This document shows positions 1 to 58,454 of a stretch of DNA of 58,454 nt, piece by piece. Under the pieces are notes generated by a model. It was not told the DNA's origin. It saw nothing but the letters and a program-made list of their open reading frames with translations, and searched no databases. The DNA comes from an uncultured Aeromonadaceae bacterium (GTDB lineage Bacteria; Pseudomonadota; Gammaproteobacteria; Enterobacterales; Aeromonadaceae), in the NCBI GenBank assembly GCA_945957385.1, contig CAMFKP010000019.1, positions 1 to 58,454 of the forward strand, in the 5' to 3' direction. The stretch's first letter is position 1. The number at the start of each line of letters is the position of its first letter. The position numbers and the translations under genes were made by a program.

Positions 1-500
1 CCCTTAATCAGCCGATGTTTTACCAGATCATTCATCGGTGCAAAGCTTTCATGCAGTTTTAACAGCTGTGCTAGTTTATCTTCATATTCATCAGTCGACT
101 TATAATCGCCAGCATTCGCATAGGCACCATCTTTTACATCTACCGATGGAAACCCTTCGAACGTATCGAACCCATGAATGACACGGCTTTGATTAAACGG
201 CTCAAAGATGCTGCGCATATTAATCAGCAATGACATACCGGCGCCCCAGTGCACGCCAAATTCACAAATAACGCCTGGAACATCGACTATTTTTTTATAC
301 AACTCGGCATAATAAAGAACGCGTGCCACAGAATCGCCCCGTAACGAGACCAGATTATGACGATGCCACGCCTCGCCAAATAATGGGGATAGTTCATGGA
401 CCAAGGTTTTCAATTGCTGAGTGTTGTTTGATTTTTCATTGGTTGTATAAACCAACACACCATCATGTGATTGAGGCGTTAATATATCATCATTGCGCAT
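1..500 (-). CDS. TylF/MycF-like SAM-dependent methyltransferase, 3' end cut by the window edge
   Basis: The frame opens with ATG at 500-498 and runs off the left edge without a stop, giving about 166 residues. It contains a glycine-rich SAM-binding motif I (CEFGVHWGAG) followed by HGFDTFEGFP, the arrangement seen in TylF/macrocin O-methyltransferase-like enzymes that methylate sugars. It is the last gene visible in the minus-strand glycan operon, 11 bases beyond the WecF-like gene. I infer O-methylation of a sugar in the surface or flagellar glycan; the substrate is unknown. The C-terminal half lies outside the window, so completeness cannot be judged. Confidence 0.75.
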   Translation of the reverse strand, partial: MRNDDILTPQSHDGVLVYTTNEKSNNTQQLKTLVHELSPLFGEAWHRHNLVSLRGDSVARVLYYAELYKKIVDVPGVICEFGVHWGAGMSLLINMRSIFEPFNQSRVIHGFDTFEGFPSVDVKDGAYANAGDYKSTDEYEDKLAQLLKLHESFAPMNDLVKHRLIK

Positions 501-511
501 AGACACCTCTA

Positions 512-1522
512 TTACCGATTAAAAATAGTACGCCAGTCATTAATCAGCTGGGTATGACTAAAATAGCGTTGAATGATTTTAGCATTTTGCGCGTTATAGC
601 CTATATTCGCCAGCGCCACATCTATTTGATCGGTTGAAAAAAGTTCGACACCCAGCGCTTGCAAGAATTTTCTTGATGTCGTTTCGGAATGCATCGCCAC
701 CGGAATGCCGCGCCCCAATAGCGAAATCAAATTGCCCATACCATGCTGACGCCATGAAGGCATAATCGCCAAATCAATATTGTTCAAAAATAACTCGTAA
801 TGTTCTCGTGCCGAAAACTCAAGCAGTGGATTAAAGCGTTCCTTTAATTTAGCATGACCGACGGCAACGACTTTGTTGATATAATCCGGATTGGGAGGGT
901 AAGCTAGCGGCGAAAAAATTGCGACATTGTGAATATTTGAAAAATATTCAATCCAGTAAATATGATCATTTTCAACCGCGCTGGAATGGCCAAGCAAGAT
1001 ATTTACAGTTTGAGGACTCTCCGCGCGCTCATCACGCGGGTCACACTCCGGTCCGCCGTAAATATTACTTGGATAACAGAAGCAAGAAAATGGCTGTCCC
1101 TTGGCCTCATACTTCTGCCTGACCCATTCAACATCACCAGGAATAAAAGAGATTAAACCTGCGACCGCAGTGATCACCTTTTTATGATTATATGAATATT
1201 GATCGCAATAGTAAAAATCCCCCCCCCACATGGTCCAGAAAGATTTGTCTAGCCAACCTTTCTTTTGCACTAACAGATCATTCACTTTATCACGCCACAG
1301 GCCATGTAATATTATTTTGGCCGCGGCATCGAAATAGGAAGCCAGGGTGACAAAGTCTTCATCTCGGTATAAAAACTCCACAGGATGGTGCGGTTGCAGA
1401 CCAAACTGATACTTGGGGCTGGTAATAAACACAAAGCGATGCTGACTCACATCAAAATTCGCCATCATAAAATCAAGAAACGATGGCATAAATTTTTCCA
1501 TAATCATGACATGTAGAATCAT
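512..1522 (-). CDS. WecF-like (GT56) 4-acetamido-4,6-dideoxygalactose-type glycosyltransferase
   Basis: The 336-residue product resembles the WecF family, which in enterobacteria adds TDP-Fuc4NAc to lipid II of enterobacterial common antigen. Family-like features are the start MILHV, the segment WTMWGGDFYY near residue 95, the stretch ILLGHSSAVENDH near residue 176 and MPSWRQHGMGN near residue 255. No rff/wec genes for Fuc4NAc synthesis are nearby, and the neighbours are other transferases and methyltransferases, so the substrate need not be Fuc4NAc. It probably acts at the cytoplasmic face of the inner membrane. The family call is fairly firm, the sugar is not. Confidence 0.75.
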   Translation of the reverse strand: MILHVMIMEKFMPSFLDFMMANFDVSQHRFVFITSPKYQFGLQPHHPVEFLYRDEDFVTLASYFDAAAKIILHGLWRDKVNDLLVQKKGWLDKSFWTMWGGDFYYCDQYSYNHKKVITAVAGLISFIPGDVEWVRQKYEAKGQPFSCFCYPSNIYGGPECDPRDERAESPQTVNILLGHSSAVENDHIYWIEYFSNIHNVAIFSPLAYPPNPDYINKVVAVGHAKLKERFNPLLEFSAREHYELFLNNIDLAIMPSWRQHGMGNLISLLGRGIPVAMHSETTSRKFLQALGVELFSTDQIDVALANIGYNAQNAKIIQRYFSHTQLINDWRTIFNR

Positions 1523-1533
1523 AGCGCCTCTAT

Positions 1534-2361
1534 CTATTTGCCAATAACAATGTACATGTTTTCACATTGATAAAATGATTTTATCCATCTCTGCAACTGC
1601 AATATATTGCTCAGCAACCTGATTGGCAGATGATACTTTTCGGATAACAATTTTAATTTTTTAGCCATCCGTCTTTCACCAACATTAACAATCGACAAGT
1701 GAGGGTATGTGTCTTTAATATAAGACACTACTCTGTCACTCGTTATCCAATTAACGGTGTCGATGCCACGAGTTGGTCGATTAAGTGCTCTCAGCAGCCT
1801 CTTGGCCCAATCATTGTTTAGCTTTGGTAACAGCGGCAATAGATAGTGCGGTTCAAAAAAACCAAAATAGTCAGGAGCCTGAATGATTATTTTGCCTCCC
1901 GTCTTGGTGACCCGAATCATTTCATCAAGACATGCAGTGACATCCTGAACATGTTCAAGTGTCTGATATGTAGTAACGAGATCAAACGTCTCATCACCAA
2001 AATCCAACTTTTCACCCAAGCCATACTGTATTCTATCCGCGTATGTTGCATATTTTTCGTCTTCAGCAACACGCATCTTGATGTACTCTAATTTCCAAGC
2101 TTCTGGCTCAATGCCATAAACATCATGCCCTCTGTTTAATCCGCGAAAAACAAAAGAGCCAACACCGGCAGCCATATCAAGAATAATGCCATCAGCATCG
2201 CCAAAATGTTCCAGCTCATGCCAGCGGCCATTAAGATCGTGGTCGAAATCCGACCACGCCTCGATCACATCATCCAAGTAGGTTGCGTTCTGTAATCCGA
2301 AATAAAATAACGACTCTTCATAGACGCGCGTTCTTAGAAATTGTTTGCTCTCAACTGACAT
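1534..2361 (-). CDS. class I SAM-dependent methyltransferase
   Basis: The product has 275 residues with a Methyltransf_11/23-type Rossmann core. Motif I is LDMAAGVGSF near residue 60, followed by an acidic strand end (YGIEPE) and the typical FDLVTTYQTLEHVQD and GGKIIIQAPD segments. The UbiE/Coq3-like core gives no substrate. The gene overlaps the end of the upstream asparagine-synthetase-like gene by 11 bases, so the two are probably translationally coupled. Its place among glycosyltransferases suggests methylation of a sugar or sugar substituent. It is one of two methyltransferases in this operon. Confidence 0.8.
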   Translation of the reverse strand: MSVESKQFLRTRVYEESLFYFGLQNATYLDDVIEAWSDFDHDLNGRWHELEHFGDADGIILDMAAGVGSFVFRGLNRGHDVYGIEPEAWKLEYIKMRVAEDEKYATYADRIQYGLGEKLDFGDETFDLVTTYQTLEHVQDVTACLDEMIRVTKTGGKIIIQAPDYFGFFEPHYLLPLLPKLNNDWAKRLLRALNRPTRGIDTVNWITSDRVVSYIKDTYPHLSIVNVGERRMAKKLKLLSEKYHLPIRLLSNILQLQRWIKSFYQCENMYIVIGK

Positions 2362-4066
2362 GGTATGCCTCGTCTGATTTTCCGAAACAATACTGCAAAA
2401 ACAGTTCTATGGTTGCGGCTCTAAGCAATTTATTGCTGCGATTTAAATTTTGCTCCAGATGAGGCACATAGTACATTGCATGCCAATTCTCATCGGTAAA
2501 CTGTCGATAGAGTGCGGTCAGCGGATTCAATATTTTGTTCAACTTTTGCGCAATGTCTGGCTGCCGGATCCAGCTTGAATAATCGGCGTAATGATCGGTT
2601 TTACATTCCGGCATGGGAATGGCGGGATTATTGTCGATTGTCTTGCCCGTTTTTTGCCAGGGAATTGATTTGTAAAATTCGGGAAACTGCTTCAGCAGCA
2701 CGGTGGAATACAGTCGATTACCGAGTCGATATTCATCATTAATCGAGAAGACAAACTCTAGTAATTCATTGTCAAGGAATGGTTTTTTATGCTCCAACCA
2801 CGCGGAGGACGCCAGGGTTCCCATATTGGTAAAGCGGCGAACCCGGTTCATAAACAGATTGGGTTCAACGTGCGGGGTATCATAGAAAGACGAATCGATA
2901 TTAGCCAGATAGGTATGCTGGCCATAATACAACTCAGCAATCTCCGCGTTGATTCTCTTGTTTGCCGTTTCCGCGCGCAAAAAACTCGGCCCCAGAATCG
3001 CATCACCACAATAACCACTGAGGGCATATCGCCCTTGCTGGATAATTTGGTCAACAAACTCACAGCCATGCATGTGCTGCATATCCAGCAACCCATCAGT
3101 TAGCCAGATAGTCGGTATTCTTTTTTCAAACCAGTTATCCGGCGTCAACTCATGAATCACATGGGGCCAGCCAACCATTTCGGTTACCTTCTGCGCCAAC
3201 ACAATGTCGGCACATTGATCGGTGCCAAAGGTATAACAGGCCCCCTTATACCCCGGGTGCATCTGGTGTGTGGCCGCCAATAACATTCTTGAATCCAGCC
3301 CACCACTGATGGGAAATACCAGCGATTCCGCCATATCCAGCCGCCGCTGCACGGCGTGCATAACAATTTCGCTCAACGCATCGACCGCATCATTGAACGA
3401 TACGTTCTGTTGTTTGATATTTGCCCACGACCAGTAATGTTGGCTGTGTAGCCGATCGCTATCCAGGTCATAACTCAGCACTGTGGCTGGCGGTAACAGC
3501 GTCACGCCGTCGAAATAGGTAATATCGCCGACCAAATATCCCAAGTCCATAAAACAGGAGAGTGCCTGTTGGCTAATTTTTTTTTCAAAAAAATCCAGCG
3601 ATAAAAAAGCCTTTATTTCACTTCCCCAGGCGAAATGACCGTTGCGATGATAATAGAACAGTACTCGCATACCATTTCGATCTGAGACCAGGGTGATTTT
3701 TTTACGCTGCCGATCGAACAGCACCGCACAAAATATGCCATCCAGCCTTGCCAGCAAATCAGCTAACAGATTTTGTTGATAGCTCCAAATAATGGCGCCA
3801 TTCAGGTCGTGAAATGTTTGCTGATAATGCTGTGCTACCTCTTGCAAATTATAGGCACATCCCTCCACCCAAATCTGTAACAACCCAGATTCATCTTGAT
3901 GTGTCTTTTTTGCATAAAATGAAAAGCATCGAACAGCGGCTACGTTGTCATCCTGATATTCGTGTTCGATGGCTACCGGGTAAAGCGCGGTTTGCGTACG
4001 AACGATCTGAGTTATCTGATCCGAATATTGCGGATTATTTTTTATATAACCAAATAGTCCAGGCAT
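2351..4066 (-). CDS. asparagine-synthetase-like protein lacking the glutaminase Cys
   Basis: The 571-residue protein has the two-domain plan of AsnB: an N-terminal class II amidotransferase fold (about 1-200) and a C-terminal synthetase domain with the ATP pyrophosphatase loop SGGLDS at 254-259. In active AsnB enzymes Cys2 (start MCGI) is the glutaminase nucleophile; here the protein starts MPGLFG, so Pro replaces it. By family knowledge it should not hydrolyse glutamine by the normal route and may use free ammonia or another amine, as beta-lactam synthetase relatives do with internal amines. It could amidate a uronic acid or sugar substituent in the glycan. The start has only a weak ribosome site, but it fits the domain start. 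Confidence 0.75.
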   Translation of the reverse strand: MPGLFGYIKNNPQYSDQITQIVRTQTALYPVAIEHEYQDDNVAAVRCFSFYAKKTHQDESGLLQIWVEGCAYNLQEVAQHYQQTFHDLNGAIIWSYQQNLLADLLARLDGIFCAVLFDRQRKKITLVSDRNGMRVLFYYHRNGHFAWGSEIKAFLSLDFFEKKISQQALSCFMDLGYLVGDITYFDGVTLLPPATVLSYDLDSDRLHSQHYWSWANIKQQNVSFNDAVDALSEIVMHAVQRRLDMAESLVFPISGGLDSRMLLAATHQMHPGYKGACYTFGTDQCADIVLAQKVTEMVGWPHVIHELTPDNWFEKRIPTIWLTDGLLDMQHMHGCEFVDQIIQQGRYALSGYCGDAILGPSFLRAETANKRINAEIAELYYGQHTYLANIDSSFYDTPHVEPNLFMNRVRRFTNMGTLASSAWLEHKKPFLDNELLEFVFSINDEYRLGNRLYSTVLLKQFPEFYKSIPWQKTGKTIDNNPAIPMPECKTDHYADYSSWIRQPDIAQKLNKILNPLTALYRQFTDENWHAMYYVPHLEQNLNRSNKLLRAATIELFLQYCFGKSDEAYHVS

Positions 4067-4093
4067 CTTGATTCGCCGTTGCAGGTTAATTTA

Positions 4094-5269
4094 TTAAAAT
4101 GTTATTTGTTTTAATCGTTCTTGCGCTATTTGCATGATGTTGGCGGTTTGCACACCCCACGAGAAATGTGATTCGGCATAATGGTGCAGGTTGCGGGCGG
4201 TCTCTGCTATCGGCAGTGAAAGATAGTGTTCATAGATGGCGACCAGATCAACAGGCTGATCATCGGCAGCCAGTTGCCATGTACCAGATAATTGCTCGGG
4301 GCTAAAACTGTCCTCCAGGCTGTAGATAAACGGCAAACCGTAATACATAAATTCACGGTGTTTTAATGGTTCTGCGTAGCTGACGCCGGTGCGATGGAAA
4401 CCCAACGACCCGAGACCAAGATGCACCCCGGCATAACGATTGGCCAATGCATCAGGATCCAGCGCACCTGTGAAAGTCACATACTCGGCAACCCCCAATT
4501 CCTGGGCCTGTTGTGCCAACTGGGCCGAAGCGGGCCCCTGGCCGACCAGGAACAGCCGCAACTCGACCTCTGGGTAGGCTTTTACAAATTCGGGTATTGC
4601 CGGGAACAGCCGATCATAGCCGTGCCAACGCGCCAGATAGCCAACCCCCAGCAAGTGGAAAGCGTGGTGAATATCAGGCCTCGGCTGCGGCGCAGTCGGT
4701 GCGATCCAGGTTGCCCCGTTGCCCATCTTGTACAGCGGCCGCTGATGCAAGGTCGCACCCGGCAGCACTTGGCTGGGGGTGAAAAATCCGGCCACCAGGG
4801 GCGCCAGCTGCAGGAAATAGCCCAGATCGGTCTTGGCGGCTTGAGCTGGCAATTCATTTCGATATTCCAGCGTGTACATCTCGACGAACATAGGCACTGC
4901 CGCGGCGTGCAGCTGCCGCGCCAGTTGCAGTAACTCATCGTTATGCATCGGGTTGTAACGCACATACGCCCACTCGAATGCGCGAGCCTGGGCTTGGTGC
5001 GTGGCAACCCAGATGGCTACATGCACGAAGAAATCTCCAGGAGCCACCGCAGTAGTGATGATCTCGCGCTGGACTTCACTTCCCGCCTCGAACACCAGGC
5101 GCACTATGTTCGGACCATCGCCGCAGATCATATGCACTTGCGTGTGGTGGCGACTAAAGCCCTGAGCCTGGGCCAGCACCTTGCGCATCACCCCCAAATG
5201 GCCTCGGGTTTGCAGATTGACGTTATAGACAGCCAGCAGTTTTGGGGTGGCCATGGGCGTGCTACTCAT
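4094..5269 (-). CDS. glycosyltransferase family 4 (GT-B fold)
   Basis: The 391-residue protein begins with LLAVYNVNLQTRGHLGVMRKV, and its C-terminal half contains HLLGVGYLARWHGYDRL and GVSYAEPLKHREFMYYGLPF. The latter matches the nucleotide-sugar binding pattern of GT4 (glycosyltransferase group 1) enzymes, where a Glu and a nearby basic residue contact the donor. No transmembrane segment is seen. The start overlaps the stop of the preceding GT2 gene as ATGA, which indicates translational coupling. Donor and acceptor cannot be read from the sequence. It likely adds one residue of the glycan assembled by this operon. Confidence 0.8.
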   Translation of the reverse strand: MSSTPMATPKLLAVYNVNLQTRGHLGVMRKVLAQAQGFSRHHTQVHMICGDGPNIVRLVFEAGSEVQREIITTAVAPGDFFVHVAIWVATHQAQARAFEWAYVRYNPMHNDELLQLARQLHAAAVPMFVEMYTLEYRNELPAQAAKTDLGYFLQLAPLVAGFFTPSQVLPGATLHQRPLYKMGNGATWIAPTAPQPRPDIHHAFHLLGVGYLARWHGYDRLFPAIPEFVKAYPEVELRLFLVGQGPASAQLAQQAQELGVAEYVTFTGALDPDALANRYAGVHLGLGSLGFHRTGVSYAEPLKHREFMYYGLPFIYSLEDSFSPEQLSGTWQLAADDQPVDLVAIYEHYLSLPIAETARNLHHYAESHFSWGVQTANIMQIAQERLKQITF

Positions 5270-6630
5270 GCTTCCTCCTGCGCAAAAAAATGCTGAACTT
5301 GACGCTGGAGCTGATCAATTTCAGTCGCCACCGTCAAACAGGTGGCACCGCTCACCGCCTGCGGCAGCAGATTCCAGAACAGATCGGTCATCACCTCATC
5401 GGGCGCCGGCTGTAGCGTGCCGGCATCAAATAGATGCGGAACCACGGTCAGGCGTTTGCACTCGGTGGCGACCGGCAGCGTCGTAACGACATGAGCAGGC
5501 CAATCCACCACCCGAGACACCAGCTCGGCAGGCAGCGCGCTGGCCGTGATGCTGAAGGTGTGGGAGGTGGCGGCAAACTGACTGCAACTGGTGATAAAGC
5601 GGCACAGACTATTTACCTTGCGACTTGCCGACATCTGGCTGTTCATGACAGCGCTGAAATCCAGCTGGTAGTGGCCTGGCGGTATCATGCTGTTCAGCAA
5701 TTGCCGCTTCCCATTACCACGCTCGGGAAACGCGTCGCCCTGATAACGCCCCCAGATACCGGCTTCGGCATCACAGATCCCTTGCCGCAGTGCAACCAAT
5801 AACTCGTCCATGGCATTTAAACGCTGGAAAGTCACACTGCGCGCCAGATCCCGAGTAATAGCCGCACAGATCTCGCTCGCCGGATAACGTTGGGGATGTT
5901 TGCGGAAGAAGCGCAGCTTGTTGCGCCAGTAGTAGTAGCGCGGAATCGTGTTGGTCGCATTGACGCCACCGCCTTTGTGCAGTGCGCAAACCAGGGGATC
6001 GGCCACCACGCGCCAGCCGGCATCCTTCACCCGGACACACCAGTCAATATCATCCCAGTACAGGAAGAAGTGCTCATCGAACACCCCTACCTGGGCAATA
6101 ACCGCTCCGGTTGTCATCAGACAGCAGGCGGGAACATAGTCGCACTCCACCAGCTCGGCAGGGATGGCGCTATAGCGTTCACTGGGATAGTTCAGGTGAA
6201 AGGCGCCATCCTCCGACAGCACGTTCGCTCCGACCTCCTGCACCATCTCCGGCGTGTCCATCTTGCACATCGCCGGCCCCACCACCCCGATATCAGTCTG
6301 ACGCTCCAGACGCGACATCATGCCAGCCAGGGTGCCTGGCAGCACGACCGCATCATTGTCCAGCAGCGCGATGTAGCGATAGCCCGCTTGTTGCGCCGCG
6401 CGCATGCCATGGGCAAATCCGCCTGAGCCGCCGATATTGACGGGCAACACGTCCAGACGGATATCGGGGAACTGGTCGCGGATCAACGCGACGGACTGGT
6501 CTGTCGAGGCGTTGTCGACCACCAGAATATCGGCAATATCGGCCGCCGTTTGTTGCACCGAGGCGATGGCCCCCAGTACAAAATCTTGCTTGTTGAAATT
6601 ACAGATCACCACACAGATCGGTTTCATCAT
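5266..6630 (-). CDS. glycosyltransferase family 2 with C-terminal extension, possible galactofuranosyl- or rhamnosyltransferase
   Basis: The 454-residue protein has an N-terminal GT2 domain (about 5-250) with ICNFNKQDF, LVVDNASTDQS and the metal/nucleotide motif ALLDNDAVV, followed by LYWDDIDWCVRV, a motif common in the rhamnosyl/galactofuranosyl branch of GT2. The last 200 residues are an extension of unknown role. The gene lies 42 bases after the UDP-galactopyranose mutase gene, so use of UDP-galactofuranose is an attractive inference, not a demonstrated fact. The next gene overlaps by 4 bases. The start MMK is preceded by an acceptable GGGAATATG context. Confidence 0.8.
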   Translation of the reverse strand: MMKPICVVICNFNKQDFVLGAIASVQQTAADIADILVVDNASTDQSVALIRDQFPDIRLDVLPVNIGGSGGFAHGMRAAQQAGYRYIALLDNDAVVLPGTLAGMMSRLERQTDIGVVGPAMCKMDTPEMVQEVGANVLSEDGAFHLNYPSERYSAIPAELVECDYVPACCLMTTGAVIAQVGVFDEHFFLYWDDIDWCVRVKDAGWRVVADPLVCALHKGGGVNATNTIPRYYYWRNKLRFFRKHPQRYPASEICAAITRDLARSVTFQRLNAMDELLVALRQGICDAEAGIWGRYQGDAFPERGNGKRQLLNSMIPPGHYQLDFSAVMNSQMSASRKVNSLCRFITSCSQFAATSHTFSITASALPAELVSRVVDWPAHVVTTLPVATECKRLTVVPHLFDAGTLQPAPDEVMTDLFWNLLPQAVSGATCLTVATEIDQLQRQVQHFFAQEEA

Positions 6631-6672
6631 ATTCCCTGTCTGCTGCGCCGAAGCGCGGCATCCCTTATTCAG

Positions 6673-7836
6673 TCAATGTTGCGGCGAACGCAGCAGCTCG
6701 GCAAAACAGTGCAATGCATTGTCCACCGCATCGTCCATATCGAAATAGCGGTATTCGGCCAGGCGGCCTAACGGTATTAACTGGGTAAAACACCCCAGCC
6801 GGGCGCGGCAGTCGGCATAGCGCGCCTGGGCAGTGTCGGTAAACAGCGGGTAATAGGGCTCCAATCCCTGTTCAGGCTCGTAGGCACAGGGATACTCGTA
6901 GACGATGCTGGTGCCCGCGTGTACTTGCCCGGTCAGGTGCTTGAACTCGGTGATGCGGGTATAGGCCTCTTCATTGGGGTAATTCACCGTGGTCACCGGC
7001 TGGAATTGCGGCTGCGCCAGGTGGCGATGTTCGAAACGCAGCGAACGGTACGGCAGTGGCTCACTGCCGGCACAGAGCACATCCAGCATGCCGGTGTAGA
7101 TCAGCGGGCCGGTGAACGGGGCACCGTCCAGCATGACACGCCCCTGCCCCCAGTCCAGCGCCACGCGAGCGCTCATCGGCGTCGACAACTGCAATTCGAT
7201 GTTGGGGTGGGCCAGCATCGCCGCCACCATGGCACTGTAGCCCCCTTGCGGCACCGCCTGGAACGGATCGGTAAAGTAGCGATCATCACGGCTGACCACC
7301 ACGGGTACCCGGGCGGTCACCTCCGGCGAAATCGCCTCGGGCGGCATACCCCACTGCTTGCTGGTGTAGTTGACGAACGCCTTTTGATATATGAACTCCG
7401 CCAACTCGCCGAGCAGCGGATCGGCCTGCTGACGCAACGTCAGGATCGGCACCCGCGCCCCCTCGCCATAGCGCGACACCAGTGCCGCGATCAGCGCTTG
7501 CGCCTTGTCGGCGGGGAAACAACGTTCGATGCTGGTCAGGTTGAACGGCAGCGGCACCAGTTGGCCATCGATACGCGACAGTACCCGATGCTCGTAGGGA
7601 TGCCACTGGGTGAATTGCGACAGGTAGTCGGCCACCGCCGGCTTATCGGTATGGAACAGGTGCGGCCCATAACGGTGGATCAGCACGCCCGCCGCATCCC
7701 GTTCGTCAAAACAGTTGCCGGCCAGATGGTCACGCTGCTCCAGCACCAGTACACGCCAGCCGAGCTGGCTGGCCATGCGTTCGGCCATCACGGCGCCAGA
7801 CAGGCCGGCACCAATCACAATTGCCTGATAGGTCAT
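6673..7836 (-). CDS. glf: UDP-galactopyranose mutase
   Basis: This flavoenzyme converts UDP-galactopyranose to UDP-galactofuranose, the donor for galactofuranose in surface glycans. With the start at 7836 the protein has 387 residues, the usual length. It opens MTYQAIVIGAGLSGAV, an FAD-binding Rossmann motif, and contains GNCFDE, YGPHLFHT, YTSKQWG, RDDRYFTDPFQAVPQGGY and a C-terminal LGRLAEYRYFDMD segment typical of Glf. I chose this ATG rather than one 57 bases upstream because the FAD motif starts here and it overlaps the previous gene's stop as ATGA. Its presence predicts galactofuranose in the glycan. Confidence 0.93.
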   Translation of the reverse strand: MTYQAIVIGAGLSGAVMAERMASQLGWRVLVLEQRDHLAGNCFDERDAAGVLIHRYGPHLFHTDKPAVADYLSQFTQWHPYEHRVLSRIDGQLVPLPFNLTSIERCFPADKAQALIAALVSRYGEGARVPILTLRQQADPLLGELAEFIYQKAFVNYTSKQWGMPPEAISPEVTARVPVVVSRDDRYFTDPFQAVPQGGYSAMVAAMLAHPNIELQLSTPMSARVALDWGQGRVMLDGAPFTGPLIYTGMLDVLCAGSEPLPYRSLRFEHRHLAQPQFQPVTTVNYPNEEAYTRITEFKHLTGQVHAGTSIVYEYPCAYEPEQGLEPYYPLFTDTAQARYADCRARLGCFTQLIPLGRLAEYRYFDMDDAVDNALHCFAELLRSPQH

Positions 7837-8804
7837 GGGTTTGCTCCAAATAGCTGTTGTCTGACCTGAACCGGATCGGCCCTGAGTTGCCACGCCAGCT
7901 GATGACGGTCGTCGAAGAACCAGCCCGGGGCCAGCGCGGCCACCTCGTTCACCGACTGTTGGAGAAAGTGGTTAAAGCGCGGCGTGTCCTCCTGGCGCAG
8001 AAAATAGAGCGCCGCAGAATAGAGGTGATGGGCGCGCCCCTGGGCGATCACCAGCGGCGATATGCCAAACGCGGCCGCATTGTCACAGGCGCGCAGCATA
8101 TCTTGCAGCGACTGTTCACGGCGTGCAGCGGACTGCCGGGTCTGGCCGCCAAAACTGTTGGCGTGATAGCGATAACGCCCCAATACCGCGGGAATAAAAT
8201 CCAGCGAGCCGGGCTGCAACGCCAGATTCAGGATATGCCAGGGATAGTCGAGGATGATCTTGCAACCATCATCGATGGCCTCACCCATGCGCTCATGCCG
8301 GCGGAACATGATCGAGCTGGCGTTGACGAAACAGCCATAGCGGATCAAATCCGTGATATCGCCGACCGGGCGTAAATAGCGGTAGTTGTAATAGTCACGG
8401 GTAAACAGCTTCAGCGTCCGACCGCTCTCATCGTCAAACATGTCGGCTTCGTGGTAACACAGCGTGCAGTGCGGATGGTCGTCCAGGTAGGCAGCCTGTT
8501 GTTGCAGCTTGCCCGGCAGCGCCAGATCATCACCATCGACGTAGGCGATATAGTCGCCGCAAGCCTCGCTCAGTAACCGTTTCTGAGTACGCGCCAGACC
8601 AATATTCTGCGGATTCTGCAATGCGCGCAGCTGCGGGTAACGACTGGCCAGGTGCTGCATGATGGCCCAGGAGCCGTCGCTAGAGCCATCATCGATGGCG
8701 ATGACCTCATAATCGAAATCGGCCTGTTGCGTCAGCAGGCTCTCGAGACAGGGGGCAATGAAACGCTCGAGGTTGTAGACCGGAACCAGCACACTGACTT
8801 TCAT
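7833..8804 (-). CDS. glycosyltransferase family 2
   Basis: The 323-residue protein is a GT-A type transferase. It begins with VLVPVYNLERF and carries VIAIDDGSSDGS near residue 37 and the DxD-like AYVDGDDLALPGKL near residue 88, the nucleotide-sugar and metal site. The C-terminal third is acceptor-specific and not recognised. It appears to be the first gene of the minus-strand glycan operon; a hairpin with a short T-run lies between it and the luxC-like gene. An AGGA ribosome site lies about 8 bases before the ATG. The donor and acceptor sugars are not predictable. Confidence 0.85.
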   Translation of the reverse strand: MKVSVLVPVYNLERFIAPCLESLLTQQADFDYEVIAIDDGSSDGSWAIMQHLASRYPQLRALQNPQNIGLARTQKRLLSEACGDYIAYVDGDDLALPGKLQQQAAYLDDHPHCTLCYHEADMFDDESGRTLKLFTRDYYNYRYLRPVGDITDLIRYGCFVNASSIMFRRHERMGEAIDDGCKIILDYPWHILNLALQPGSLDFIPAVLGRYRYHANSFGGQTRQSAARREQSLQDMLRACDNAAAFGISPLVIAQGRAHHLYSAALYFLRQEDTPRFNHFLQQSVNEVAALAPGWFFDDRHQLAWQLRADPVQVRQQLFGANP

Positions 8805-8956
8805 TCTTTAATCCTATGTTATCGGTTCAATTTGACGCCAAGCGGCCGCGGCAGGCATGGCTACCGCACGACGCGATACGGGGAATGGCGCCTCATGCTG
8901 CGGCTCTGTTGCCAGACAGATACAAGTTGTATGCCAGCGCCCGTACACTCAGTGCT

Positions 8957-8978
8957 AAAAGTGCGAACGCTTTCACAC
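8957..8978 (-). terminator. weak intrinsic terminator after the luxC-like gene
   Basis: Read on the minus strand, a 7-bp stem (one U-G pair) with a 4-base loop is followed by TTTT. It sits about 35 bases past the stop of the luxC-like gene and could separate the acyl operon from the glycosyltransferase operon. The rest of the 8805-9011 gap shows no gene and no convincing promoter. Confidence 0.45.
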
Positions 8979-9011
8979 TCCGGGTTAGCCGGCACTGCGC
9001 TGGGCGCGGCA

Positions 9012-10193
9012 TTAGCCGACCCGGGTCTGCCGGCTCATCTGCGCCAGCAGATCCTGCCCATCCCAGAACCAGTCAAACGCCAGCGCCTGACCCGGCACCA
9101 CCAGCCGGTCGATGCGGGTGTCGGGATATTGACGCAGCCAGGCCGCCACCGCCGCAGGCGTGATGCCGACACAGACACAGGTCTGCACCTGATCACCGGC
9201 GGCCAGCCAGGACGGCACATCGGCGTAGTGCCGTTCCAGCAGCACGCCGCCGCCCGTCGCGATCTGTGTCTGCACCCCGCCAGGCTGCAACAGGCTCAGG
9301 CTACCGACCGCAGTCTGCGCCAGCACCTCACCGCTGGCCAACGCCAGCTGGCTGTTCACCAGCCGCGCCATGCCGTTAGCCGGATCTTGGGCAAACGGTG
9401 CGGCCAACGCCGCCAACAACGCCTCACGAGCCGGAGCCGGCCAGTCACCCAACCAGACCAGCGTGGTCGGTGATGCACAGGCCTGCTGGTTAAACTGGCT
9501 GATGTCTTGCGCCAGCGCGGCCTGCTGGCGCTGGCGGCGGGCGTCATCCAACGCCAGCCAGGCGGAAGCGTCGAGGAGCGCCAGCGAACGGCGATCCGGA
9601 AACACCAGTTCCCGCCCGCGTGGTGGCAGCGCTATGGCCCGGATGGCCGTAACGGTGGCATCGCCCCCCCACACGACGCGCAGATCGCACTGCGCCGATA
9701 ACGCGGCGGTGATCGCCTCGTCATGGCCGTAACGAATGAACCGCACCCGAGCGGCGATCGCCTGCCACTCGGGCTTGGCTAACAAATCGGCGCACACGGC
9801 CAGCAACTGTTGCTGCACCGGAGCCTGACGGCGCGAGAGGCGTACTATCGCACTGTTACCTGCCAGCAACGCCATCAGCCAGGAGAACACCCCCAGCGTC
9901 GGCACATTGGACGGCACCAGGTGCAGTGTCAGCCCCAGCGGCGAGCGAGAGGCATACGCCGGCAAGTGGGCGCGTAACGCGGCCGGACGCAACCAGAACC
10001 CCAACGCCACCAGATCGGGCCACGCCGAGCCCTGTGCCAACAACCGTTGCGACAGTGCGGCACAAAAGGCCATCACGCTGTCATCCGCCACCGGCAGCGG
10101 CGCTGGGGTAAAGCCCTGCCAGCCGGACGCCGGTAACACAAATTCGATACCCTGTTGCGGCCAGGACGCCGTCATTGGAATGTGTCGCTGCAT
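9012..10193 (-). CDS. LuxC-like acyl-CoA/acyl-protein reductase
   Basis: The 393-residue protein belongs to the LuxC family, which reduces activated fatty acyl groups to aldehydes with NADPH. The family signature region LHLVPSNVPTLGVFSW lies at 91-104, and a candidate catalytic cysteine is Cys239 in QQACASPT, the context where LuxC enzymes carry their acyl-accepting Cys. No luciferase genes are present, so bioluminescence is not implied. The start at 10193 has GAGG seven bases upstream; an alternative ATG at 10175 would overlap the LuxE-like stop as ATGA. I infer a role in making an acyl or aldehyde substituent for the neighbouring glycan pathway. Confidence 0.85.
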   Translation of the reverse strand: MQRHIPMTASWPQQGIEFVLPASGWQGFTPAPLPVADDSVMAFCAALSQRLLAQGSAWPDLVALGFWLRPAALRAHLPAYASRSPLGLTLHLVPSNVPTLGVFSWLMALLAGNSAIVRLSRRQAPVQQQLLAVCADLLAKPEWQAIAARVRFIRYGHDEAITAALSAQCDLRVVWGGDATVTAIRAIALPPRGRELVFPDRRSLALLDASAWLALDDARRQRQQAALAQDISQFNQQACASPTTLVWLGDWPAPAREALLAALAAPFAQDPANGMARLVNSQLALASGEVLAQTAVGSLSLLQPGGVQTQIATGGGVLLERHYADVPSWLAAGDQVQTCVCVGITPAAVAAWLRQYPDTRIDRLVVPGQALAFDWFWDGQDLLAQMSRQTRVG

Positions 10194-11284
10194 CCGCGTA
10201 CCTCGGCTCCGCGCTGACGGCCCAGCACGCTAAAATAACGCCCGTGACGGCCACAGCGGCAGTCATCCTCACCCAGCAACACGCCGAGATCCTCGCTCAG
10301 CAGGCTATGGCCGGGATAGCTCAGTGGCAGTGCCGACAGCAGCTGCAGCAGGCCGGGTTGCCCCATCGGCAGCGGTGCCAGCGTCTGCGGATCGCGCACC
10401 AGCACATCGGCCAGCGCTGGAGCATGCAGGTGGCCGGCCTCGCACTCGACAAACACGGTACCAACCTGTTCGACCATGCCATAGAAGTTGTGCACCCGGC
10501 TCAGCCCCAGCTGCTGCTGGCAACGCGCCTTGAAGGCGGCGTTATCCACCGCCAGGTGTTGCAGTTTCTTCCAGCCGCCGCTGTGGAACAGGATGCCCTG
10601 CGCCAGCGGTAGCGTCAGCCCGCGCTGGTGCAGCGGCTCCAGCAGACACTGCCAGACCATGAAGGTGAAGCCGAAGATCAGCACCGGCTGATTGGCATAG
10701 CGCTCGCAGAATGCCTCGATCACCGGCCAGTTCGGCTGCATCTGTTCATCCAGCGCATAGTGGTGATCGCGGCCCAGAAACGACAGCCCGAGCGCACCGG
10801 CGCCACGGGCCGAGAAGCCACTGCGGTTCTGGATCAGTGCCGGCTGTTCAATCAGCAGCATCGGCAACCGCTGTTTACCAAGAAACTCCTGCAGGATGCG
10901 CACCAGCACCTTGCTCTGCAGCGCGGCGGTGGTTTTGTCGAGCACGATGCGCGACACGGCGCCGGTAGTGCCGGACGAGGTCAGTGTCTTGAAACGCTCA
11001 GCCTCCGGCACGCTGGCCAGCAACAGGTGCTTGAACAGCCGTACCGCCAGAAACGGCAGTGCCGTCGCATCGCTCGCCACGACCGGCCAGCCGTAGCCGG
11101 CCAGAATGCGCGCAAATTCCGGACTGTGCTGTTGGTGCCACTGGTTCAGCGCATTGAGGCGCCGCAGCAGCAGGGCGGCTTTTTGTGCCTGGGGCAGGTC
11201 ATAGACGGGGGCGTCCAGCAGCGCCTGCAGACTGGCCTCCAGCTCAGGCGTACCGTGGGGCTTGGCCTCGAACGCGTCACTCAT
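10172..11284 (-). CDS. LuxE-like acyl-protein synthetase
   Basis: The 370-residue protein matches the LuxE family, which activates a carboxylic acid with ATP and passes it to a cysteine before handing it to LuxC. Visible features are the ANL-type loop LTSSGTTGAVSR near residue 100, LFHSGGWKKL, and VHNFYGMVEQVGTVFVECE. The tail ends GCSDTFQ with Cys365, the position expected for the acyl-carrying Cys of LuxE. It overlaps the luxC-like gene by up to 22 bases and the AMP-ligase by 4 bases. With LuxC it forms a complete activate-and-reduce pair, which here sits in a flagellin glycosylation region. Confidence 0.85.
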   Translation of the reverse strand: MSDAFEAKPHGTPELEASLQALLDAPVYDLPQAQKAALLLRRLNALNQWHQQHSPEFARILAGYGWPVVASDATALPFLAVRLFKHLLLASVPEAERFKTLTSSGTTGAVSRIVLDKTTAALQSKVLVRILQEFLGKQRLPMLLIEQPALIQNRSGFSARGAGALGLSFLGRDHHYALDEQMQPNWPVIEAFCERYANQPVLIFGFTFMVWQCLLEPLHQRGLTLPLAQGILFHSGGWKKLQHLAVDNAAFKARCQQQLGLSRVHNFYGMVEQVGTVFVECEAGHLHAPALADVLVRDPQTLAPLPMGQPGLLQLLSALPLSYPGHSLLSEDLGVLLGEDDCRCGRHGRYFSVLGRQRGAEVRGCSDTFQ

Positions 11285-12666
11285 GCCGTGGCCTCCTCAA
11301 TCTGGCGTTGCAGCGCCGGGTAGTCGAGTTTGCCGGCAGCCGTCCGCGGCAACGTCGGGAGCGCGGCGACACGAAACAGGCTCGGGTGCAGGCCCAATTG
11401 CAGCTGTAGGTAGTCACGCACCGTGGCCACCTCGTCGGCCGCGCTGCAGGCGATACGCAGCGCCTGATCCTGGCCGCAGGCCACCAGCTCCCAGCCCAGA
11501 TCGCGGCATTGCCGCTCCAGCGAATCGAGCTGCCAGCGCACACCGGAGAGCTTGATCTGCCGCTTCAGCCGCCCGGTGATATGCCACAGCCCATCGGCGC
11601 TGCAATAGCCCAGATCGCCGGTCCGCAGCAGCGGCGGCATCGCCGGCGCGGCGAGATCGGCCTGTGATTCGGCATAGCCGAGCATCACATTCGGCCCGCG
11701 ATAACCCAGCTCGGCCTCGACGCCATACGCCAGCGGTTGTGGGACTCCGCACTCATCGAGCAGCAGCAGCTCGCCGCCGGGAATGGCCACGCCGATGCTA
11801 TCGGGGTGTTCGGCCGCCAGCTCGGGCGGCAGATAGCTGATGCGTGCCGTCGCTTCGGTCTGGCCATACATCACATAGAAACGGATCCCCTGCTCGCGGC
11901 ACCAGAGGGCATAGTCGCGCACCCGCTCCGCGGCCAGCCGGCCGCCGGCCTGGGTCAGGATGCGCAGGTGGGGCCAGCGCTGGCGGCGCAGGCGCAGTTG
12001 TTCATAAATCTGGTAGCTGTACGGCACGCCGGTCAGTTGCGTCACCGGATAACGCTTGAGGCACTCCCAGAAGCCGCGTTGCAGCGGGCTTTCGTTGGTC
12101 AGCACCAGACCGCCACCGCACAGCAGGTGGGAGTGAATCACCGACAGACCGTAGGAGTAGGCAAACGGCAGGGCCGTCAGCGCCAGATGGTCCGCCGCCA
12201 TCTGCAGATAGGCGACAATCGACTCGGCGTTGGCGATCAGGTTCTGTTCGCTCAGGCGTACCAGCTTGGCGCCGCCGGTGCTGCCGGAGGTCGTCAGCAG
12301 CACGGCCAGCTCGGGCAACAACGCCAGCGGGCGCGCGTGGCGCGGCTGTGGTGCCGACGCCGGCCTGAGCCAGAGGTGCGGATCATACTGTTGCAGTAGC
12401 GCCTCGACGCTGGCTTGCGGCAGATCCGCATTGACCAGCAGCACGGCATGACCGGCCCACAGGCAGGCCAGGTAGTTGAGCAGGCTCGGCAGGCTGTTGT
12501 CGGCCTGCAGCAACACCAGTTGCCGGCCCGCGGCCAGTGGCGCCTCGCCCCACAGCTGCGTGGCCAGCGCCTGGCTCTGGCTGCGCAGCTCGGCATAGCT
12601 GACCGTCTGCTCGTCGGCATACACGGCGACGCCTTCGTGCGCCAGCAAACGCTGCCACAGACTCAT
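11281..12666 (-). CDS. AMP-dependent acyl/aryl ligase (ANL superfamily)
   Basis: The 461-residue enzyme has the ANL core motifs: TSGSTGGAK at 126-134 (A3), YVMYGQTEATARIS (A5), LLRTGDLGY (A7) and a hinge/C-terminal subdomain with GRLKRQIKLSGVRW and RTAAGKLDY, where the Lys would catalyse adenylation. Such enzymes form an acyl-AMP and load CoA or a carrier protein. The acyl carrier protein two genes upstream is the obvious partner. The start overlaps the SDR stop by 4 bases (ATGA). The substrate acid is unknown. A hydroxy- or amino-acid is as likely as a fatty acid. Confidence 0.85.
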   Translation of the reverse strand: MSLWQRLLAHEGVAVYADEQTVSYAELRSQSQALATQLWGEAPLAAGRQLVLLQADNSLPSLLNYLACLWAGHAVLLVNADLPQASVEALLQQYDPHLWLRPASAPQPRHARPLALLPELAVLLTTSGSTGGAKLVRLSEQNLIANAESIVAYLQMAADHLALTALPFAYSYGLSVIHSHLLCGGGLVLTNESPLQRGFWECLKRYPVTQLTGVPYSYQIYEQLRLRRQRWPHLRILTQAGGRLAAERVRDYALWCREQGIRFYVMYGQTEATARISYLPPELAAEHPDSIGVAIPGGELLLLDECGVPQPLAYGVEAELGYRGPNVMLGYAESQADLAAPAMPPLLRTGDLGYCSADGLWHITGRLKRQIKLSGVRWQLDSLERQCRDLGWELVACGQDQALRIACSAADEVATVRDYLQLQLGLHPSLFRVAALPTLPRTAAGKLDYPALQRQIEEATA

Positions 12667-13409
12667 ATCAGCATGCCTCCGTCGACGCCGATCACCTGAC
12701 CGGTGACATAGCTCGACAGGCCACTGGCTAAAAACAGCGCCACGTTGGCGACCTCGTCGGCCGCGCCGCTGCGCCCCATGGCGATGCTGGCCAACCGCTG
12801 CTGGTACTTGTCATCCGGCAAGGTGCGGGTCATGTCGGTATCAATAAACCCCGGCGCGATAGCGTTGACGCGGATCTGCTGCGCCGCCAGCTCCTTGGCC
12901 AGCGACTGGGTAATCCCGATCACCGCTGCCTTGCTGCCGGCATAGACGCTGAGCCCGGCGGCGCCGACACACCCCATCAGCGACGTGAGGTTAATGATGC
13001 TGCCGCCACCGGCGCGCTGCATCATGCGCGCCGCATACTGGCTGCAATAGAGCACGCTGTGGCTATTGGCGGCAAAGGTGCGCTCCAGCTGGGCCTGGGT
13101 CACCATTCCCAGCAGCCCCTCCTCCAGCACGCCGGCGTTGTTCACCAGCACATCCAGGGTTTTACTGTGGCTAAACAGCTCGCGAAACAGCGTCTTGACC
13201 GCACCGGCATCGGCGACATCGCAACGGAAGGCGTGACAGGTAATGCTGTGTGTCGCCTGCAATTCGGCGGCCAGTGCTTGTCCCTGTTCCAGATGGCGTA
13301 CCGCCAGAAACAGCGTGGCGCCCTCGGCGGCAAAGCGCTCGGCGATGGCGCGGCCAATCCCGCGGCCGGCGCCGGTGACCAGCACCGTCTTGCCGCTGAG
13401 CAGCCCCAT
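12663..13409 (-). CDS. SDR-family oxidoreductase, FabG-like
   Basis: The 248-residue protein is a classical short-chain dehydrogenase: TGxxxGxG cofactor motif at 12-19 (TGAGRGIG), NNAG at 90-93, catalytic Ser143, Tyr156 and Lys160 (YAGSK), and the PGFIDTDM loop. It closely follows FabG/3-oxoacyl-ACP reductases in length and motifs. Its ATG overlaps the stop of the acyl carrier protein gene (TGATG), so reduction of a 3-oxoacyl group on that carrier to a 3-hydroxyacyl group is the natural guess. It is unlikely to be the housekeeping fabG, because no other fab genes are nearby. Confidence 0.88.
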   Translation of the reverse strand: MGLLSGKTVLVTGAGRGIGRAIAERFAAEGATLFLAVRHLEQGQALAAELQATHSITCHAFRCDVADAGAVKTLFRELFSHSKTLDVLVNNAGVLEEGLLGMVTQAQLERTFAANSHSVLYCSQYAARMMQRAGGGSIINLTSLMGCVGAAGLSVYAGSKAAVIGITQSLAKELAAQQIRVNAIAPGFIDTDMTRTLPDDKYQQRLASIAMGRSGAADEVANVALFLASGLSSYVTGQVIGVDGGMLI

Positions 13410-13642
13410 CAGGCCTCGACCCCGTACTTGGCCAGGATCTGTCGCGCCTTGAGTACCGAGCTCATGTCGATGATGTCATCGGTGTCGAGCATGATCTCGT
13501 ACTCATCCTCCAGACTGGCTATCAGTGTCATATGGGCCACCGAGTCCCACTGCGGAATGCTCTGGTAAGTCAAATCATCAGTCACCAGCTCGGGCGCGAT
13601 CGCCAGCGCATCGGCAAATATCTGGATAAGGGATTTTTTCAT
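13409..13642 (-). CDS. acyl carrier protein
   Basis: The 77-residue acidic protein has the ACP four-helix pattern with the phosphopantetheine site Ser34 in the motif WDSVAH. The usual housekeeping ACP has DSLD at this place, so this is a specialised carrier. It lies 2 bases after the GNAT gene and overlaps the SDR by one base. Its position between an acyltransferase and acyl-processing enzymes suggests it shuttles an acyl group made by the AMP-ligase, SDR and LuxC/E proteins to the acyltransferase. A 4'-phosphopantetheinyl transferase is not in the window. Confidence 0.88.
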   Translation of the reverse strand: MKKSLIQIFADALAIAPELVTDDLTYQSIPQWDSVAHMTLIASLEDEYEIMLDTDDIIDMSSVLKARQILAKYGVEA

Positions 13643-13644
13643 CG

Positions 13645-14205
13645 TCAGTACCTGATAAAACGGGAGTAATGATCGCGCGCCGCATAGTAGTCAGCGGCGG
13701 TCAGTTGATAGCAATTTAGCCCATCGCCTTCCGGCCCCAGCGGCCGGTAGCCACAGCTGGCATTGAAACGCCGCGCGGCACTGTTATGGGCAAACACCCG
13801 GGCCGTCAATTGGCTGACCCCCAGCTGTTCAAACGCAAAGTCGAGCAGAGCAAACACCACACAAAACGGCACCAGGTTCTGCCGGAAACGCGCCTCGCCG
13901 ATATAGAGACCCGGCTCGGCCCGCTGCGGGTCCTCGGCGTCCAGCGTCAAGGTGGCGACGCCGATCGGCTCACCGCGAAAATAGGCGACAAAACAAAAAT
14001 GGCGCTGTGAAGCCGAAATGCGTGCAAACCAGGCTTGATGCTGTTCGGGCGAAATAGTGTGCTGATCGACCATCATGCTGGCGATCTGGGGATCATTGCG
14101 CCACTGACGGACGCGCTCCAGATCGCCGTCGGTCAGCGGTCGCAAGTCGATCCCGTAACGCAGTGCAGGCGTGAGTTTTTGCACAGCGGCAGGCGCATCC
14201 GTCAT
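13645..14205 (-). CDS. GNAT N-acyltransferase, PseH-like
   Basis: The 186-residue protein shows a GNAT fold with LRPLTDGDLERVRQWRNDPQI at its start, IGVATLTLD and a C-terminal FAHNSAARRFNASCGYRP segment, the usual CoA-binding and NAxA-like helix region. It resembles PseH, which N-acetylates the C4 amine of UDP-4-amino-4,6-dideoxy-AltNAc in pseudaminic acid synthesis. pseF, pseG and pseI lie divergently next door, which supports PseH. Because an ACP follows within 2 bases, it might instead transfer a longer or hydroxylated acyl group from ACP; that is inference. It is the first gene of the sigma-28-linked acyl operon. Confidence 0.75.
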   Translation of the reverse strand: MTDAPAAVQKLTPALRYGIDLRPLTDGDLERVRQWRNDPQIASMMVDQHTISPEQHQAWFARISASQRHFCFVAYFRGEPIGVATLTLDAEDPQRAEPGLYIGEARFRQNLVPFCVVFALLDFAFEQLGVSQLTARVFAHNSAARRFNASCGYRPLGPEGDGLNCYQLTAADYYAARDHYSRFIRY

Positions 14206-14337
14206 GCCGGCCCTCCTTTACTTACTACCTGCGACGGCGGTCGGCGCCGTCACAGCAGAAAACGAGCCCCACTATACCATCCCAGGGGGGGCCTGGCGGG
14301 ACTGCACACTCATTTTTTGAAATAATTCAGTCAGTTG

Positions 14338-14366
14338 GTGACAGAATAAACGTCTGTATCTATTAT
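14338..14366 (+). promoter_or_regulatory. sigma-70-type promoter for pseFGI
   Basis: GTGACA, a 17-base spacer and TATTAT form a plausible housekeeping promoter about 60 bases before pseF. Its -10 overlaps the -10 of the divergent sigma-28 promoter, so the two polymerases could compete. Confidence 0.5.
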
Positions 14367-14389
14367 CGACCAACTGGCCAGAAACTTGA
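14363..14389 (-). promoter_or_regulatory. sigma-28 (FliA) promoter for the acyl/PseH operon
   Basis: On the minus strand TCAAGTTT, 11 bases, then GTCGATAA closely match the sigma-28 consensus TAAAGTTT-N11-GCCGATAA (14 of 16). The same -10 variant, GTCGATAA, occurs at the flaB promoter in this window. It would give a leader of about 150 bases before the GNAT gene. Confidence 0.7.
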
Positions 14390-14425
14390 GTGCGGCGGCC
14401 TGTTTGCCGCACGACAGGAGCCGCT

Positions 14426-15124
14426 ATGACGATTGCCATCATCCCTGCCCGCGGTGGCAGCAAGCGCATTCCGCGCAAGAATATCCGTCCCTTCTGCGGG
14501 CGCCCGATGATCAGCTATGCCATTGCCGCCGCCCAGGCCGCCGGCTGTTTTGAGCACATCATCGTCTCGACTGATGACGACGAGATTGCCGCCGTCGCCC
14601 GGGAATGGGGGGCCGAGACGCCGTTTCTGCGTCCGGCGAACCTCGCCGATGACCATACCGGCACGACGGCGGTGGTGATCGATGCCATCCAACGCCTGGA
14701 GGCACTCGGGCTGCACGCCGACAGCTACTGCTGCATCTATGCGACCGTGCCGTTGATCCGCGCCCGCGATCTGCTGCATGCCTACCAGCGGTTAACAGCC
14801 AGCCAGGCCGATTATGCCTTCAGCGCCGCCGCGTTTGGCTTTCCGATCCAGCGCGCGCTGCAACTGGATGCCGACGGCTGTGCCACGCCGTTATGGCCGG
14901 AACACATCGCCAAACGCAGCCAGGATTTGACACCGGCTTATCAGGATGCCGGTCAGTTCTACTGGGGACGACGCGACGCCTGGCTCGGCGGCCGCGGCGT
15001 GTTTGATGGCCGCGGACTGGCACAACTGCTGCCCCGCTACCGCGTCGTTGACATCGACACCGAAGAGGATTGGCAGCTGGCCGAACTGCTCTATCAGGCA
15101 CTGCAGCAGCATGATGCCGGTTGA
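14426..15124 (+). CDS. pseF: pseudaminic acid cytidylyltransferase
   Basis: This enzyme activates pseudaminic acid with CTP to CMP-Pse, the last cytoplasmic step before transfer to flagellin. The 232-residue protein begins MTIAIIPARGGSKRIPRKNI, the nucleotide-binding signature of CMP-nonulosonate synthetases (NeuA/PseF), and ends with VVDIDTEEDWQLAELL, where the family has metal-binding acidic residues. I chose the ATG at 14426 because AGGAG lies 6 bases upstream and the signature starts there. pseG overlaps the 3' end, and the three pse genes form one operon. Confidence 0.93.
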   Translation: MTIAIIPARGGSKRIPRKNIRPFCGRPMISYAIAAAQAAGCFEHIIVSTDDDEIAAVAREWGAETPFLRPANLADDHTGTTAVVIDAIQRLEALGLHADSYCCIYATVPLIRARDLLHAYQRLTASQADYAFSAAAFGFPIQRALQLDADGCATPLWPEHIAKRSQDLTPAYQDAGQFYWGRRDAWLGGRGVFDGRGLAQLLPRYRVVDIDTEEDWQLAELLYQALQQHDAG

Positions 15125-16112
15125 TTACCTGTTCCGTCTCGATGCCGACAGCCAGATTGGCACCGGGCACCTGATGCGTTGCCTGGCGATTGCCGATGCG
15201 CTGCGCGCCCAGGGCGGACGCTGTGCGTTCGCCTGCCGCCCGCTGCCACCGACCTTGCGGCCCAAGCTGCAGGCGTATCCATTACGGGAGCTGGACGATG
15301 ATGGCGCGTTTTGGCCGCTGCTGACCGCACTGATGCCGCGCTGGGTCATCGTCGACCACTATGGGCTGGATGCCGAATTTGAAGGCCAGGTCCGGCGCCA
15401 CGGCAGCAAACTGCTGGTACTGGATGATTTGGCCGACCGCCGTCACGACGCCGATCTGCTGCTCGACCAGGGTCCGCTGCGCACGGCCGCCGATTACCAG
15501 CCGCTGCTGACTCAGCCGTGCCGGCTGCTACTCGGCGCCGATTATGCACTGTTGCGCGCCGAGTTTGTCGCACGGCGCAAACCGGCGGCCACCCCATTTC
15601 GGCGTGGTTTTATCAGCTTCGGTGGCGCCGATCCGGTCCACGCCTGTCTGCACACCCTGCAGGCTCTCACCGCCACCGCCTGGTGGTCGCGTTGTGCATG
15701 GACCCTGGTGGCCGGCGCCGCCAATCCGGATTGGCCGGCGCTCCAGCAGTGGCTCGCCGCCCATCCGGCCCGGGTGACGCTGCTCCGCCACAGTGATGAG
15801 ATGCCACGCCTGCTGGCGGAACACGATTTTGCCATCGGCGCCGCGGGCGGCATGATGTGGGAGCGCTGCTGTGTCGGTCTGCCGACGCTGAGCGTCCCCA
15901 TCGTCGCCAATCAGGCATTCAACGATGCGGTGATCGCGCACTATCAGCTCGGCGAACGGCTAACGCTGGACGCCCTGCAGCAGCCGGCACAACTGGAAGC
16001 GGCATTGAACCGCCTGGAAGCCCGAGCCGATTATTATCACCAGCAGGGGCAAGCCCTGGTGGATGGTCAGGGGCTGACGCGCCTGACGACGCAGTTAAGG
16101 AGTGAAGAATGA
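15114..16112 (+). CDS. pseG: UDP-2,4-diacetamido-2,4,6-trideoxy-beta-L-altropyranose hydrolase
   Basis: PseG removes UDP from the fourth intermediate of the pseudaminic acid pathway. The 332-residue GT-B-like protein starts MPVDYLFRLDADSQIGTGHLMRCLA, with the glycine-rich GTGH segment and conserved His near residue 20, and has LVLDDLADRRHDADLLLDQ and AAGGMMWERCCVGLPTL in the UDP-binding C-terminal half. The start may be this ATG or the one 3 bases earlier; both lie inside the end of pseF. The stop overlaps the pseI start as ATGA. No extra acetyltransferase domain is fused, in keeping with a separate PseH-like protein across the divergent promoter. Confidence 0.9.
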   Translation: MPVDYLFRLDADSQIGTGHLMRCLAIADALRAQGGRCAFACRPLPPTLRPKLQAYPLRELDDDGAFWPLLTALMPRWVIVDHYGLDAEFEGQVRRHGSKLLVLDDLADRRHDADLLLDQGPLRTAADYQPLLTQPCRLLLGADYALLRAEFVARRKPAATPFRRGFISFGGADPVHACLHTLQALTATAWWSRCAWTLVAGAANPDWPALQQWLAAHPARVTLLRHSDEMPRLLAEHDFAIGAAGGMMWERCCVGLPTLSVPIVANQAFNDAVIAHYQLGERLTLDALQQPAQLEAALNRLEARADYYHQQGQALVDGQGLTRLTTQLRSEE

Positions 16113-17161
16113 AGATTGCCGGACGGCCAATCGGCCGTGACCACGCCCCCTACCTCATCGCTGAGCTGTCGGCCAATCACAACGGCTCACTGGAGCGGGC
16201 GCTAAATATCGTGCGCGCCGCCAAAGAGGCCGGCGCCGATGCCGTCAAGCTGCAAACCTACCGCCCGGACACCATCACGCTGGATTCGGATCGCCCCGAA
16301 TTCATGATTCACGGCGGCCTGTGGGACGGCAAGCGGCTGTATGATCTCTACCAGTGGGCCCATATGCCGTGGGAGTGGCATGCGCCGCTGTTCGCCCTTG
16401 GCAAACAGCTGGGCATCACGGTGTTCAGCAGCCCGTTTGATTTCAGCGCCATCGATCTGCTGGCCGAACTCGATGCCCCGGCCTACAAGATTGCGTCGTT
16501 TGAAGCCATTGACCTGCCGCTGATCCGCTATGCCGCCGAGACAGGCAAACCGTTGATCATCTCGACCGGCATGGCCAACGAACGCGAGATCGGCGCCGCG
16601 CTGGAGACGGCACACAAATATGGCTGTGGCGAGGTGGCGCTGCTGCACTGCGTCAGTGGTTACCCGGCGCCCGCCGGCGAATACCATCTGGCCACCCTAG
16701 CCGACATGCGGCAGCGTTTTGGCGTTGAGGTTGGCCTCTCCGACCACACGCTGGGTTCGGCCACGGCCATTGCCGCCACGGCGCTGGGGGCCACGCTGAT
16801 CGAAAAACACTTTACGCTGCGCCGCGCCGATGGCGGTCCGGACAGTGCTTTTTCGATGGAGCCCGACGAGCTGGCCCAGCTGGCGGCCGATACCCGTACC
16901 GCCTGGTCGGCCATCGGTGCACCACGCTATAGCCTGAGTGCCAGCGAGCAGCACAACATCCAGTTCCGGCGCTCGCTCTACCTGGTCAAAGCGGTACGCG
17001 CCGGCGAGCCGTTAACCGCCGACCATGTGCGCTCGGTGCGCCCGGGCCTGGGGCTGCCACCGGCTGATTACGACCGGGTACTCAGTGCCGTGGCGCGCCG
17101 CGATCTGGCGGCCAATACCCCACTGAGCTGGGACGATCTGGACGACACCACCGCCGGCTGA
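16109..17161 (+). CDS. pseI: pseudaminic acid synthase
   Basis: PseI condenses 2,4-diacetamido-2,4,6-trideoxy-altrose with phosphoenolpyruvate to give pseudaminic acid. The 350-residue protein has an N-terminal NeuB-type TIM barrel (AELSANHNGSLERAL, DAVKLQTYRPDTITL, KIASFEAIDLPLI, LLHCVSGYPAP, VGLSDHTLGSATAIAA, LIEKHFTLRR) and a C-terminal SAF/antifreeze-like domain (about 290-350, SLYLVKAVRAGEPLT). All expected barrel motifs are present. It overlaps pseG by 4 bases and is the last plus-strand gene before a hairpin shared with the converging maf operon. Confidence 0.94.
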   Translation: MKIAGRPIGRDHAPYLIAELSANHNGSLERALNIVRAAKEAGADAVKLQTYRPDTITLDSDRPEFMIHGGLWDGKRLYDLYQWAHMPWEWHAPLFALGKQLGITVFSSPFDFSAIDLLAELDAPAYKIASFEAIDLPLIRYAAETGKPLIISTGMANEREIGAALETAHKYGCGEVALLHCVSGYPAPAGEYHLATLADMRQRFGVEVGLSDHTLGSATAIAATALGATLIEKHFTLRRADGGPDSAFSMEPDELAQLAADTRTAWSAIGAPRYSLSASEQHNIQFRRSLYLVKAVRAGEPLTADHVRSVRPGLGLPPADYDRVLSAVARRDLAANTPLSWDDLDDTTAG

Positions 17162-17179
17162 TGACAGCCCCAACAAAAA

Positions 17180-17214
17180 CACCCCAGGTACCGGCCATGA
17201 CGGCACCTGGGGTG
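17180..17214 (-). terminator. intrinsic terminator for the flaG-to-maf operon
   Basis: A perfect 10-bp stem (CACCCCAGGT / ACCTGGGGTG) with extra inner pairing lies between converging pseI and maf. On the minus strand it is followed by GTTTTTGTT, so it works best for the maf side; on the plus strand the T-run is absent. Confidence 0.7.
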
Positions 17215-17238
17215 TTCGGCGAGCCTCACCTGGACGTG

Positions 17239-19329
17239 CTACTGCCGCAATTGCAGATGGGGCCCCTGAATAAAATCCATCCCGTGCTGGTAGTGACGTT
17301 TCAACGTCGCCAAGAACGCCAGGATCTGCGGCACCTGCTCACGCACCCCCTCCAGTGCCACGGCTTCATCCTCGATGCGGTAGACAAATACGCTCAACAT
17401 CGCATACAAGGTATTCAAGGTACCGGTTAGCACATAGGCAATATGGCGCTGCCGGCTATTGTGAATGGTCTGCAAATATTCTGACTGGCGTTGCAGCATA
17501 CGAATAAATTCATAACGCGTCGCCGGAATGGTCTGCCACTCCTGTTGCAATTTATCAATAAACCAGTTGAAAAAGGGCTGGTCCATATATTCCTTGAGCT
17601 GAGCGGCGTCATAATTAACTTCGGTCGTCATCTGCTCATGAATATGCTTAATCAGCGCCGCCTTATCAAATTCCGGCCAGGTGGCAACCGGCACTTCGGT
17701 TAAGGGTAACGGTGTGGTACCACGAATCATGGCACCATCACTGCAATTATGACATTCGGCCCGCGGGAAATTAGACAACAAGACTTCGATCATCATCAAC
17801 GAGGCGGAGAATAAATTATTGCTGATCACCTCGCCGCCGAAATTACCGGGAATGATTTTATCGCCTGAGGCCAGCACCATGGAGGCAAATTCAGGTTTCG
17901 GTTTTCCATCCTCACCATAATACATACTGTAGGTGGAGTGATGGTGACCATCGACTTTAAATCCGTTATCCAGGCCAATCAGGAACAAATTATTAAACCC
18001 CAGATGCAGGGGCATGCTGATACCGATATTACCCACTAATGGATTGGCGTGGGTAATCGCCAACAACTGATCGACCGGTTGCTTATTGGCCAGCAACAAT
18101 GTCAGCATCGGCTCATCGGCTTTCATGGTTAACGCCATCTTTTTAAATAAGCGTCGGCACTGCGGGTGTACTACGTCGGTACTTAAAAACAATACCTTTT
18201 CCAGATAATCTGCCGGAATATTTTCCAACGAGCGCGGCACCACATCCACACGCTCGGTTGCCACATAAATATCGGCCACTATGCCGGCCCGATACAGGGA
18301 TCCCAGCGCGGTACCACAGGCCAGAATAATGGCGTTATGCTGGTGCTGGCGAATAAACGCCATCGCAGCGTCATCCAGGGACGGACCATTGGCGACCACC
18401 AGCACCGGCATGGCAGCCATGCCGGCTGGCAAGCGGGCATCATCACGGATAAAGCGGATGCCGGCACTGAGATTATTCAGGCTGTGAGACAGGGAAAAGA
18501 GGTTGTCATCAAAAAAGCCCCAGCCCATGCCCAACTGATAAAAATCACGGATCACGGTGGCCTTGAGACTATTTAATGCCGGTGAATCATAATGCGAGAA
18601 ATAAAAACAGTTGGCGCACAGGAACGTATTATTGCGCTCAGTGGAAATGGCGGCTCTAAGATCGACCATCACATCGGCTTCAGTCTGGCCGACGAACAGA
18701 TGCAACCCCATATTTTCCTGTTCCAGATAACCGAGCAGCGAGGCCCAGTCAAAACAGAATAACGAGGCGTAGAAAATATCTGCATCCGGCTCAAATACAA
18801 ACAGATTTGCGACCTGGCAACGTTCGTATAAATAAGCCAGTTGATAGCCGAGCCCCAAACCAAACATCATCGCCAGCGGAATGGAGTCGGGAATACCCTG
18901 AATCAGTTTATGGGTCTGATAGAATGCTTGTTGCGCCGCCGTCAGCTGATTAAAAAATACAATATGTTCCTGGCCGAAAGCATCATATTCATGATTGCGT
19001 TCAAACTGCATAATCGGCGTAGCGTTGAGGGTGTGTTCGATTTGGCGTTGACAGTCCGCAAACGGATTCGGGCCATAAAAGGCGTGGCCATTATCTTTCC
19101 AGCGAATATTTGGCTCACCATTTTCCGTGCAGAAAAATTCCAGCTCGCGCGTAACTTTATAATCTTTGAATTTATTGAAAATAGCGGGAATGAGTCGCTC
19201 GAACGCCTGCATATTGGCACTGAAACGGAGTGGTAAAACCGCTTGCATCGCCTTTTCTTGCTCGGCGATTTTCTTTATTTTCTCCAGTTTATCTTCCAGC
19301 GCGCCAAGATCATCCATCCAATCAGACAT
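17239..19329 (-). CDS. maf: motility accessory factor Maf, flagellin nonulosonate transferase
   Basis: The 696-residue protein belongs to the Maf/DUF115 (MptE-like) family, which transfers pseudaminic acid onto Ser/Thr of flagellin in the cytoplasm. The central MAF_flag10 domain carries MPVLVVANGPSLDD at 307-320 and is followed by IILACGTALGSLYRAGI and IPGNFGGEV; flanking N- and C-terminal helical regions match the three-domain Maf layout. It starts 4 bases after fliT and ends just before the terminator. The order fliD-fliT-fliS-maf, with pse genes next to it, fits Aeromonas maf-1. No other Maf is in the window. Confidence 0.93.
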   Translation of the reverse strand: MSDWMDDLGALEDKLEKIKKIAEQEKAMQAVLPLRFSANMQAFERLIPAIFNKFKDYKVTRELEFFCTENGEPNIRWKDNGHAFYGPNPFADCQRQIEHTLNATPIMQFERNHEYDAFGQEHIVFFNQLTAAQQAFYQTHKLIQGIPDSIPLAMMFGLGLGYQLAYLYERCQVANLFVFEPDADIFYASLFCFDWASLLGYLEQENMGLHLFVGQTEADVMVDLRAAISTERNNTFLCANCFYFSHYDSPALNSLKATVIRDFYQLGMGWGFFDDNLFSLSHSLNNLSAGIRFIRDDARLPAGMAAMPVLVVANGPSLDDAAMAFIRQHQHNAIILACGTALGSLYRAGIVADIYVATERVDVVPRSLENIPADYLEKVLFLSTDVVHPQCRRLFKKMALTMKADEPMLTLLLANKQPVDQLLAITHANPLVGNIGISMPLHLGFNNLFLIGLDNGFKVDGHHHSTYSMYYGEDGKPKPEFASMVLASGDKIIPGNFGGEVISNNLFSASLMMIEVLLSNFPRAECHNCSDGAMIRGTTPLPLTEVPVATWPEFDKAALIKHIHEQMTTEVNYDAAQLKEYMDQPFFNWFIDKLQQEWQTIPATRYEFIRMLQRQSEYLQTIHNSRQRHIAYVLTGTLNTLYAMLSVFVYRIEDEAVALEGVREQVPQILAFLATLKRHYQHGMDFIQGPHLQLRQ

Positions 19330-19333
19330 ATCA

Positions 19334-19657
19334 TCACCGATTATTTTTATAAAGTTGCGTTGCCTTATTTCTTGCAGAAAACATTTTTAATTCATCTGCC
19401 AACTCAGTATGCAGCGGCGTTAATTCTTCACGCCACTGATCATGCTGCTGTTGTATTTCGATGCAGAGCGCTTTGACATACGCCTTCTGCTCGGCGGGCA
19501 TCCCCTGCACCTCGGTTAACTGCTGCAGCAGCTCGTCGCGCCGCGTCATCAACTCTGCGGCCACAACAAAATCACGCGCGGCAATGGACTGTGCCAGGCG
19601 CGGCATCTGGTCTTCCAACTCTTCAATCAGGGGTTGGGTCGTTGCCGGATCCCACAT
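19334..19657 (-). CDS. fliT: FliT-like flagellar chaperone (FlaI)
   Basis: The 107-residue, Gln/Glu-rich helical protein (LIEELEDQMPRLAQSIAARD, then long amphipathic helices) lies between fliS and maf, where Vibrio and relatives have flaI/fliT. FliT chaperones bind the filament cap protein FliD. Sequence identity in this family is low, so the call leans on position, size and helical content. I use the ATG at 19657; a GTG at 19660 overlaps the fliS stop. Translational coupling to fliS is likely. Confidence 0.7.
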   Translation of the reverse strand: MWDPATTQPLIEELEDQMPRLAQSIAARDFVVAAELMTRRDELLQQLTEVQGMPAEQKAYVKALCIEIQQQHDQWREELTPLHTELADELKMFSARNKATQLYKNNR

Positions 19658-19659
19658 CA

Positions 19660-20076
19660 CTACACCTTGGCCTGTTGTTGCACGAATGCCTTTTGCTTCT
19701 CGGTGTCCGGAATATTATCCCAGGCGGACTTGATGGTGATGATCAGGTTGGCCACTTCGTCGATCGGCTCACATGTCATGTTGCGGCTGGCATCCATCAG
19801 CCGATCCTTCATGTAGTCATAGAGCGCATACAGATCCTGCGGGATCTGGCCATACGACAGGTCCAGTGAATCCTGCAGGCCGTTGATGATGGCCATCGCC
19901 TTGGAGATAGAAGTGGATTTGGCCGAGTAATCGCGGCGTTCAATCGCGCCTTTGGCCTGAGCCAAGCGCTCCAGCAGACCTTGCATCAGCATCTGGATCA
20001 CACGATGGGGATCCGCCACCGCCATCTCGGCATCCAGACTGGTGGTTTTATACGCTTTCAAATTACGGTTATACAT
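19660..20076 (-). CDS. fliS: flagellin export chaperone FliS (FlaJ)
   Basis: FliS binds the C-terminal helix of flagellin and prevents premature polymerisation before export. The 138-residue protein starts MYNRNLKAYKTTSL and has VIQMLMQGLLERLAQAKGAIERRD and LYALYDYMKDRLMDAS, typical of the FliS helical bundle. A GAGG ribosome site precedes the ATG, and the gene follows fliD by about 40 bases. The order fliD-fliS (flaH-flaJ) is the Aeromonas one. It should serve both FlaA and FlaB. Confidence 0.92.
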   Translation of the reverse strand: MYNRNLKAYKTTSLDAEMAVADPHRVIQMLMQGLLERLAQAKGAIERRDYSAKSTSISKAMAIINGLQDSLDLSYGQIPQDLYALYDYMKDRLMDASRNMTCEPIDEVANLIITIKSAWDNIPDTEKQKAFVQQQAKV

Positions 20077-20115
20077 CGGTAGCCTCTACGACTTGAATGC
20101 AAACATTACGCCCCG

Positions 20116-21531
20116 TTATCGAGAGGACGTCAATGAAGAAAGAGAAGACGCCGAACTGTTCATCTTGGCCAGTAAGGTATCGAGACTGGCATAACGAGCG
20201 CGTAGGTTAGCTTCATATTTCGCCAACTGACTGGCTGCATCTGATTCGCGCTGGGAAATCGAACGCAACTCGGTATTGAGCTGATCCTCGCGCAATGAAA
20301 TCAGCCCACCAGTCTTGGTATAATCCTTGAGCTTGGTTTCCAGCTGTCCGGCCACCCCTTCTTTACCACTAAACAGCGACACGACCTGCTCGTAGTTGTT
20401 GTCCAGAGCCTTATCAAACTTCGTCGAGTCGATTGACAGCTTGCCGTTATTATCCATATCGATGCCCAACTGGAAAATCGTCGAGATGGATTTGGAGTCG
20501 GATGAAGGTGACGAAATAACGCTGGACATGATACTGCGCACGGCCCGCGGCATGGAGTCGCCGGCCAGGGCACCGCCGTCATTCTGGCTCACCCCGGAAA
20601 CAATCGAGTTGCGCTTGCCCAGCGAGGTGGTCTGGTCAATCAGGGTGTTGTAGGAGTTGACAAACTCCTGTACCAGATTCTTGATTGCCCCCTTGTCGGT
20701 GGTGATATCGACCTTGTTGGAGAGCAGATTGCCATCGGCATCCTTATCGGAAACCCGGACGACAGTGATATCCAGCCCTTGCACCTTGTCTTTGAAGGTA
20801 TTGGTCGCGCTCGTCAATTTGCTGCCATCAACATCAATTTCGGCATCAGAGGATTGCTGCGTGCGCGACATCGAGGAGCCGGCAGGAGGCGTTGCCGAGC
20901 TGGTGTCGGCCTCAAACATCTTCAACTCGCTGGTGCTGCCCGTTATCTTCAGATCGTTGCCGCTGCCTGAGACACCGGAGTCCATCACCAGCTTGGCGGT
21001 ACCGTCGGAGTTATTGATGATGTTGGCACTCAGACCAAAGTTCTCGCCAGCATTGTTGATGCGCTTGCGGATCTGCTGCAACGTATCGCCTTTTTTCACA
21101 TCGACGGTGAATTCGTTACCGTCGCCCGCCGTAAAGGTCAGGGTACCGTCTTCGGTAATCAGCGGCTTGGTCGAACTCTCGAAGTTACCTTCGATCTTAC
21201 TGGTCGTCGCCAACTTATTGACGGTGATGTTGTACTGCCCGTTAGACGCATCCGTGTTGGAGGTGATCTTCAGGATCGGATCATCCTTATCCTGCGTGAT
21301 ATTGATGGCGCGCTTGTTAAACGCCCCATCGGTCGACATCTTGGCCAGCGTGGTAGTAAAGGTGGAGATGGCGGACTTCAACTGCCCCACCCCGGTCAGG
21401 GTGATCTGGGTGTTGGTCTTCTTGGTGGTGATCGGCTGTTGAAGTTGTGCCTTCTTTGCCGCCACGCTGGCAGAGATAACGCTCTCCAGATCCAGTCCTG
21501 AGCCTGCGCCCGCAGATGTTATCGTTGCCAT
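20116..21531 (-). CDS. fliD: flagellar filament cap protein FliD (FlaH)
   Basis: FliD (HAP2) caps the filament tip and guides flagellin insertion. The 471-residue protein has the FliD N domain (MATITSAGAGSGLDLESVISASV, about 1-110) and the FliD C domain with FVNSYNTLIDQTTSLG, GGALAGDSMPRAVRS and a C-terminal coiled coil (about 400-460). It contains no Cys and is Ser/Thr rich, as exported flagellar proteins are. A GAGG site precedes the start. It sits between flaG and fliS in one operon without visible terminators. Confidence 0.94.
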   Translation of the reverse strand: MATITSAGAGSGLDLESVISASVAAKKAQLQQPITTKKTNTQITLTGVGQLKSAISTFTTTLAKMSTDGAFNKRAINITQDKDDPILKITSNTDASNGQYNITVNKLATTSKIEGNFESSTKPLITEDGTLTFTAGDGNEFTVDVKKGDTLQQIRKRINNAGENFGLSANIINNSDGTAKLVMDSGVSGSGNDLKITGSTSELKMFEADTSSATPPAGSSMSRTQQSSDAEIDVDGSKLTSATNTFKDKVQGLDITVVRVSDKDADGNLLSNKVDITTDKGAIKNLVQEFVNSYNTLIDQTTSLGKRNSIVSGVSQNDGGALAGDSMPRAVRSIMSSVISSPSSDSKSISTIFQLGIDMDNNGKLSIDSTKFDKALDNNYEQVVSLFSGKEGVAGQLETKLKDYTKTGGLISLREDQLNTELRSISQRESDAASQLAKYEANLRARYASLDTLLAKMNSSASSLSSLTSSR

Positions 21532-21561
21532 GTGTCACCTCGTATTCATTTAAGCGGCATA

Positions 21562-22008
21562 TCAGGCCTTATGGTCGTAAAGCAGCCCCTGAAGACCACC
21601 AGCCCCCATCTCTCCTTCACGTATGGCCTTGATACGTTTACTGATATTAACTAATTCTTCACTCGGGATCTGACGGATCGTCTTCTGCGTGTCGCTGTCC
21701 ACGACCTTGATGATGGTTTGTTGCAAATCATCATCGACGCGGAAACTGACCGCCCAGCCCTTGGTATCACTGATTTCTTGCAAATCCCGGGCCTGTTTTT
21801 CCATTTCATGCCGCTGGGATGCCTTCTTCTGCGCGGACTCATCCGCCTCGGCAGCTGTCGTTGTCTGGCTATTTGGCGCTGTATCCACTGCAACAACCGG
21901 AGTTTCCGACGCAGTAGAATGAGCTTGAGCGGCCTTACGGCCGCTCATATCACCTGACACAACAGAAGAGGTTACGGCAGACGAAGAACTGATCATGTCA
22001 TTTGCCAT
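21562..22008 (-). CDS. flaG: flagellar protein FlaG
   Basis: The 148-residue protein has a low-complexity Ser/Thr/Ala N-terminal half and a conserved C-terminal FlaG domain (about 75-148: SQRHEMEKQARDLQEISD, then AVSFRVDDDLQQTIIKVVD, IRQIPSEELVNISKRIKAI). FlaG proteins influence filament length in polar systems; the mechanism is not settled. It lies 39 bases after flaB with a GGAGG site and no terminator, so it may be read from the flaB promoter as well as starting the flaG-fliD-fliS-fliT-maf unit. Confidence 0.9.
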   Translation of the reverse strand: MANDMISSSSAVTSSVVSGDMSGRKAAQAHSTASETPVVAVDTAPNSQTTTAAEADESAQKKASQRHEMEKQARDLQEISDTKGWAVSFRVDDDLQQTIIKVVDSDTQKTIRQIPSEELVNISKRIKAIREGEMGAGGLQGLLYDHKA

Positions 22009-22047
22009 TTTCCCTTCCCTCCTTTAGTCAGGACTCATCTCAGGTTG

Positions 22048-22962
22048 TTAGCCCAGCAGGGACAGTGCAGCCTGCGGACGTTGGTTGGCTTGAGCCAGAA
22101 CAGAAGACGCTGCTTGTTGCAGGATGTTCTGCTTGGTCATGTTCGCCGTTTCGGTCGCGAAGTCAGCATCACGGATACGGGAACGGGCGGCACTGACGTT
22201 CTCAGAGATGTTGGACTGGTTACGAACCGTGGAGTCCAGACGGTTTTGCACCGCACCCAGCGTCGCGCGGGTGGTGTCTACCGTCTTGATCAGGCTGTCG
22301 ATGTTCTTCAGTACCGTCTGAGCATTATCCATGGTGGTAATACTGCTGATAGCACTCCAGGACAAGGCGCCAGAACCGGCGGTTTCCTTGAACGCGGAGG
22401 TGGTGCTGTCCCAAGAAACTTGAGTCCAGCTGGAGGTCTTGCCGGCCAGGCCGTTCACCCCGAAGCTGTTGGTCGTCAGGTTGACGTTGATGGCTTGACC
22501 CGCGTCGGCACCTACCTGGAACTTGAAGTTGTTGCTGGACGCGCCGTTCAGCAGGTTCTGGCCACCGAAAGTGGTGTCCTTGGCGATACGGTTAATTTCA
22601 TTGGACAGCTGGGTGTATTCAGATTGCAGTGCGGCACGGTCGCTGGAGGAGTTGCTACCGTTAGCGGATTGTTGTGCCAGGGTGCGCATGCGCTGCAGCA
22701 TGCTGGTGGTTTCATCCAGCGCGCCTTCAGCGGTTTGAGCCAGAGAGATACCGTCGTTCGCGTTACGGTTGCCTTGATCCAGGCCGTTGATCTGGGAAGT
22801 CAAACGGTTGGAGATTTGCAGACCGGCGGCGTCATCCTTGGCGCTGTTGATGCGCAGACCAGAGGCCAGACGGGTGTAAGAGGTATCCAGCGACTTACCG
22901 GTGGCGCTGAGGTTACGCTGGGCGTTAAGAGAAGAGACGTTTGTGTTGATGTACATAGCCAT
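22048..22962 (-). CDS. flaB: polar flagellin FlaB
   Basis: The 304-residue flagellin has conserved D0/D1 ends (MAMYINTNVSSLNAQRNLS at the start, ILQQAASSVLAQANQRPQAA near the end) and a short variable middle, about 175-225, where O-glycans usually attach in Aeromonas. No Cys is present. It is close to FlaA over both ends. GGGAG lies 8 bases before the ATG, and a sigma-28 promoter lies about 300 bases upstream, leaving an unusually long leader. FlaB is probably exported with FliS and modified by Maf. Confidence 0.95.
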   Translation of the reverse strand: MAMYINTNVSSLNAQRNLSATGKSLDTSYTRLASGLRINSAKDDAAGLQISNRLTSQINGLDQGNRNANDGISLAQTAEGALDETTSMLQRMRTLAQQSANGSNSSSDRAALQSEYTQLSNEINRIAKDTTFGGQNLLNGASSNNFKFQVGADAGQAINVNLTTNSFGVNGLAGKTSSWTQVSWDSTTSAFKETAGSGALSWSAISSITTMDNAQTVLKNIDSLIKTVDTTRATLGAVQNRLDSTVRNQSNISENVSAARSRIRDADFATETANMTKQNILQQAASSVLAQANQRPQAALSLLG

Positions 22963-23258
22963 GATGATATCTCCCGATGGACGATTAACTGCGGGTCTCG
23001 ATCAACTCTTGTTGTGATGAGTCCCACCTGTCAGGAGAGTCGGATTGAACCTGTCCTTCTCTCCTTAGGCGGGTCTTGACGTTTGAACCGGACGTCAGAC
23101 CCGCAGCACCGCAAAAAGCTGGATTTTCCGAACACCCCTCAATTTGCTTCACCCTGTTTAACGGCACGCTTGGAAAAAGCTTTAGGAAATTTTTTGCCTC
23201 TTTTTTAACTGGTGGCAAAAATTGCCTCTATGCCGCGTCATCACAGGATGACCTCCAG

Positions 23259-23285
23259 TTATCGACCACAACGCACCACGCTTTA
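23259..23285 (-). promoter_or_regulatory. sigma-28 promoter of flaB
   Basis: TAAAGCGT, 11 bases and GTCGATAA on the minus strand match the sigma-28 consensus with three changes. Predicted transcription starts near 23252, giving a leader of about 290 bases that contains an imperfect hairpin at 23072-23099. Confidence 0.72.
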
Positions 23286-23355
23286 GCGCTTTTTGTGGAT
23301 CCCGTTGGCCGGATCCAGCGGATCAGGGATCGTTGATCAGGTTTTAGGCAGAATT

Positions 23356-23371
23356 TGGCACACTGTGTGCA
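23356..23371 (+). promoter_or_regulatory. sigma-54-like promoter facing the flaA 3' end
   Basis: TGGCAC, five bases and GTGCA match the sigma-54 pattern TGGCAC-N5-TTGCA with one change; the essential GG and GC are spaced correctly. No plus-strand gene follows, but a strong plus-strand terminator ends at 23609. A sigma-54 promoter would need an enhancer-binding activator such as FlrC/FlrA. Confidence 0.4.
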
Positions 23372-23405
23372 TAGACGGAGTGACTGTCGATTTTTCGACA
23401 GCAAT

Positions 23406-23427
23406 AAAAAAGCCAGCCGAAGCTGGC
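23406..23427 (-). terminator. intrinsic terminator of flaA
   Basis: On the minus strand GCCAGC-TTCG-GCTGGC is followed by TTTTTT. The stable UUCG tetraloop and U-run make it a strong terminator about 190 bases beyond the flaA stop. Confidence 0.8.
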
Positions 23428-23573
23428 GAAAATGAGCGGTTGCTCAGGAGAAAGGCTGACAAGCCTGCACAGTTGAACCGAACTGTGTCAGACTTGCAGT
23501 GTGTAACCGAAGAGATGGGACTCTTCCCGATAGATTAGAGACTGCGAGCCGAACACCCCTCTAATCCATCCTC

Positions 23574-23609
23574 AACAGGGCGGCCTGAACCACCGCCCTG
23601 TTTCTTTTT
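23574..23609 (+). terminator. plus-strand intrinsic terminator next to the flaA stop
   Basis: A 10-bp perfect stem (AACAGGGCGG / CCGCCCTGTT) is followed on the plus strand by TCTTTTTTT. In the flaA direction the T-run is on the wrong side, so it best fits a plus-strand transcript. Confidence 0.7.
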
Positions 23610-23615
23610 TTGTCA

Positions 23616-24548
23616 TTAGCCTTGTAACAACTGCAGCGCGGCCTGCGGGCGTTGGTTCGCCTGGGACAGCACCGCCGAGGCGGCTTGTTGCAGAATATTC
23701 TGCTTGGTCATGTTTGCCGTTTCGGTGGCGAAGTCTGCATCGCGGATCCGGGAACGGGCGGCAGTGACGTTTTCGGAAATATTGGACTGGTTGCGAACCG
23801 TAGAATCCAGACGGTTTTGCACCGCACCGAGTTCCGAACGCTTGCTGTCCACCGAGGAGATCAGCTTGTCAATGTTCGCCAGCACCGTCTGGGCATCGTT
23901 GACGGTCGAGATACTGTCGATATCCCCCCAGGTCATCGCCGCGGTCTGCACCGTGCTATCAAACTGACTGGTGGTTGAATTCCAGCTGAGCTTCGACCAT
24001 TCGTTGGCCTTGACGTCGCCGGCCAGCCCTGACACCCCGAAGCAGAAATCGGCCAGATTGAAGGCAATCACCTGCCCCGCCTCGGCGCCAACCTGGAACT
24101 GGAACACCTTGTCATCGCTAGCACTCTTGCCATTAAGCAGCTTACGGCCGCCGAACGTGGTATCCGAGGCAATACGGGTAATTTCATTGGCCAGCTGGGT
24201 ATATTCCGCCTGCAGGGCCGAACGGTCAGAAGAGCTGTTGGAACCATTGGATGATTGTTGCGCCAAGGTTCTCATGCGCTGCAGCATGGAGGTAATTTCA
24301 TCCATGGCGCCTTCGGCCGTCTGTGCCAGGGAAATACCGTCGTTAGCATTACGGTTACCCTGATCCAGACCATTAATCTGCGAAGTCAGACGGTTTGATA
24401 TTTGTAAACCCGCGGCATCGTCTTTCGCGCTATTAATGCGCAGACCAGAAGCGAGTCGAGTATATGACGTATCCAATGACTTATTTGCGTTGGACAAATT
24501 GCGCTGCGCATTGAGCGAGGATACGTTGGTACTAACGTACATAGCCAT
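23616..24548 (-). CDS. flaA: polar flagellin FlaA
   Basis: The 310-residue flagellin has the same conserved ends as FlaB (MAMYVSTNVSSLNAQRNLS, then the C-terminal NMTKQNILQQAASAVLSQANQ) and a variable middle at about 160-230. Unusually it contains one cysteine, Cys169, in LADFCFGVSG; FlaB has Ser at the matching place (NSFGVNG). AGGAG lies 8 bases before the start, and a sigma-28 promoter with a perfect -10 lies about 80 bases upstream. With FlaB it forms the polar filament, and it should be a substrate of Maf-dependent pseudaminic acid glycosylation. Confidence 0.95.
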   Translation of the reverse strand: MAMYVSTNVSSLNAQRNLSNANKSLDTSYTRLASGLRINSAKDDAAGLQISNRLTSQINGLDQGNRNANDGISLAQTAEGAMDEITSMLQRMRTLAQQSSNGSNSSSDRSALQAEYTQLANEITRIASDTTFGGRKLLNGKSASDDKVFQFQVGAEAGQVIAFNLADFCFGVSGLAGDVKANEWSKLSWNSTTSQFDSTVQTAAMTWGDIDSISTVNDAQTVLANIDKLISSVDSKRSELGAVQNRLDSTVRNQSNISENVTAARSRIRDADFATETANMTKQNILQQAASAVLSQANQRPQAALQLLQG

Positions 24549-24621
24549 AGTGATTTCTCCTAAGCATTTCCAAATATAACAATGTGCAGGCTTTTAATAT
24601 TTTTGTCGCTCTGCTTGTTTT

Positions 24622-24648
24622 TTATCGGCAATATTCAAGAGGAGTTTT
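24622..24648 (-). promoter_or_regulatory. sigma-28 promoter of flaA
   Basis: A perfect GCCGATAA -10 element is preceded, after 11 bases, by AAAACTCC as a weak -35. Predicted leader length is about 65 bases. Confidence 0.7.
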
Positions 24649-24776
24649 CTTGCCTCTGTGAATATTTCACTCCTGAGGATTAAAACAAACAAACCTCATG
24701 GATATCGCCGACACCCAAATTTATGCCCAAATTAAATTACCGCTCAGTCAATAACAGTGTTCCGTGTTTTGACTGC

Positions 24777-25985
24777 CTACATGTAATCAAAGAGAGTGGT
24801 CTTGTTGACCATGGCATAGGCCTGCTGGGCCATGTTAAGTGCCGTGTTCTCCTTGGTAACATTCGTTATTGCATCATATATATCCAGTTCCGAAATATTG
24901 GCCTTGGACTCACTTTTAATCGCGGATAGTGAATCATTAGAAGCCAATACATTCTCCAGATTATTCATGCGTCCACCAATGCTGCCCATGGTACGATTGA
25001 CGCTATCTTGCGTGTTATTAATATGCGTTTCCGTCTTTGATGCCAGTGCTTTAATATCATCACTCGTTGCCGACGGATCACGTAACGTACTAATCATGTC
25101 ACTCAGCGAATTTAATACATTGTCATTTTTCGGCGCATCTAGCGAAAATGTTTGTGTCGCACCGCCGGCGGCCACATCCACCTTCACATTCAACCCATTA
25201 AAGCTGATGTCCTCGCCTTGTTTATATTCTCCACTTTGCAGGACATTATTTGCCGCATCTCGTATCTCATATGTATTTGGCGTTCCTGCGGTGGTTACGA
25301 CGGAAAAATTATTATTCGCCGCAACCGCTGAATCATATTTCTGGCCATAAAACGAGTTAAACTCGCTGGCTTTATCTACCGAGACCTGGATATTGCCCGA
25401 GGTCGCGGTCGCTGAACGTTCGGTGGCAACCTGCTGGAATATCTGACTACCCGGATCATTGGACGCAATCGTCACCTTGGAGGAGACCTGGCTAAAACGC
25501 TGGCCGTTGTCGCCCTGATAGATGTAATTGCCATTACTGTCCTTGGTAAACGCCTGCGTCTGACTCTGATTACCAGAGAACAGGTACTCACCATTCTCAT
25601 CCTGGGCATTCATCAGGTCGTACAGTTGCTTTTGCAACTCCTCCAGTTCAGTAGCCAGCGTCTCCCGATCCACATCGGTGTTGGTGCCGTTAACCACCTG
25701 TTGCACCTTGGTGTAGGCACTACCCAAGGTGGTGTGGATCGAGTTCAGCGTCGTCTCCTGCTGTGTCAGCTTGGCCTGCAAGTCAGTGCCGTTTGCCGCA
25801 TACTGCTTATATTTGGCTATCTCAGCAGTTAGATTCAATTTCTGTGCCATACCGTTCGGCGATTCGCCGGCGGTGGAAAATTTTTCCAACGTATTCATCT
25901 GCTCCAGCGCCTTGCTGAAGCGTTCACTGTTCTTCATCAGCGAGGTCAGGCTGCGGTCGTACATCATGTTGGTCGTGATACGCAT
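24777..25985 (-). CDS. flgL: flagellar hook-filament junction protein FlgL
   Basis: FlgL (HAP3) joins hook and filament next to FlgK. The 402-residue protein has a flagellin-like N terminus (MRITTNMMYDRSLTSLMKNSERFSKALEQMNTLEK region, split here by family motifs TTNMMYD and TAGESPNGMAQKL) and a C-terminal D0 helix ending AQQAYAMVNKTTLFDYM. The middle (about 150-300) is variable. It begins 6 bases after flgK with a GAGG site. The 228-base gap to flaA holds the flaA promoter and an inverted repeat without a T-run. Confidence 0.94.
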   Translation of the reverse strand: MRITTNMMYDRSLTSLMKNSERFSKALEQMNTLEKFSTAGESPNGMAQKLNLTAEIAKYKQYAANGTDLQAKLTQQETTLNSIHTTLGSAYTKVQQVVNGTNTDVDRETLATELEELQKQLYDLMNAQDENGEYLFSGNQSQTQAFTKDSNGNYIYQGDNGQRFSQVSSKVTIASNDPGSQIFQQVATERSATATSGNIQVSVDKASEFNSFYGQKYDSAVAANNNFSVVTTAGTPNTYEIRDAANNVLQSGEYKQGEDISFNGLNVKVDVAAGGATQTFSLDAPKNDNVLNSLSDMISTLRDPSATSDDIKALASKTETHINNTQDSVNRTMGSIGGRMNNLENVLASNDSLSAIKSESKANISELDIYDAITNVTKENTALNMAQQAYAMVNKTTLFDYM

Positions 25986-25991
25986 CGTCTA

Positions 25992-27986
25992 TTACCTCGC
26001 CGCGCTTAACAGAGTGTCAAAAACCGAACGCGCAGCGGTAATAATTTGCGCAGAAGCGGCATACGCTTGCTGGAAGCGGATAAGATTTGCCGCTTCCTCG
26101 TCCAGGCTGACACCGGACTCGCTGTTAAAAGTATTGGTGCTCTGGGTCAGCTTGGCTTCCGCCGCCGTCTTGCTGGTGTTGAGCGCACTGACGGTCGAGC
26201 CCAGTGACGACATGCTGCTGGAAAACGCCTCACTGAACGTCTGCTTGTTATCCGTGCTCACACTGCTGCCCTTGCGCACCAGATCGGCATTCTGCAACGC
26301 CGCCAGCGCCAGGCCGTTGTAGTTGTCGTTGAAGCCGTTAGTGTTGAAACCGATGCTGAAACTGTCGTTCGCCGCCACGCTGCCAGAGATACTGAAATCA
26401 AAGCCCGGCGTGGTCTTTACATCGCTGTAAATCGCCGTCCCTGTGACCGGATCCTTGAGATTGGCCAGCAGGTTCTGCCCCTTGGTACTGGCGTCGGCGA
26501 CGCCCAGCAAGGTGCCGTTGCCGTCATACACCTGATAGTTGCCGCTGGCGTCAATCTTCACCTGCTGAGGCGCCGTGGCCGCCAGCGCGCTGCTATTGAT
26601 CAACGAGCCGGTGCCGGTGTTATACACGCCGGCCAGCGTAATCTGGCCGCTACCGTAGTTGTTGCCGCTGGCCGTGCCGGTCACCGGCGCCGCCAGCGCA
26701 AAGTCATCGGTGCTGGTGATGGCAACGCTCAAATCCTGCGCCGCCTGACGCGTCGGTTGCAGCAACAGGCTATCGCCAGCGGCCGGGGCGCCGGAGATAT
26801 CCAGCTGGATGCCATAGTCATCCAGCTGGAACTGATTGGGCGGTGTGCTGCCATTGGTCAACAACGTCTTGCTATCGCCATCGATGCGGTAAATCTCAAA
26901 GTCGGTCGCGCTGGTGAACTTCACCTCAAAATCGTTCGGGCTGACGTTGCTGCCCTTGCCCGGGATGAAGCTGACCGACACCGCCGCTGTACCGGTATTG
27001 TTGGCGTTTGGCAGCCCTTGTGACGTCGGCAGCGTGAAAATATCGCCGCCGAGCTGGTTGTTCAGCGTCATCCCCTTGCTGTTTTGCTGGTTCATCGCAT
27101 CGGCCAGCGCCACGGCGAGCTGGCCGATCTCGTTTTGTAACGGCCCCAGCTCGGTCCGCGCCTGGTACAAGCCACCGAGCCCCCCGCCCACCTGAGTGGT
27201 GGACAGGCTGCTACTGCTGTTACCTATCGTCAGCTGCAGCCCGGTTTGGGTAGCATCCGGATTACCCTTGGTCACCCCCAACGAGGCGGCGCCATTGGCC
27301 AGCACCAACGACTGGCCGGTCGAGAGGTTGACCAGCATGCTGCCGTTGTCCTGCGGCACGGTGCGAATGTCCATCTTCTCGGACAGCTTGCGAATCATCT
27401 CATCGCGCTGATCGATCAGGTTCAGCGTCGTGCCGTCACTGTTTTTTGGCGCCTTGATGATCTGCTGGTTCAGGTCATTGATCCCGGTCAGCAGACTGTT
27501 GATGTCCTTGACCTCACTCTCAATGCTGCTGTTAATCGTGCGCTGCTGATCGTTGAGCGTTGCGGAGACGGTCTGGAAACGGTTCACCAGACTGCTGACC
27601 TGACTCATCAGCCCCTGCCGTCCGGTGCTGGTATTAGGGTTGGCATTGGCAGTTTCGAAGGCCGAAAAATAGCTGGTCATCGCGGTATTCAGACTATTGG
27701 CGCTATTGCTCAAATACAGGTCGGTCGACGCCAGTTGCTGATACGCCGAGCTGTACATGGCCACCGATGAGGTATCACGCCACATTTCACGCTGGGAATA
27801 GACATTCAGCATGCGTTCGGTATTGCTCATGCCGACACCGAGGGAGGCCACGTTGGTGTAGAGCTCGGTACGCTGGCGCGTATAGCCCTGGGTATTGATG
27901 TTGCTGATATTGTTCCCTGTGGTCCACAGCAGCTTTTGCTGCGCCTGGACGCCAGAGGAACCAATTGACAGCAGATCGGATGACAT
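25992..27986 (-). CDS. flgK: flagellar hook-associated protein FlgK
   Basis: FlgK (HAP1) is the first hook-filament junction protein. The 664-residue product has the conserved N terminus (SSDLLSIGSSGVQAQQKLLWTTGNNISNINTQGYTR region: GNNISN and TQGYTRQ motifs) and a C-terminal D0 with VSLDEEAANLIRFQQAYAASAQ. The length is at the long end for the family because of an enlarged middle (about 330-560) rich in Thr, Ser and Gly. GGAGAGGG lies just before the start. Only 17 bases separate it from flgJ, so it is likely co-transcribed with flgFGHIJ. Confidence 0.95.
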   Translation of the reverse strand: MSSDLLSIGSSGVQAQQKLLWTTGNNISNINTQGYTRQRTELYTNVASLGVGMSNTERMLNVYSQREMWRDTSSVAMYSSAYQQLASTDLYLSNSANSLNTAMTSYFSAFETANANPNTSTGRQGLMSQVSSLVNRFQTVSATLNDQQRTINSSIESEVKDINSLLTGINDLNQQIIKAPKNSDGTTLNLIDQRDEMIRKLSEKMDIRTVPQDNGSMLVNLSTGQSLVLANGAASLGVTKGNPDATQTGLQLTIGNSSSSLSTTQVGGGLGGLYQARTELGPLQNEIGQLAVALADAMNQQNSKGMTLNNQLGGDIFTLPTSQGLPNANNTGTAAVSVSFIPGKGSNVSPNDFEVKFTSATDFEIYRIDGDSKTLLTNGSTPPNQFQLDDYGIQLDISGAPAAGDSLLLQPTRQAAQDLSVAITSTDDFALAAPVTGTASGNNYGSGQITLAGVYNTGTGSLINSSALAATAPQQVKIDASGNYQVYDGNGTLLGVADASTKGQNLLANLKDPVTGTAIYSDVKTTPGFDFSISGSVAANDSFSIGFNTNGFNDNYNGLALAALQNADLVRKGSSVSTDNKQTFSEAFSSSMSSLGSTVSALNTSKTAAEAKLTQSTNTFNSESGVSLDEEAANLIRFQQAYAASAQIITAARSVFDTLLSAAR

Positions 27987-28003
27987 ACCCTCTCCTTACC
28001 CCA

Positions 28004-29080
28004 TTAAATCTCGGCGGATGACCAAAGTCCGGCAAACGCATCGCTGCGAATGACGCGCTTGAGCTTGTCGGCATACTGTGGATCCGTGGCGTAGCCGGCC
28101 TGTTGCAGCGCTTCGAAATAGGCATCCGGGTCATGGGCCACGGATTTGGCCTTGCTGTAACGGGCGTCGTTGCCAATCAGATTCACGTAATCCTCCATAC
28201 TCTGGACAAACGAGTTGTAACTGCGAAATGATGAGTTGCGCATCACCGGACGACCCTGTTCATATTCGAGACTGTCCGCTTGCGTGGTATTACCTTGCCA
28301 ACGTCGTCCCGCCTTGATGCCGAACAGGTTGTTGCCGTTGTTGCCAGCGCCATCCTTCATCATCTTGCGTCCCCACCCTGTTTCCAGAGCGGCCTGAGCC
28401 AGCAGTGCTACCGGAGATAATCCAATCCGGCTTGCCACCTCGCGGGCGGCCGGCAAAAGTTGCCGCACAAAGGCTTCAGGAGAAGAAAACTCGCCTTGTC
28501 CCTGACGTCCCGCACTCGCCAGACCTGACTGTTGTAACCGCGCCATCCGCGCTACGAAGCGCTCTGCTGCGGCAACGCCAGCATTAACATCACTGTGCGT
28601 ACGGGCCGTTTCCTGGGTTAATGCACCATCCGTGCCAAGATTTTTTGACGCTGCCGCATCGCGGTTATTCCCCTCCCAGCGCGCGAAACGGCGCATCACC
28701 GGCAGGCGTTCATCCGGCATGTTCAATTGCCGGGGTGACGCCTGGTCGACAGCGTCAGATTTTGGTGACAATTGCTTGACGATCAGCCCGGCCAGGCTGT
28801 TATGCCCCTTGGGACTGGACATGCTGGAGGTCATCTGCTCATCGAGCATGCCTTGAAAGAATTGGCTATAGCGGCTGTTCAGCGGGCTATCCGGCGCAAT
28901 CGCCGTATTGGCGTCGCGCATGCTACCCACCCACATCTGGTTGAAGATGGCTTCGAACTGGCGGGCCGCCGCTTCCAGCGCCTGCTGCTGACTGGCATCC
29001 CCCTGGGTACTCATCTTGCGCAGCTGATCCAGCCCGCGGATATCCTGTACCAGACCAATATCGGTTTTTGCCTTGTCCAT
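28004..29080 (-). CDS. flgJ: rod-cap peptidoglycan hydrolase FlgJ
   Basis: FlgJ caps the growing rod and opens peptidoglycan. The 358-residue protein has an N-terminal rod-binding domain (about 35-110, AARQFEAIFNQMWVGSMRDAN) and a C-terminal glucosaminidase domain (about 195-355) with SPVALLAQAALETGWGRKMM, where the catalytic Glu lies in LETGWG, and GNNLFGIKAG. The two-domain form is the one of beta/gamma-proteobacteria. I use the second ATG (29080), which has AGGAG 6 bases upstream; the first ATG lies directly against that site. Confidence 0.93.
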   Translation of the reverse strand: MDKAKTDIGLVQDIRGLDQLRKMSTQGDASQQQALEAAARQFEAIFNQMWVGSMRDANTAIAPDSPLNSRYSQFFQGMLDEQMTSSMSSPKGHNSLAGLIVKQLSPKSDAVDQASPRQLNMPDERLPVMRRFARWEGNNRDAAASKNLGTDGALTQETARTHSDVNAGVAAAERFVARMARLQQSGLASAGRQGQGEFSSPEAFVRQLLPAAREVASRIGLSPVALLAQAALETGWGRKMMKDGAGNNGNNLFGIKAGRRWQGNTTQADSLEYEQGRPVMRNSSFRSYNSFVQSMEDYVNLIGNDARYSKAKSVAHDPDAYFEALQQAGYATDPQYADKLKRVIRSDAFAGLWSSAEI

Positions 29081-29098
29081 CGCCATCTCCTGACTACC

Positions 29099-30202
29099 TT
29101 AGAGAATGACCAGCTCACCCTCGATGGCACCTGCCTGCTGCAGCGCCTCGAGAATGGCCATCAGGTCGCCAGGGGCGACCCCCACCTGATTGATCGCCTG
29201 GACCAGCTGATCCAGCGTGTTACCGGTATCCAGCTTGAACATGCGGTTGTTAGCCTGCTGAACATTGATCGTCGAGTTGGGAACCACAGCCGTCTGGCCA
29301 TTGGAGAAGGCATTCGGCTGCGAGACCTGTGGATTTTCAGTGATCGTCACCGTCAGGCCGCCATGGGTGATCGCCGCCGGCTTGAGTTTGACCTGGCTAC
29401 CGATGACGATAGTGCCGGTACGGGAGTTGACGATGATCTTGGCCGCTTCGTCGGCCGGATCGACTTCCAGGTTCTCCAAGGTCGCCAGATAGGAGACCCG
29501 TTGTGCCGGATCGCGCGGCGCAAAGACCTGTACTGAGGTCGCATCCAGCGGGCGTGCGGTATCGGCACCGACCAGCCCATTGATCACGTCAGCCATGCGC
29601 TTGGCGGTGGTAAAATCGGAACGGTTGAGATTGAAGGTAATGGTATCGCCGGAGTTGAACGAGCTTGGCACTTCGCGCTCGACCGAAGCGCCATTCGGGA
29701 TACGCCCGACCGTCGGCGTATTGATCACTACCTTGGAACCATCGGCCCCCTCGGCCCCCAGGCCGCCAACCACCAGTGAGCCTTGTGCGACGGCATAGAC
29801 GCGACCATCGACCCCTTTGAGGAAGGTTTGCAGCAGGGTCCCGCCACGCAGGCTCTTGGCCTCGCCGATGGCCGACACGGTGACGTCTATCGTCTGCCCA
29901 GGCTTGGAAAACGCCGGCAGATCGGCATGCACGGCCACCGGGGCCACATCCTTGATCTTCGGCTTCAGGCTATCCGGCACCTTGATGCCGAAATTGTTCA
30001 GCATGGTTCTAAAGGTCTGTTCGGAGAAGGCATTGTTCTTTTCACCGGTCCCCGGCAAGCCGACAACCAGGCCATAGCCGATCAGCTGGTTGCTACGCAC
30101 GCCTTGCACCTTGGCCAGATCCTTGATCCGTGCCGCATCGGCCGGTTGCAGAGCAACCACCATCAACGCCATGCTCAGGGCCAGATTGATAAGGGCTTTC
30201 AT
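29099..30202 (-). CDS. flgI: flagellar P-ring protein FlgI
   Basis: FlgI forms the P ring in the peptidoglycan layer. The 367-residue precursor starts [23 protein letters not shown], a cleavable Sec signal, followed by the family motif [24 protein letters not shown] and, near the C terminus, [11 protein letters not shown] and [25 protein letters not shown]. The start at 30202 is chosen because AGGAG stands 6 bases before it; another ATG lies 6 bases upstream. It follows flgH by a few bases. Assembly uses the chaperone FlgA, encoded at 37392. Confidence 0.95.
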
Positions 30203-30211
30203 GACCATCTC

Positions 30212-30895
30212 CTAGAAAGGACTGTAGGGACCGTTGAAGAACTTGCTAAACCAGCCACGCTCCTGGCTGTTGGCCAGATCGCCGGTACCACCGTATTGAA
30301 TGCGCGCGTTGGCAATGCGTTGGGACAGCACAGTGTTGTCGGCGTTGACATCCTCGGAGCGCACCAGGCCAGTGATGCGAATAAACTCATTGCCGTTGTT
30401 CAACATCAGCCACTTCTCGCCACGCACGACCAGGTTGCCGTTGGGTAACACTCGGACCACGCTCACCGAGATATTGCCTTGCAGGCTGTTGCTCTGGTCG
30501 GCCTTGGCTTGTCCCTTGAAACTGTTGTTGCCGCCCATGCTGACACTGGTGTCATAGCCATCGACATTCACCGTGGCACCACCGAGCTTCAACGCATTGA
30601 GAGCAAGACTGGAATCCTTGGCAGATTGGGAGTTGGCATTCTTCTTGGCGGTGGTGGACTCCACCAATTGCACCGTAATCAAATCACCGACACGGTGAGC
30701 CTTGATATCCGAGTAAATACTGTTGACCTGTCCCTGATTGAAGATCGACCCTGTCGGCTCCACGTTGATGACATCCTCCTCCGGCATCACAGGGGCAAAG
30801 GTCGGATCATCGGGTTGTGGCGCATTCGGCAGTGAGGTGCAACCGGCCATCATCATCGCCAGCACACAGATAACGCGTTTAGGGAACATGATCAT
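30212..30895 (-). CDS. flgH: flagellar L-ring lipoprotein FlgH
   Basis: FlgH forms the L ring in the outer membrane. The 227-residue precursor has a lipoprotein signal ending in MMMAGCTS, where the Cys would be lipidated, and the family segments GSIFNQGQVNSIYSDIKAHRVGDLITV, NLVVRGEKWLMLNNGNEFIRITGLVR and IQYGGTGDLA (each in the expected order). A GAGGAGG site precedes two possible ATGs, six bases apart. It sits between flgG and flgI in the rod/ring operon. Confidence 0.94.
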   Translation of the reverse strand: MIMFPKRVICVLAMMMAGCTSLPNAPQPDDPTFAPVMPEEDVINVEPTGSIFNQGQVNSIYSDIKAHRVGDLITVQLVESTTAKKNANSQSAKDSSLALNALKLGGATVNVDGYDTSVSMGGNNSFKGQAKADQSNSLQGNISVSVVRVLPNGNLVVRGEKWLMLNNGNEFIRITGLVRSEDVNADNTVLSQRIANARIQYGGTGDLANSQERGWFSKFFNGPYSPF

Positions 30896-30903
30896 CAGCC
30901 TCC

Positions 30904-31692
30904 TCAGGTCCGTTGTGTCAGGAACGACATCATCTGATCGACGGTCGAGAGCACCTTGGAGTTCATTTCATAGACGCGCTGCGCCTGAATCAGGTTCACC
31001 AGCTCTTCGGTCACGTTGACGTTCGAGGTTTCCAGCATCCCCTGCTTGATGGTGCCCAGACCATCCGAACCGGCAATCCCTTGTAACGGCGCGCCGCTGG
31101 ATTGGGTCTCGACATACAGGTTTTCCCCGACCGGCTGCAAGCCAGCCGGGTTGACGAAGTCGGTGACTGTCAATTGTCCGACGACCTGGGACTCGGCCTG
31201 GCCCTTGATCTTGACGGAAACCTGACCATCGCCGCCAACCGTGACGCTCTCGGCATCCTGCGGGATCTGGATCTCCGGCTGTACCGGATAGCCCATCCCC
31301 GAGGTCACCAGGGTGCCTTCGGAGTTGAGGGCAAACTGGCCGTTACGGGTATAGGAGGTCGAACCATCCGGCATCTGGATTTCAAAGAAGCCACGCCCGT
31401 TGATCATCACATCCAGCGCATTATCGGTGGTTTGCACGTCACCTTGGGTAAAGTTCTTCTGGGTCGCCACCACCTTGGTCCCGGCCCCCAGCATCAAGCC
31501 GGAAGGCAAGGTGGTGTCTGCCGAGGAGCGGCCACCGGGTTGATTGACGTTTTGGTAGAGCAAATCTTCGAAGATGGCTCGTCCCTTTTTGAAACCAACC
31601 GTCGAGGCGTTTGCCAGGTTGTTTGAGGCAACCGAGATGTTGGTTTGCTGGGCATCCAGGCCGGTCTTGCTAATCCACAAAGCGGGAATCAT
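30904..31692 (-). CDS. flgG: flagellar distal rod protein FlgG
   Basis: FlgG builds the distal rod. The 262-residue protein has the standard length and the two family ends: MIPALWISKTGLDAQQTN with NLANASTVGFKKGRAIFEDL, and EELVNLIQAQRVYEMNSKVL near the C terminus. The middle holds the GAGTKVVATQKNFTQGDVQTT segment characteristic of FlgG. AGGAG precedes the start. It lies 16 bases after flgF and 8 before flgH. Confidence 0.96.
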   Translation of the reverse strand: MIPALWISKTGLDAQQTNISVASNNLANASTVGFKKGRAIFEDLLYQNVNQPGGRSSADTTLPSGLMLGAGTKVVATQKNFTQGDVQTTDNALDVMINGRGFFEIQMPDGSTSYTRNGQFALNSEGTLVTSGMGYPVQPEIQIPQDAESVTVGGDGQVSVKIKGQAESQVVGQLTVTDFVNPAGLQPVGENLYVETQSSGAPLQGIAGSDGLGTIKQGMLETSNVNVTEELVNLIQAQRVYEMNSKVLSTVDQMMSFLTQRT

Positions 31693-31708
31693 ATGCGTCT
31701 CCTCGCCC

Positions 31709-32455
31709 TTAGCTCAGGCGTAACAGCTGGTTTTGGACTTCATCGTTCTTTTCCGCGGTCTGCATCAGCTTCACTTGCGTATCAAACTGCCGCTGCAGGC
31801 GGATCAGGTTCGTCATCTCATCGACGACATTGACATTGCTACTCTCGAGCGCACCGCTCGCCAGGCGTACCTGGGCACTGGCCTTCTCGGCCTGGCCATC
31901 AGCGCGACGAAACAGACCATCGTTACCCTTGCTCAGGGCACGGGTATCCGGATTAACCAGCTTGATGCGTTGGTACTCTTCAACCGTATCGGGAGCCGCC
32001 CCTTCCGGACGGCCGATCACGGTTCCGTCCTGATTGATTTCGACCTTCTCCATCGGCAACGGCAACACGATCGGTTGGCCGGCATCATCCAGGACGCTCA
32101 GTCCGGTTGACGTTTCGAGCACCCCTAACGGTGAGACACGCAGGCTGCCCATGCGGGTATAGGCTTCTTTGCCATCGCCGTCCTGAACGACCAGCATGCC
32201 ATCGCCTTGGACAGCCACATCCAGATCGCGACCGGTCGACATCAGAGCACCGGACTCCATACGCTGCCCCGGGCTTTCGGTCATCGCAAACACGCGGCTG
32301 GGTAACCCTTCACCAAAGGCTTGCATCGAACGCGCCTGTTCCAGATCAGCCTTGAAGCCAACGGTATTGGCATTGGCCAGGTTGTTGCCGCGGACGGCCA
32401 GGCTGTTCATGTTCTGCTTGGCGCCCGACATGGCGATATAGAGCAGATGGTCCAT
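31709..32455 (-). CDS. flgF: flagellar proximal rod protein FlgF
   Basis: FlgF is one of the proximal rod subunits. The 248-residue protein has the bacterial flagellar rod N terminus (MDHLLYIAMSGAKQNMNSLA, RGNNLANANTVGFKADLEQA) and C-terminal motif VDEMTNLIRLQRQFDTQVKLM. It is the first gene after a terminator behind flgE and has its own near-perfect sigma-54 promoter about 40 bases upstream, so it heads a second flg operon reaching flgJ, flgK and flgL. Confidence 0.95.
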   Translation of the reverse strand: MDHLLYIAMSGAKQNMNSLAVRGNNLANANTVGFKADLEQARSMQAFGEGLPSRVFAMTESPGQRMESGALMSTGRDLDVAVQGDGMLVVQDGDGKEAYTRMGSLRVSPLGVLETSTGLSVLDDAGQPIVLPLPMEKVEINQDGTVIGRPEGAAPDTVEEYQRIKLVNPDTRALSKGNDGLFRRADGQAEKASAQVRLASGALESSNVNVVDEMTNLIRLQRQFDTQVKLMQTAEKNDEVQNQLLRLS

Positions 32456-32492
32456 GTCATTCTCCAGTCAAAAAAGTGACTTTCCTGGAACA

Positions 32493-32509
32493 ATGCAATG
32501 GACGTGCCA
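32493..32509 (-). promoter_or_regulatory. sigma-54 promoter of flgF
   Basis: TGGCACG, four bases and TTGCAT on the minus strand are an exact consensus match. The predicted start near 32483 gives a leader of about 28 bases. Confidence 0.8.
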
Positions 32510-32562
32510 CTTAACAAGCCGCCTGGGGGAAGGTAGCAAAACTAAACTTAAGCCATTGATTT

Positions 32563-32590
32563 AAAAGAAAGGCGACCGAAAGGCCGCCTT
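32563..32590 (-). terminator. intrinsic terminator between flgE and flgF
   Basis: On the minus strand AAGGCG-GCC-TTTC-GGT-CGCCTT forms a hairpin followed by TCTTTT, 16 bases after the flgE stop. Confidence 0.75.
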
Positions 32591-32605
32591 GAGAGAAGAG
32601 CAGAA

Positions 32606-33895
32606 TCAGCGGATCTGCAGTATCGTCTGCTGCAGGGTACTATTGACTTCCAGCGCCCGGGAGTTGGCCTGATAGTTGCGCTGTGCGGTAATCAGCTCAA
32701 CCAGTTCGGAGGAGAGGTTGGTATTGGATGCCTCCAGTGCCGAGGACTGGATGCTGCCTACGGTCCCGACTCCAGCTTGCGAGGGAACCGGCTCTCCCGA
32801 GGCCAGTGATGCCTTCCATGAGGTGTCGCCAATCTGACTCAACCCTTGCGGGTTGGAGAACTTGGCCATTGCCACCATACCGAGTTTGACGGTCGTACCA
32901 TTGCTGTAGGTTGCCGACACCAGACCATCGGAGCCGAAATCGACATTCGTCAATTGCCCGACAGTCGAACCATCTTGTGACAGACTGCTGACGGAAAACG
33001 CCGACGCATACTGGGTGATGTTATCAAAGTCGATCGAGAAGGTCTGGGTGCCGTCGGCACCATTGGTAATCACACCGGCCCCCGGAGTTCCTAGCGCCTG
33101 AGTGGTAATGGTGGTTGGCGTCTGCGACAACTTGGCACCCTGCGAATCAAAAACCAGCTCGGCACCCAACGGCGTCCCCTTACCCCCGTTGATATCGACC
33201 GGCTTGTTATCGACGTAGGTCACCAGGCGCCAGGTATTCGCCGTCGTCGCCGTGGAATCCTTCATGAAGTATTGGGTGACCGTGTGGGACTGTCCGAGCG
33301 AGTCATAAATCACGACCGAGGTGGACGAGGTATAGCTATCTGAATCCTTGGGGTCGAAGTTAGCCGGATCCACCGCCTTGCCGTTGGCAGGCAAGTTTAG
33401 ACTGGCATTAACCTTGGTCGTCGCTGTCGGCTTACCGGCGACGGAGGGGATCTGCAGCGCCTGGGTAGAATCCAGGCTGACGGCCTTCGGTGAACCATCT
33501 TCATTGACTTGATAGACCTGCAGGTATTCACCTTGCGACGTCGTCACATAGCCCTCGTCGTTCACCTGAAAGGCTCCGGCCCGCGTGAAGGTGCGATCCT
33601 GGCTGGTCAAGGCACTGGAGGTGACAAAGAACCCTTCCCCCTTGATCGCCAAATCCAGGGCGCTATTCGTGCTTTGTAGTGCGCCCTGATGGAATTGCTG
33701 GGTCACTGCGGCCGTTTGCACACCATTGCCAACAACCGTCTTGGCATTGGCAAACACGGAACTGGAATAGACATCCGAGAACTCGGCCCGCGAACCTTTG
33801 AAACCGGTCGTATTGACGTTGGCAATGTTGTTTGCCGTGACGTCGAGTTGCTTTTGCGAGGCGTTGAGCCCGCTCAGTGCAATATTGAATGACAT
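32606..33895 (-). CDS. flgE: flagellar hook protein FlgE
   Basis: FlgE polymerises into the hook. The 429-residue protein has the conserved N terminus (MSFNIALSGLNASQKQLDVT, NNIANVNTTGFKGSRAEFSD) and C terminus (ASNTNLSSELVELITAQRNY), with the FlaE-type central domain (about 165-300). The length is typical for polar systems. AAGGAG precedes the start. It ends the flgBCDE unit, as a terminator follows directly. Confidence 0.96.
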   Translation of the reverse strand: MSFNIALSGLNASQKQLDVTANNIANVNTTGFKGSRAEFSDVYSSSVFANAKTVVGNGVQTAAVTQQFHQGALQSTNSALDLAIKGEGFFVTSSALTSQDRTFTRAGAFQVNDEGYVTTSQGEYLQVYQVNEDGSPKAVSLDSTQALQIPSVAGKPTATTKVNASLNLPANGKAVDPANFDPKDSDSYTSSTSVVIYDSLGQSHTVTQYFMKDSTATTANTWRLVTYVDNKPVDINGGKGTPLGAELVFDSQGAKLSQTPTTITTQALGTPGAGVITNGADGTQTFSIDFDNITQYASAFSVSSLSQDGSTVGQLTNVDFGSDGLVSATYSNGTTVKLGMVAMAKFSNPQGLSQIGDTSWKASLASGEPVPSQAGVGTVGSIQSSALEASNTNLSSELVELITAQRNYQANSRALEVNSTLQQTILQIR

Positions 33896-33922
33896 AATCG
33901 CTCCTTCGCGTTCGCCGCTAGA

Positions 33923-34606
33923 TTAACTGGTAACTTCGAGAATCTTGCTGAGCTCGATGGAGCCCAATCCATTGATGTTCAAGGTGGTCGCGGTGGATGA
34001 GGTGCCTAGCGTCACGCTGCTGACCTTGCCATAGGTCAAGGCGGACAGATCCTGGCTCTTGCCGTCAACCAGACCGTTAACCTTGACCGTGTACTTGCCG
34101 TCCGGCAACGCCTTGCCGTCGGCATCTTTGCCATCCCATGAGAACGGCACATTGCCGGTGTGATCGCCGGACATCGCCTCTTCGTAGACAACATTGCCGC
34201 TGGCATCCGTCACCGTCACCTTCAGATCGGAGGCCCCCTTTCCTGTTGCCAACACACCACTTAGCCCTTCGGAACTGGTCATATAACCGGTATTGGTCGG
34301 CATCAGCACCTTCTGCCCGACCAAGCCTGAGGCCATCAGCGCCTGGCTGGAGGTCACCACTGAGCTCAGGCTATTTACCGAACTATTCAGCGAGGTAATT
34401 CCGTCAACGGTGGAAATCTGCGCCATTTGAGACACCATCTCGGCGTTGTCTACCGGCTTGGTCGGATCCTGATAGGAAAGTTGCGTTGTCAGCAGCGACA
34501 AGAAGTCTGATTGACTCAGGCTGTTACTCTTGGTGCTGTTAGCGGCCGTACTTGCGGCTGACGTTGTCTTTGTCGTATTCAGGCCGATATCACTGTATAT
34601 GGACAT
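33923..34606 (-). CDS. flgD: hook assembly scaffold FlgD
   Basis: FlgD caps the growing hook and is discarded later. The 227-residue protein has the N-terminal FlgD signature LSQSDFLSLLTTQLSYQDPTKPVDNAEMVSQMAQIST in pieces (DFLSLLTTQLSYQDP; NAEMVSQMAQ) and a C-terminal FlgD Ig-like domain (about 115-200, VTDASGNVVYEEAMSG, FSWDGKDADG). GGAGG lies before the start, 13 bases after flgC. Confidence 0.94.
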   Translation of the reverse strand: MSIYSDIGLNTTKTTSAASTAANSTKSNSLSQSDFLSLLTTQLSYQDPTKPVDNAEMVSQMAQISTVDGITSLNSSVNSLSSVVTSSQALMASGLVGQKVLMPTNTGYMTSSEGLSGVLATGKGASDLKVTVTDASGNVVYEEAMSGDHTGNVPFSWDGKDADGKALPDGKYTVKVNGLVDGKSQDLSALTYGKVSSVTLGTSSTATTLNINGLGSIELSKILEVTS

Positions 34607-34619
34607 CCGCTACCTCCTC

Positions 34620-35045
34620 TTAACCCTTACCCAGACGCAATGTCTGCAACAGCATCTGCTTGGCCGTATCGGCCACTTGTACATTCGTCTGGTAGGAACG
34701 ACTGGCGCTCATCATATCGGCCATCTCTTCTACCTGATTGACATTAGAGCGATAGATAAAACCATCCTTGTCAGCCATCGGATGATTGGGGTTGTATTCA
34801 CGGACCAGGGGAGCCTGACTCTCAACAATGCCTTTAACCTCCACCCCCGGGCTGCTGCTTCCCTCTCCGCCTTGCATGGCCTCATTCAGTGCAGCGGCAA
34901 AAATTGGCCGACGCGCCCGGTAAGTTGTGTCCGCACTGGAGCTGACACTCTCGGCATTTGCCAAATTACTGGCGGTGGCATTGAGGCGAACAGACTGGGC
35001 ACTCATCGCCGAGCCGGCAATATCAAGGATACGAAACAGACTCAT
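34620..35045 (-). CDS. flgC: proximal rod protein FlgC
   Basis: FlgC is a proximal rod subunit. The 141-residue protein has [20 protein letters not shown] at the start, the [10 protein letters not shown] motif and the C-terminal [19 protein letters not shown]. Its ATG overlaps the flgB stop by 4 bases. Length and motifs are standard; nothing unusual is seen. Confidence 0.95.
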
Positions 35046-35449
35046 GCCTGATCTCCTTTGATCGCTTTAAGCAGCCCAGAGATACGGCTATTGAGGAATT
35101 CCATAGAGGTCTGATATTCCAAACCATTTTCCATAAACGCCATACGTTCTTGCTGAACGTCAACAGAGTTGCCGTCACCGGTATCGGGCTGATTAGGGTT
35201 ACGGTATTTAAGATCGCCAGACAGGGCACTTTCGGCCTGTATATGACGGGAATCGCTGCGCGCCAGTGACACACCAGCTTGCATTTGGTTGCTGGCATGT
35301 TCCAGAGCAGAGGAAAAATCGAGATCCCGAGCCTTATAACCAGGTGTATCGGCATTGGCGATATTGGCAGAAATCACTTCTGCTCGCTCTGCGCGAACTC
35401 CGAGTGTGTACTGATGGATCCCGAATGCTTTATCAAATGAAATGGCCAT
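35042..35449 (-). CDS. flgB: proximal rod protein FlgB
   Basis: FlgB is the rod subunit nearest the export gate. The 135-residue protein carries [21 protein letters not shown] and the C-terminal [25 protein letters not shown] stands directly before the start. It is the first gene of flgBCDE, and a sigma-54 promoter sits in the 46-base gap to cheR. Confidence 0.95.
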
Positions 35450-35472
35450 GGCGCACCTCCTGCCAAAAAGAC

Positions 35473-35488
35473 TGCAAGAGGTGTGCCA
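35473..35488 (-). promoter_or_regulatory. sigma-54 promoter of flgB
   Basis: TGGCAC, five bases and TTGCA on the minus strand match consensus exactly. The predicted start at about 35463 leaves a leader of only about 13 bases that just includes the ribosome site. Confidence 0.8.
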
Positions 35489-35495
35489 TAACAGG

Positions 35496-36320
35496 TTATT
35501 TAACTTTATAGACGATCCCAGGATTGCAACGAATCATCTCGAATCGATCCGTTAATCCGGTCAATGACTCAGAGGCACCCAACATCAGATAGCCACCAGG
35601 ATTCAAGCTGGAGGCAAACTGATTAAGGATTTTCGACTTAACTTCAGGGGCAAAATAAATCAGCACATTACGACAAAAGATAATGTCAAACTTACCAAGC
35701 AAGCTGTAATTATCTAGTAGATTGAATGGCCTGAAGGTCACCAATTTTTTGACGCGCTCCGTCACCCGCATCTTGTTCTCGCCACAAGATTCGAAAAATT
35801 GACGCTTGCGCTCCGGCGACAGACCACGGGCCAGGGCCAAACTATCGTAGATACCTTCCTTGCACTGATTAAGCATGGTCGGCGAAATATCAGTTCCGAT
35901 AATTTGCACGCCTCCTGGCAAGGTTCCTGGTTTTTTGAACTGATGCTCAAGCGCCGTGATAGCGATTGAATAGGGCTCTTGGCCTGAAGAGCTGGCTGCC
36001 GACCAAATCTTCAGCGGTTTTCCCCCCTTTCCCAGCTCAGGAAAAATCTTATCGGTCAAAAGCTGGAACGGATAAACGTCACGAAACCATAGCGTTTCAT
36101 TGGTCGTCATCGCATCCACTACCGTCATCTTCAGATCGCGCTCCTTGGGATCCATGGAGCGCTTGATAAGATCGGATAGTGTAGAGGCACCAAATTGCCC
36201 AAGGAGTGGCGCGAGTCGACTCTTGACCAGATACTGCTTATTGGCACCCAGCACAATACCGCTCTGGGCCTCCAAAAAGGCACTGAACTGTTTGTAAAGC
36301 TCTTCGGACAGTGTCTTCAT
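35496..36320 (-). CDS. cheR: chemotaxis protein methyltransferase CheR
   Basis: CheR methylates glutamates of chemoreceptors using SAM. The 274-residue protein has the small N-terminal helical domain and the catalytic domain with [27 protein letters not shown] and [13 protein letters not shown], all SAM-site hallmarks. It follows cheV by 21 bases and precedes flgB, the same arrangement as in Vibrio polar clusters. The ribosome site is weak, so translation may depend on cheV. Confidence 0.95.
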
Positions 36321-36341
36321 TATAAATTCTGCATAAGTTGG

Positions 36342-37253
36342 TTACATCGCATCTTGAACAGCCTTGGCCAGTTCATCCGGATTAAACTTGGCAATAAAAT
36401 TATTCGCCCCTACCTTCTGAACCATCGCATGGTTGAATACACCGCTTAAAGACGTGTGCAGAATGATGTGTAAGCCTTTCAAGTTGGGATCGTTACGGAT
36501 CTCTGCGGTCAAGGTATAACCGTCCATTTCTGGCATTTCAATATCAGAGATAACCAACGCTATCTGCTCTGTAATGGGTCCCTTCTTGGCCATGTCCTGC
36601 AACAGGTTCAACGCATCCTTGCCATCTTTAGCCATCAGGCATTTTACACCGATGGCATTCAACGCCCGCTCAACCTGCTTGCGCGCGACGGATGAATCGT
36701 CAGCAACCAATACTGGGCGACCATGCGGATCATGCTGGTCACTCTCTACAACCAACTCTTTGCTGACTTCCGTATTAATCGGCGAGATTTCATCAAGAAT
36801 TTTCTCTACGTCAAGGATTTCAACCAACTCTCCATCTACCTCGGTGACCGCGGTCATATAGTTGAATCGACCGGCCCCTTTGGGCGGTGGCAGAATAGCC
36901 TCCCAATTCATATTGATGATGCGCTCAACACTCCCCACCAAGAACCCCTGAACAGAACGGTTGTACTCAGCGATGATAATGAAACACTTGGAGAGATCAG
37001 CAATTGGTCGCCCACCAGTAGCCATGCTCAGGTCAATCACCGAAATCGTGTGGCCACGAATATGAGCGACGCCTCTTACGTATGGATGCAACTTCGGCAT
37101 GATGGTCAACGGCGGACACTGTAAAACTTCCCGCACCTTGAAGACGTTGATGCCAAAACGTTGACGCCCATTAAGACGAAATAGCAGCAACTCAAGTCGG
37201 TTTTGCCCTACCAATTGGGTCAGTTGGTTCACTGAGTCCAGGATACTTGCCAT
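36342..37253 (-). CDS. cheV: chemotaxis coupling protein CheV
   Basis: CheV joins receptors and CheA and can be phosphorylated. The 303-residue protein has an N-terminal CheW domain (about 15-160: LLLFRLNGRQRFGINVFKVRE region, GVAHIRGHTISVIDL) and a C-terminal receiver domain (about 178-300) with acidic DDSS at 185-188 and phosphoacceptor Asp237 in VISDIEMPEMDG. AGGAG precedes the start. A sigma-28-like GCCGATAT lies about 90 bases upstream at 37340-37347, with no good -35. Confidence 0.95.
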   Translation of the reverse strand: MASILDSVNQLTQLVGQNRLELLLFRLNGRQRFGINVFKVREVLQCPPLTIMPKLHPYVRGVAHIRGHTISVIDLSMATGGRPIADLSKCFIIIAEYNRSVQGFLVGSVERIINMNWEAILPPPKGAGRFNYMTAVTEVDGELVEILDVEKILDEISPINTEVSKELVVESDQHDPHGRPVLVADDSSVARKQVERALNAIGVKCLMAKDGKDALNLLQDMAKKGPITEQIALVISDIEMPEMDGYTLTAEIRNDPNLKGLHIILHTSLSGVFNHAMVQKVGANNFIAKFNPDELAKAVQDAM

Positions 37254-37274
37254 AATTCTCTCCTGTTAGGCGAT

Positions 37275-37290
37275 TGGCACCATTTCTGCA
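37275..37290 (+). promoter_or_regulatory. probable sigma-54 promoter of flgA
   Basis: TGGCAC, five bases and CTGCA match the consensus with one change in the -12 box. The predicted start near 37302 gives a leader of about 90 bases before flgA. Confidence 0.5.
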
Positions 37291-37391
37291 TTAGTTGCCG
37301 CAAACACGCCGCTTGATGCGAATTTTACCTGTAGTCAGGATATCGGCCAAAACCGTATCATCCATTAACAGCAAGGATAGTACATTCTTAT

Positions 37392-38114
37392 ATGTCGTTA
37401 TTTTGCTTTATCAGCAAGTACTTGAAAATGATTAGTCGTGTTTGTCTGATCTGGGCAACACTACTGCCCTGTTTTGCACATGGCGTTGACGAAGAATTAT
37501 CCACACAATTACAAACACAGGCAGAGCAATACGTATTCAGTCAATTAGTCGTCGATCCCACCAGCCAAGCAGAAATAACGGCCGCAACCATTGATAGCAG
37601 ACGCATCCTGCACCCCTGTCAGGACCACATCACCCCAAGTTTAGCTGGGAATGGTGAAATCAAACGCAACACCACTGTCAAGCTCAGTTGTGACCTGACA
37701 CCGAATTGGGATATTTATGTACCTGTTCGAGTTCGGATTCTAAAACCCTTCGTGACGGTTAGCGAAGCCGTCACCAAGAATACCGTGTTGACTGCCAGCA
37801 TGTTAAAAGTTGATTTTATGGATGAAGTGATGATGCGAGGGGATAGTTTTACCGATCCCAACATGCTGATCGGCAGCCGTAGCAAGCGCGATTTGAAACC
37901 CGGTCAGCCATTACGCCAGAACCAAATCTGCGTGGTGTGTCGCGACGATGTTGTCACAATAGAAGCCAATACCGCTGGAATCGCTATCTCAACAGCTGGG
38001 AAAGCCCTGCAAGATGGTAGTTTCGGTGATACCATCCGGGTTCAAAATTTGCGTTCACAACGCACCATATCCGTTAACGTCGTTGCAGTTGGCCGTGTAC
38101 AAGTAAAGCTGTAA
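37392..38114 (+). CDS. flgA: P-ring assembly chaperone FlgA
   Basis: FlgA is a periplasmic chaperone for FlgI. The 240-residue precursor has a signal-like segment (ISRVCLIWATLLPCFAHG) and a SAF domain in the C-terminal half, with VTKNTVLTASMLKVDF, LIGSRSKRDLKPGQPLRQNQI and DTIRVQNLRSQRTISVNVVAVGRV. The start could be this ATG or the one at 37428, which begins just before the signal; neither has a strong ribosome site. It heads flgAMN and diverges from cheV. Confidence 0.92.
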   Translation: MSLFCFISKYLKMISRVCLIWATLLPCFAHGVDEELSTQLQTQAEQYVFSQLVVDPTSQAEITAATIDSRRILHPCQDHITPSLAGNGEIKRNTTVKLSCDLTPNWDIYVPVRVRILKPFVTVSEAVTKNTVLTASMLKVDFMDEVMMRGDSFTDPNMLIGSRSKRDLKPGQPLRQNQICVVCRDDVVTIEANTAGIAISTAGKALQDGSFGDTIRVQNLRSQRTISVNVVAVGRVQVKL

Positions 38115-38134
38115 GGCACTTTGACTTTTTTCAT

Positions 38135-38161
38135 TAAAGTTTATCCGCCACTGGCCGATAG
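38135..38161 (+). promoter_or_regulatory. sigma-28 promoter of flgM
   Basis: TAAAGTTT, 11 bases and GCCGATAG match the consensus in 15 of 16 positions. It lets FliA drive its own anti-sigma factor. Leader length is about 35 bases. Confidence 0.8.
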
Positions 38162-38202
38162 ACAGGACAGAGACCATTTCAGGCGAAAGAAGGTAGCTCA
38201 TC

Positions 38203-38532
38203 ATGGCCATCAATAACATCAGCAACCTGATGAATAACTCCCCTGGCAAGGTAGGCAATAATACGCCAAGCCAGCAGGGAACCAGCGCGCCGACCAGCGA
38301 TAGCACGACTGCGAGTAAAACAGCCGTAGCCCAAGATGCAGTTGTTTTGACGGATCAGGCGCAATCATTAAACAAGTTGCAGCAGAAAGTAAAAGATGCC
38401 CCCAGCTTTAACCAAAGCAAGGTCGAATCGCTGAAGGCTGCGATTGAACGTGGCGAATACAAGGTTGACAGCGAACGACTGGCCAAGAAAATGGTCACTT
38501 TGGAGTCGGAGCTGGGAAAATTGTATAAATGA
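38203..38532 (+). CDS. flgM: anti-sigma-28 factor FlgM
   Basis: FlgM binds FliA until the hook is finished and then leaves through the export channel. The 109-residue protein has a disordered Ser/Thr/Gln/Asn N-terminal half and a C-terminal FlgM helix region (KVESLKAAIERGEYKVDSERLAKKM). A sigma-28 promoter lies directly upstream. Its last 4 bases overlap flgN as ATGA. AAGG lies about 9 bases before the start. Confidence 0.93.
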   Translation: MAINNISNLMNNSPGKVGNNTPSQQGTSAPTSDSTTASKTAVAQDAVVLTDQAQSLNKLQQKVKDAPSFNQSKVESLKAAIERGEYKVDSERLAKKMVTLESELGKLYK

Positions 38533-38948
38533 GTGACCTGATAGAGCTACTTCAATCGCAAGATTCGCAGCTTGATGCCCTCTATGTGCTGCTAGAGCAG
38601 GAAATGGCCTTGCTCCAGCAGCGCAATGCTCTCGCCTTACCTGATTTAGCCCAACAGAAACAGGCACTGCTGCAACAGATTCAATATCAAGATCAACAAA
38701 TATCTCAGCATCCAGAACATGAGAGGCTCGCTGCTGACTTGGCCACCCTTCGCCAGGGCCTGATTGACAAATTGCAGCGTTGCCAAGAGCGCAATGAAGT
38801 CAATGGTAAATTGATAGAGATGAGCCTGACGTCCAACCGGCGCCTTGCTACCGTATTGACACAGATTAGAGATAGAAACAGCACTACCTATGATAATAAA
38901 GGTACGCCCCGCGCATCTGGGGGATTAAACCTGAATATCAAGGCATAA
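38529..38948 (+). CDS. flgN: export chaperone FlgN
   Basis: FlgN is the cytoplasmic chaperone of FlgK and FlgL. The 139-residue, mostly helical protein (MSDLIELLQSQDSQLDALYV, LLEQEMALLQQRN, then EVNGKLIEMSLTSNRRLATVL) matches the family in size and in the conserved NGKLIE-like segment. It overlaps flgM by 4 bases and ends the operon before a bidirectional terminator. Confidence 0.9.
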   Translation: MSDLIELLQSQDSQLDALYVLLEQEMALLQQRNALALPDLAQQKQALLQQIQYQDQQISQHPEHERLAADLATLRQGLIDKLQRCQERNEVNGKLIEMSLTSNRRLATVLTQIRDRNSTTYDNKGTPRASGGLNLNIKA

Positions 38949-38963
38949 ATAGATGCAGTTATT

Positions 38964-38989
38964 AAAAAACCGCCACCTGGCGGTTTTTT
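38964..38989. terminator. bidirectional terminator between flgN and flgP
   Basis: ACCGCCA-CC-TGGCGGT is flanked by A6 on one side and T6 on the other, so it ends both flgN (plus) and flgP (minus). Confidence 0.9.
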
Positions 38990-39017
38990 AATACTGAAGT
39001 GGCCTGTCTAAAACCGC

Positions 39018-39440
39018 TTACAAAGCCCCCTGTAACTTGTAAAGATCGAATAATACGCGAGTGTCCAATTCCAGTTCTGTTGCATACATATTATCTAATG
39101 GATAACTTCGCACGACCCTAGCCCCTCTCACCATTCCATCAACCGATGCCTGCAGTTGATTGTTGGTTTGTACTGCATCACGCAAGGTGGTTGCGCCTTG
39201 TAATGACTGGCCATAAACCTGCTCTGTTAACTCTCGATAAGCATCCAGCTTGGATGCTCTCAACGCTTGCAGGACTTTCTCTGCTTTACTTGGGCCGGGT
39301 TGGACATCAACAATCGCATACCCAACAGCATGTAATACCGGAAAATGCTCAGGCTCCTCGACTTGATAGCGAGTTACACTCGTGCTGGAACAAGCACTAA
39401 GCATCATCGCCAATCCAACTATCCAGATTTTTCTGAACAT
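39018..39440 (-). CDS. flgP: outer-membrane lipoprotein FlgP
   Basis: FlgP is part of the basal disk/outer ring that stiffens polar sheathed or high-torque motors in Vibrio and relatives. The 140-residue precursor has a lipoprotein signal (VGLAMMLSACSS) and the LPP20-like fold with HAVGYAIVDVQ, KLDAYRELTEQVYGQ and VVRSYPLDNMYATELELD. It follows flgO by 7 bases. The terminator above ends it. Confidence 0.88.
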   Translation of the reverse strand: MFRKIWIVGLAMMLSACSSTSVTRYQVEEPEHFPVLHAVGYAIVDVQPGPSKAEKVLQALRASKLDAYRELTEQVYGQSLQGATTLRDAVQTNNQLQASVDGMVRGARVVRSYPLDNMYATELELDTRVLFDLYKLQGAL

Positions 39441-39447
39441 AGTGACC

Positions 39448-40080
39448 TCAATGTGTCAATTCAACTGAGTTGCTGTATTGTCCGGGATACTCGCCACGAA
39501 CCAGCATCCCTTTGGTAATGGTAACCGCCCGGCCACTATCAAGACTGTAACCTTGCATCAGCACACTTGTTGGAATAAACCCCTGCGCCGTAGCCTCAAC
39601 CATATGTGTTTTCAAACTGACTATGCGGGCATTGATCACGACTCCCTGCGCATTGCGAGACATGGTCCCGGTAAGCACTCTGGATACGGGGACCCGCTTT
39701 GCTAACTCAGTCCAATCGCGACTGAAAACAAAATCCCCTTCAGGCGTCACTTTGATACTGCCAGTCAACTTATACTCAAAAACAATTTCACCTCGCCGGT
39801 GTAACTCATGCACGAAATCTTCTGCTAATTGTTCACCAAGCCAGTTACTGCTTTCCAGCGTCCCGAGATTGACAAATGAGGCAATGGCAATCGGAGACAT
39901 CGGTTGCCCCCCAGCCAGTTTGGTCTGGAACAAGCGATCAGCCATATCAGACACTAAGCGATTCAGCTCAGTTCCACTCCCACTGGGACCATCATATTGA
40001 GTCTTGGGCTGGGCAGACTGCGAGGATGAGCAACCTGCAAGTGCAATCAGCAGACCCACCCATAAGGCCGTCTTCTTCAT
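39448..40080 (-). CDS. flgO: outer-membrane flagellar lipoprotein FlgO
   Basis: FlgO localises with FlgP in the outer membrane part of polar flagella. From the ATG at 40080 the precursor has 210 residues, with a lipoprotein signal MKKTALWVGLLIALAGCSSS and a FlgO domain (SDMADRLFQTKLAGGQPMSP, IAIASFVNLGTLESSNWLGEQLAEDFVHEL in pieces, RVLTGTMSRNAQGVVINARIV). I chose this start, not one 54 bases upstream, because GGAGA lies at the right distance and the signal begins here. Confidence 0.9.
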   Translation of the reverse strand: MKKTALWVGLLIALAGCSSSQSAQPKTQYDGPSGSGTELNRLVSDMADRLFQTKLAGGQPMSPIAIASFVNLGTLESSNWLGEQLAEDFVHELHRRGEIVFEYKLTGSIKVTPEGDFVFSRDWTELAKRVPVSRVLTGTMSRNAQGVVINARIVSLKTHMVEATAQGFIPTSVLMQGYSLDSGRAVTITKGMLVRGEYPGQYSNSVELTH

Positions 40081-40114
40081 ATTTATCTCCAGCATACTGT
40101 TTGGCTTTGCACTG

Positions 40115-40140
40115 TTATCGGCAATCCCATGCATTCTTTA
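40115..40140 (-). promoter_or_regulatory. sigma-28 promoter of flgOP
   Basis: A perfect GCCGATAA -10 is preceded by TAAAGAAT at 10 bases. It would start near 40108, 28 bases before flgO. Confidence 0.6.
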
Positions 40141-40205
40141 AGCCGAATTTCCTAGTTTCTGGTATCGGCACGTAAAATGCATTTCCGTGATAAATCCCTA
40201 GCAAG

Positions 40206-41369
40206 ATGAATACCATGAAACGATGGCTTGGTTTACTCCTGCTTCTGGCGCTGCCGGTGCAGGCTCAGTGGATTCTGGCGCAAGGCAGTGCTCCTATCGT
40301 TGATAGCGACCTTGATCTGGCTCGTGAACAGGCCACGCAAGAGGCGCTAAGACAGGCAATGCTGCAGGCTGGCGCATCCGTCTCTAGTATACAGGGGCTG
40401 AGTAATGGCGCGTTGACCAAAGATCAGTTCCAAATTCGAAGCAGCGGCGAAATCCGCCAATACAACCTGCTGCAAGAGTCGCGTCACAACGACAGATTGA
40501 CCATCAAACTTAGAGCCTATGTTGTCGCCGAGCGCAGTCGCTGTTCCGGAGGAGAGTATGCAAAAGGAATTACGTTAATTCGCTTTAGAATTGCAGAGCC
40601 AGAACAGGCCTCGTATGGCCAACTTTATGACATCAATAAAGAGCTAACGCGCCAACTTTTCAGCCGTTTAGGGCATATGCGTCAGAACTTTGTCACCCGG
40701 CGCTGGTTGGATGCCAATCTTGGGCTCGATCCGCGGCGGCTGGAATTCGGTGAAAACAGCTATGTCCGACAGATGCAAGCGCTCGCCATTGATACCGATA
40801 GCCAGTATTTGCTCTTTGGGGTGATTGAAGATCTGTCATTGCGAGATGCCGAGGGCAACCCCCTCTCGAAGTGGCTAAATGATCCGATTCGTCAATTCTC
40901 ACTGCATATTTATCTGTTTGACGGATTAACCGGCGAACTGATTGATCAAGGCCGTTACACCGGTAGCGCCTCCTGGTCCTTTGACAAGCAAGCCCAGGTG
41001 GATAGTGGTGGGCAACCATTCTGGCGATCTGACTATGGCCGCGAAATCAGCGCACTACTGGATCGCGCGGCGCAGGATTTGCAGATAAAACTGCAATGTA
41101 CCAAGCCCACAGCCAGGATCATCCGCGTTGAAGGTAACCAGTACCATATCAATCTTGGAAAACGCCACGGCATCAAGGTGGGCGATCGCTTCTACATCGA
41201 GCAGAAAGCAAATTTTGACGATGAGCAAGGACACGAGCGAATTGTTCGCAATCCAACGACAGGAAGTATGGAAGTCAAACGAGTATATGAGAACAATGCC
41301 ATCATGATGCCGACAAACGGTTATGCTCCGGCGAATATTCAACCCAATGACCTGGCAGTTCTTGAGTAA
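40206..41369 (+). CDS. flgT: H-ring protein FlgT
   Basis: FlgT forms the H ring around the LP ring and supports stator recruitment in Vibrio-type polar motors. The 387-residue precursor begins MKRWLGLLLLLALPVQAQ (from the second Met), a Sec signal, then EQATQEALRQAMLQAGASVS and a C-terminal domain with IRVEGNQYHINLGKRHGIKVGDRFYIEQ. It diverges from flgO and is the last flagellar gene here. A hairpin follows the stop. Confidence 0.92.
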   Translation: MNTMKRWLGLLLLLALPVQAQWILAQGSAPIVDSDLDLAREQATQEALRQAMLQAGASVSSIQGLSNGALTKDQFQIRSSGEIRQYNLLQESRHNDRLTIKLRAYVVAERSRCSGGEYAKGITLIRFRIAEPEQASYGQLYDINKELTRQLFSRLGHMRQNFVTRRWLDANLGLDPRRLEFGENSYVRQMQALAIDTDSQYLLFGVIEDLSLRDAEGNPLSKWLNDPIRQFSLHIYLFDGLTGELIDQGRYTGSASWSFDKQAQVDSGGQPFWRSDYGREISALLDRAAQDLQIKLQCTKPTARIIRVEGNQYHINLGKRHGIKVGDRFYIEQKANFDDEQGHERIVRNPTTGSMEVKRVYENNAIMMPTNGYAPANIQPNDLAVLE

Positions 41370-41377
41370 GTATCTGT

Positions 41378-41407
41378 CCAGACTGGAATAATATGTTGCC
41401 AGTCTGG
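41378..41407 (+). terminator. hairpin after flgT
   Basis: CCAGACTGG and CCAGTCTGG form a perfect 9-bp stem with a 12-base loop, followed by ATTTGACT. The U-run is poor, and the hairpin touches the tRNA promoter region, so some flgT transcripts may read into the tRNA gene. Confidence 0.5.
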
Positions 41408-41426
41408 ATTTGACTCTCGCCTTTGT

Positions 41427-41432
41427 TATAAT
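41427..41432 (+). promoter_or_regulatory. -10 element of the tRNA-Arg promoter
   Basis: A perfect TATAAT is followed by a GC-rich discriminator (GCGCCGCG), typical of stringently controlled stable-RNA promoters. A clear -35 at 17 bases is not visible. Confidence 0.55.
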
Positions 41433-41444
41433 GCGCCGCGCCGC

Positions 41445-41519
41445 GTCCTCATAGTTCAACGGATAGAACAAGCCCCTCCTAAGGGCTAGATGCAGGTTCG
41501 ATTCCTGCTGGGGACGCCA
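41445..41519 (+). tRNA. tRNA-Arg (anticodon CCU)
   Basis: A full cloverleaf can be folded: acceptor GTCCTCA/TGGGGAC, anticodon stem AGCCC/GGGCT with loop CTCCTAA (anticodon CCT, reading AGG), T arm GCAGG/CCTGC with TTCGATT, and an encoded CCA. It closely resembles E. coli argW. This tRNA type is a common phage/island integration site, but no integrase or repeated 3' end is seen nearby. Confidence 0.95.
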
Positions 41520-41654
41520 ACTCTTTTCGTGTCACCATACTCCACGCTGTATCCCCTCAGGCCAAACGGGTTATCGCACGTCATCACGCGCTCAAGCCTT
41601 TGTTCCCGATGAAGTATATCTGGCGGCAAATTCTGCCCTGGCGGAAATAAATGC

Positions 41655-41670
41655 GGCGCCCAAAGGCGCC
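41655..41670 (-). terminator. probable terminator of tyrS
   Basis: GGCGCC-CTTT/CAAA-GGCGCC forms a 6-bp GC stem about 27 bases after the tyrS stop; on the minus strand it is followed by GCATTTATTT, a weak U-rich tail. Confidence 0.5.
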
Positions 41671-41696
41671 GACATAATAGCCAAAAACGTTGAGCT

Positions 41697-42896
41697 TTAT
41701 TTCACGGTAACGCGTGCAAACTTACGTTTGCCAACCTGCCATACCGCCGTGCCCGTCGCAACCAGCTGTTTACCATCCGCGACGACAGCGCCATCACATT
41801 TGACTGCATTTTGCTTGATCATACGCAAGCCTTCGGAGGTGGTGTCAACTAACCCTGAATCTTTCAATAGATTAGCAACGGCAAGGCCGCCCTCGGGAGC
41901 GCTCAAGCTAACTTCCGGCATTTCATCTGGAATAGCATTTTTCGAGAAACGCTGAGTAAAGTCCTCATGTGCCGCTTCGGCCGCAGCAGCATCGTGATAA
42001 CGGGTGATGATCTCCTTTGCCAACCAGATCTTCACATCACGAGGGTTAAGGTTGCCTGCGGCGATGTCCGCTTTAAACCCCTCAATCTCGCTAAGTGGAC
42101 GAAGTGACAACAGCTCATAATAGCTCCACATCAACTCGTCACTGATAGACATCATTTTGCCAAACATCTCGGTTGGCGCATCGTGCACACCAATATAGTT
42201 GCCGGCAGATTTTGACATCTTCTTGACGCCGTCCAACCCCACTAGTAACGGCATCATCAGCACGCATTGCGCGGCCATGCCGGCTTCTTTTTGCAGCTCA
42301 CGCCCCATCAACAGGTTGAATTTTTGATCGGTACCGCCCAGTTCAACGTCCGCCTTAAGGGCAACCGAGTCATAGCCTTGCAGCAACGGGTAAAGAAACT
42401 CATGGATAGCGATGGATTGACCACCAGCATAACGCTTCTTGAAGTCATCACGCTCCAGCATGCGGGCAACTGTCTGTTTGGCGGCAAGTTTGATCAGGCC
42501 TGTCGCGCCCAACTCTTTGAGCCAAGACGAGTTATAAACAATCTGCGTACGCTCAGGATCCAAAATCTTAAAGGCTTGTTCGGCATAAGTGCGTGCATTT
42601 TCCTTGATCGCCTCTTCCGAGAGCGGCGGACGCGTTGCATTCTTGCCCGACGGGTCGCCGACCATAGCCGTAAAATCACCAATCAGCAGCAAGACTTCGT
42701 GGCCCAGATCCTGAAAGGTACGCAACTTGTTGAGGATAACAGTATGGCCCAGGTGAATATCTGGTGCGGTCGGATCCATGCCCAACTTGATGCGCAACGG
42801 ACGTCCTTCCTTCAGCTTGGCGATCAGCTCTTCCTCTACCAGTATCTCTTCGGCTCCACGCTTGATCTCGGCCAGCGCGGCTTCCAGCTGGGTCAT
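41697..42896 (-). CDS. tyrS: tyrosine-tRNA ligase
   Basis: This class I synthetase charges tRNA-Tyr. The 399-residue protein has the HIGH-type motif HLGH at 48-51, the KMSKS motif at 226-230, the tyrosine-pocket region [11 protein letters not shown] and a C-terminal S4 RNA-binding domain (about 335-399, [16 protein letters not shown]). The length fits the shorter TyrRS form (TyrZ-type) rather than the 424-residue E. coli TyrS. GGAG precedes the start. It diverges from anmK over a 291-base gap in which I see no further gene. Confidence 0.96.
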
Positions 42897-43187
42897 TGTT
42901 CTCTACTCCACGTCATAAAATGAAAAAACGGTCACCATCTTACGGAATGGCGGCGGCAATGGAAAGTCTGTAAACTGACGCCGACCCGCCAGTATCGGGT
43001 CATAGCCGGCTTTCCCTGATTCGCTTCCGGCTAACCACGTGTGTGCCCTGAACCAGAATAAGAATTCCAGATGTGATGACCTTGGGGATAAGAAACGATA
43101 TGTCTGTCCGATCCGGAGCCTGTTACTACACCGCCGTTGCTGCCCCGGTTAACGCTCACTCACCTTGCCTAGCAGGAGCCACTGATT

Positions 43188-44297
43188 ATGAGTGAGCTGT
43201 ATATCGGCCTGATGTCCGGCACCAGCATGGATGGCATTGATGCGGTTCTTGTTCGTTTTCATGGTGAAAGACCAGAACTTCTGGCCAGTCACGCTCAGCC
43301 GTGGCCTATCAAAGTTACTAATCGCCTACACGCCTTGTGCAATCCCGGCCCAAACGAAATTGATCGCATGGGCGAGATGGATCAGATAGTCGCAGTTCAC
43401 TTTGCCGGTGCGGTCCGAGCCTTGCTGGCCAAAACCGGCCATCACCCCAGTCAAGTTCGCGCGATCGGTTCACACGGACAAACCATTCGCCACCGCCCGG
43501 AATTGGGGTTCACGTTGCAAATTGGTAATGGCGCCCGGTTGGCTGTAGAAACCGGCATAGACGTGATTTGTGATTTCCGAGCTAAGGATGTCGCACTCGG
43601 AGGTCAGGGGGCCCCCCTGGTTCCTGCGTTCCATCAGGCCGTTTTTGGCTCCCACAAGGGACCTCGAATGATCCTTAACATTGGTGGAATTGCCAATGTC
43701 TCAGTCCTGCCTGGCCCCGATGATCAAGTTTTCGGTTTTGATACAGGCCCTGGTAACACACTGATGGATCAGTGGTATCGCAAACACAAAGGCGGGCAAT
43801 ATGATGCCAAGGGCGCTTGGGCAGCCAGTGGTTGGGTCAATAACGATCTGCTGCAACGCTTGCTCGGTCACCCCTACTTTCACATGCCCCACCCTAAGAG
43901 TACTGGGCGCGAAACCTTCACCTTGCCTTGGATGGAGCTGTTTCTTGCCGAACGCCCTCCGATGCGCCCAGAAGACGTTCAGCGCACCTTGCTTGAGTTT
44001 ACCGCTCGCAGCATCGCCGATGCCATCTTGCCCCTGGCCACAGGCGTTAAGGAGCCGGAGCTGTTCATTTGTGGCGGGGGAGTGCATAACGACGCGCTGA
44101 TTTATCGCCTCGTCGATCTACTACCCGGCTGGCAACTGGATTCGACCGATGCGTTAGGGCTGCATCCAGACTGGGTTGAGGCAATTGCCTTTGCCTGGCT
44201 AGCCAAGAGTTTTCTTGATGGCCGGGCCGGTAATTTATCCGCGGTAACAGGAGCCAGTCGCCAGGCAATTCTCGGCTGTCTTTGTCCAGCAGGATGA
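43188..44297 (+). CDS. anmK: anhydro-N-acetylmuramic acid kinase
   Basis: AnmK converts imported 1,6-anhydro-MurNAc to MurNAc-6-phosphate in cell-wall recycling. The 369-residue protein has GTSMDGIDA at 9-17, AIGSHGQTIRH, FDTGPGNTLMDQW and the sugar-kinase-fold C-terminal FICGGGVHNDALI. AGGAG lies 9 bases before the ATG. The tyrS/anmK neighbourhood is common in gammaproteobacteria. A strong hairpin ends the gene. Confidence 0.96.
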   Translation: MSELYIGLMSGTSMDGIDAVLVRFHGERPELLASHAQPWPIKVTNRLHALCNPGPNEIDRMGEMDQIVAVHFAGAVRALLAKTGHHPSQVRAIGSHGQTIRHRPELGFTLQIGNGARLAVETGIDVICDFRAKDVALGGQGAPLVPAFHQAVFGSHKGPRMILNIGGIANVSVLPGPDDQVFGFDTGPGNTLMDQWYRKHKGGQYDAKGAWAASGWVNNDLLQRLLGHPYFHMPHPKSTGRETFTLPWMELFLAERPPMRPEDVQRTLLEFTARSIADAILPLATGVKEPELFICGGGVHNDALIYRLVDLLPGWQLDSTDALGLHPDWVEAIAFAWLAKSFLDGRAGNLSAVTGASRQAILGCLCPAG

Positions 44298-44314
44298 TAT
44301 CTGAACCCAATGAA

Positions 44315-44335
44315 CAAGGGGCCTTGGGCCCCTTG
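44315..44335 (+). terminator. intrinsic terminator of anmK
   Basis: CAAGGGGCC-TTG-GGCCCCTTG is followed by TCTGTTCTGTCTT. It lies between converging anmK and the HIT gene. Confidence 0.7.
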
Positions 44336-44349
44336 TCTGTTCTGTCTTC

Positions 44350-44793
44350 TCAGGCCGCCGGTATAAATTCCGGCAACACGGCAAGCCATTGCCGCCAACG
44401 TAATACCGCTGTTTGCAGCGCGTCATCACTATGTGGCTTGGGCGGAAGCAGACCCCAGATCGGTTTTGGCCAGGCTGCATCCTCATGAAAACGCGCAACA
44501 TGATGCAGATGTAACTGCTCGACGACATTGCCAATCGCCGCCACGTTGAGCTTATCCGGCATCAGTGATGCCTGCATCAGACGCGCCACACAACAGGACT
44601 CCGATAGCAGGAGTCCAGATTCATCCTCAAGCTCGTGAATTTCACGCACTCCAGCTCGGCGCGGTACCAGAATCAACCAAGGATAGCGGCTCTCGCGTGC
44701 CAGCAAGACCCGACACAGCGGCAAATCACCGAGCCAGACGGTATCAGCCGCCAGCGTCGGATGTAATTCAAAAGCCGCACTACTCATTGCCAT
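44350..44793 (-). CDS. HIT-family nucleotide hydrolase
   Basis: The 147-residue protein belongs to the histidine-triad superfamily (Ap4A hydrolase/FHIT-like). The triad region reads QLHLHHVARF at about 94-103, the form found in a proteobacterial HIT subgroup instead of strict HxHxHxx. The upstream part has FELHPTLAADTVWLGDLPLCRVLL and WLILVPRR, the conserved core strands. The start is set at 44793 because GGAG lies 5 bases upstream; Met codons at 44808 and 44796 are alternatives. The substrate is unknown. Confidence 0.85.
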   Translation of the reverse strand: MAMSSAAFELHPTLAADTVWLGDLPLCRVLLARESRYPWLILVPRRAGVREIHELEDESGLLLSESCCVARLMQASLMPDKLNVAAIGNVVEQLHLHHVARFHEDAAWPKPIWGLLPPKPHSDDALQTAVLRWRQWLAVLPEFIPAA

Positions 44794-44882
44794 CATGACT
44801 CCTCTCATGCTTGATTCAGGCAGGGTGACCAGCTTAATCCTCTGCTCGTATCACGCCAAGGGGAGCGGTGATGAAAACCACC

Positions 44883-45491
44883 TCAAAACTGTTGAACCGC
44901 CCAACTGATGAACCGTTTGCGTTGTTCCGGCGTCGCCTGCAAAAACAGCTGCTGCAACTGGCTATCTTCGACCGGCATCGACGCATTAAGCGCCGGCTGA
45001 CTCACCACAGCCGTTACCCCAGTAGCCACAGCAGCTGGCTTGCTGGTTGCTAACTGAGCGGCCAGGAGTTGCTGATAATTAACGCCGAGTTGGAAGCCAT
45101 CGACCTTGATCTCGCGCTGACTGACTGGATAGTCGCGGCCAGAAGTGTCTTTCACCACCACCTTGGGCATAGTCGCAAACTGCTGCTTTTGACTATCCGC
45201 CGACAGGTTTGGCGCAGCCAGTTGCAGCGCCTCATTCGCCACCGTCAACGTAATCAGCTGGGGAGAGGAGCGCAGGGTTTCATCATTGTCACCATTGACC
45301 CGCGCTGGAAGGGTCTCTTCGTATCGCACCAATAGATGGTGTTCGCCGGGCGTCAATGTAATCGGATTGCCAGTGCCGGCCACCGTTGGCTCAATAGCCA
45401 AGAGTTGCCAGCACGGATCTAGGCTCAATGTTGCGGCATAGGCCGTTGGGAACAACAACCACAGTGTCAGCAGCAGGCTGCAAAATCTCAT
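44883..45491 (-). CDS. YccT-like periplasmic protein (DUF2057)
   Basis: The 202-residue precursor has a Sec signal (MRFCSLLLTLWLLFPTAYA) and a DUF2057 domain with GEHHLLVRYEETLPARV and a C-terminal EQRKRFISWAVQQF, which resembles the end of E. coli YccT (CsgI), a protein reported to affect curli assembly. No curli genes are present here, so the role is open. Of two adjacent ATGs I use 45491, 7 bases after AGGAG. Confidence 0.82.
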   Translation of the reverse strand: MRFCSLLLTLWLLFPTAYAATLSLDPCWQLLAIEPTVAGTGNPITLTPGEHHLLVRYEETLPARVNGDNDETLRSSPQLITLTVANEALQLAAPNLSADSQKQQFATMPKVVVKDTSGRDYPVSQREIKVDGFQLGVNYQQLLAAQLATSKPAAVATGVTAVVSQPALNASMPVEDSQLQQLFLQATPEQRKRFISWAVQQF

Positions 45492-45592
45492 CATTCTTCT
45501 CCTGGGTGATGAAGCGATGACGCAGCCTAACAAATGAATATGACATTTTTGTCACATGACAAACGGATGGCACAACGATGACACGCGTCGCT

Positions 45593-45865
45593 TTAGTTTG
45601 CGTGCAGCGCCTGAAGATAAGCGATGATATCGAGCGACTCATATAGCCAGCGAACCTGACCCTGCCGTTCGATGCGCAAGCAAGGCACCTGTCGTTTGCC
45701 GCCACCGACCATCAACGCCTCAAGATGCTGACCTTCGGCAATATTACGCAGCTCAAGGTCCACCCCATGCTCACGGCAATAATCCGTCACTCGGATACAA
45801 TAGGGACACGAAGGGCGCATATATAAAGCCAAACCAGATAGATCCACCGCGCTGATAGTTGACAT
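45593..45865 (-). CDS. glutaredoxin-like / GST N-terminal domain protein
   Basis: The 90-residue protein is a single thioredoxin-fold domain with the redox motif CPYC (Cys20, Cys23) in MRPSCPYCIR, RQVPCLRI with the cis-Pro, and YESLDIIAYLQ, as in GST N-terminal domains. It may reduce glutathionylated proteins or disulfides. I choose the ATG at 45865 because GGAG stands 7 bases before it. It lies downstream of a small secreted-peptide gene, same strand. Confidence 0.83.
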   Translation of the reverse strand: MSTISAVDLSGLALYMRPSCPYCIRVTDYCREHGVDLELRNIAEGQHLEALMVGGGKRQVPCLRIERQGQVRWLYESLDIIAYLQALHAN

Positions 45866-45928
45866 CGTCATACTCCATACCGTTAGTTGAGTGCTGAGTT
45901 TATCAGCCGACTCGCCACCAGCAAATCC

Positions 45929-46063
45929 TCAGCCTGGAATGACATTCCCCTCTTTCTCCGGCTGGGTGGTGGTAATGTGAGTTGATGACGCAGGCTTCAC
46001 CAGTAACGAAGCCATCAGTACCGATGCCATCAACACCACAGTGATTATCTTGCGTCGTTTCAT
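45929..46063 (-). CDS. small membrane or exported peptide, 44 residues
   Basis: A 44-residue frame starts MKRRKIITVVLMASVLMASL, a positively charged end followed by a hydrophobic stretch like a signal peptide or single membrane anchor, then a short polar tail rich in Thr and Glu. A strong AGGAG site lies 6 bases before the ATG, which makes translation likely. It sits alone between erpA and the glutaredoxin-like gene. I recognise no family. It could also be a leader peptide. Confidence 0.6.
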   Translation of the reverse strand: MKRRKIITVVLMASVLMASLLVKPASSTHITTTQPEKEGNVIPG

Positions 46064-46194
46064 CGTCTACTCCTGCCTTAACCAGAAAGTTATGTTTGCC
46101 CTGAAAACCAGTATACACAGATGATAATAACTCTCATCTTTCTTTTATCGATGGCCGCTAGCGAAAAAAACGATGTGACGGTGTCTGAAAACAG

Positions 46195-46218
46195 ATAAGG
46201 GGCCGCAGGGCCCCTTAT
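46195..46218 (-). terminator. intrinsic terminator of erpA
   Basis: ATAAGGGGCC and GGGCCCCTTAT form a long stem with a short loop about 35 bases after the erpA stop; on the minus strand CTGTTTTC follows. Confidence 0.65.
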
Positions 46219-46252
46219 TGTTCGCATCACGCAAGGCGATGGTCGTACTGAT

Positions 46253-46603
46253 TTAGATTGAGAATGATGAGCCGCAACCGCAAGTAGAGGTGGCATTCGG
46301 ATTGCTGACCAGAAAACGGGAACCTTCCAGCCCTTCGACATAATCAACCACACCACCCACCAGATACTGCAGGCTCATGCCATCGATCACCATGATGACG
46401 CCATTCTTTTCGATCACCGTATCTCCCTCGTTGATCTTCTCATCGAAGGTAAAACCGTACTGAAAGCCAGAACAACCGCCGCCGGTGATGTAAACCCGCA
46501 ACTTGAGCTCCGGGTTTTCCTCTTCACTGATCAGGCTCTGAACCTTGTTGGCAGCCGCATCCGTCATCTGGATGGGAAATTCAAATTCAACACTCTCGCT
46601 CAT
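46253..46603 (-). CDS. erpA: iron-sulfur cluster insertion protein ErpA
   Basis: ErpA is an A-type carrier that delivers Fe-S clusters to apoproteins such as IspG/IspH. The 116-residue protein has the three ligand cysteines Cys44 ([11 protein letters not shown]), Cys108 and Cys110 (STCGCGSSF). Length and motifs are standard. GAGG lies 8 bases before the start. It is followed by its own terminator and lies 55 bases from the clcA stop. Confidence 0.97.
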
Positions 46604-46658
46604 GGCGTTACCTCTAGCCTCTCAACCCGGCGGATTATCCAATACCCGACCAGGCAGT

Positions 46659-48056
46659 TCAAGTATTCTCCACCGTCGCCGGTTTCTCATTAGATTGCTG
46701 CGGCTGGGCCAGGCGCAGCGTGCGTGCCAATATCTGGCTGTACAAGGGTTTCCCACCCAAAGCCTGAGCGACCAACGTAGCACTCAAGGTGGCCAGCATC
46801 ATCGGCAGGATCAACGTGAAGTTGTTACTCATCTCGGTGACCAGCAAGATCCCTGTGACGGGAGCGCGTACCGAAGCGGCGAACAGCGCGCTCATTCCGA
46901 CCAACCCCAGCGTCAGCTGACTATCTGCCACATTCGGAAACCAGCTGCCCAGCACCTGCGCCCACACCAATCCCAATAGCGTACCCAATGCCAGCAGGGG
47001 CGCAAAGATACCCCCGGGAATACCGGAACAAAAGCAGAGTAAGGTGCCGAGAGTACGCCACAGTAACAGGCCCAGTAACAAAGAGAACGGCAGTTCGGAC
47101 TCCATCCACTGCGGGATTTGCGTCATCCCACCGCTGTGCCAGCCTAGTGAAGTTAACGACAGTACGCCGAACAGGCCACCGACCACCGCCACGGTTGCCA
47201 CCAGCACTGGCCGACGGCCGCGATGCCAAGCCAGATAGGCGTCCTGTCCCTGAGCGACTAACCAGTTGAATCCGGCACCGCACCCCCCGGCAACGCAGCC
47301 CAACAACACGAAAATAGCAAGATGCGCCAACGGCGGGGCGGTTAACTCAGGAACCGCGAACACAGGGTGATCGCCCAGAAGGGCATGACGAACCAGCGTG
47401 GCGCAAATCACCGCCACACTGACGGCTTTGACGGAGACAAAGGAATAGCGAAATTGCGCCCTGAGCTCTTCGAGTACAAACAAGATACCCGCCAGCGGCG
47501 CATTGAATGCGGCGGTCAGGCCTGCAGCCGCACCAGCCGCCAATAAAGCATGCCGTCCATCGGGTGAATCTTTGCCTACGGCCGCCAGCATGGCACCTAG
47601 ATTACCGCCAATCTGGACTGACGGTCCCTCGCGGCCGAGGATCATGCCAGAACCCAGCGCCGTCAGCCCACCGAAGAACTTCACCGGCAGCACCCGTTGC
47701 CAACGAACTGGACGCAATCCCTCTAGCGCCCCTTCAATTTCAGGAATACCCGATCCCCCCGCCTCGGGGGCAAAACGATGCGCCAACCAGATGGCCAAAC
47801 CGGCCATCACAGCGCCTGAAAAAAACGCCAATCCCCAACGCACTATTGGAGGCCAAGTCTGTAACCATTGCAGCCGAGAGGTGCTGAGCGCATCCAGCCC
47901 GAGTTCAAACCCGCAACAGATAAGTCCGGTCAGCAAACCGGTAACAGCGGCCAACATCAATAGTTGCGGCGAAGAGGTGTCCCGACGTAATAGCCGGCGG
48001 AGTAGCAACCGGAATTGATCGCGCCGAGAAACGGACCGAGCACTGCGTGAAACCAT
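46659..48056 (-). CDS. clcA: H+/Cl- exchange transporter ClcA
   Basis: ClcA exchanges two chloride ions for one proton across the inner membrane, mainly during extreme acid response. The 465-residue protein has about 16-18 helices and the CLC filter motifs GSGIPEIEGAL, GREGPSVQIGG (gating Glu) and GGKPLYS (Tyr), plus the proton Glu in EELRAQFRYSF. These point to an exchanger, not a channel. The start at 48056 has GGGAG at 7 bases; ATGs at 48092 and 48062 are alternatives. It diverges from hemL. Confidence 0.93.
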   Translation of the reverse strand: MVSRSARSVSRRDQFRLLLRRLLRRDTSSPQLLMLAAVTGLLTGLICCGFELGLDALSTSRLQWLQTWPPIVRWGLAFFSGAVMAGLAIWLAHRFAPEAGGSGIPEIEGALEGLRPVRWQRVLPVKFFGGLTALGSGMILGREGPSVQIGGNLGAMLAAVGKDSPDGRHALLAAGAAAGLTAAFNAPLAGILFVLEELRAQFRYSFVSVKAVSVAVICATLVRHALLGDHPVFAVPELTAPPLAHLAIFVLLGCVAGGCGAGFNWLVAQGQDAYLAWHRGRRPVLVATVAVVGGLFGVLSLTSLGWHSGGMTQIPQWMESELPFSLLLGLLLWRTLGTLLCFCSGIPGGIFAPLLALGTLLGLVWAQVLGSWFPNVADSQLTLGLVGMSALFAASVRAPVTGILLVTEMSNNFTLILPMMLATLSATLVAQALGGKPLYSQILARTLRLAQPQQSNEKPATVENT

Positions 48057-48193
48057 CTCCATACTCCCGAACGGGTTGCTGACACCTCGCATCGCGTCTG
48101 CTTTGGGCTTTTGCTATAGTGCCGCCTGTATTTGAGACCACATTATTGCACGCCTGCCGCATCCATTCTTGATGCATTTTAAGGGAGCCCCCG

Positions 48194-49507
48194 ATGTCAG
48201 AGTCAGCCATGCATTCCGCCCGTCTGTTCGAACAAGCCCGCCACGCCATTCCCGGTGGTGTCAACTCGCCGGTGCGCGCCTTCAATGGGGTCGGTGGCAC
48301 ACCTCGCTTTATCGAACGCGCCGATGGCGCCTACCTGTATGACGTTGATGGTAAGGCCTATGTCGACTATATCGGCTCCTGGGGCCCAATGCTGCTGGGG
48401 CATAACCATCCGCAGATCAAGCAGGCGGTACTGGACGCGGTCGAACGCGGCCTGAGCTATGGTGCCCCCACCGCCATCGAAGTCGAGATGGCCGAGACAC
48501 TGCAGCGACTGATGCCCTCGATGGAGATGTCGCGGATGGTCAACTCAGGCACCGAGGCAACGATGAGCGCCATCCGGTTGGCGCGTGGCTACACCGGCCG
48601 CGACAAATTCATCAAGTTCGAAGGCTGTTATCACGGTCACGCCGATGCGCTGCTGGTCAAAGCCGGCTCAGGTGCGCTGACATTGGGACAACCGAGTTCA
48701 CCTGGCGTGCCGGCGGACTTTGTCAAACATACTCTTACCTGCACGTTCAACGATTTGACCAGTGTCGAGGCCGCGTTCGCTGACTACCCCATCGAGATCG
48801 CCTGTGTGATCGTCGAACCGGTCGCCGGCAACATGAACTGCATCCCGCCGGAACCAGGCTTTCTTGAAGGGTTGCGGGCACTGTGTGATGAATATGATGC
48901 CCTGCTGATCCTCGACGAAGTCATGACCGGCTTCCGGGTGGGTTTACAAGGCGCTCAGGGCCACTACGGCATTCGTCCCGACCTGACCACATTGGGCAAG
49001 ATCATCGGTGGTGGCATGCCAGTCGGTGCCTTCGGTGGCCGTCGTGAGGTGATGGAATATCTGGCTCCAGTCGGTCCTGTCTATCAGGCCGGTACCCTCT
49101 CCGGCAATCCGGTCGCCATGGCCGCCGGTCTGGCGATGCTCAAGGCGATCCAGCAACCCGGCCTGTACGAGGCGCTCACCGACAAAACCCGCCGCATCGC
49201 CGAAGGGCTAAAACAGGCCGCCGGTCGCCACGGCATTCCGCTGGCCATCACCCATGTTGGCGGTATGTTTGGTTTCTTCTTTACCAAGGAGCGCCGTGTC
49301 AGCCGGTTTGAACAGGTGACTGCCTGTGATATGCACGCGTTCCGCCGCTTTTATCATCTGATGCTAGAGCAAGGTGTCTATCTGGCTCCGAGCGCCTACG
49401 AGGCCGGTTTCGTATCGCTGGCCCACGGTGATGCCGAGATCGAAAAAACCCTGCACGCCGCCGATCTGGCATTTGCCCAGCTGCGTAATGAGGGAGTGGG
49501 CATCTGA
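48194..49507 (+). CDS. hemL: glutamate-1-semialdehyde 2,1-aminomutase
   Basis: HemL makes 5-aminolevulinate from glutamate-1-semialdehyde in haem synthesis with PLP. The 437-residue protein has the family segments [45 protein letters not shown] and the PLP-lysine region [20 protein letters not shown], and [17 protein letters not shown] precedes the start at 7 bases. It is followed 47 bases later by msrA. Confidence 0.97.
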
Positions 49508-49554
49508 TTTGCGAATTTGTCTGTGCCACGATCACGATTGAAACCAAGAGAGAG

Positions 49555-50196
49555 ATGATGAGCAAGAGCGAGATGATCAGCGCTGCCGAGGCGCTACCAG
49601 GCCGCAGCGAACCCATGCTGCTGGAGCCAAACCATGTGGTGAATGGCCAGCCGTTACGCGGCCCCTGGCCATCACATCTGGACGTTGCCTACTTTGCAAT
49701 GGGTTGCTTCTGGGGCGTCGAACGCCTGTTTTGGCAACAGCCCGGCGTGGTGGTCACCGCCGCCGGCTATCAGGGGGGATACACGCCCAACCCCAGTTAT
49801 CAGGAAGTCTGTACCGGCCAGACCGGCCATGCCGAAAGCGTATTGGTGGTATTTGATCCGGCGCAGATCAGTTATGCCGAGCTGCTGAAGTTGTTTTGGG
49901 AACACCATGATCCGGCGCAAGGCATGCGTCAGGGCGGCGACATCGGCACCCAGTACCGCTCTGTGCTGTTTACCTCCTCGCCACAGCAACAGGCCGCTGC
50001 CGAGGCCTCGCTGCAGGCGTTCGCTGCGGCCATGCAGCACGCCGGTGATGCTCGTCCCATCACCACACAGGTGTTGCCGGCCCCCCTCTTTTATTATGCC
50101 GAGAGCTACCACCAGCAATACCTGGCCCGCAATCCCGACGGCTATTGCGGGCTCGGTGGTATCGGCGTCTGCTTGCCGCCCACTTTGCAACCGTAA
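49555..50196 (+). CDS. msrA: peptide methionine (S)-S-oxide reductase
   Basis: MsrA repairs oxidised methionine. The 213-residue protein has the catalytic GCFWG motif with Cys51, preceded by FAMG, then [35 protein letters not shown] and the C-terminal [17 protein letters not shown] with a resolving Cys. An N-terminal extension of about 45 residues matches E. coli-type MsrA. It lies just behind hemL, and a strong hairpin ends it. Confidence 0.95.
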
Positions 50197-50215
50197 CCGC
50201 ACACTAAGCAAAGAA

Positions 50216-50240
50216 CGGGGCGCCCACGCGCCCCGCTTTG
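50216..50240 (+). terminator. intrinsic terminator of msrA
   Basis: CGGGGCGC-CCAC-GCGCCCCG forms a GC-rich stem followed by CTTTGT, about 20 bases after the stop. Confidence 0.6.
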
Positions 50241-50381
50241 TATGCCCCTCTTATCCCTGCCCACTGCATCAGATCACAGATTCCGTTTCGCTCTATTCCA
50301 TCCCGCTGTTATAGCTAAAGCGTGTTAATCCCGGCGGCAATCAGGCCGATAACCAGACAAGCCCCCCGCCCGGAGCAGACC

Positions 50382-51677
50382 ATGCGCATCAGTGACCAGC
50401 AGCTGACGTTCAGCAGCGATTATCGGCAGCAGCAACTTCAGTTGCGGCAACAAACGACCCTGCCCGGCCAGGCATTACCCGTCAGGGAGCTCGCGCTGCG
50501 CGGTGAACAGACCCAGTATGACGAACACAAGCTATCGACCATTTCAAACAGCCCTGCAGCGACAGTCACCTCTCAGGACAGTGCCGATTCGGCCAACATC
50601 CCGGTGATCGACGAGCAAGTGTTGTCACGACGGGCGCTGCTGCAACGTGCACGACAAGAGCGGGAGCAAGCAGCTGCCGCCAACACAGCCCCTCAAGCTC
50701 GCACCGCCGATAACAGCCCCCCAGCCGAAGCGGGCTCCTTGGCGTTTCTGCGTCAGAGCAGCCAATGGTTGGACTCGCTCCGTACCGCCGATGATCGCTC
50801 GCCATCTTCGGAGAACGTTAGCGCGTCGGATGAAGAACAGCAGCAGGAGATGTCGCTCGACAGTCAGACCCGTATTCTCAAAACACTTCTGGAGAAGATG
50901 CTGGGCATTACGATTCAGCTAGCCAAGATGCCCGATGGCCAGGCGCACGACGCCGGCACGGACAGCACTGCCAGCCACGCCACCGCGCCCGCTGACGCTA
51001 CTGCGACACAGGACCCACCCGATCAGACAGTGCAGGTCAGTGAACTGCATTACCAGCAGGAGCAACTGGCATTCCTGGCCAAGGGCCAGGTCACCACCAG
51101 TGACGGCCGGCAACTGCAACTGAATCTGGGCTTTGCCCTCAATTTTGAACAGACTCAGTGGAGCGAACGCCTGACCCGCAGCTCGGCACTGAAAGATCCG
51201 CTGGTGCTGAATCTGGATGGCCTAGTCGCCGGCTTCACCTCGGCACGTTTCGACTTCGACCTGGATGCCGATGGCCAGAAGGAGTCACTGACTCAACTCG
51301 ACTCCGGCTCGGCTTTTTTGGCACTGGATCGCAACGGCAATGGCCAGATTGATGATGGCAACGAGCTGTTTGGCGCCCGCAGTGGCGACGGTTTTTCCGA
51401 ACTGGCGAACCTGGATCAGGACGGCAATGGCGTGCTCGATGAGGACGATGCCAGCTTCGCCACACTGCGCCTTTACCGACCCGGCGAGGCACTGTTGACA
51501 CTGGGTCAGCAGCAGATCGGCGCCATCTTCCTGCAGACGGCCAACACGCCATTCCAGCATCTGGGCGGTGTTGATAGTGCCAGCGGACAGAGCCCGGCAG
51601 TACTCCGCCAGACCGGCGTCTACCTCAAGGAAAATGGCACCGCTGGCACATTGCAACAGATCGACATGCGGGTGTGA
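50382..51677 (+). CDS. EF-hand/calcium-loop protein of unknown function
   Basis: The 431-residue protein starts MRISDQQLTFSSDYRQQQL, chosen because CGGAG lies 6 bases before the ATG. It has a Gln/Ala/Ser-rich, probably disordered first half (about 1-170) and a C-terminal half with DxDxDG-type loops: FDLDADGQKESL, LDRNGNGQIDDGNELFG and LDQDGNGVLDEDDASF. These look like EF-hand or dockerin-like calcium sites. There is no signal peptide. Similar proteins are known as hypotheticals; I assign no function. Confidence 0.8.
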   Translation: MRISDQQLTFSSDYRQQQLQLRQQTTLPGQALPVRELALRGEQTQYDEHKLSTISNSPAATVTSQDSADSANIPVIDEQVLSRRALLQRARQEREQAAAANTAPQARTADNSPPAEAGSLAFLRQSSQWLDSLRTADDRSPSSENVSASDEEQQQEMSLDSQTRILKTLLEKMLGITIQLAKMPDGQAHDAGTDSTASHATAPADATATQDPPDQTVQVSELHYQQEQLAFLAKGQVTTSDGRQLQLNLGFALNFEQTQWSERLTRSSALKDPLVLNLDGLVAGFTSARFDFDLDADGQKESLTQLDSGSAFLALDRNGNGQIDDGNELFGARSGDGFSELANLDQDGNGVLDEDDASFATLRLYRPGEALLTLGQQQIGAIFLQTANTPFQHLGGVDSASGQSPAVLRQTGVYLKENGTAGTLQQIDMRV

Positions 51678-51687
51678 GGCAGGATAC

Positions 51688-52620
51688 CTAGTCGTTAGCC
51701 CGTATCTTGATCTGGCTGATCACCACACCGCCAAGGATCAGCAAGGCGGCCAGGCTTTGCAGCGGTGTCATCGCCTCGCCGAGCAGCAACCAGCCCACCA
51801 GGATCGCCAGCAGCGGTACCAGATTGATGCTCAGCGCAGCTTCACTGGCCGGCAACACGTGCAGTGCCATGTTATATAAACCAAACCCGCCCAAAGTGAC
51901 GATTCCCCCCAGGTAACCGATGGCCAGCCAGCCCTGCAGATCGACCGTCAGCAGGCTATCACGGGCCAGCCACACCGCCGGCAGGTAAAACAGCACACCG
52001 AGCAGGTTCTGTACCCCGGTCAGCCACCAGGTGTCATAACGGTCGCTGAGCCGTTTGAGCAAGACCATGTAACTGGCAGCGCACAACATGGCCATCAGCT
52101 GCAGGCTGTTGCCAAGTAACGGATCCGGCGCCGCCACGCTACCCACGGCGGCCAACGACAACAGGATGACGCCTGCCAGCGAGGCCAACAGGCCAAGCAG
52201 TGCCGGCGTGCGCAGCCGCTCACCGAGCCAGATCCGCGCCATCACGGCAACAAACAATGGCACCAGGGCAGCAATGGTGCCCGCCTGAGCCGAGCTGGTA
52301 TGGCGTAACGCCTGCACCTCGCACAGAAAGTAGAGGCAGGGTTGCAACAGCCCAAGCACCAGCAGCCAGCGCCCATCGCCAGCCTGATAACGAGGTCGCG
52401 GCAGGCGCGACCAAAAGGGTAGCAACACCAGCGATGCCAGTAGCATGCGCAGACCGATCAGCGTTGCCGGGCTCACCTGCTGTAACGCCGTCTTGGCCGC
52501 CGCATACGAGGTCCCCCAGAGCAGGACGGCGCCAGCCAATGCCAGCAGCGCCATCCCCCGACTACTCCAACGCGTGCCGTGCGTCTTGGTCTCATCCAGT
52601 ACCAGTTGTTGATCCATCAC
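51688..52620 (-). CDS. EamA-family (DMT) drug/metabolite exporter
   Basis: The 310-residue protein has about ten transmembrane segments in two EamA repeats (GMALLALAGAVLLWGTSYAA... near 20-40 and the second repeat near 175-300). Such transporters export metabolites, amino acids or drugs; the substrate is unknown. It converges with the EF-hand gene with 10 bases between and lies downstream of an AraC-family regulator on the same strand, which may control it. Confidence 0.88.
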   Translation of the reverse strand: MMDQQLVLDETKTHGTRWSSRGMALLALAGAVLLWGTSYAAAKTALQQVSPATLIGLRMLLASLVLLPFWSRLPRPRYQAGDGRWLLVLGLLQPCLYFLCEVQALRHTSSAQAGTIAALVPLFVAVMARIWLGERLRTPALLGLLASLAGVILLSLAAVGSVAAPDPLLGNSLQLMAMLCAASYMVLLKRLSDRYDTWWLTGVQNLLGVLFYLPAVWLARDSLLTVDLQGWLAIGYLGGIVTLGGFGLYNMALHVLPASEAALSINLVPLLAILVGWLLLGEAMTPLQSLAALLILGGVVISQIKIRAND

Positions 52621-52736
52621 ATCTATTCCTTAACCAGCTGCATGACGCCAAGCATACCGAGCACAGAGCAGGCTGTATGGAACAAAATTGCGCTGTGAAT
52701 CGAAAAGGATCACATCCGGCTGCAGGCGATATCCCC

Positions 52737-53612
52737 TCAGTGCCCAGCCTGGTAACGTGCCGGCGTTGCGCCGACACAACGGCGGAACCAGCGGGTAAAG
52801 TGGCTCTGGTCGCTAAACCCCAACGTATGGGCGACCTGGCTGATTCCTTGACCGGCACGCAATAGGCATTTTGCCGCATCCAGCCGGCACTGCAGCTGAT
52901 AGCGGTGAGGTGGTAGGCCATAACAGGCAGCAAAGCGACGGTTGAGGTGGCTGGCGCTGATGCCACTGCTGGCACTGAGCTCGGCCAACGGCACGCTCCG
53001 CGTCAGCTCGCAGGCCAGCTGATGCGCCACCTGTGCCAGCCAGGGCTCACACCTTGTGCCGTTCTGACGACATAGCCCATCGACTGTCAGCCGTGGCCAT
53101 TGAGCCAGCAGCGTCTCCAAGAGCGAACGCAACACCGTGCCCGAACCAGCATCCTCCTGCTCGCCTCCCAGATAATTTGCCAACTGATGCAACGCCATAA
53201 AGTGGGGACTTGCCGACCAAACCGGTTGCCATGCCGGCGTGGGTTCGGGCAGCGGCCACAACGCCGGAGCCAGATAAAACATCCAATAGCCCAGCGCTGC
53301 GGAGCCGCACGGATTGCAGTCATGAACCACGCCGGGCGGAATCAACACCAGATCGCCGGCCACCGCCTGCCAACCCTGGCCACTGAGTTCAAAACGGGTC
53401 TCACCTTCCAGCACAACGCCCAGCGACCAGCTGGAATGCCAATGACGGGCAAAGGTGTGGCGGCGATAACGCGCACGGCGCAACTCGAGTCCAGGGCAAT
53501 AGCGCGGCCGCCAGAATGCCACGTCAGCCTCGACTACAGCCGGCTGTGGCGCCGGGTTGTCGGGCGCGCCAGTCGGTAATGACGTTGCCGCGATAACTGA
53601 TTGCGATGGCAT
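52737..53612 (-). CDS. AraC-family transcriptional regulator
   Basis: The 291-residue protein has an N-terminal cupin-like sensing domain (about 40-150, HWHSSWSLGVVLEGETRFEL, IPPGVVHDCNP) and a C-terminal double helix-turn-helix (about 190-290) with LSASSGISASHLNRRFAACYGLPPHRYQLQ and ISQVAHTLGFSDQSHFTRWFRRCVGATPARY in pieces. The AraC signature is clear. The exporter that follows 116 bases downstream is the natural target candidate. Confidence 0.92.
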   Translation of the reverse strand: MPSQSVIAATSLPTGAPDNPAPQPAVVEADVAFWRPRYCPGLELRRARYRRHTFARHWHSSWSLGVVLEGETRFELSGQGWQAVAGDLVLIPPGVVHDCNPCGSAALGYWMFYLAPALWPLPEPTPAWQPVWSASPHFMALHQLANYLGGEQEDAGSGTVLRSLLETLLAQWPRLTVDGLCRQNGTRCEPWLAQVAHQLACELTRSVPLAELSASSGISASHLNRRFAACYGLPPHRYQLQCRLDAAKCLLRAGQGISQVAHTLGFSDQSHFTRWFRRCVGATPARYQAGH

Positions 53613-53617
53613 ACCGA

Positions 53618-55027
53618 TTACCAGGGTTCGAAAATGGAGCCGTTACCCGGCAGGAACAGACGCTGGTAGATGGCTGTCGCTTCGCCGTCACTCATGCTGG
53701 CTATGTAGTCACAAACGGTGCGATGCAGCAACGCATCATCCTGTTGCTGCAGACGGGCGGAGACCGCACGCGGCAACAGATCCTGCGGATTATCCCGAAA
53801 CGCCTCGAACAGGCCGGAGATGATCTTCTGGCCCTTGTACTCCAACGTACGGATACGCGGCTGGGCAATCACCTCATCTAACACATAACCCTTGAGACGT
53901 TTGAGGATGGCCTCCGCGTCAGGGCGCAGGCGCAAGCGGTAATCCAGCAACGGATGTTCAAACTGGTTCAGGCGTACCGGCTCGGTCTGTTTAACCAGAA
54001 AGTTGACCAGATTGGTGATCGCCTGCTTGAGCAACCGCGGCTCACCGCTGGCAATCCGGCGTACAAAGTAATCAGCTTCCCGTGGTTTGCTCGGTTTGTT
54101 ATCCAGTCGCGCCACCTCGCGCAGCAGCTCGCCGAGTTCGTCGGCCACTTTATGCGGACTCAGCAGTCCGACCGCCAGCGCATCCTCCAGATCATGCACG
54201 CCATAGGCAATGTCATCGGCGATCTCCATGATGCTGCAGTCAAGGCTCTTGTGGGCGGCACGCAAGCCGCGGATCAGGATGCCGGCCTCGCGTTTTTCGA
54301 CCTCGACCGGCTGGCAGAAACGAGCACGATCGGCGGTCGAAAACGGCGCCAGCAGCCAGTCGCGGATCTCGGCTTCATCATCGTGAATGCACTTGGGCGG
54401 ATGCCAGGGCGTCAAATTGCGCGGCAACGATTCCGGGCGTAGCGGATAATCCGGCGCCACCTCGGAAAACAGCACCGGATATTTGAGCACCGCCAGCAGT
54501 GTACGGCGCGTAAAGTCATAACCGCAGCCGTCCGAGTATTCTCCCAGCCGGCTCAGCAGGCGCAGCGTCTGGCCATTGCCCTCAAAGCCACCGTAACCAA
54601 GCATGTAGTAGTTGAGGATCTTCTCACCGTTGTGTCCAAACGCCGGGTGGCCTATGTCGTGTGCCAGACAGGCGGTTTCAATCAAGTGTTCAGGCGGTAC
54701 CCAGGGCGTCAATTCCCCTTGGCCATCGCGTTGACCGAACCAGGCCAGACGATTGGTCAACGAGGCGCCGATCTGCGCCACCTCCAGCGAGTGCGTTAAC
54801 CGGGTGCGAAAGAAGTCGTTTTCGCCGACACCCACCACCTGGGTTTTACCCTGCAGTCGACGAAACGCCGCGGAGTGGGTGATGCGACTGCGATCGATCC
54901 GCGCCAGAAACGCCAGCTCCGGCGCCTTGATATCAACGCTCTCGGCGCGCCGCGTGACGGCCGCCTCCCCCTTCTTGCCGAGCGTCGCCGAACGCCGCTC
55001 GCCCCATTCACTGCCTGGTATTGTCAT
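53618..55027 (-). CDS. dgt: dGTPase-like deoxynucleoside triphosphate triphosphohydrolase
   Basis: The enzyme splits dNTPs to nucleoside and triphosphate. The 469-residue protein (from the ATG at 55027) has the HD-domain metal motifs RTRLTHSLEVAQIG and LAHDIGHPAFGHNGE and a downstream ADDIAYGVHDLEDA. The longer frame from 55141 adds a Cys-rich lead with no family match, and the ribosome site at 55027 is only moderate, so the start is uncertain. It ends 5 bases from the AraC gene start. Family members can be dGTP-specific or broad. Confidence 0.88.
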   Translation of the reverse strand: MTIPGSEWGERRSATLGKKGEAAVTRRAESVDIKAPELAFLARIDRSRITHSAAFRRLQGKTQVVGVGENDFFRTRLTHSLEVAQIGASLTNRLAWFGQRDGQGELTPWVPPEHLIETACLAHDIGHPAFGHNGEKILNYYMLGYGGFEGNGQTLRLLSRLGEYSDGCGYDFTRRTLLAVLKYPVLFSEVAPDYPLRPESLPRNLTPWHPPKCIHDDEAEIRDWLLAPFSTADRARFCQPVEVEKREAGILIRGLRAAHKSLDCSIMEIADDIAYGVHDLEDALAVGLLSPHKVADELGELLREVARLDNKPSKPREADYFVRRIASGEPRLLKQAITNLVNFLVKQTEPVRLNQFEHPLLDYRLRLRPDAEAILKRLKGYVLDEVIAQPRIRTLEYKGQKIISGLFEAFRDNPQDLLPRAVSARLQQQDDALLHRTVCDYIASMSDGEATAIYQRLFLPGNGSIFEPW

Positions 55028-55205
55028 GCCTTGTTCCGTCACTGAACGTTTGCCACAGCATACGGCATCCAAAGGAAGCAGAACATGGGGCATCGCCGCA
55101 CCTTGTCCCCGCGCGCTGCGCTGCAGCAGCAAAAATGGCATCTCGAACCATCATTGAGGCGACGATTCGACTAACATGGGCGCACCAACGCCATGGAGGC
55201 CTGCT

Positions 55206-56153
55206 GTGACCCTCGCCAACCTGAATCTGCTGACGACGTTGAAAGTGCTGCTGGAGACCCGTCATGTCGGCCGCGCAGCCGAACAACTCTGTTTGAGCCA
55301 ACCGTCGATCAGTAAACAACTGGCCCAGTTGCGCCGTGATTTTGCCGATCCCCTGCTGGTCCGTGAGGGCGCCGTCTGGCGACTTACACCTCGCGCTGAA
55401 GCCTTACGACTGGAGATAGCACCTGTGCTCGACGGGGTGCAGCGGCTGTATGCCCCCCCGCAGTTTGACCCGGCTGCCTGCCGGCGTACCTTTTGTCTCG
55501 CCTCTTCCGATTACGTCGCCCAGTACATCCTGCCGCAGATTGGCGCAGCGCTGGCTTCGGCCGCGCCGTTAGCCAGTCTGGAGTATCAGCCCTGGGACAA
55601 GAGCAAATTGTCACAATTGGCCGAATTGCCGCTGGATCTGGTTTCCACATTGACGGAACAGCTGCCAAGCGGGCTAGCCAGTCAGCTCCAGGGCGAAGAT
55701 GGCCTGGCGGTACTGATGCGCGCCGACCATCCGTTAGCCCATCACACGTTGACCCGCCACGCCTACCTGGCGGCCCGCCATATCCGCATCAGCGGCGGCG
55801 GCGACAAGGAAGGCCCTGTCGATGCGGTACTGACCGCATGTGGCGAACAGCGTCGCTGGTTTGCCCAAGTGCCGTTTTTTCAGGCCGCCGTTGGCCTGCT
55901 GCAACACAGTGACAGCCTGCTGACGACTCCGGCACACATTGCCTGGCAGCTGGCACAGGATCATCGTTTGCAGCTACGACCACTGCCGTTTCCCTGTGCC
56001 CGCCAGCACTACCACCTGATCTGGCCACAACGCCTGACCCATGATGCAGCGCATCAGTGGTTTCGGCAGTTGGCGTTCCGTTTTCTCAGCGAGCACCTGC
56101 AGACCACAGCCGCTGCCGCTGCGATTCAGCTCGCCCATTACCAAGTTGAATGA
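55206..56153 (+). CDS. LysR-family transcriptional regulator
   Basis: The 315-residue protein begins with a GTG (55206) preceded by a perfect GGAGG at 6 bases; the frame has no ATG that fits better. The N-terminal winged helix (about 5-65) reads LETRHVGRAAEQLCLSQPSISKQLAQLRRDF, and the rest is a LysR effector domain. It diverges from dgt and lies 79 bases before a LysE-type exporter on the same strand, so it may regulate that gene. Confidence 0.92.
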   Translation: MTLANLNLLTTLKVLLETRHVGRAAEQLCLSQPSISKQLAQLRRDFADPLLVREGAVWRLTPRAEALRLEIAPVLDGVQRLYAPPQFDPAACRRTFCLASSDYVAQYILPQIGAALASAAPLASLEYQPWDKSKLSQLAELPLDLVSTLTEQLPSGLASQLQGEDGLAVLMRADHPLAHHTLTRHAYLAARHIRISGGGDKEGPVDAVLTACGEQRRWFAQVPFFQAAVGLLQHSDSLLTTPAHIAWQLAQDHRLQLRPLPFPCARQHYHLIWPQRLTHDAAHQWFRQLAFRFLSEHLQTTAAAAAIQLAHYQVE

Positions 56154-56232
56154 TGCTGATAGCCATATTTCATTTCAGGCATGATATGGGTTGCGTTAGG
56201 CTGAGGCGCAATCACAATCTCGGAGCAAAAAC

Positions 56233-56847
56233 ATGATCCTGACCACCTGGCTGGCACTGGCCGCCATCTGCGTGATGGGCGCCATCAGCCCGGGCCCCTC
56301 CCTTGCGCTGGTGATGCGCAATACCGTACGAGGCGGGCGCTGGCACGGCGTGGCGACGGGACTCGGTCACGGACTGGGTGTGGGGCTGTATGCGCTGATC
56401 GCCGCCTATGGTCTGGCCTTGCTGTTGACCACCACCCCCTGGCTATTCCAGCTGGTACAGTATGCAGGGGCTGGCTTTTTGGCTTGGCTCGGCCTCCGCA
56501 GCCTGCTGGCTAAACCTGGCAGCAGCGCGGTGACAGAACACGGCTCGACCGAAACACAGTCGCGTCAGCTCGGTGCCGTTGAGGGCTTTGCCGTCGCATT
56601 TTTGAACCCGCAGTTGGCGATCTTCTTCGTCGCGCTGTTCAGTCAGTTTGTACACGCCGACACTGGCTGGCAGGAGGCACTGCTGATGATGCTGACTGCT
56701 GGCGGCATCGATGCAAGCTGGTATTCGCTCGTTGCCATCGCCCTCTCCCATGGCCCGGTGCTGGCCTGGTTGCGGGCACAGTCCCTGCTGATCGATCGGC
56801 TCAGCGGCCTGGTACTGCTCGGCATCGCCATCAAGATAGTGCTGTAA
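56233..56847 (+). CDS. LysE/RhtB-family amino-acid exporter
   Basis: The 204-residue protein has six predicted transmembrane segments and the family opening MGAISPGPSLALVMRNTVRGGR, then AGAGFLAWLGLRSL and VEGFAVAFLNPQLAIFFVALFSQF. LysE/RhtB proteins export amino acids or homoserine lactone-like compounds; the substrate is unknown. GGAGC lies before the ATG. A clean terminator follows. Confidence 0.9.
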   Translation: MILTTWLALAAICVMGAISPGPSLALVMRNTVRGGRWHGVATGLGHGLGVGLYALIAAYGLALLLTTTPWLFQLVQYAGAGFLAWLGLRSLLAKPGSSAVTEHGSTETQSRQLGAVEGFAVAFLNPQLAIFFVALFSQFVHADTGWQEALLMMLTAGGIDASWYSLVAIALSHGPVLAWLRAQSLLIDRLSGLVLLGIAIKIVL

Positions 56848-56933
56848 CCTGACCTGCCCCTGGCAACGCTATCCTGGCCATGGGCTGAGATAATGTTCGT
56901 CTGCAAGTCACAGCGGCCTATCCACTACATGAC

Positions 56934-56962
56934 AACGCCGGGTTTAACCCGGCGTTGTTGTT
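56934..56962 (+). terminator. intrinsic terminator after the LysE gene
   Basis: AACGCCGGGTT-T-AACCCGGCGTT is a perfect 11-bp palindromic stem followed by GTTGTT. It lies between converging genes and may act in both directions. Confidence 0.7.
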
Positions 56963-56986
56963 AACTCGCGAACCCAACCGTTCATG

Positions 56987-57334
56987 TTAGTGATGTGTCT
57001 TGGCTGGCTCACGGCGACGATAGCGGCGCAGCGCCCACAGAGCCAACAGGCTCACGCCCCCGATGACGCCATTGCCGTCGTCTTCTTGCCTATCATCGGC
57101 GGTCGAAACCGAAACGGCACCCGGATCGACAATACTGGCATTGACCAGACCATCAGCATCATTGGGGCCGCCATCTTCCAGAGTCAACTGCACGCAGTGG
57201 TTGCCAGCCGTCAATCCGCTCGTCCACTGGGTATCCCCAGGTGGCGGACAATAGCCGGCAGAACCTGGCGCAGAGTGCAACTGGTTATTGGCATCCACCA
57301 CAAACGAAGTCCAGCGACCATTCATATTAATCAT
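56987..57334 (-). pseudogene. C-terminal fragment of a GlyGly-CTERM surface protein
   Basis: The 115-residue frame looks like the end of a large exported protein: NQLHSAPGSAGYCPPPGD and VQLTLEDGGPNDADGLVNASIVDPGAV are typical of the domain just before the sorting signal in choice-of-anchor/GlyGly-CTERM proteins, followed by GGVSLLALWALRRYRRR, a Gly-Gly motif, hydrophobic stretch and Arg cluster recognised by rhombosortase. There is no signal peptide, and the frame is closed by a stop a few codons upstream of the first Met, so the N-terminal bulk is missing. I infer a truncated remnant, not a functional gene. Confidence 0.7.
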
Positions 57335-57422
57335 AAATCTTTTGGTATTTTAAAATTGCATTCAAAGCAGTATTTGTAGCGATATCAACATTCGACAGGG
57401 ATGATACAAGTTGATCATCTTT

Positions 57423-57652
57423 TCAGGTGCGGACAGATATCAGATCCGCATTATCGAACAACTCAAAATCAACTTTATTCAGATAAAAACACGACATATC
57501 CGTAGATTTAAATATGAAAAAATTTGAGAGATTGAACGTGTTCGAAACGAAATGGAATGCCTTGTCATTGAGCTTAACCAGATTATAAATCCCGAGAGAG
57601 ACCAGATCACTAACCCCCATATCACTATTTTGCGAAGAATATAACGTCCAGC
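57423..57652 (-). pseudogene. AT-rich remnant frame of unknown origin
   Basis: An open frame begins right after an in-frame TAA and reads GVNGWTLYSSQNSDMGVSD, LVSLGIYNLVKLNDKAFHFVS and so on to a stop at 57423, with no start codon before an internal Met and no ribosome site. The amino-acid make-up looks protein-like (aromatic and Asn/Ser rich), and the DNA is much more AT-rich than its surroundings. It is probably the tail of a foreign gene. I recognise no family. From 57335 to 57766 nothing else coding is seen. Confidence 0.4.
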
Positions 57653-57766
57653 CATTAACACCAGTTTAATGACGTTTAATAGGTAGCGTTCGGCCTCGAA
57701 ACAAAATATTCAATCCGGTCTGCTGGCCCAAGCCCAGAACACGCCCCAGACCGGCCAGCAGCACGG

Positions 57767-58219
57767 CTAGCCTAGCGGCCGCAGCTGCTGACGCAACCAG
57801 CTCTGAAATGGCCCCTTCGGCAGGGCGCCGGCGAGACGCGCCAGCTCTCGCCCCTGGTAAAACAGCGCCAGTGTCGGAATCGAGCGAATGTGATGGCTGG
57901 CTGCAGCGTTCGGGTTGGCCTCGGTATCGAGTTTGACGAAACACGCCTCGGTCATCATCTCGGCGGCACTCTGGGCAAAGGTTGGCGCAAACTGCTGGCA
58001 GGGAGCGCACCAGTCGGCCCAGAAATCGACGATCACCGGCAGTGACGAGTGGGCTATCCAGCGCGGCAGCGTGAGATCCGTGGCGGGAACCGGCTGTCCC
58101 GGCAGCAAGGGCTGACGACACTTGCCACACACCGGACGGTCAACCAGGCGCTGGGCAGGCAGACGATTCAGGCCGCCGCAGGACGGGCAGACCAGTTGTA
58201 GCGTTTCAACTGTTTGCAT
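57767..58219 (-). CDS. trxC: thioredoxin 2
   Basis: TrxC reduces protein disulfides and is usually tied to oxidative stress. The 150-residue protein has the N-terminal zinc site with Cys11/Cys14 (CPSC) and Cys31/Cys34 (CGKC) and a thioredoxin domain with the active site WCAPC at 70-74 and the cis-Pro segment RSIPTLALF. It is slightly longer than E. coli TrxC. I start at 58219, where the zinc domain begins; an upstream Met at 58309 adds only low-quality sequence. Confidence 0.93.
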   Translation of the reverse strand: MQTVETLQLVCPSCGGLNRLPAQRLVDRPVCGKCRQPLLPGQPVPATDLTLPRWIAHSSLPVIVDFWADWCAPCQQFAPTFAQSAAEMMTEACFVKLDTEANPNAAASHHIRSIPTLALFYQGRELARLAGALPKGPFQSWLRQQLRPLG

Positions 58220-58375
58220 GTTCAGACTCTCATATTCACCGCATCTCGGTGCCCTCACTATGCGATCACCGGCGGCTGTTTTCAAAGGGCGTGATCGACA
58301 AATAGCCACGCCAGTGATCTTGCATCAGGTATACCCACCGCCGCAGTGCAACACCGCATTTGCCGAAGGCATGCG

Positions 58376-58454
58376 GATATTCAGATATTCAGATATTCAG
58401 ATATTCAGATATTCAGATATTCAGATATTCAGATATTCAGATATTCAGATATTC
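58376..58454. repeat. octanucleotide tandem repeat (GATATTCA)n at the window edge
   Basis: At least nine perfect copies of GATATTCA fill the last 79 bases and continue past the window. The plus strand has no stop codon in any frame through the repeat and reads as repeated DIQIFRYS; an ATG at 58371 opens into it. The array length beyond the edge is unknown. Confidence 0.95.

Follow-up and report, generated by a model that had tools for sequence, protein, structure and literature searches.

Blocks of lux-like genes have been recorded in the flagellin islands of enterobacteria (2016, PMC4875605) and of Aeromonas (2021, PMC7874193). In the Group II islands of A. piscicola AH-3 and A. hydrophila ATCC 7966, genes for an acyl carrier protein (ACP), FabG, an AMP-ligase, LuxE and LuxC stand beside pseH, and the passages of PMC7874193 that deal with them suggest a fatty aldehyde as the product, confine the chemistry to fatty acids and describe no mutants in any of the five genes; the corresponding passages of PMC4875605 suggest a liposugar. 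The same excerpts of PMC7874193 give masses for the AH-3 flagellin glycan, in which the linking sugar is 376.14 Da (originally from Wilhelms 2012) and a unit of 102 Da, left unidentified there, is described as the final one. In this strain Fgi-1 starts the extension of pseudaminic acid by adding the first sugar to it, and an fgi-1 mutant retains the 376 Da while the rest of the chain is gone. Another described system, the tetronate pathway of Vibrio cholerae O1, is itself largely putative; in the sections that treat it, PMC12208996 and PMC4772473 place RfbK, RfbL and the LuxE domain of RfbN in this pathway, which reportedly yields 2,4-dihydroxybutyrate from malate and in which the RfbL product may be a CoA ester. 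The tetronate genes RfbK, L, M, N and O correspond to VC0248-VC0252. We take RfbM to be an alcohol-forming dehydrogenase of the iron type and RfbO to be an N-acyltransferase that acts on an amino sugar.

We analysed 58,454 nucleotides of contig CAMFKP010000019.1 from an uncultured Aeromonadaceae bacterium, referred to as the window, in which a first-pass annotation had marked six tightly overlapped genes and noted, correctly, that similar lux-like genes occur in Aeromonas glycosylation islands (PMC7874193, in the part concerned). The six genes are real and were correctly placed, all as ORFs on the minus strand:

13645..14205, minus strand: GNAT acyltransferase, PseH-type, 186 aa (TIGR03585 PseH, 87.6 bits; Acetyltransf_3, 1.1e-18)
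13409..13642, minus strand: ACP, 77 aa, with Ser34 (PF00550 PP-binding, 2.1e-4)
12663..13409, minus strand: SDR, FabG-like (PF13561 adh_short_C2, 7.8e-65)
11281..12666, minus strand: AMP-forming ligase with catalytic Lys446 (PF00501 AMP-binding, 1.6e-42)
10172..11284, minus strand: LuxE-like acyl-protein synthetase with acyl-Cys365 (PF04443, 4e-43; LuxE 7xc6_E by profile)
9012..10193, minus strand: LuxC-like acyl reductase with Cys239 (PF05893, 5.7e-30)

Adjacent ORFs share 1 to 22 nt, in agreement with the tight overlap first described, with the 2-nt gap between GNAT and ACP as the sole exception; the end originally assigned to the block, 14389, falls in the gap ahead of the divergent pseF. 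One promoter-like site was found in a scan (1.0 expected), together with five terminator-like sites (2.9 expected). The active-site assignments of the first-pass annotation were also right: among aligned relatives of plausible length, Ser34 of the ACP is kept in 61/61 cluster members, Cys365 of LuxE in 76/76 and Cys239 of LuxC in 73/73, both cysteines being present in the window. Lys446 of the ligase, predicted to load an acid onto the ACP, is kept in 75/75 aligned relatives, and the catalytic Tyr and Lys of the SDR, predicted to reduce an aldehyde or keto group, in 70/71 each. The draft genome has no PF04443 match other than the LuxE of the block. The family names LuxE, LuxC, FabG and ACP would suit synthesis of a fatty aldehyde (suggested in PMC7874193) or of a sugar that carries lipid (PMC4875605). 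However, the LuxE-like and LuxC-like proteins fall far below the NCBIfam equivalog cut-offs for their luminous counterparts (49.5 bits vs 550 and 48.4 bits vs 750), and the AH-3 masses, as excerpted, sum without a long acyl chain. Because these masses leave no room for one, we rejected this as the likeliest reading and consider it very improbable.

Past the block lie, in turn, pseF, pseG, pseI, Maf, FliD and two flagellins, and a glycosyltransferase follows luxC:

7833..8804, minus strand: GT2 glycosyltransferase in the position of Fgi-1 (PF00535)
14426..15124, plus strand: pseF, CMP-pseudaminic acid synthetase type (PF02348)
15111..16112, plus strand: pseG, UDP-sugar hydrolase type, start not fixed (PF04101 below cut-off; PseG cluster profile, 321 bits)
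16109..17161, plus strand: pseI, pseudaminic acid synthase (PF03102; TIGR03586, 489 bits)
17239..19329, minus strand: Maf flagellin glycosyltransferase (PF20157 and PF01973)
22048..22962, minus strand: flagellin, likely target (PF00669 and PF00700)
23616..24548, minus strand: second flagellin, likely target (PF00669 and PF00700)

Over the first 37-57 aa, the only part that can be compared, the GT2 is 63-87% identical to 15 relatives encoded directly downstream of luxC. Group II islands have pseBC at their opposite end; here, genes pseB and pseC were found on a separate contig (C23), 5.8 and 4.7 kb from its end; the contigs are not joined.

The GNAT matches PseH, both by sequence (4xpk) and by fold (4ri1, E 3.7e-13), and adjoins pseF, pseG and pseI, the place of PseH in a Pse locus. 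Its TIGR03585 score of about 87.6 bits lies below the curated cut-off of 93.1. We saw no second, separate PseH in the draft genome, where the next TIGR03585 match reaches 49 bits. A search of a protein database with the GNAT returned seven matches. The first-pass annotation had proposed an amino sugar as the acceptor and left the sugar unspecified; the amino sugar stands, and since the GNAT is PseH-type, the precursor of pseudaminic acid is its most likely identity.

We next compared GNATs linked to the lux-like genes (the module) in several phyla with PseH proteins from loci without the module, following the residue roles for the sugar, pantetheine, CoA-pyrophosphate and acetyl-wall sites in the relevant sections of PMC4363471. 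The site of the CoA-pyrophosphate glycine (Gly103), which is Pro113 in the window GNAT, is glycine in 28/28 PseH proteins without the module, a set chosen by score above the cut-off and thus biased toward an intact loop, vs 3 of the 44 module-linked GNATs; the other 41 have lost it. Lys or Arg occupies the Lys133 site in 12/28 vs 1/44, and the acetyl-wall Leu125 is Ala or Gly in 5/28 vs 34/44. Sugar-binding Arg30 (27/28 and 43/44) and pantetheine-binding Asn131 (28/28 and 44/44) are kept in both groups. The PseH sugar contacts His49 and Glu126 are altered too in many module-linked GNATs, a point against the transfer proposed below. A PseI-based set, of which only the second-glycine column was used, served as a check without score bias: the second loop glycine was present in 1/22 with and 23/26 without the module, genome G100 being counted as without because its PseI and module sit on different contigs, and G023 having no PseI match and its module genes on short contigs. 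A PseH-type GNAT was found at 22/22 PseI places that carry the module. A single clade of module-linked GNATs was rejected with the loop columns left out (p-AU 0.0017). At locus L140 the variant GNAT and PseG form a single fusion protein. No natural GNAT-ACP fusion occurs among the 13,776 ORFs of the scanned loci; at L077, Pse genes and module are present and the GNAT was not found. Among 120 relatives, one genome (G020) holds both kinds of GNAT, at two loci.

Loss of the pyrophosphate glycine together with retention of Arg30 and Asn131 points to acyl-ACP as the predicted donor. The loop change falls short of proof, since the P-loop of H. pylori PseH is atypical and yet the enzyme binds acetyl-CoA (PMC4964394, in the part concerned), and the first loop glycine is already absent from 9/28 PseH proteins without the module. 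This precedent and the PseH fold would also suit an ordinary acetyl-CoA PseH, with the other five genes modifying a different sugar of the glycan, for example the AH-3 102-Da unit that the excerpts call final. The PseI and PseG pair is likewise absent within the fetched flanks of 37 of the 67 loci that have ligase, LuxE and LuxC, and the module can therefore serve other sugars. Such a division of labour is nevertheless unlikely: the altered site tracks the module without a single origin, no more than 72 nt separate GNAT and ACP in 17 of 32 measured loci, and the sugar that persists in the fgi-1 mutant is 60 Da heavier than di-N-acetyl-pseudaminic acid.

We infer that the set probably builds a short hydroxy-acid on a dedicated ACP, from which the PseH-type GNAT is predicted to pass it to the amino group of the pseudaminic acid precursor. 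Comparative evidence favours the core of the first-pass proposal, in which an acid carried on the ACP is processed by LuxC, LuxE and SDR and the GNAT then attaches it to one of the amino sugars in the flagellin glycan; the largely putative V. cholerae pathway offers a chemical precedent. LuxE would activate a carboxylic acid to an acyl-AMP and then to acyl-Cys365; LuxC would accept the acyl at Cys239 and reduce it to an aldehyde, which the SDR would turn into an alcohol. The AMP-ligase would then put the remaining carboxylate on Ser34 of the ACP, and the GNAT would use this ACP to acylate the 4-amino group of UDP-4-amino-4,6-dideoxy-AltNAc, where PseH adds acetyl. PseG, PseI, PseF and Maf would bring the N7-acylated pseudaminic acid to flagellin, where Fgi-1 could extend it.

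The AH-3 masses bear on the identity of the acyl group in A. piscicola, a relative. A tetronyl residue (C4H6O3, 102.03 Da) on Pse5Ac has a computed mass of 376.148 Da, vs the 376.14 Da published, and subtraction of the other parts from the 1491.5 of the AH-3 glycan leaves 102.04; the masses as cited carry one or two decimals only. The AH-3 acyl is most likely tetronyl (2,4-dihydroxybutyryl, malate-derived), giving Pse5Ac7-tetronyl of 376.15 Da. Isomers match equally well, including an N-O-methylglyceroyl with an N-acetyl group, or any C15H24N2O9 sugar. The GNAT may instead transfer a glyceroyl that is later O-methylated, a 3-hydroxybutyryl or a host-extended chain, a variant of the favoured explanation whose estimate is not added to that of the latter. 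Several C4H6O3 isomers would permit this, and a transketolase gene occurs in 22/67 ligase-LuxE-LuxC loci and an IlvB-like enzyme in 6/67, five of these with NeuB; transketolase in 7 of 30 Pse-linked loci suggests that the acyl probably varies between loci. Identity to the counterparts in the 16 Aeromonas genomes compared is only 32-49% for the window GNAT and 41-45% for the window ligase, and the acyl of the window may therefore differ from that of AH-3. Set against the match of enzyme kinds with the tetronate pathway and the agreement at 102.03, a non-tetronyl acyl seems to us a serious but rather doubtful prospect.

The order and catalytic residues of ligase, LuxE and LuxC are preserved in relatives of several phyla. 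We tentatively extend the proposal, at somewhat less than an even chance, to repeated conversion of PseH in several phyla to a carrier-protein-dependent enzyme fed by LuxE and LuxC, with flagella bearing pseudaminic acid that carries tetronyl or a similar acyl. In Aeromonas this one acyl would account for the linking sugar of 376 Da as well as for the 102-Da unit. The proposal names a product, N7-tetronyl pseudaminic acid, a donor, acyl-ACP, and a marker, the loss of the pyrophosphate glycine in a PseH-type enzyme. If true, pseudaminic acid has a route to non-acetyl acyl groups, the same PseH switch evolved more than once, LuxE/LuxC chemistry is used in surface-sugar acylation, far beyond light production, and a six-gene pathway would account for an unidentified mass on the flagella of a relative.

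Among known systems, luminous LuxCDE shares its acyl-accepting cysteines with the LuxE and LuxC of the window, which do not reach the equivalog cut-offs. FdhC is a GNAT whose structure (5ktc) contains CoA together with a 3-hydroxybutanoylamino sugar; it is not known to have a carrier-protein partner. The sfmABCDE genes of Shewanella oneidensis are associated with a 274-Da Pse5Ac-type core (ion 275.1238) carrying a unit thought to be nitrogen-free, but comprise NeuB, TPP enzyme, SDR, methyltransferase and ATP-grasp genes (PMC3765264, whose main text does not contain "lux"). PseH of H. pylori (4ri1) and C. jejuni (4xpk/4xpl) agrees in fold, in its place in the pathway and in the residues that bind the sugar (Arg) and pantetheine (Asn), whereas module-linked GNATs have lost the CoA-pyrophosphate glycine and mostly carry an Ala/Gly acetyl wall, and the window GNAT scores under the NCBIfam cut-off. 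The tetronate pathway matches in its ACP, ligase, LuxE and LuxC, alcohol-forming dehydrogenase and N-acyltransferase for an amino sugar; identity between the window proteins and one RfbKLN-like locus is 24-37%, and the matching architecture occurs in 4 of 196 genomes of the genus of G116. It differs in that LuxE and LuxC, separate in the window, are fused in the matching loci of that genus, that an Fe-ADH (4/4 RfbN-like loci) holds the place of the SDR, that the window set includes SDR and GNAT, and that in V. cholerae the acyl goes to perosamine of the LPS rather than, as predicted here, to pseudaminic acid on flagellin. No paper pairing pseudaminic with tetronic or dihydroxybut- terms was found in the open-licence literature, subscription papers lying outside the search. 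The gene set itself is the Aeromonas Group II block, with ACP, FabG, AMP-ligase, LuxE and LuxC in the same order beside a PseH-type GNAT, an Fgi-1 type GT2 downstream of luxC (7833-8804) and a maf gene downstream of pseI (17239-19329), but in a genome from a different genus group within the family, and in an island with additional UDP-galactopyranose mutase-like and GT56-like genes.

Six tightly overlapped genes read in the first-pass annotation as encoding a GNAT acyltransferase, an ACP, an SDR (FabG-like), an AMP-ligase, a LuxE-like protein and a LuxC-like reductase were borne out by ORF positions and family profiles at 9012-14205 on the minus strand. Its named catalytic residues were present in all aligned relatives (ACP Ser34, 61/61; LuxE Cys365, 76/76; LuxC Cys239, 73/73), ligase Lys446 was kept in 75/75 and the SDR Tyr and Lys in 70/71 each, counted over plausible-length cluster members from 62 ACP, 77 LuxE, 77 LuxC, 78 ligase and 75 SDR members. 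The gene set itself is not new because the block is already in print in the available text of two papers. The same block (ACP, 3-oxoacyl-ACP reductase, AMP synthetase, luxE, luxC) lies downstream of pseH in the Group II islands of Aeromonas (98 strains), with fgi-1 next in line except in one strain, and was read as fatty-acid synthesis and fatty aldehyde (PMC7874193); ACP, LuxE, LuxC, CaiC and FabG were found in 71 to 80 enterobacterial strains, with a liposugar suggested (PMC4875605). The portions of these papers available offer no mechanism for the block.

The window is one entire contig of a 4.03 Mb draft genome and, beyond the module, contains pseF, pseG, pseI, Maf, FliD and two flagellins, with GTs, UDP-galactopyranose mutase-like, AsnB-like, methyltransferase and GT56-like genes downstream. 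The pseB and pseC genes adjoin MptE-like (Maf-type) and FleQ-like genes on C23, another contig of the same draft, and this stretch is probably the remainder, at the other end, of the window's flagellin island, on a separate contig.

Window 6673-7893: UDP-galactopyranose mutase-like gene in the flagellin island
Window 512-1522: GT56 (Fuc4NAc transferase-like) gene in the flagellin island
Locus L261 (C23) 3306-11174: MptE-like, pseB, pseC, methyltransferase, AsnB-like and DegT aminotransferase genes, close to the contig end

The first two make galactofuranose possible in the window's flagellin glycan, which may therefore contain this sugar.

We compared the site residues of 28 PseH proteins without the module and 44 module-linked GNATs, aligned with an H. 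pylori PseH fragment. Arg30 (27/28 and 43/44) and Asn131 (28/28 and 44/44) were shared by the two classes. Gly103, the CoA-pyrophosphate glycine, was Gly in 28/28 PseH versus 3/44 module-linked proteins (Ala 26, Pro 10, Ser 4, Gln 1), and the first loop glycine in 19/28 versus 0/41, in a comparison where the 28 were picked by score above the PseH cut-off, a choice that favours an intact loop. Lys or Arg occupied the Lys133 site in 12/28 versus 1/44, and Ala or Gly the acetyl-wall site Leu125 in 5/28 versus 34/44. Position 49 was His in 25/28 PseH and Gln in 38/44 module-linked GNATs, and Glu126 was kept in 23/28 versus 15/44, so the sugar/acetyl side is partly altered too. The alignment suggests that module-linked GNATs kept the pantetheine and main sugar contacts and lost the nucleotide contact, and that their acyl pocket was probably opened, the pattern required if the donor is an acyl-ACP and its acyl group larger.

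To avoid the cut-off bias, a second comparison started from every PseI place instead, 58 in 57 of the 120 genomes. The module was present at 22 of them, the window included, each with a PseH-type GNAT; at the other 36 a GNAT match was found at 26, fused ones counted. The second-glycine column was Gly in 1/22 with the module versus 23/26 without. Counting against an ACP donor inferred from the loop change, the H. pylori PseH P-loop is described as atypical in the available part of a review, with acetyl-CoA still bound (PMC4964394).

A tree that holds the module-linked GNATs as one clade was rejected with loop columns excluded (p-AU 0.0017); the 44 sequences require five changes, and strong branches force no fewer than two of these. 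Before this loop-free tree was built, a duplicate row and seven GNAT rows that lack the module and score under the PseH cut-off were removed, and four module loci missed by clustering were added. On the all-column tree, the 41 rows split two ways: 29 form a clade, Proteobacteria apart from a single Bacillota row, and the other 12, all Bacillota, sit in a group that also includes one row from each other class. Locus L140 encodes a variant GNAT joined in one protein to PseG, the latter truncated at its start by the end of the contig; this fusion ties the variant GNAT to the Pse pathway. At L221 (genome G077) 6024-6590, a PseH-like GNAT that retains one loop glycine has low-scoring ACP (31 bits) and ligase (34 bits) matches nearby, and could represent an intermediate or another kind of carrier system. 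In two Campylobacterota module loci (L053 5193-5720, L064 5021-5575), the ACP and a more distant GNAT lie about 4.2 kb apart, and this GNAT also lacks the loop glycines.

Of the 120 genomes in the relatives set, 27, including the window's own, have a LuxE (PF04443) match; in three of these, G013, G037 and G116, it belongs to a different LuxE type that gives no tblastn match to the window's LuxE. A pattern scan covering a single genome for each species turned up at least 571 relatives, the best 80 spanning Proteobacteria, Campylobacterota, Bacillota, Gastranaerophilales, Spirochaetales, Flavobacterium and others. Among these 80, the closest of the at least 571, 67 loci had ligase, LuxE and LuxC and 49 all five module genes, counts that are lower bounds because flanks were at most 10 kb and the ORF caller misses some genes lying under longer wrong frames. 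PseI-type and PseG clusters were nearby in 30 of the 67. A split transketolase occurred in 22 of 67 (within L035-L114), seven also with Pse and 15 without the PseI and PseG pair, and an IlvB-like TPP enzyme in 6 of 67, five with NeuB and none with the pair. Transketolase, IlvB-like enzymes and NeuB all act on aldehyde or keto-acid substrates, and these neighbours would fit an aldehyde output by LuxE and LuxC; the loci with transketolase or IlvB-like genes and no Pse pair suggest other hydroxyacyl groups. In the genus of G116, loci L287-L289 (genomes G492, G484, G435) have module-type LuxE and LuxC near a NeuB-like gene and a gene of about 600 aa, a TPP enzyme in L287, the one checked, which recalls Shewanella sfmAB.

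The first-pass proposal of flagellin-glycan acylation came close; its unspecified amino-sugar acceptor can be refined to a pseudaminic acid precursor, and a likely product can be named. On balance we favour transfer of an ACP-borne hydroxyacyl group to this precursor by the PseH-type GNAT. That the acyl is tetronyl (2,4-dihydroxybutyryl) in the type of A. piscicola AH-3 is a more tentative assignment, quite possible and short of probable. Pse5Ac with a free 7-amine has a computed mass of 274.116, and 376.148 with C4H6O3, matching the AH-3 linking sugar of 376.14 Da, the sole sugar left in the fgi-1 mutant in the available text of PMC7874193; isomers match equally well, published masses have one- or two-decimal precision, and this is one module-bearing strain known by description. 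The same text reports a 102 Da moiety without identity, and subtracting the other parts from the full glycan (1491.5 Da) gave 102.04. In Shewanella, a Pse5Ac-type ion is on record at 275.1238 (PMC3765264). Unlike AH-3, AH-1 and A. caviae bear single pseudaminic derivatives, of 403 Da and named Pse5Ac7Ac9Ac, respectively, in the part available of PMC4691044. The window and Aeromonas differ in their GNAT and ligase, and the window's acyl could thus be another one. A search of open-licence papers found none joining pseudaminic with tetronic or dihydroxybut- terms.

The largely putative tetronate pathway of V. cholerae O1 has roles for RfbM, an iron alcohol dehydrogenase, and RfbO, an N-acyltransferase. 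In the proposed chemistry, one end of a diacid would be reduced by LuxE, LuxC and then a dehydrogenase, and the other would be loaded by the ligase onto the ACP, yielding a hydroxy-acid product. In the portions available of the respective papers, V. cholerae RfbL activates 2,4-dihydroxybutanoate and transfers it to CoA or the carrier RfbK (PMC12208996), RfbN has a LuxE domain (PMC4772473) and malate is the named source for tetronate (PMC10746206). Four of 196 genomes of G116's genus, presumably Vibrio in view of a luciferase-like neighbouring gene, have a ligase, an Fe-ADH and a LuxE-LuxC protein of 825 to 827 aa, with an ACP called in three. Module profiles match these four loci (ligase 173-183, LuxE 290-296, LuxC 118-122, ACP 52-53 bits), one of which has 24-37% identity to the window's proteins. 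LuxE and LuxC are likewise fused within the module locus of Roseburia faecis (L078 9929-12316), as in V. cholerae RfbN and the G116-genus loci.
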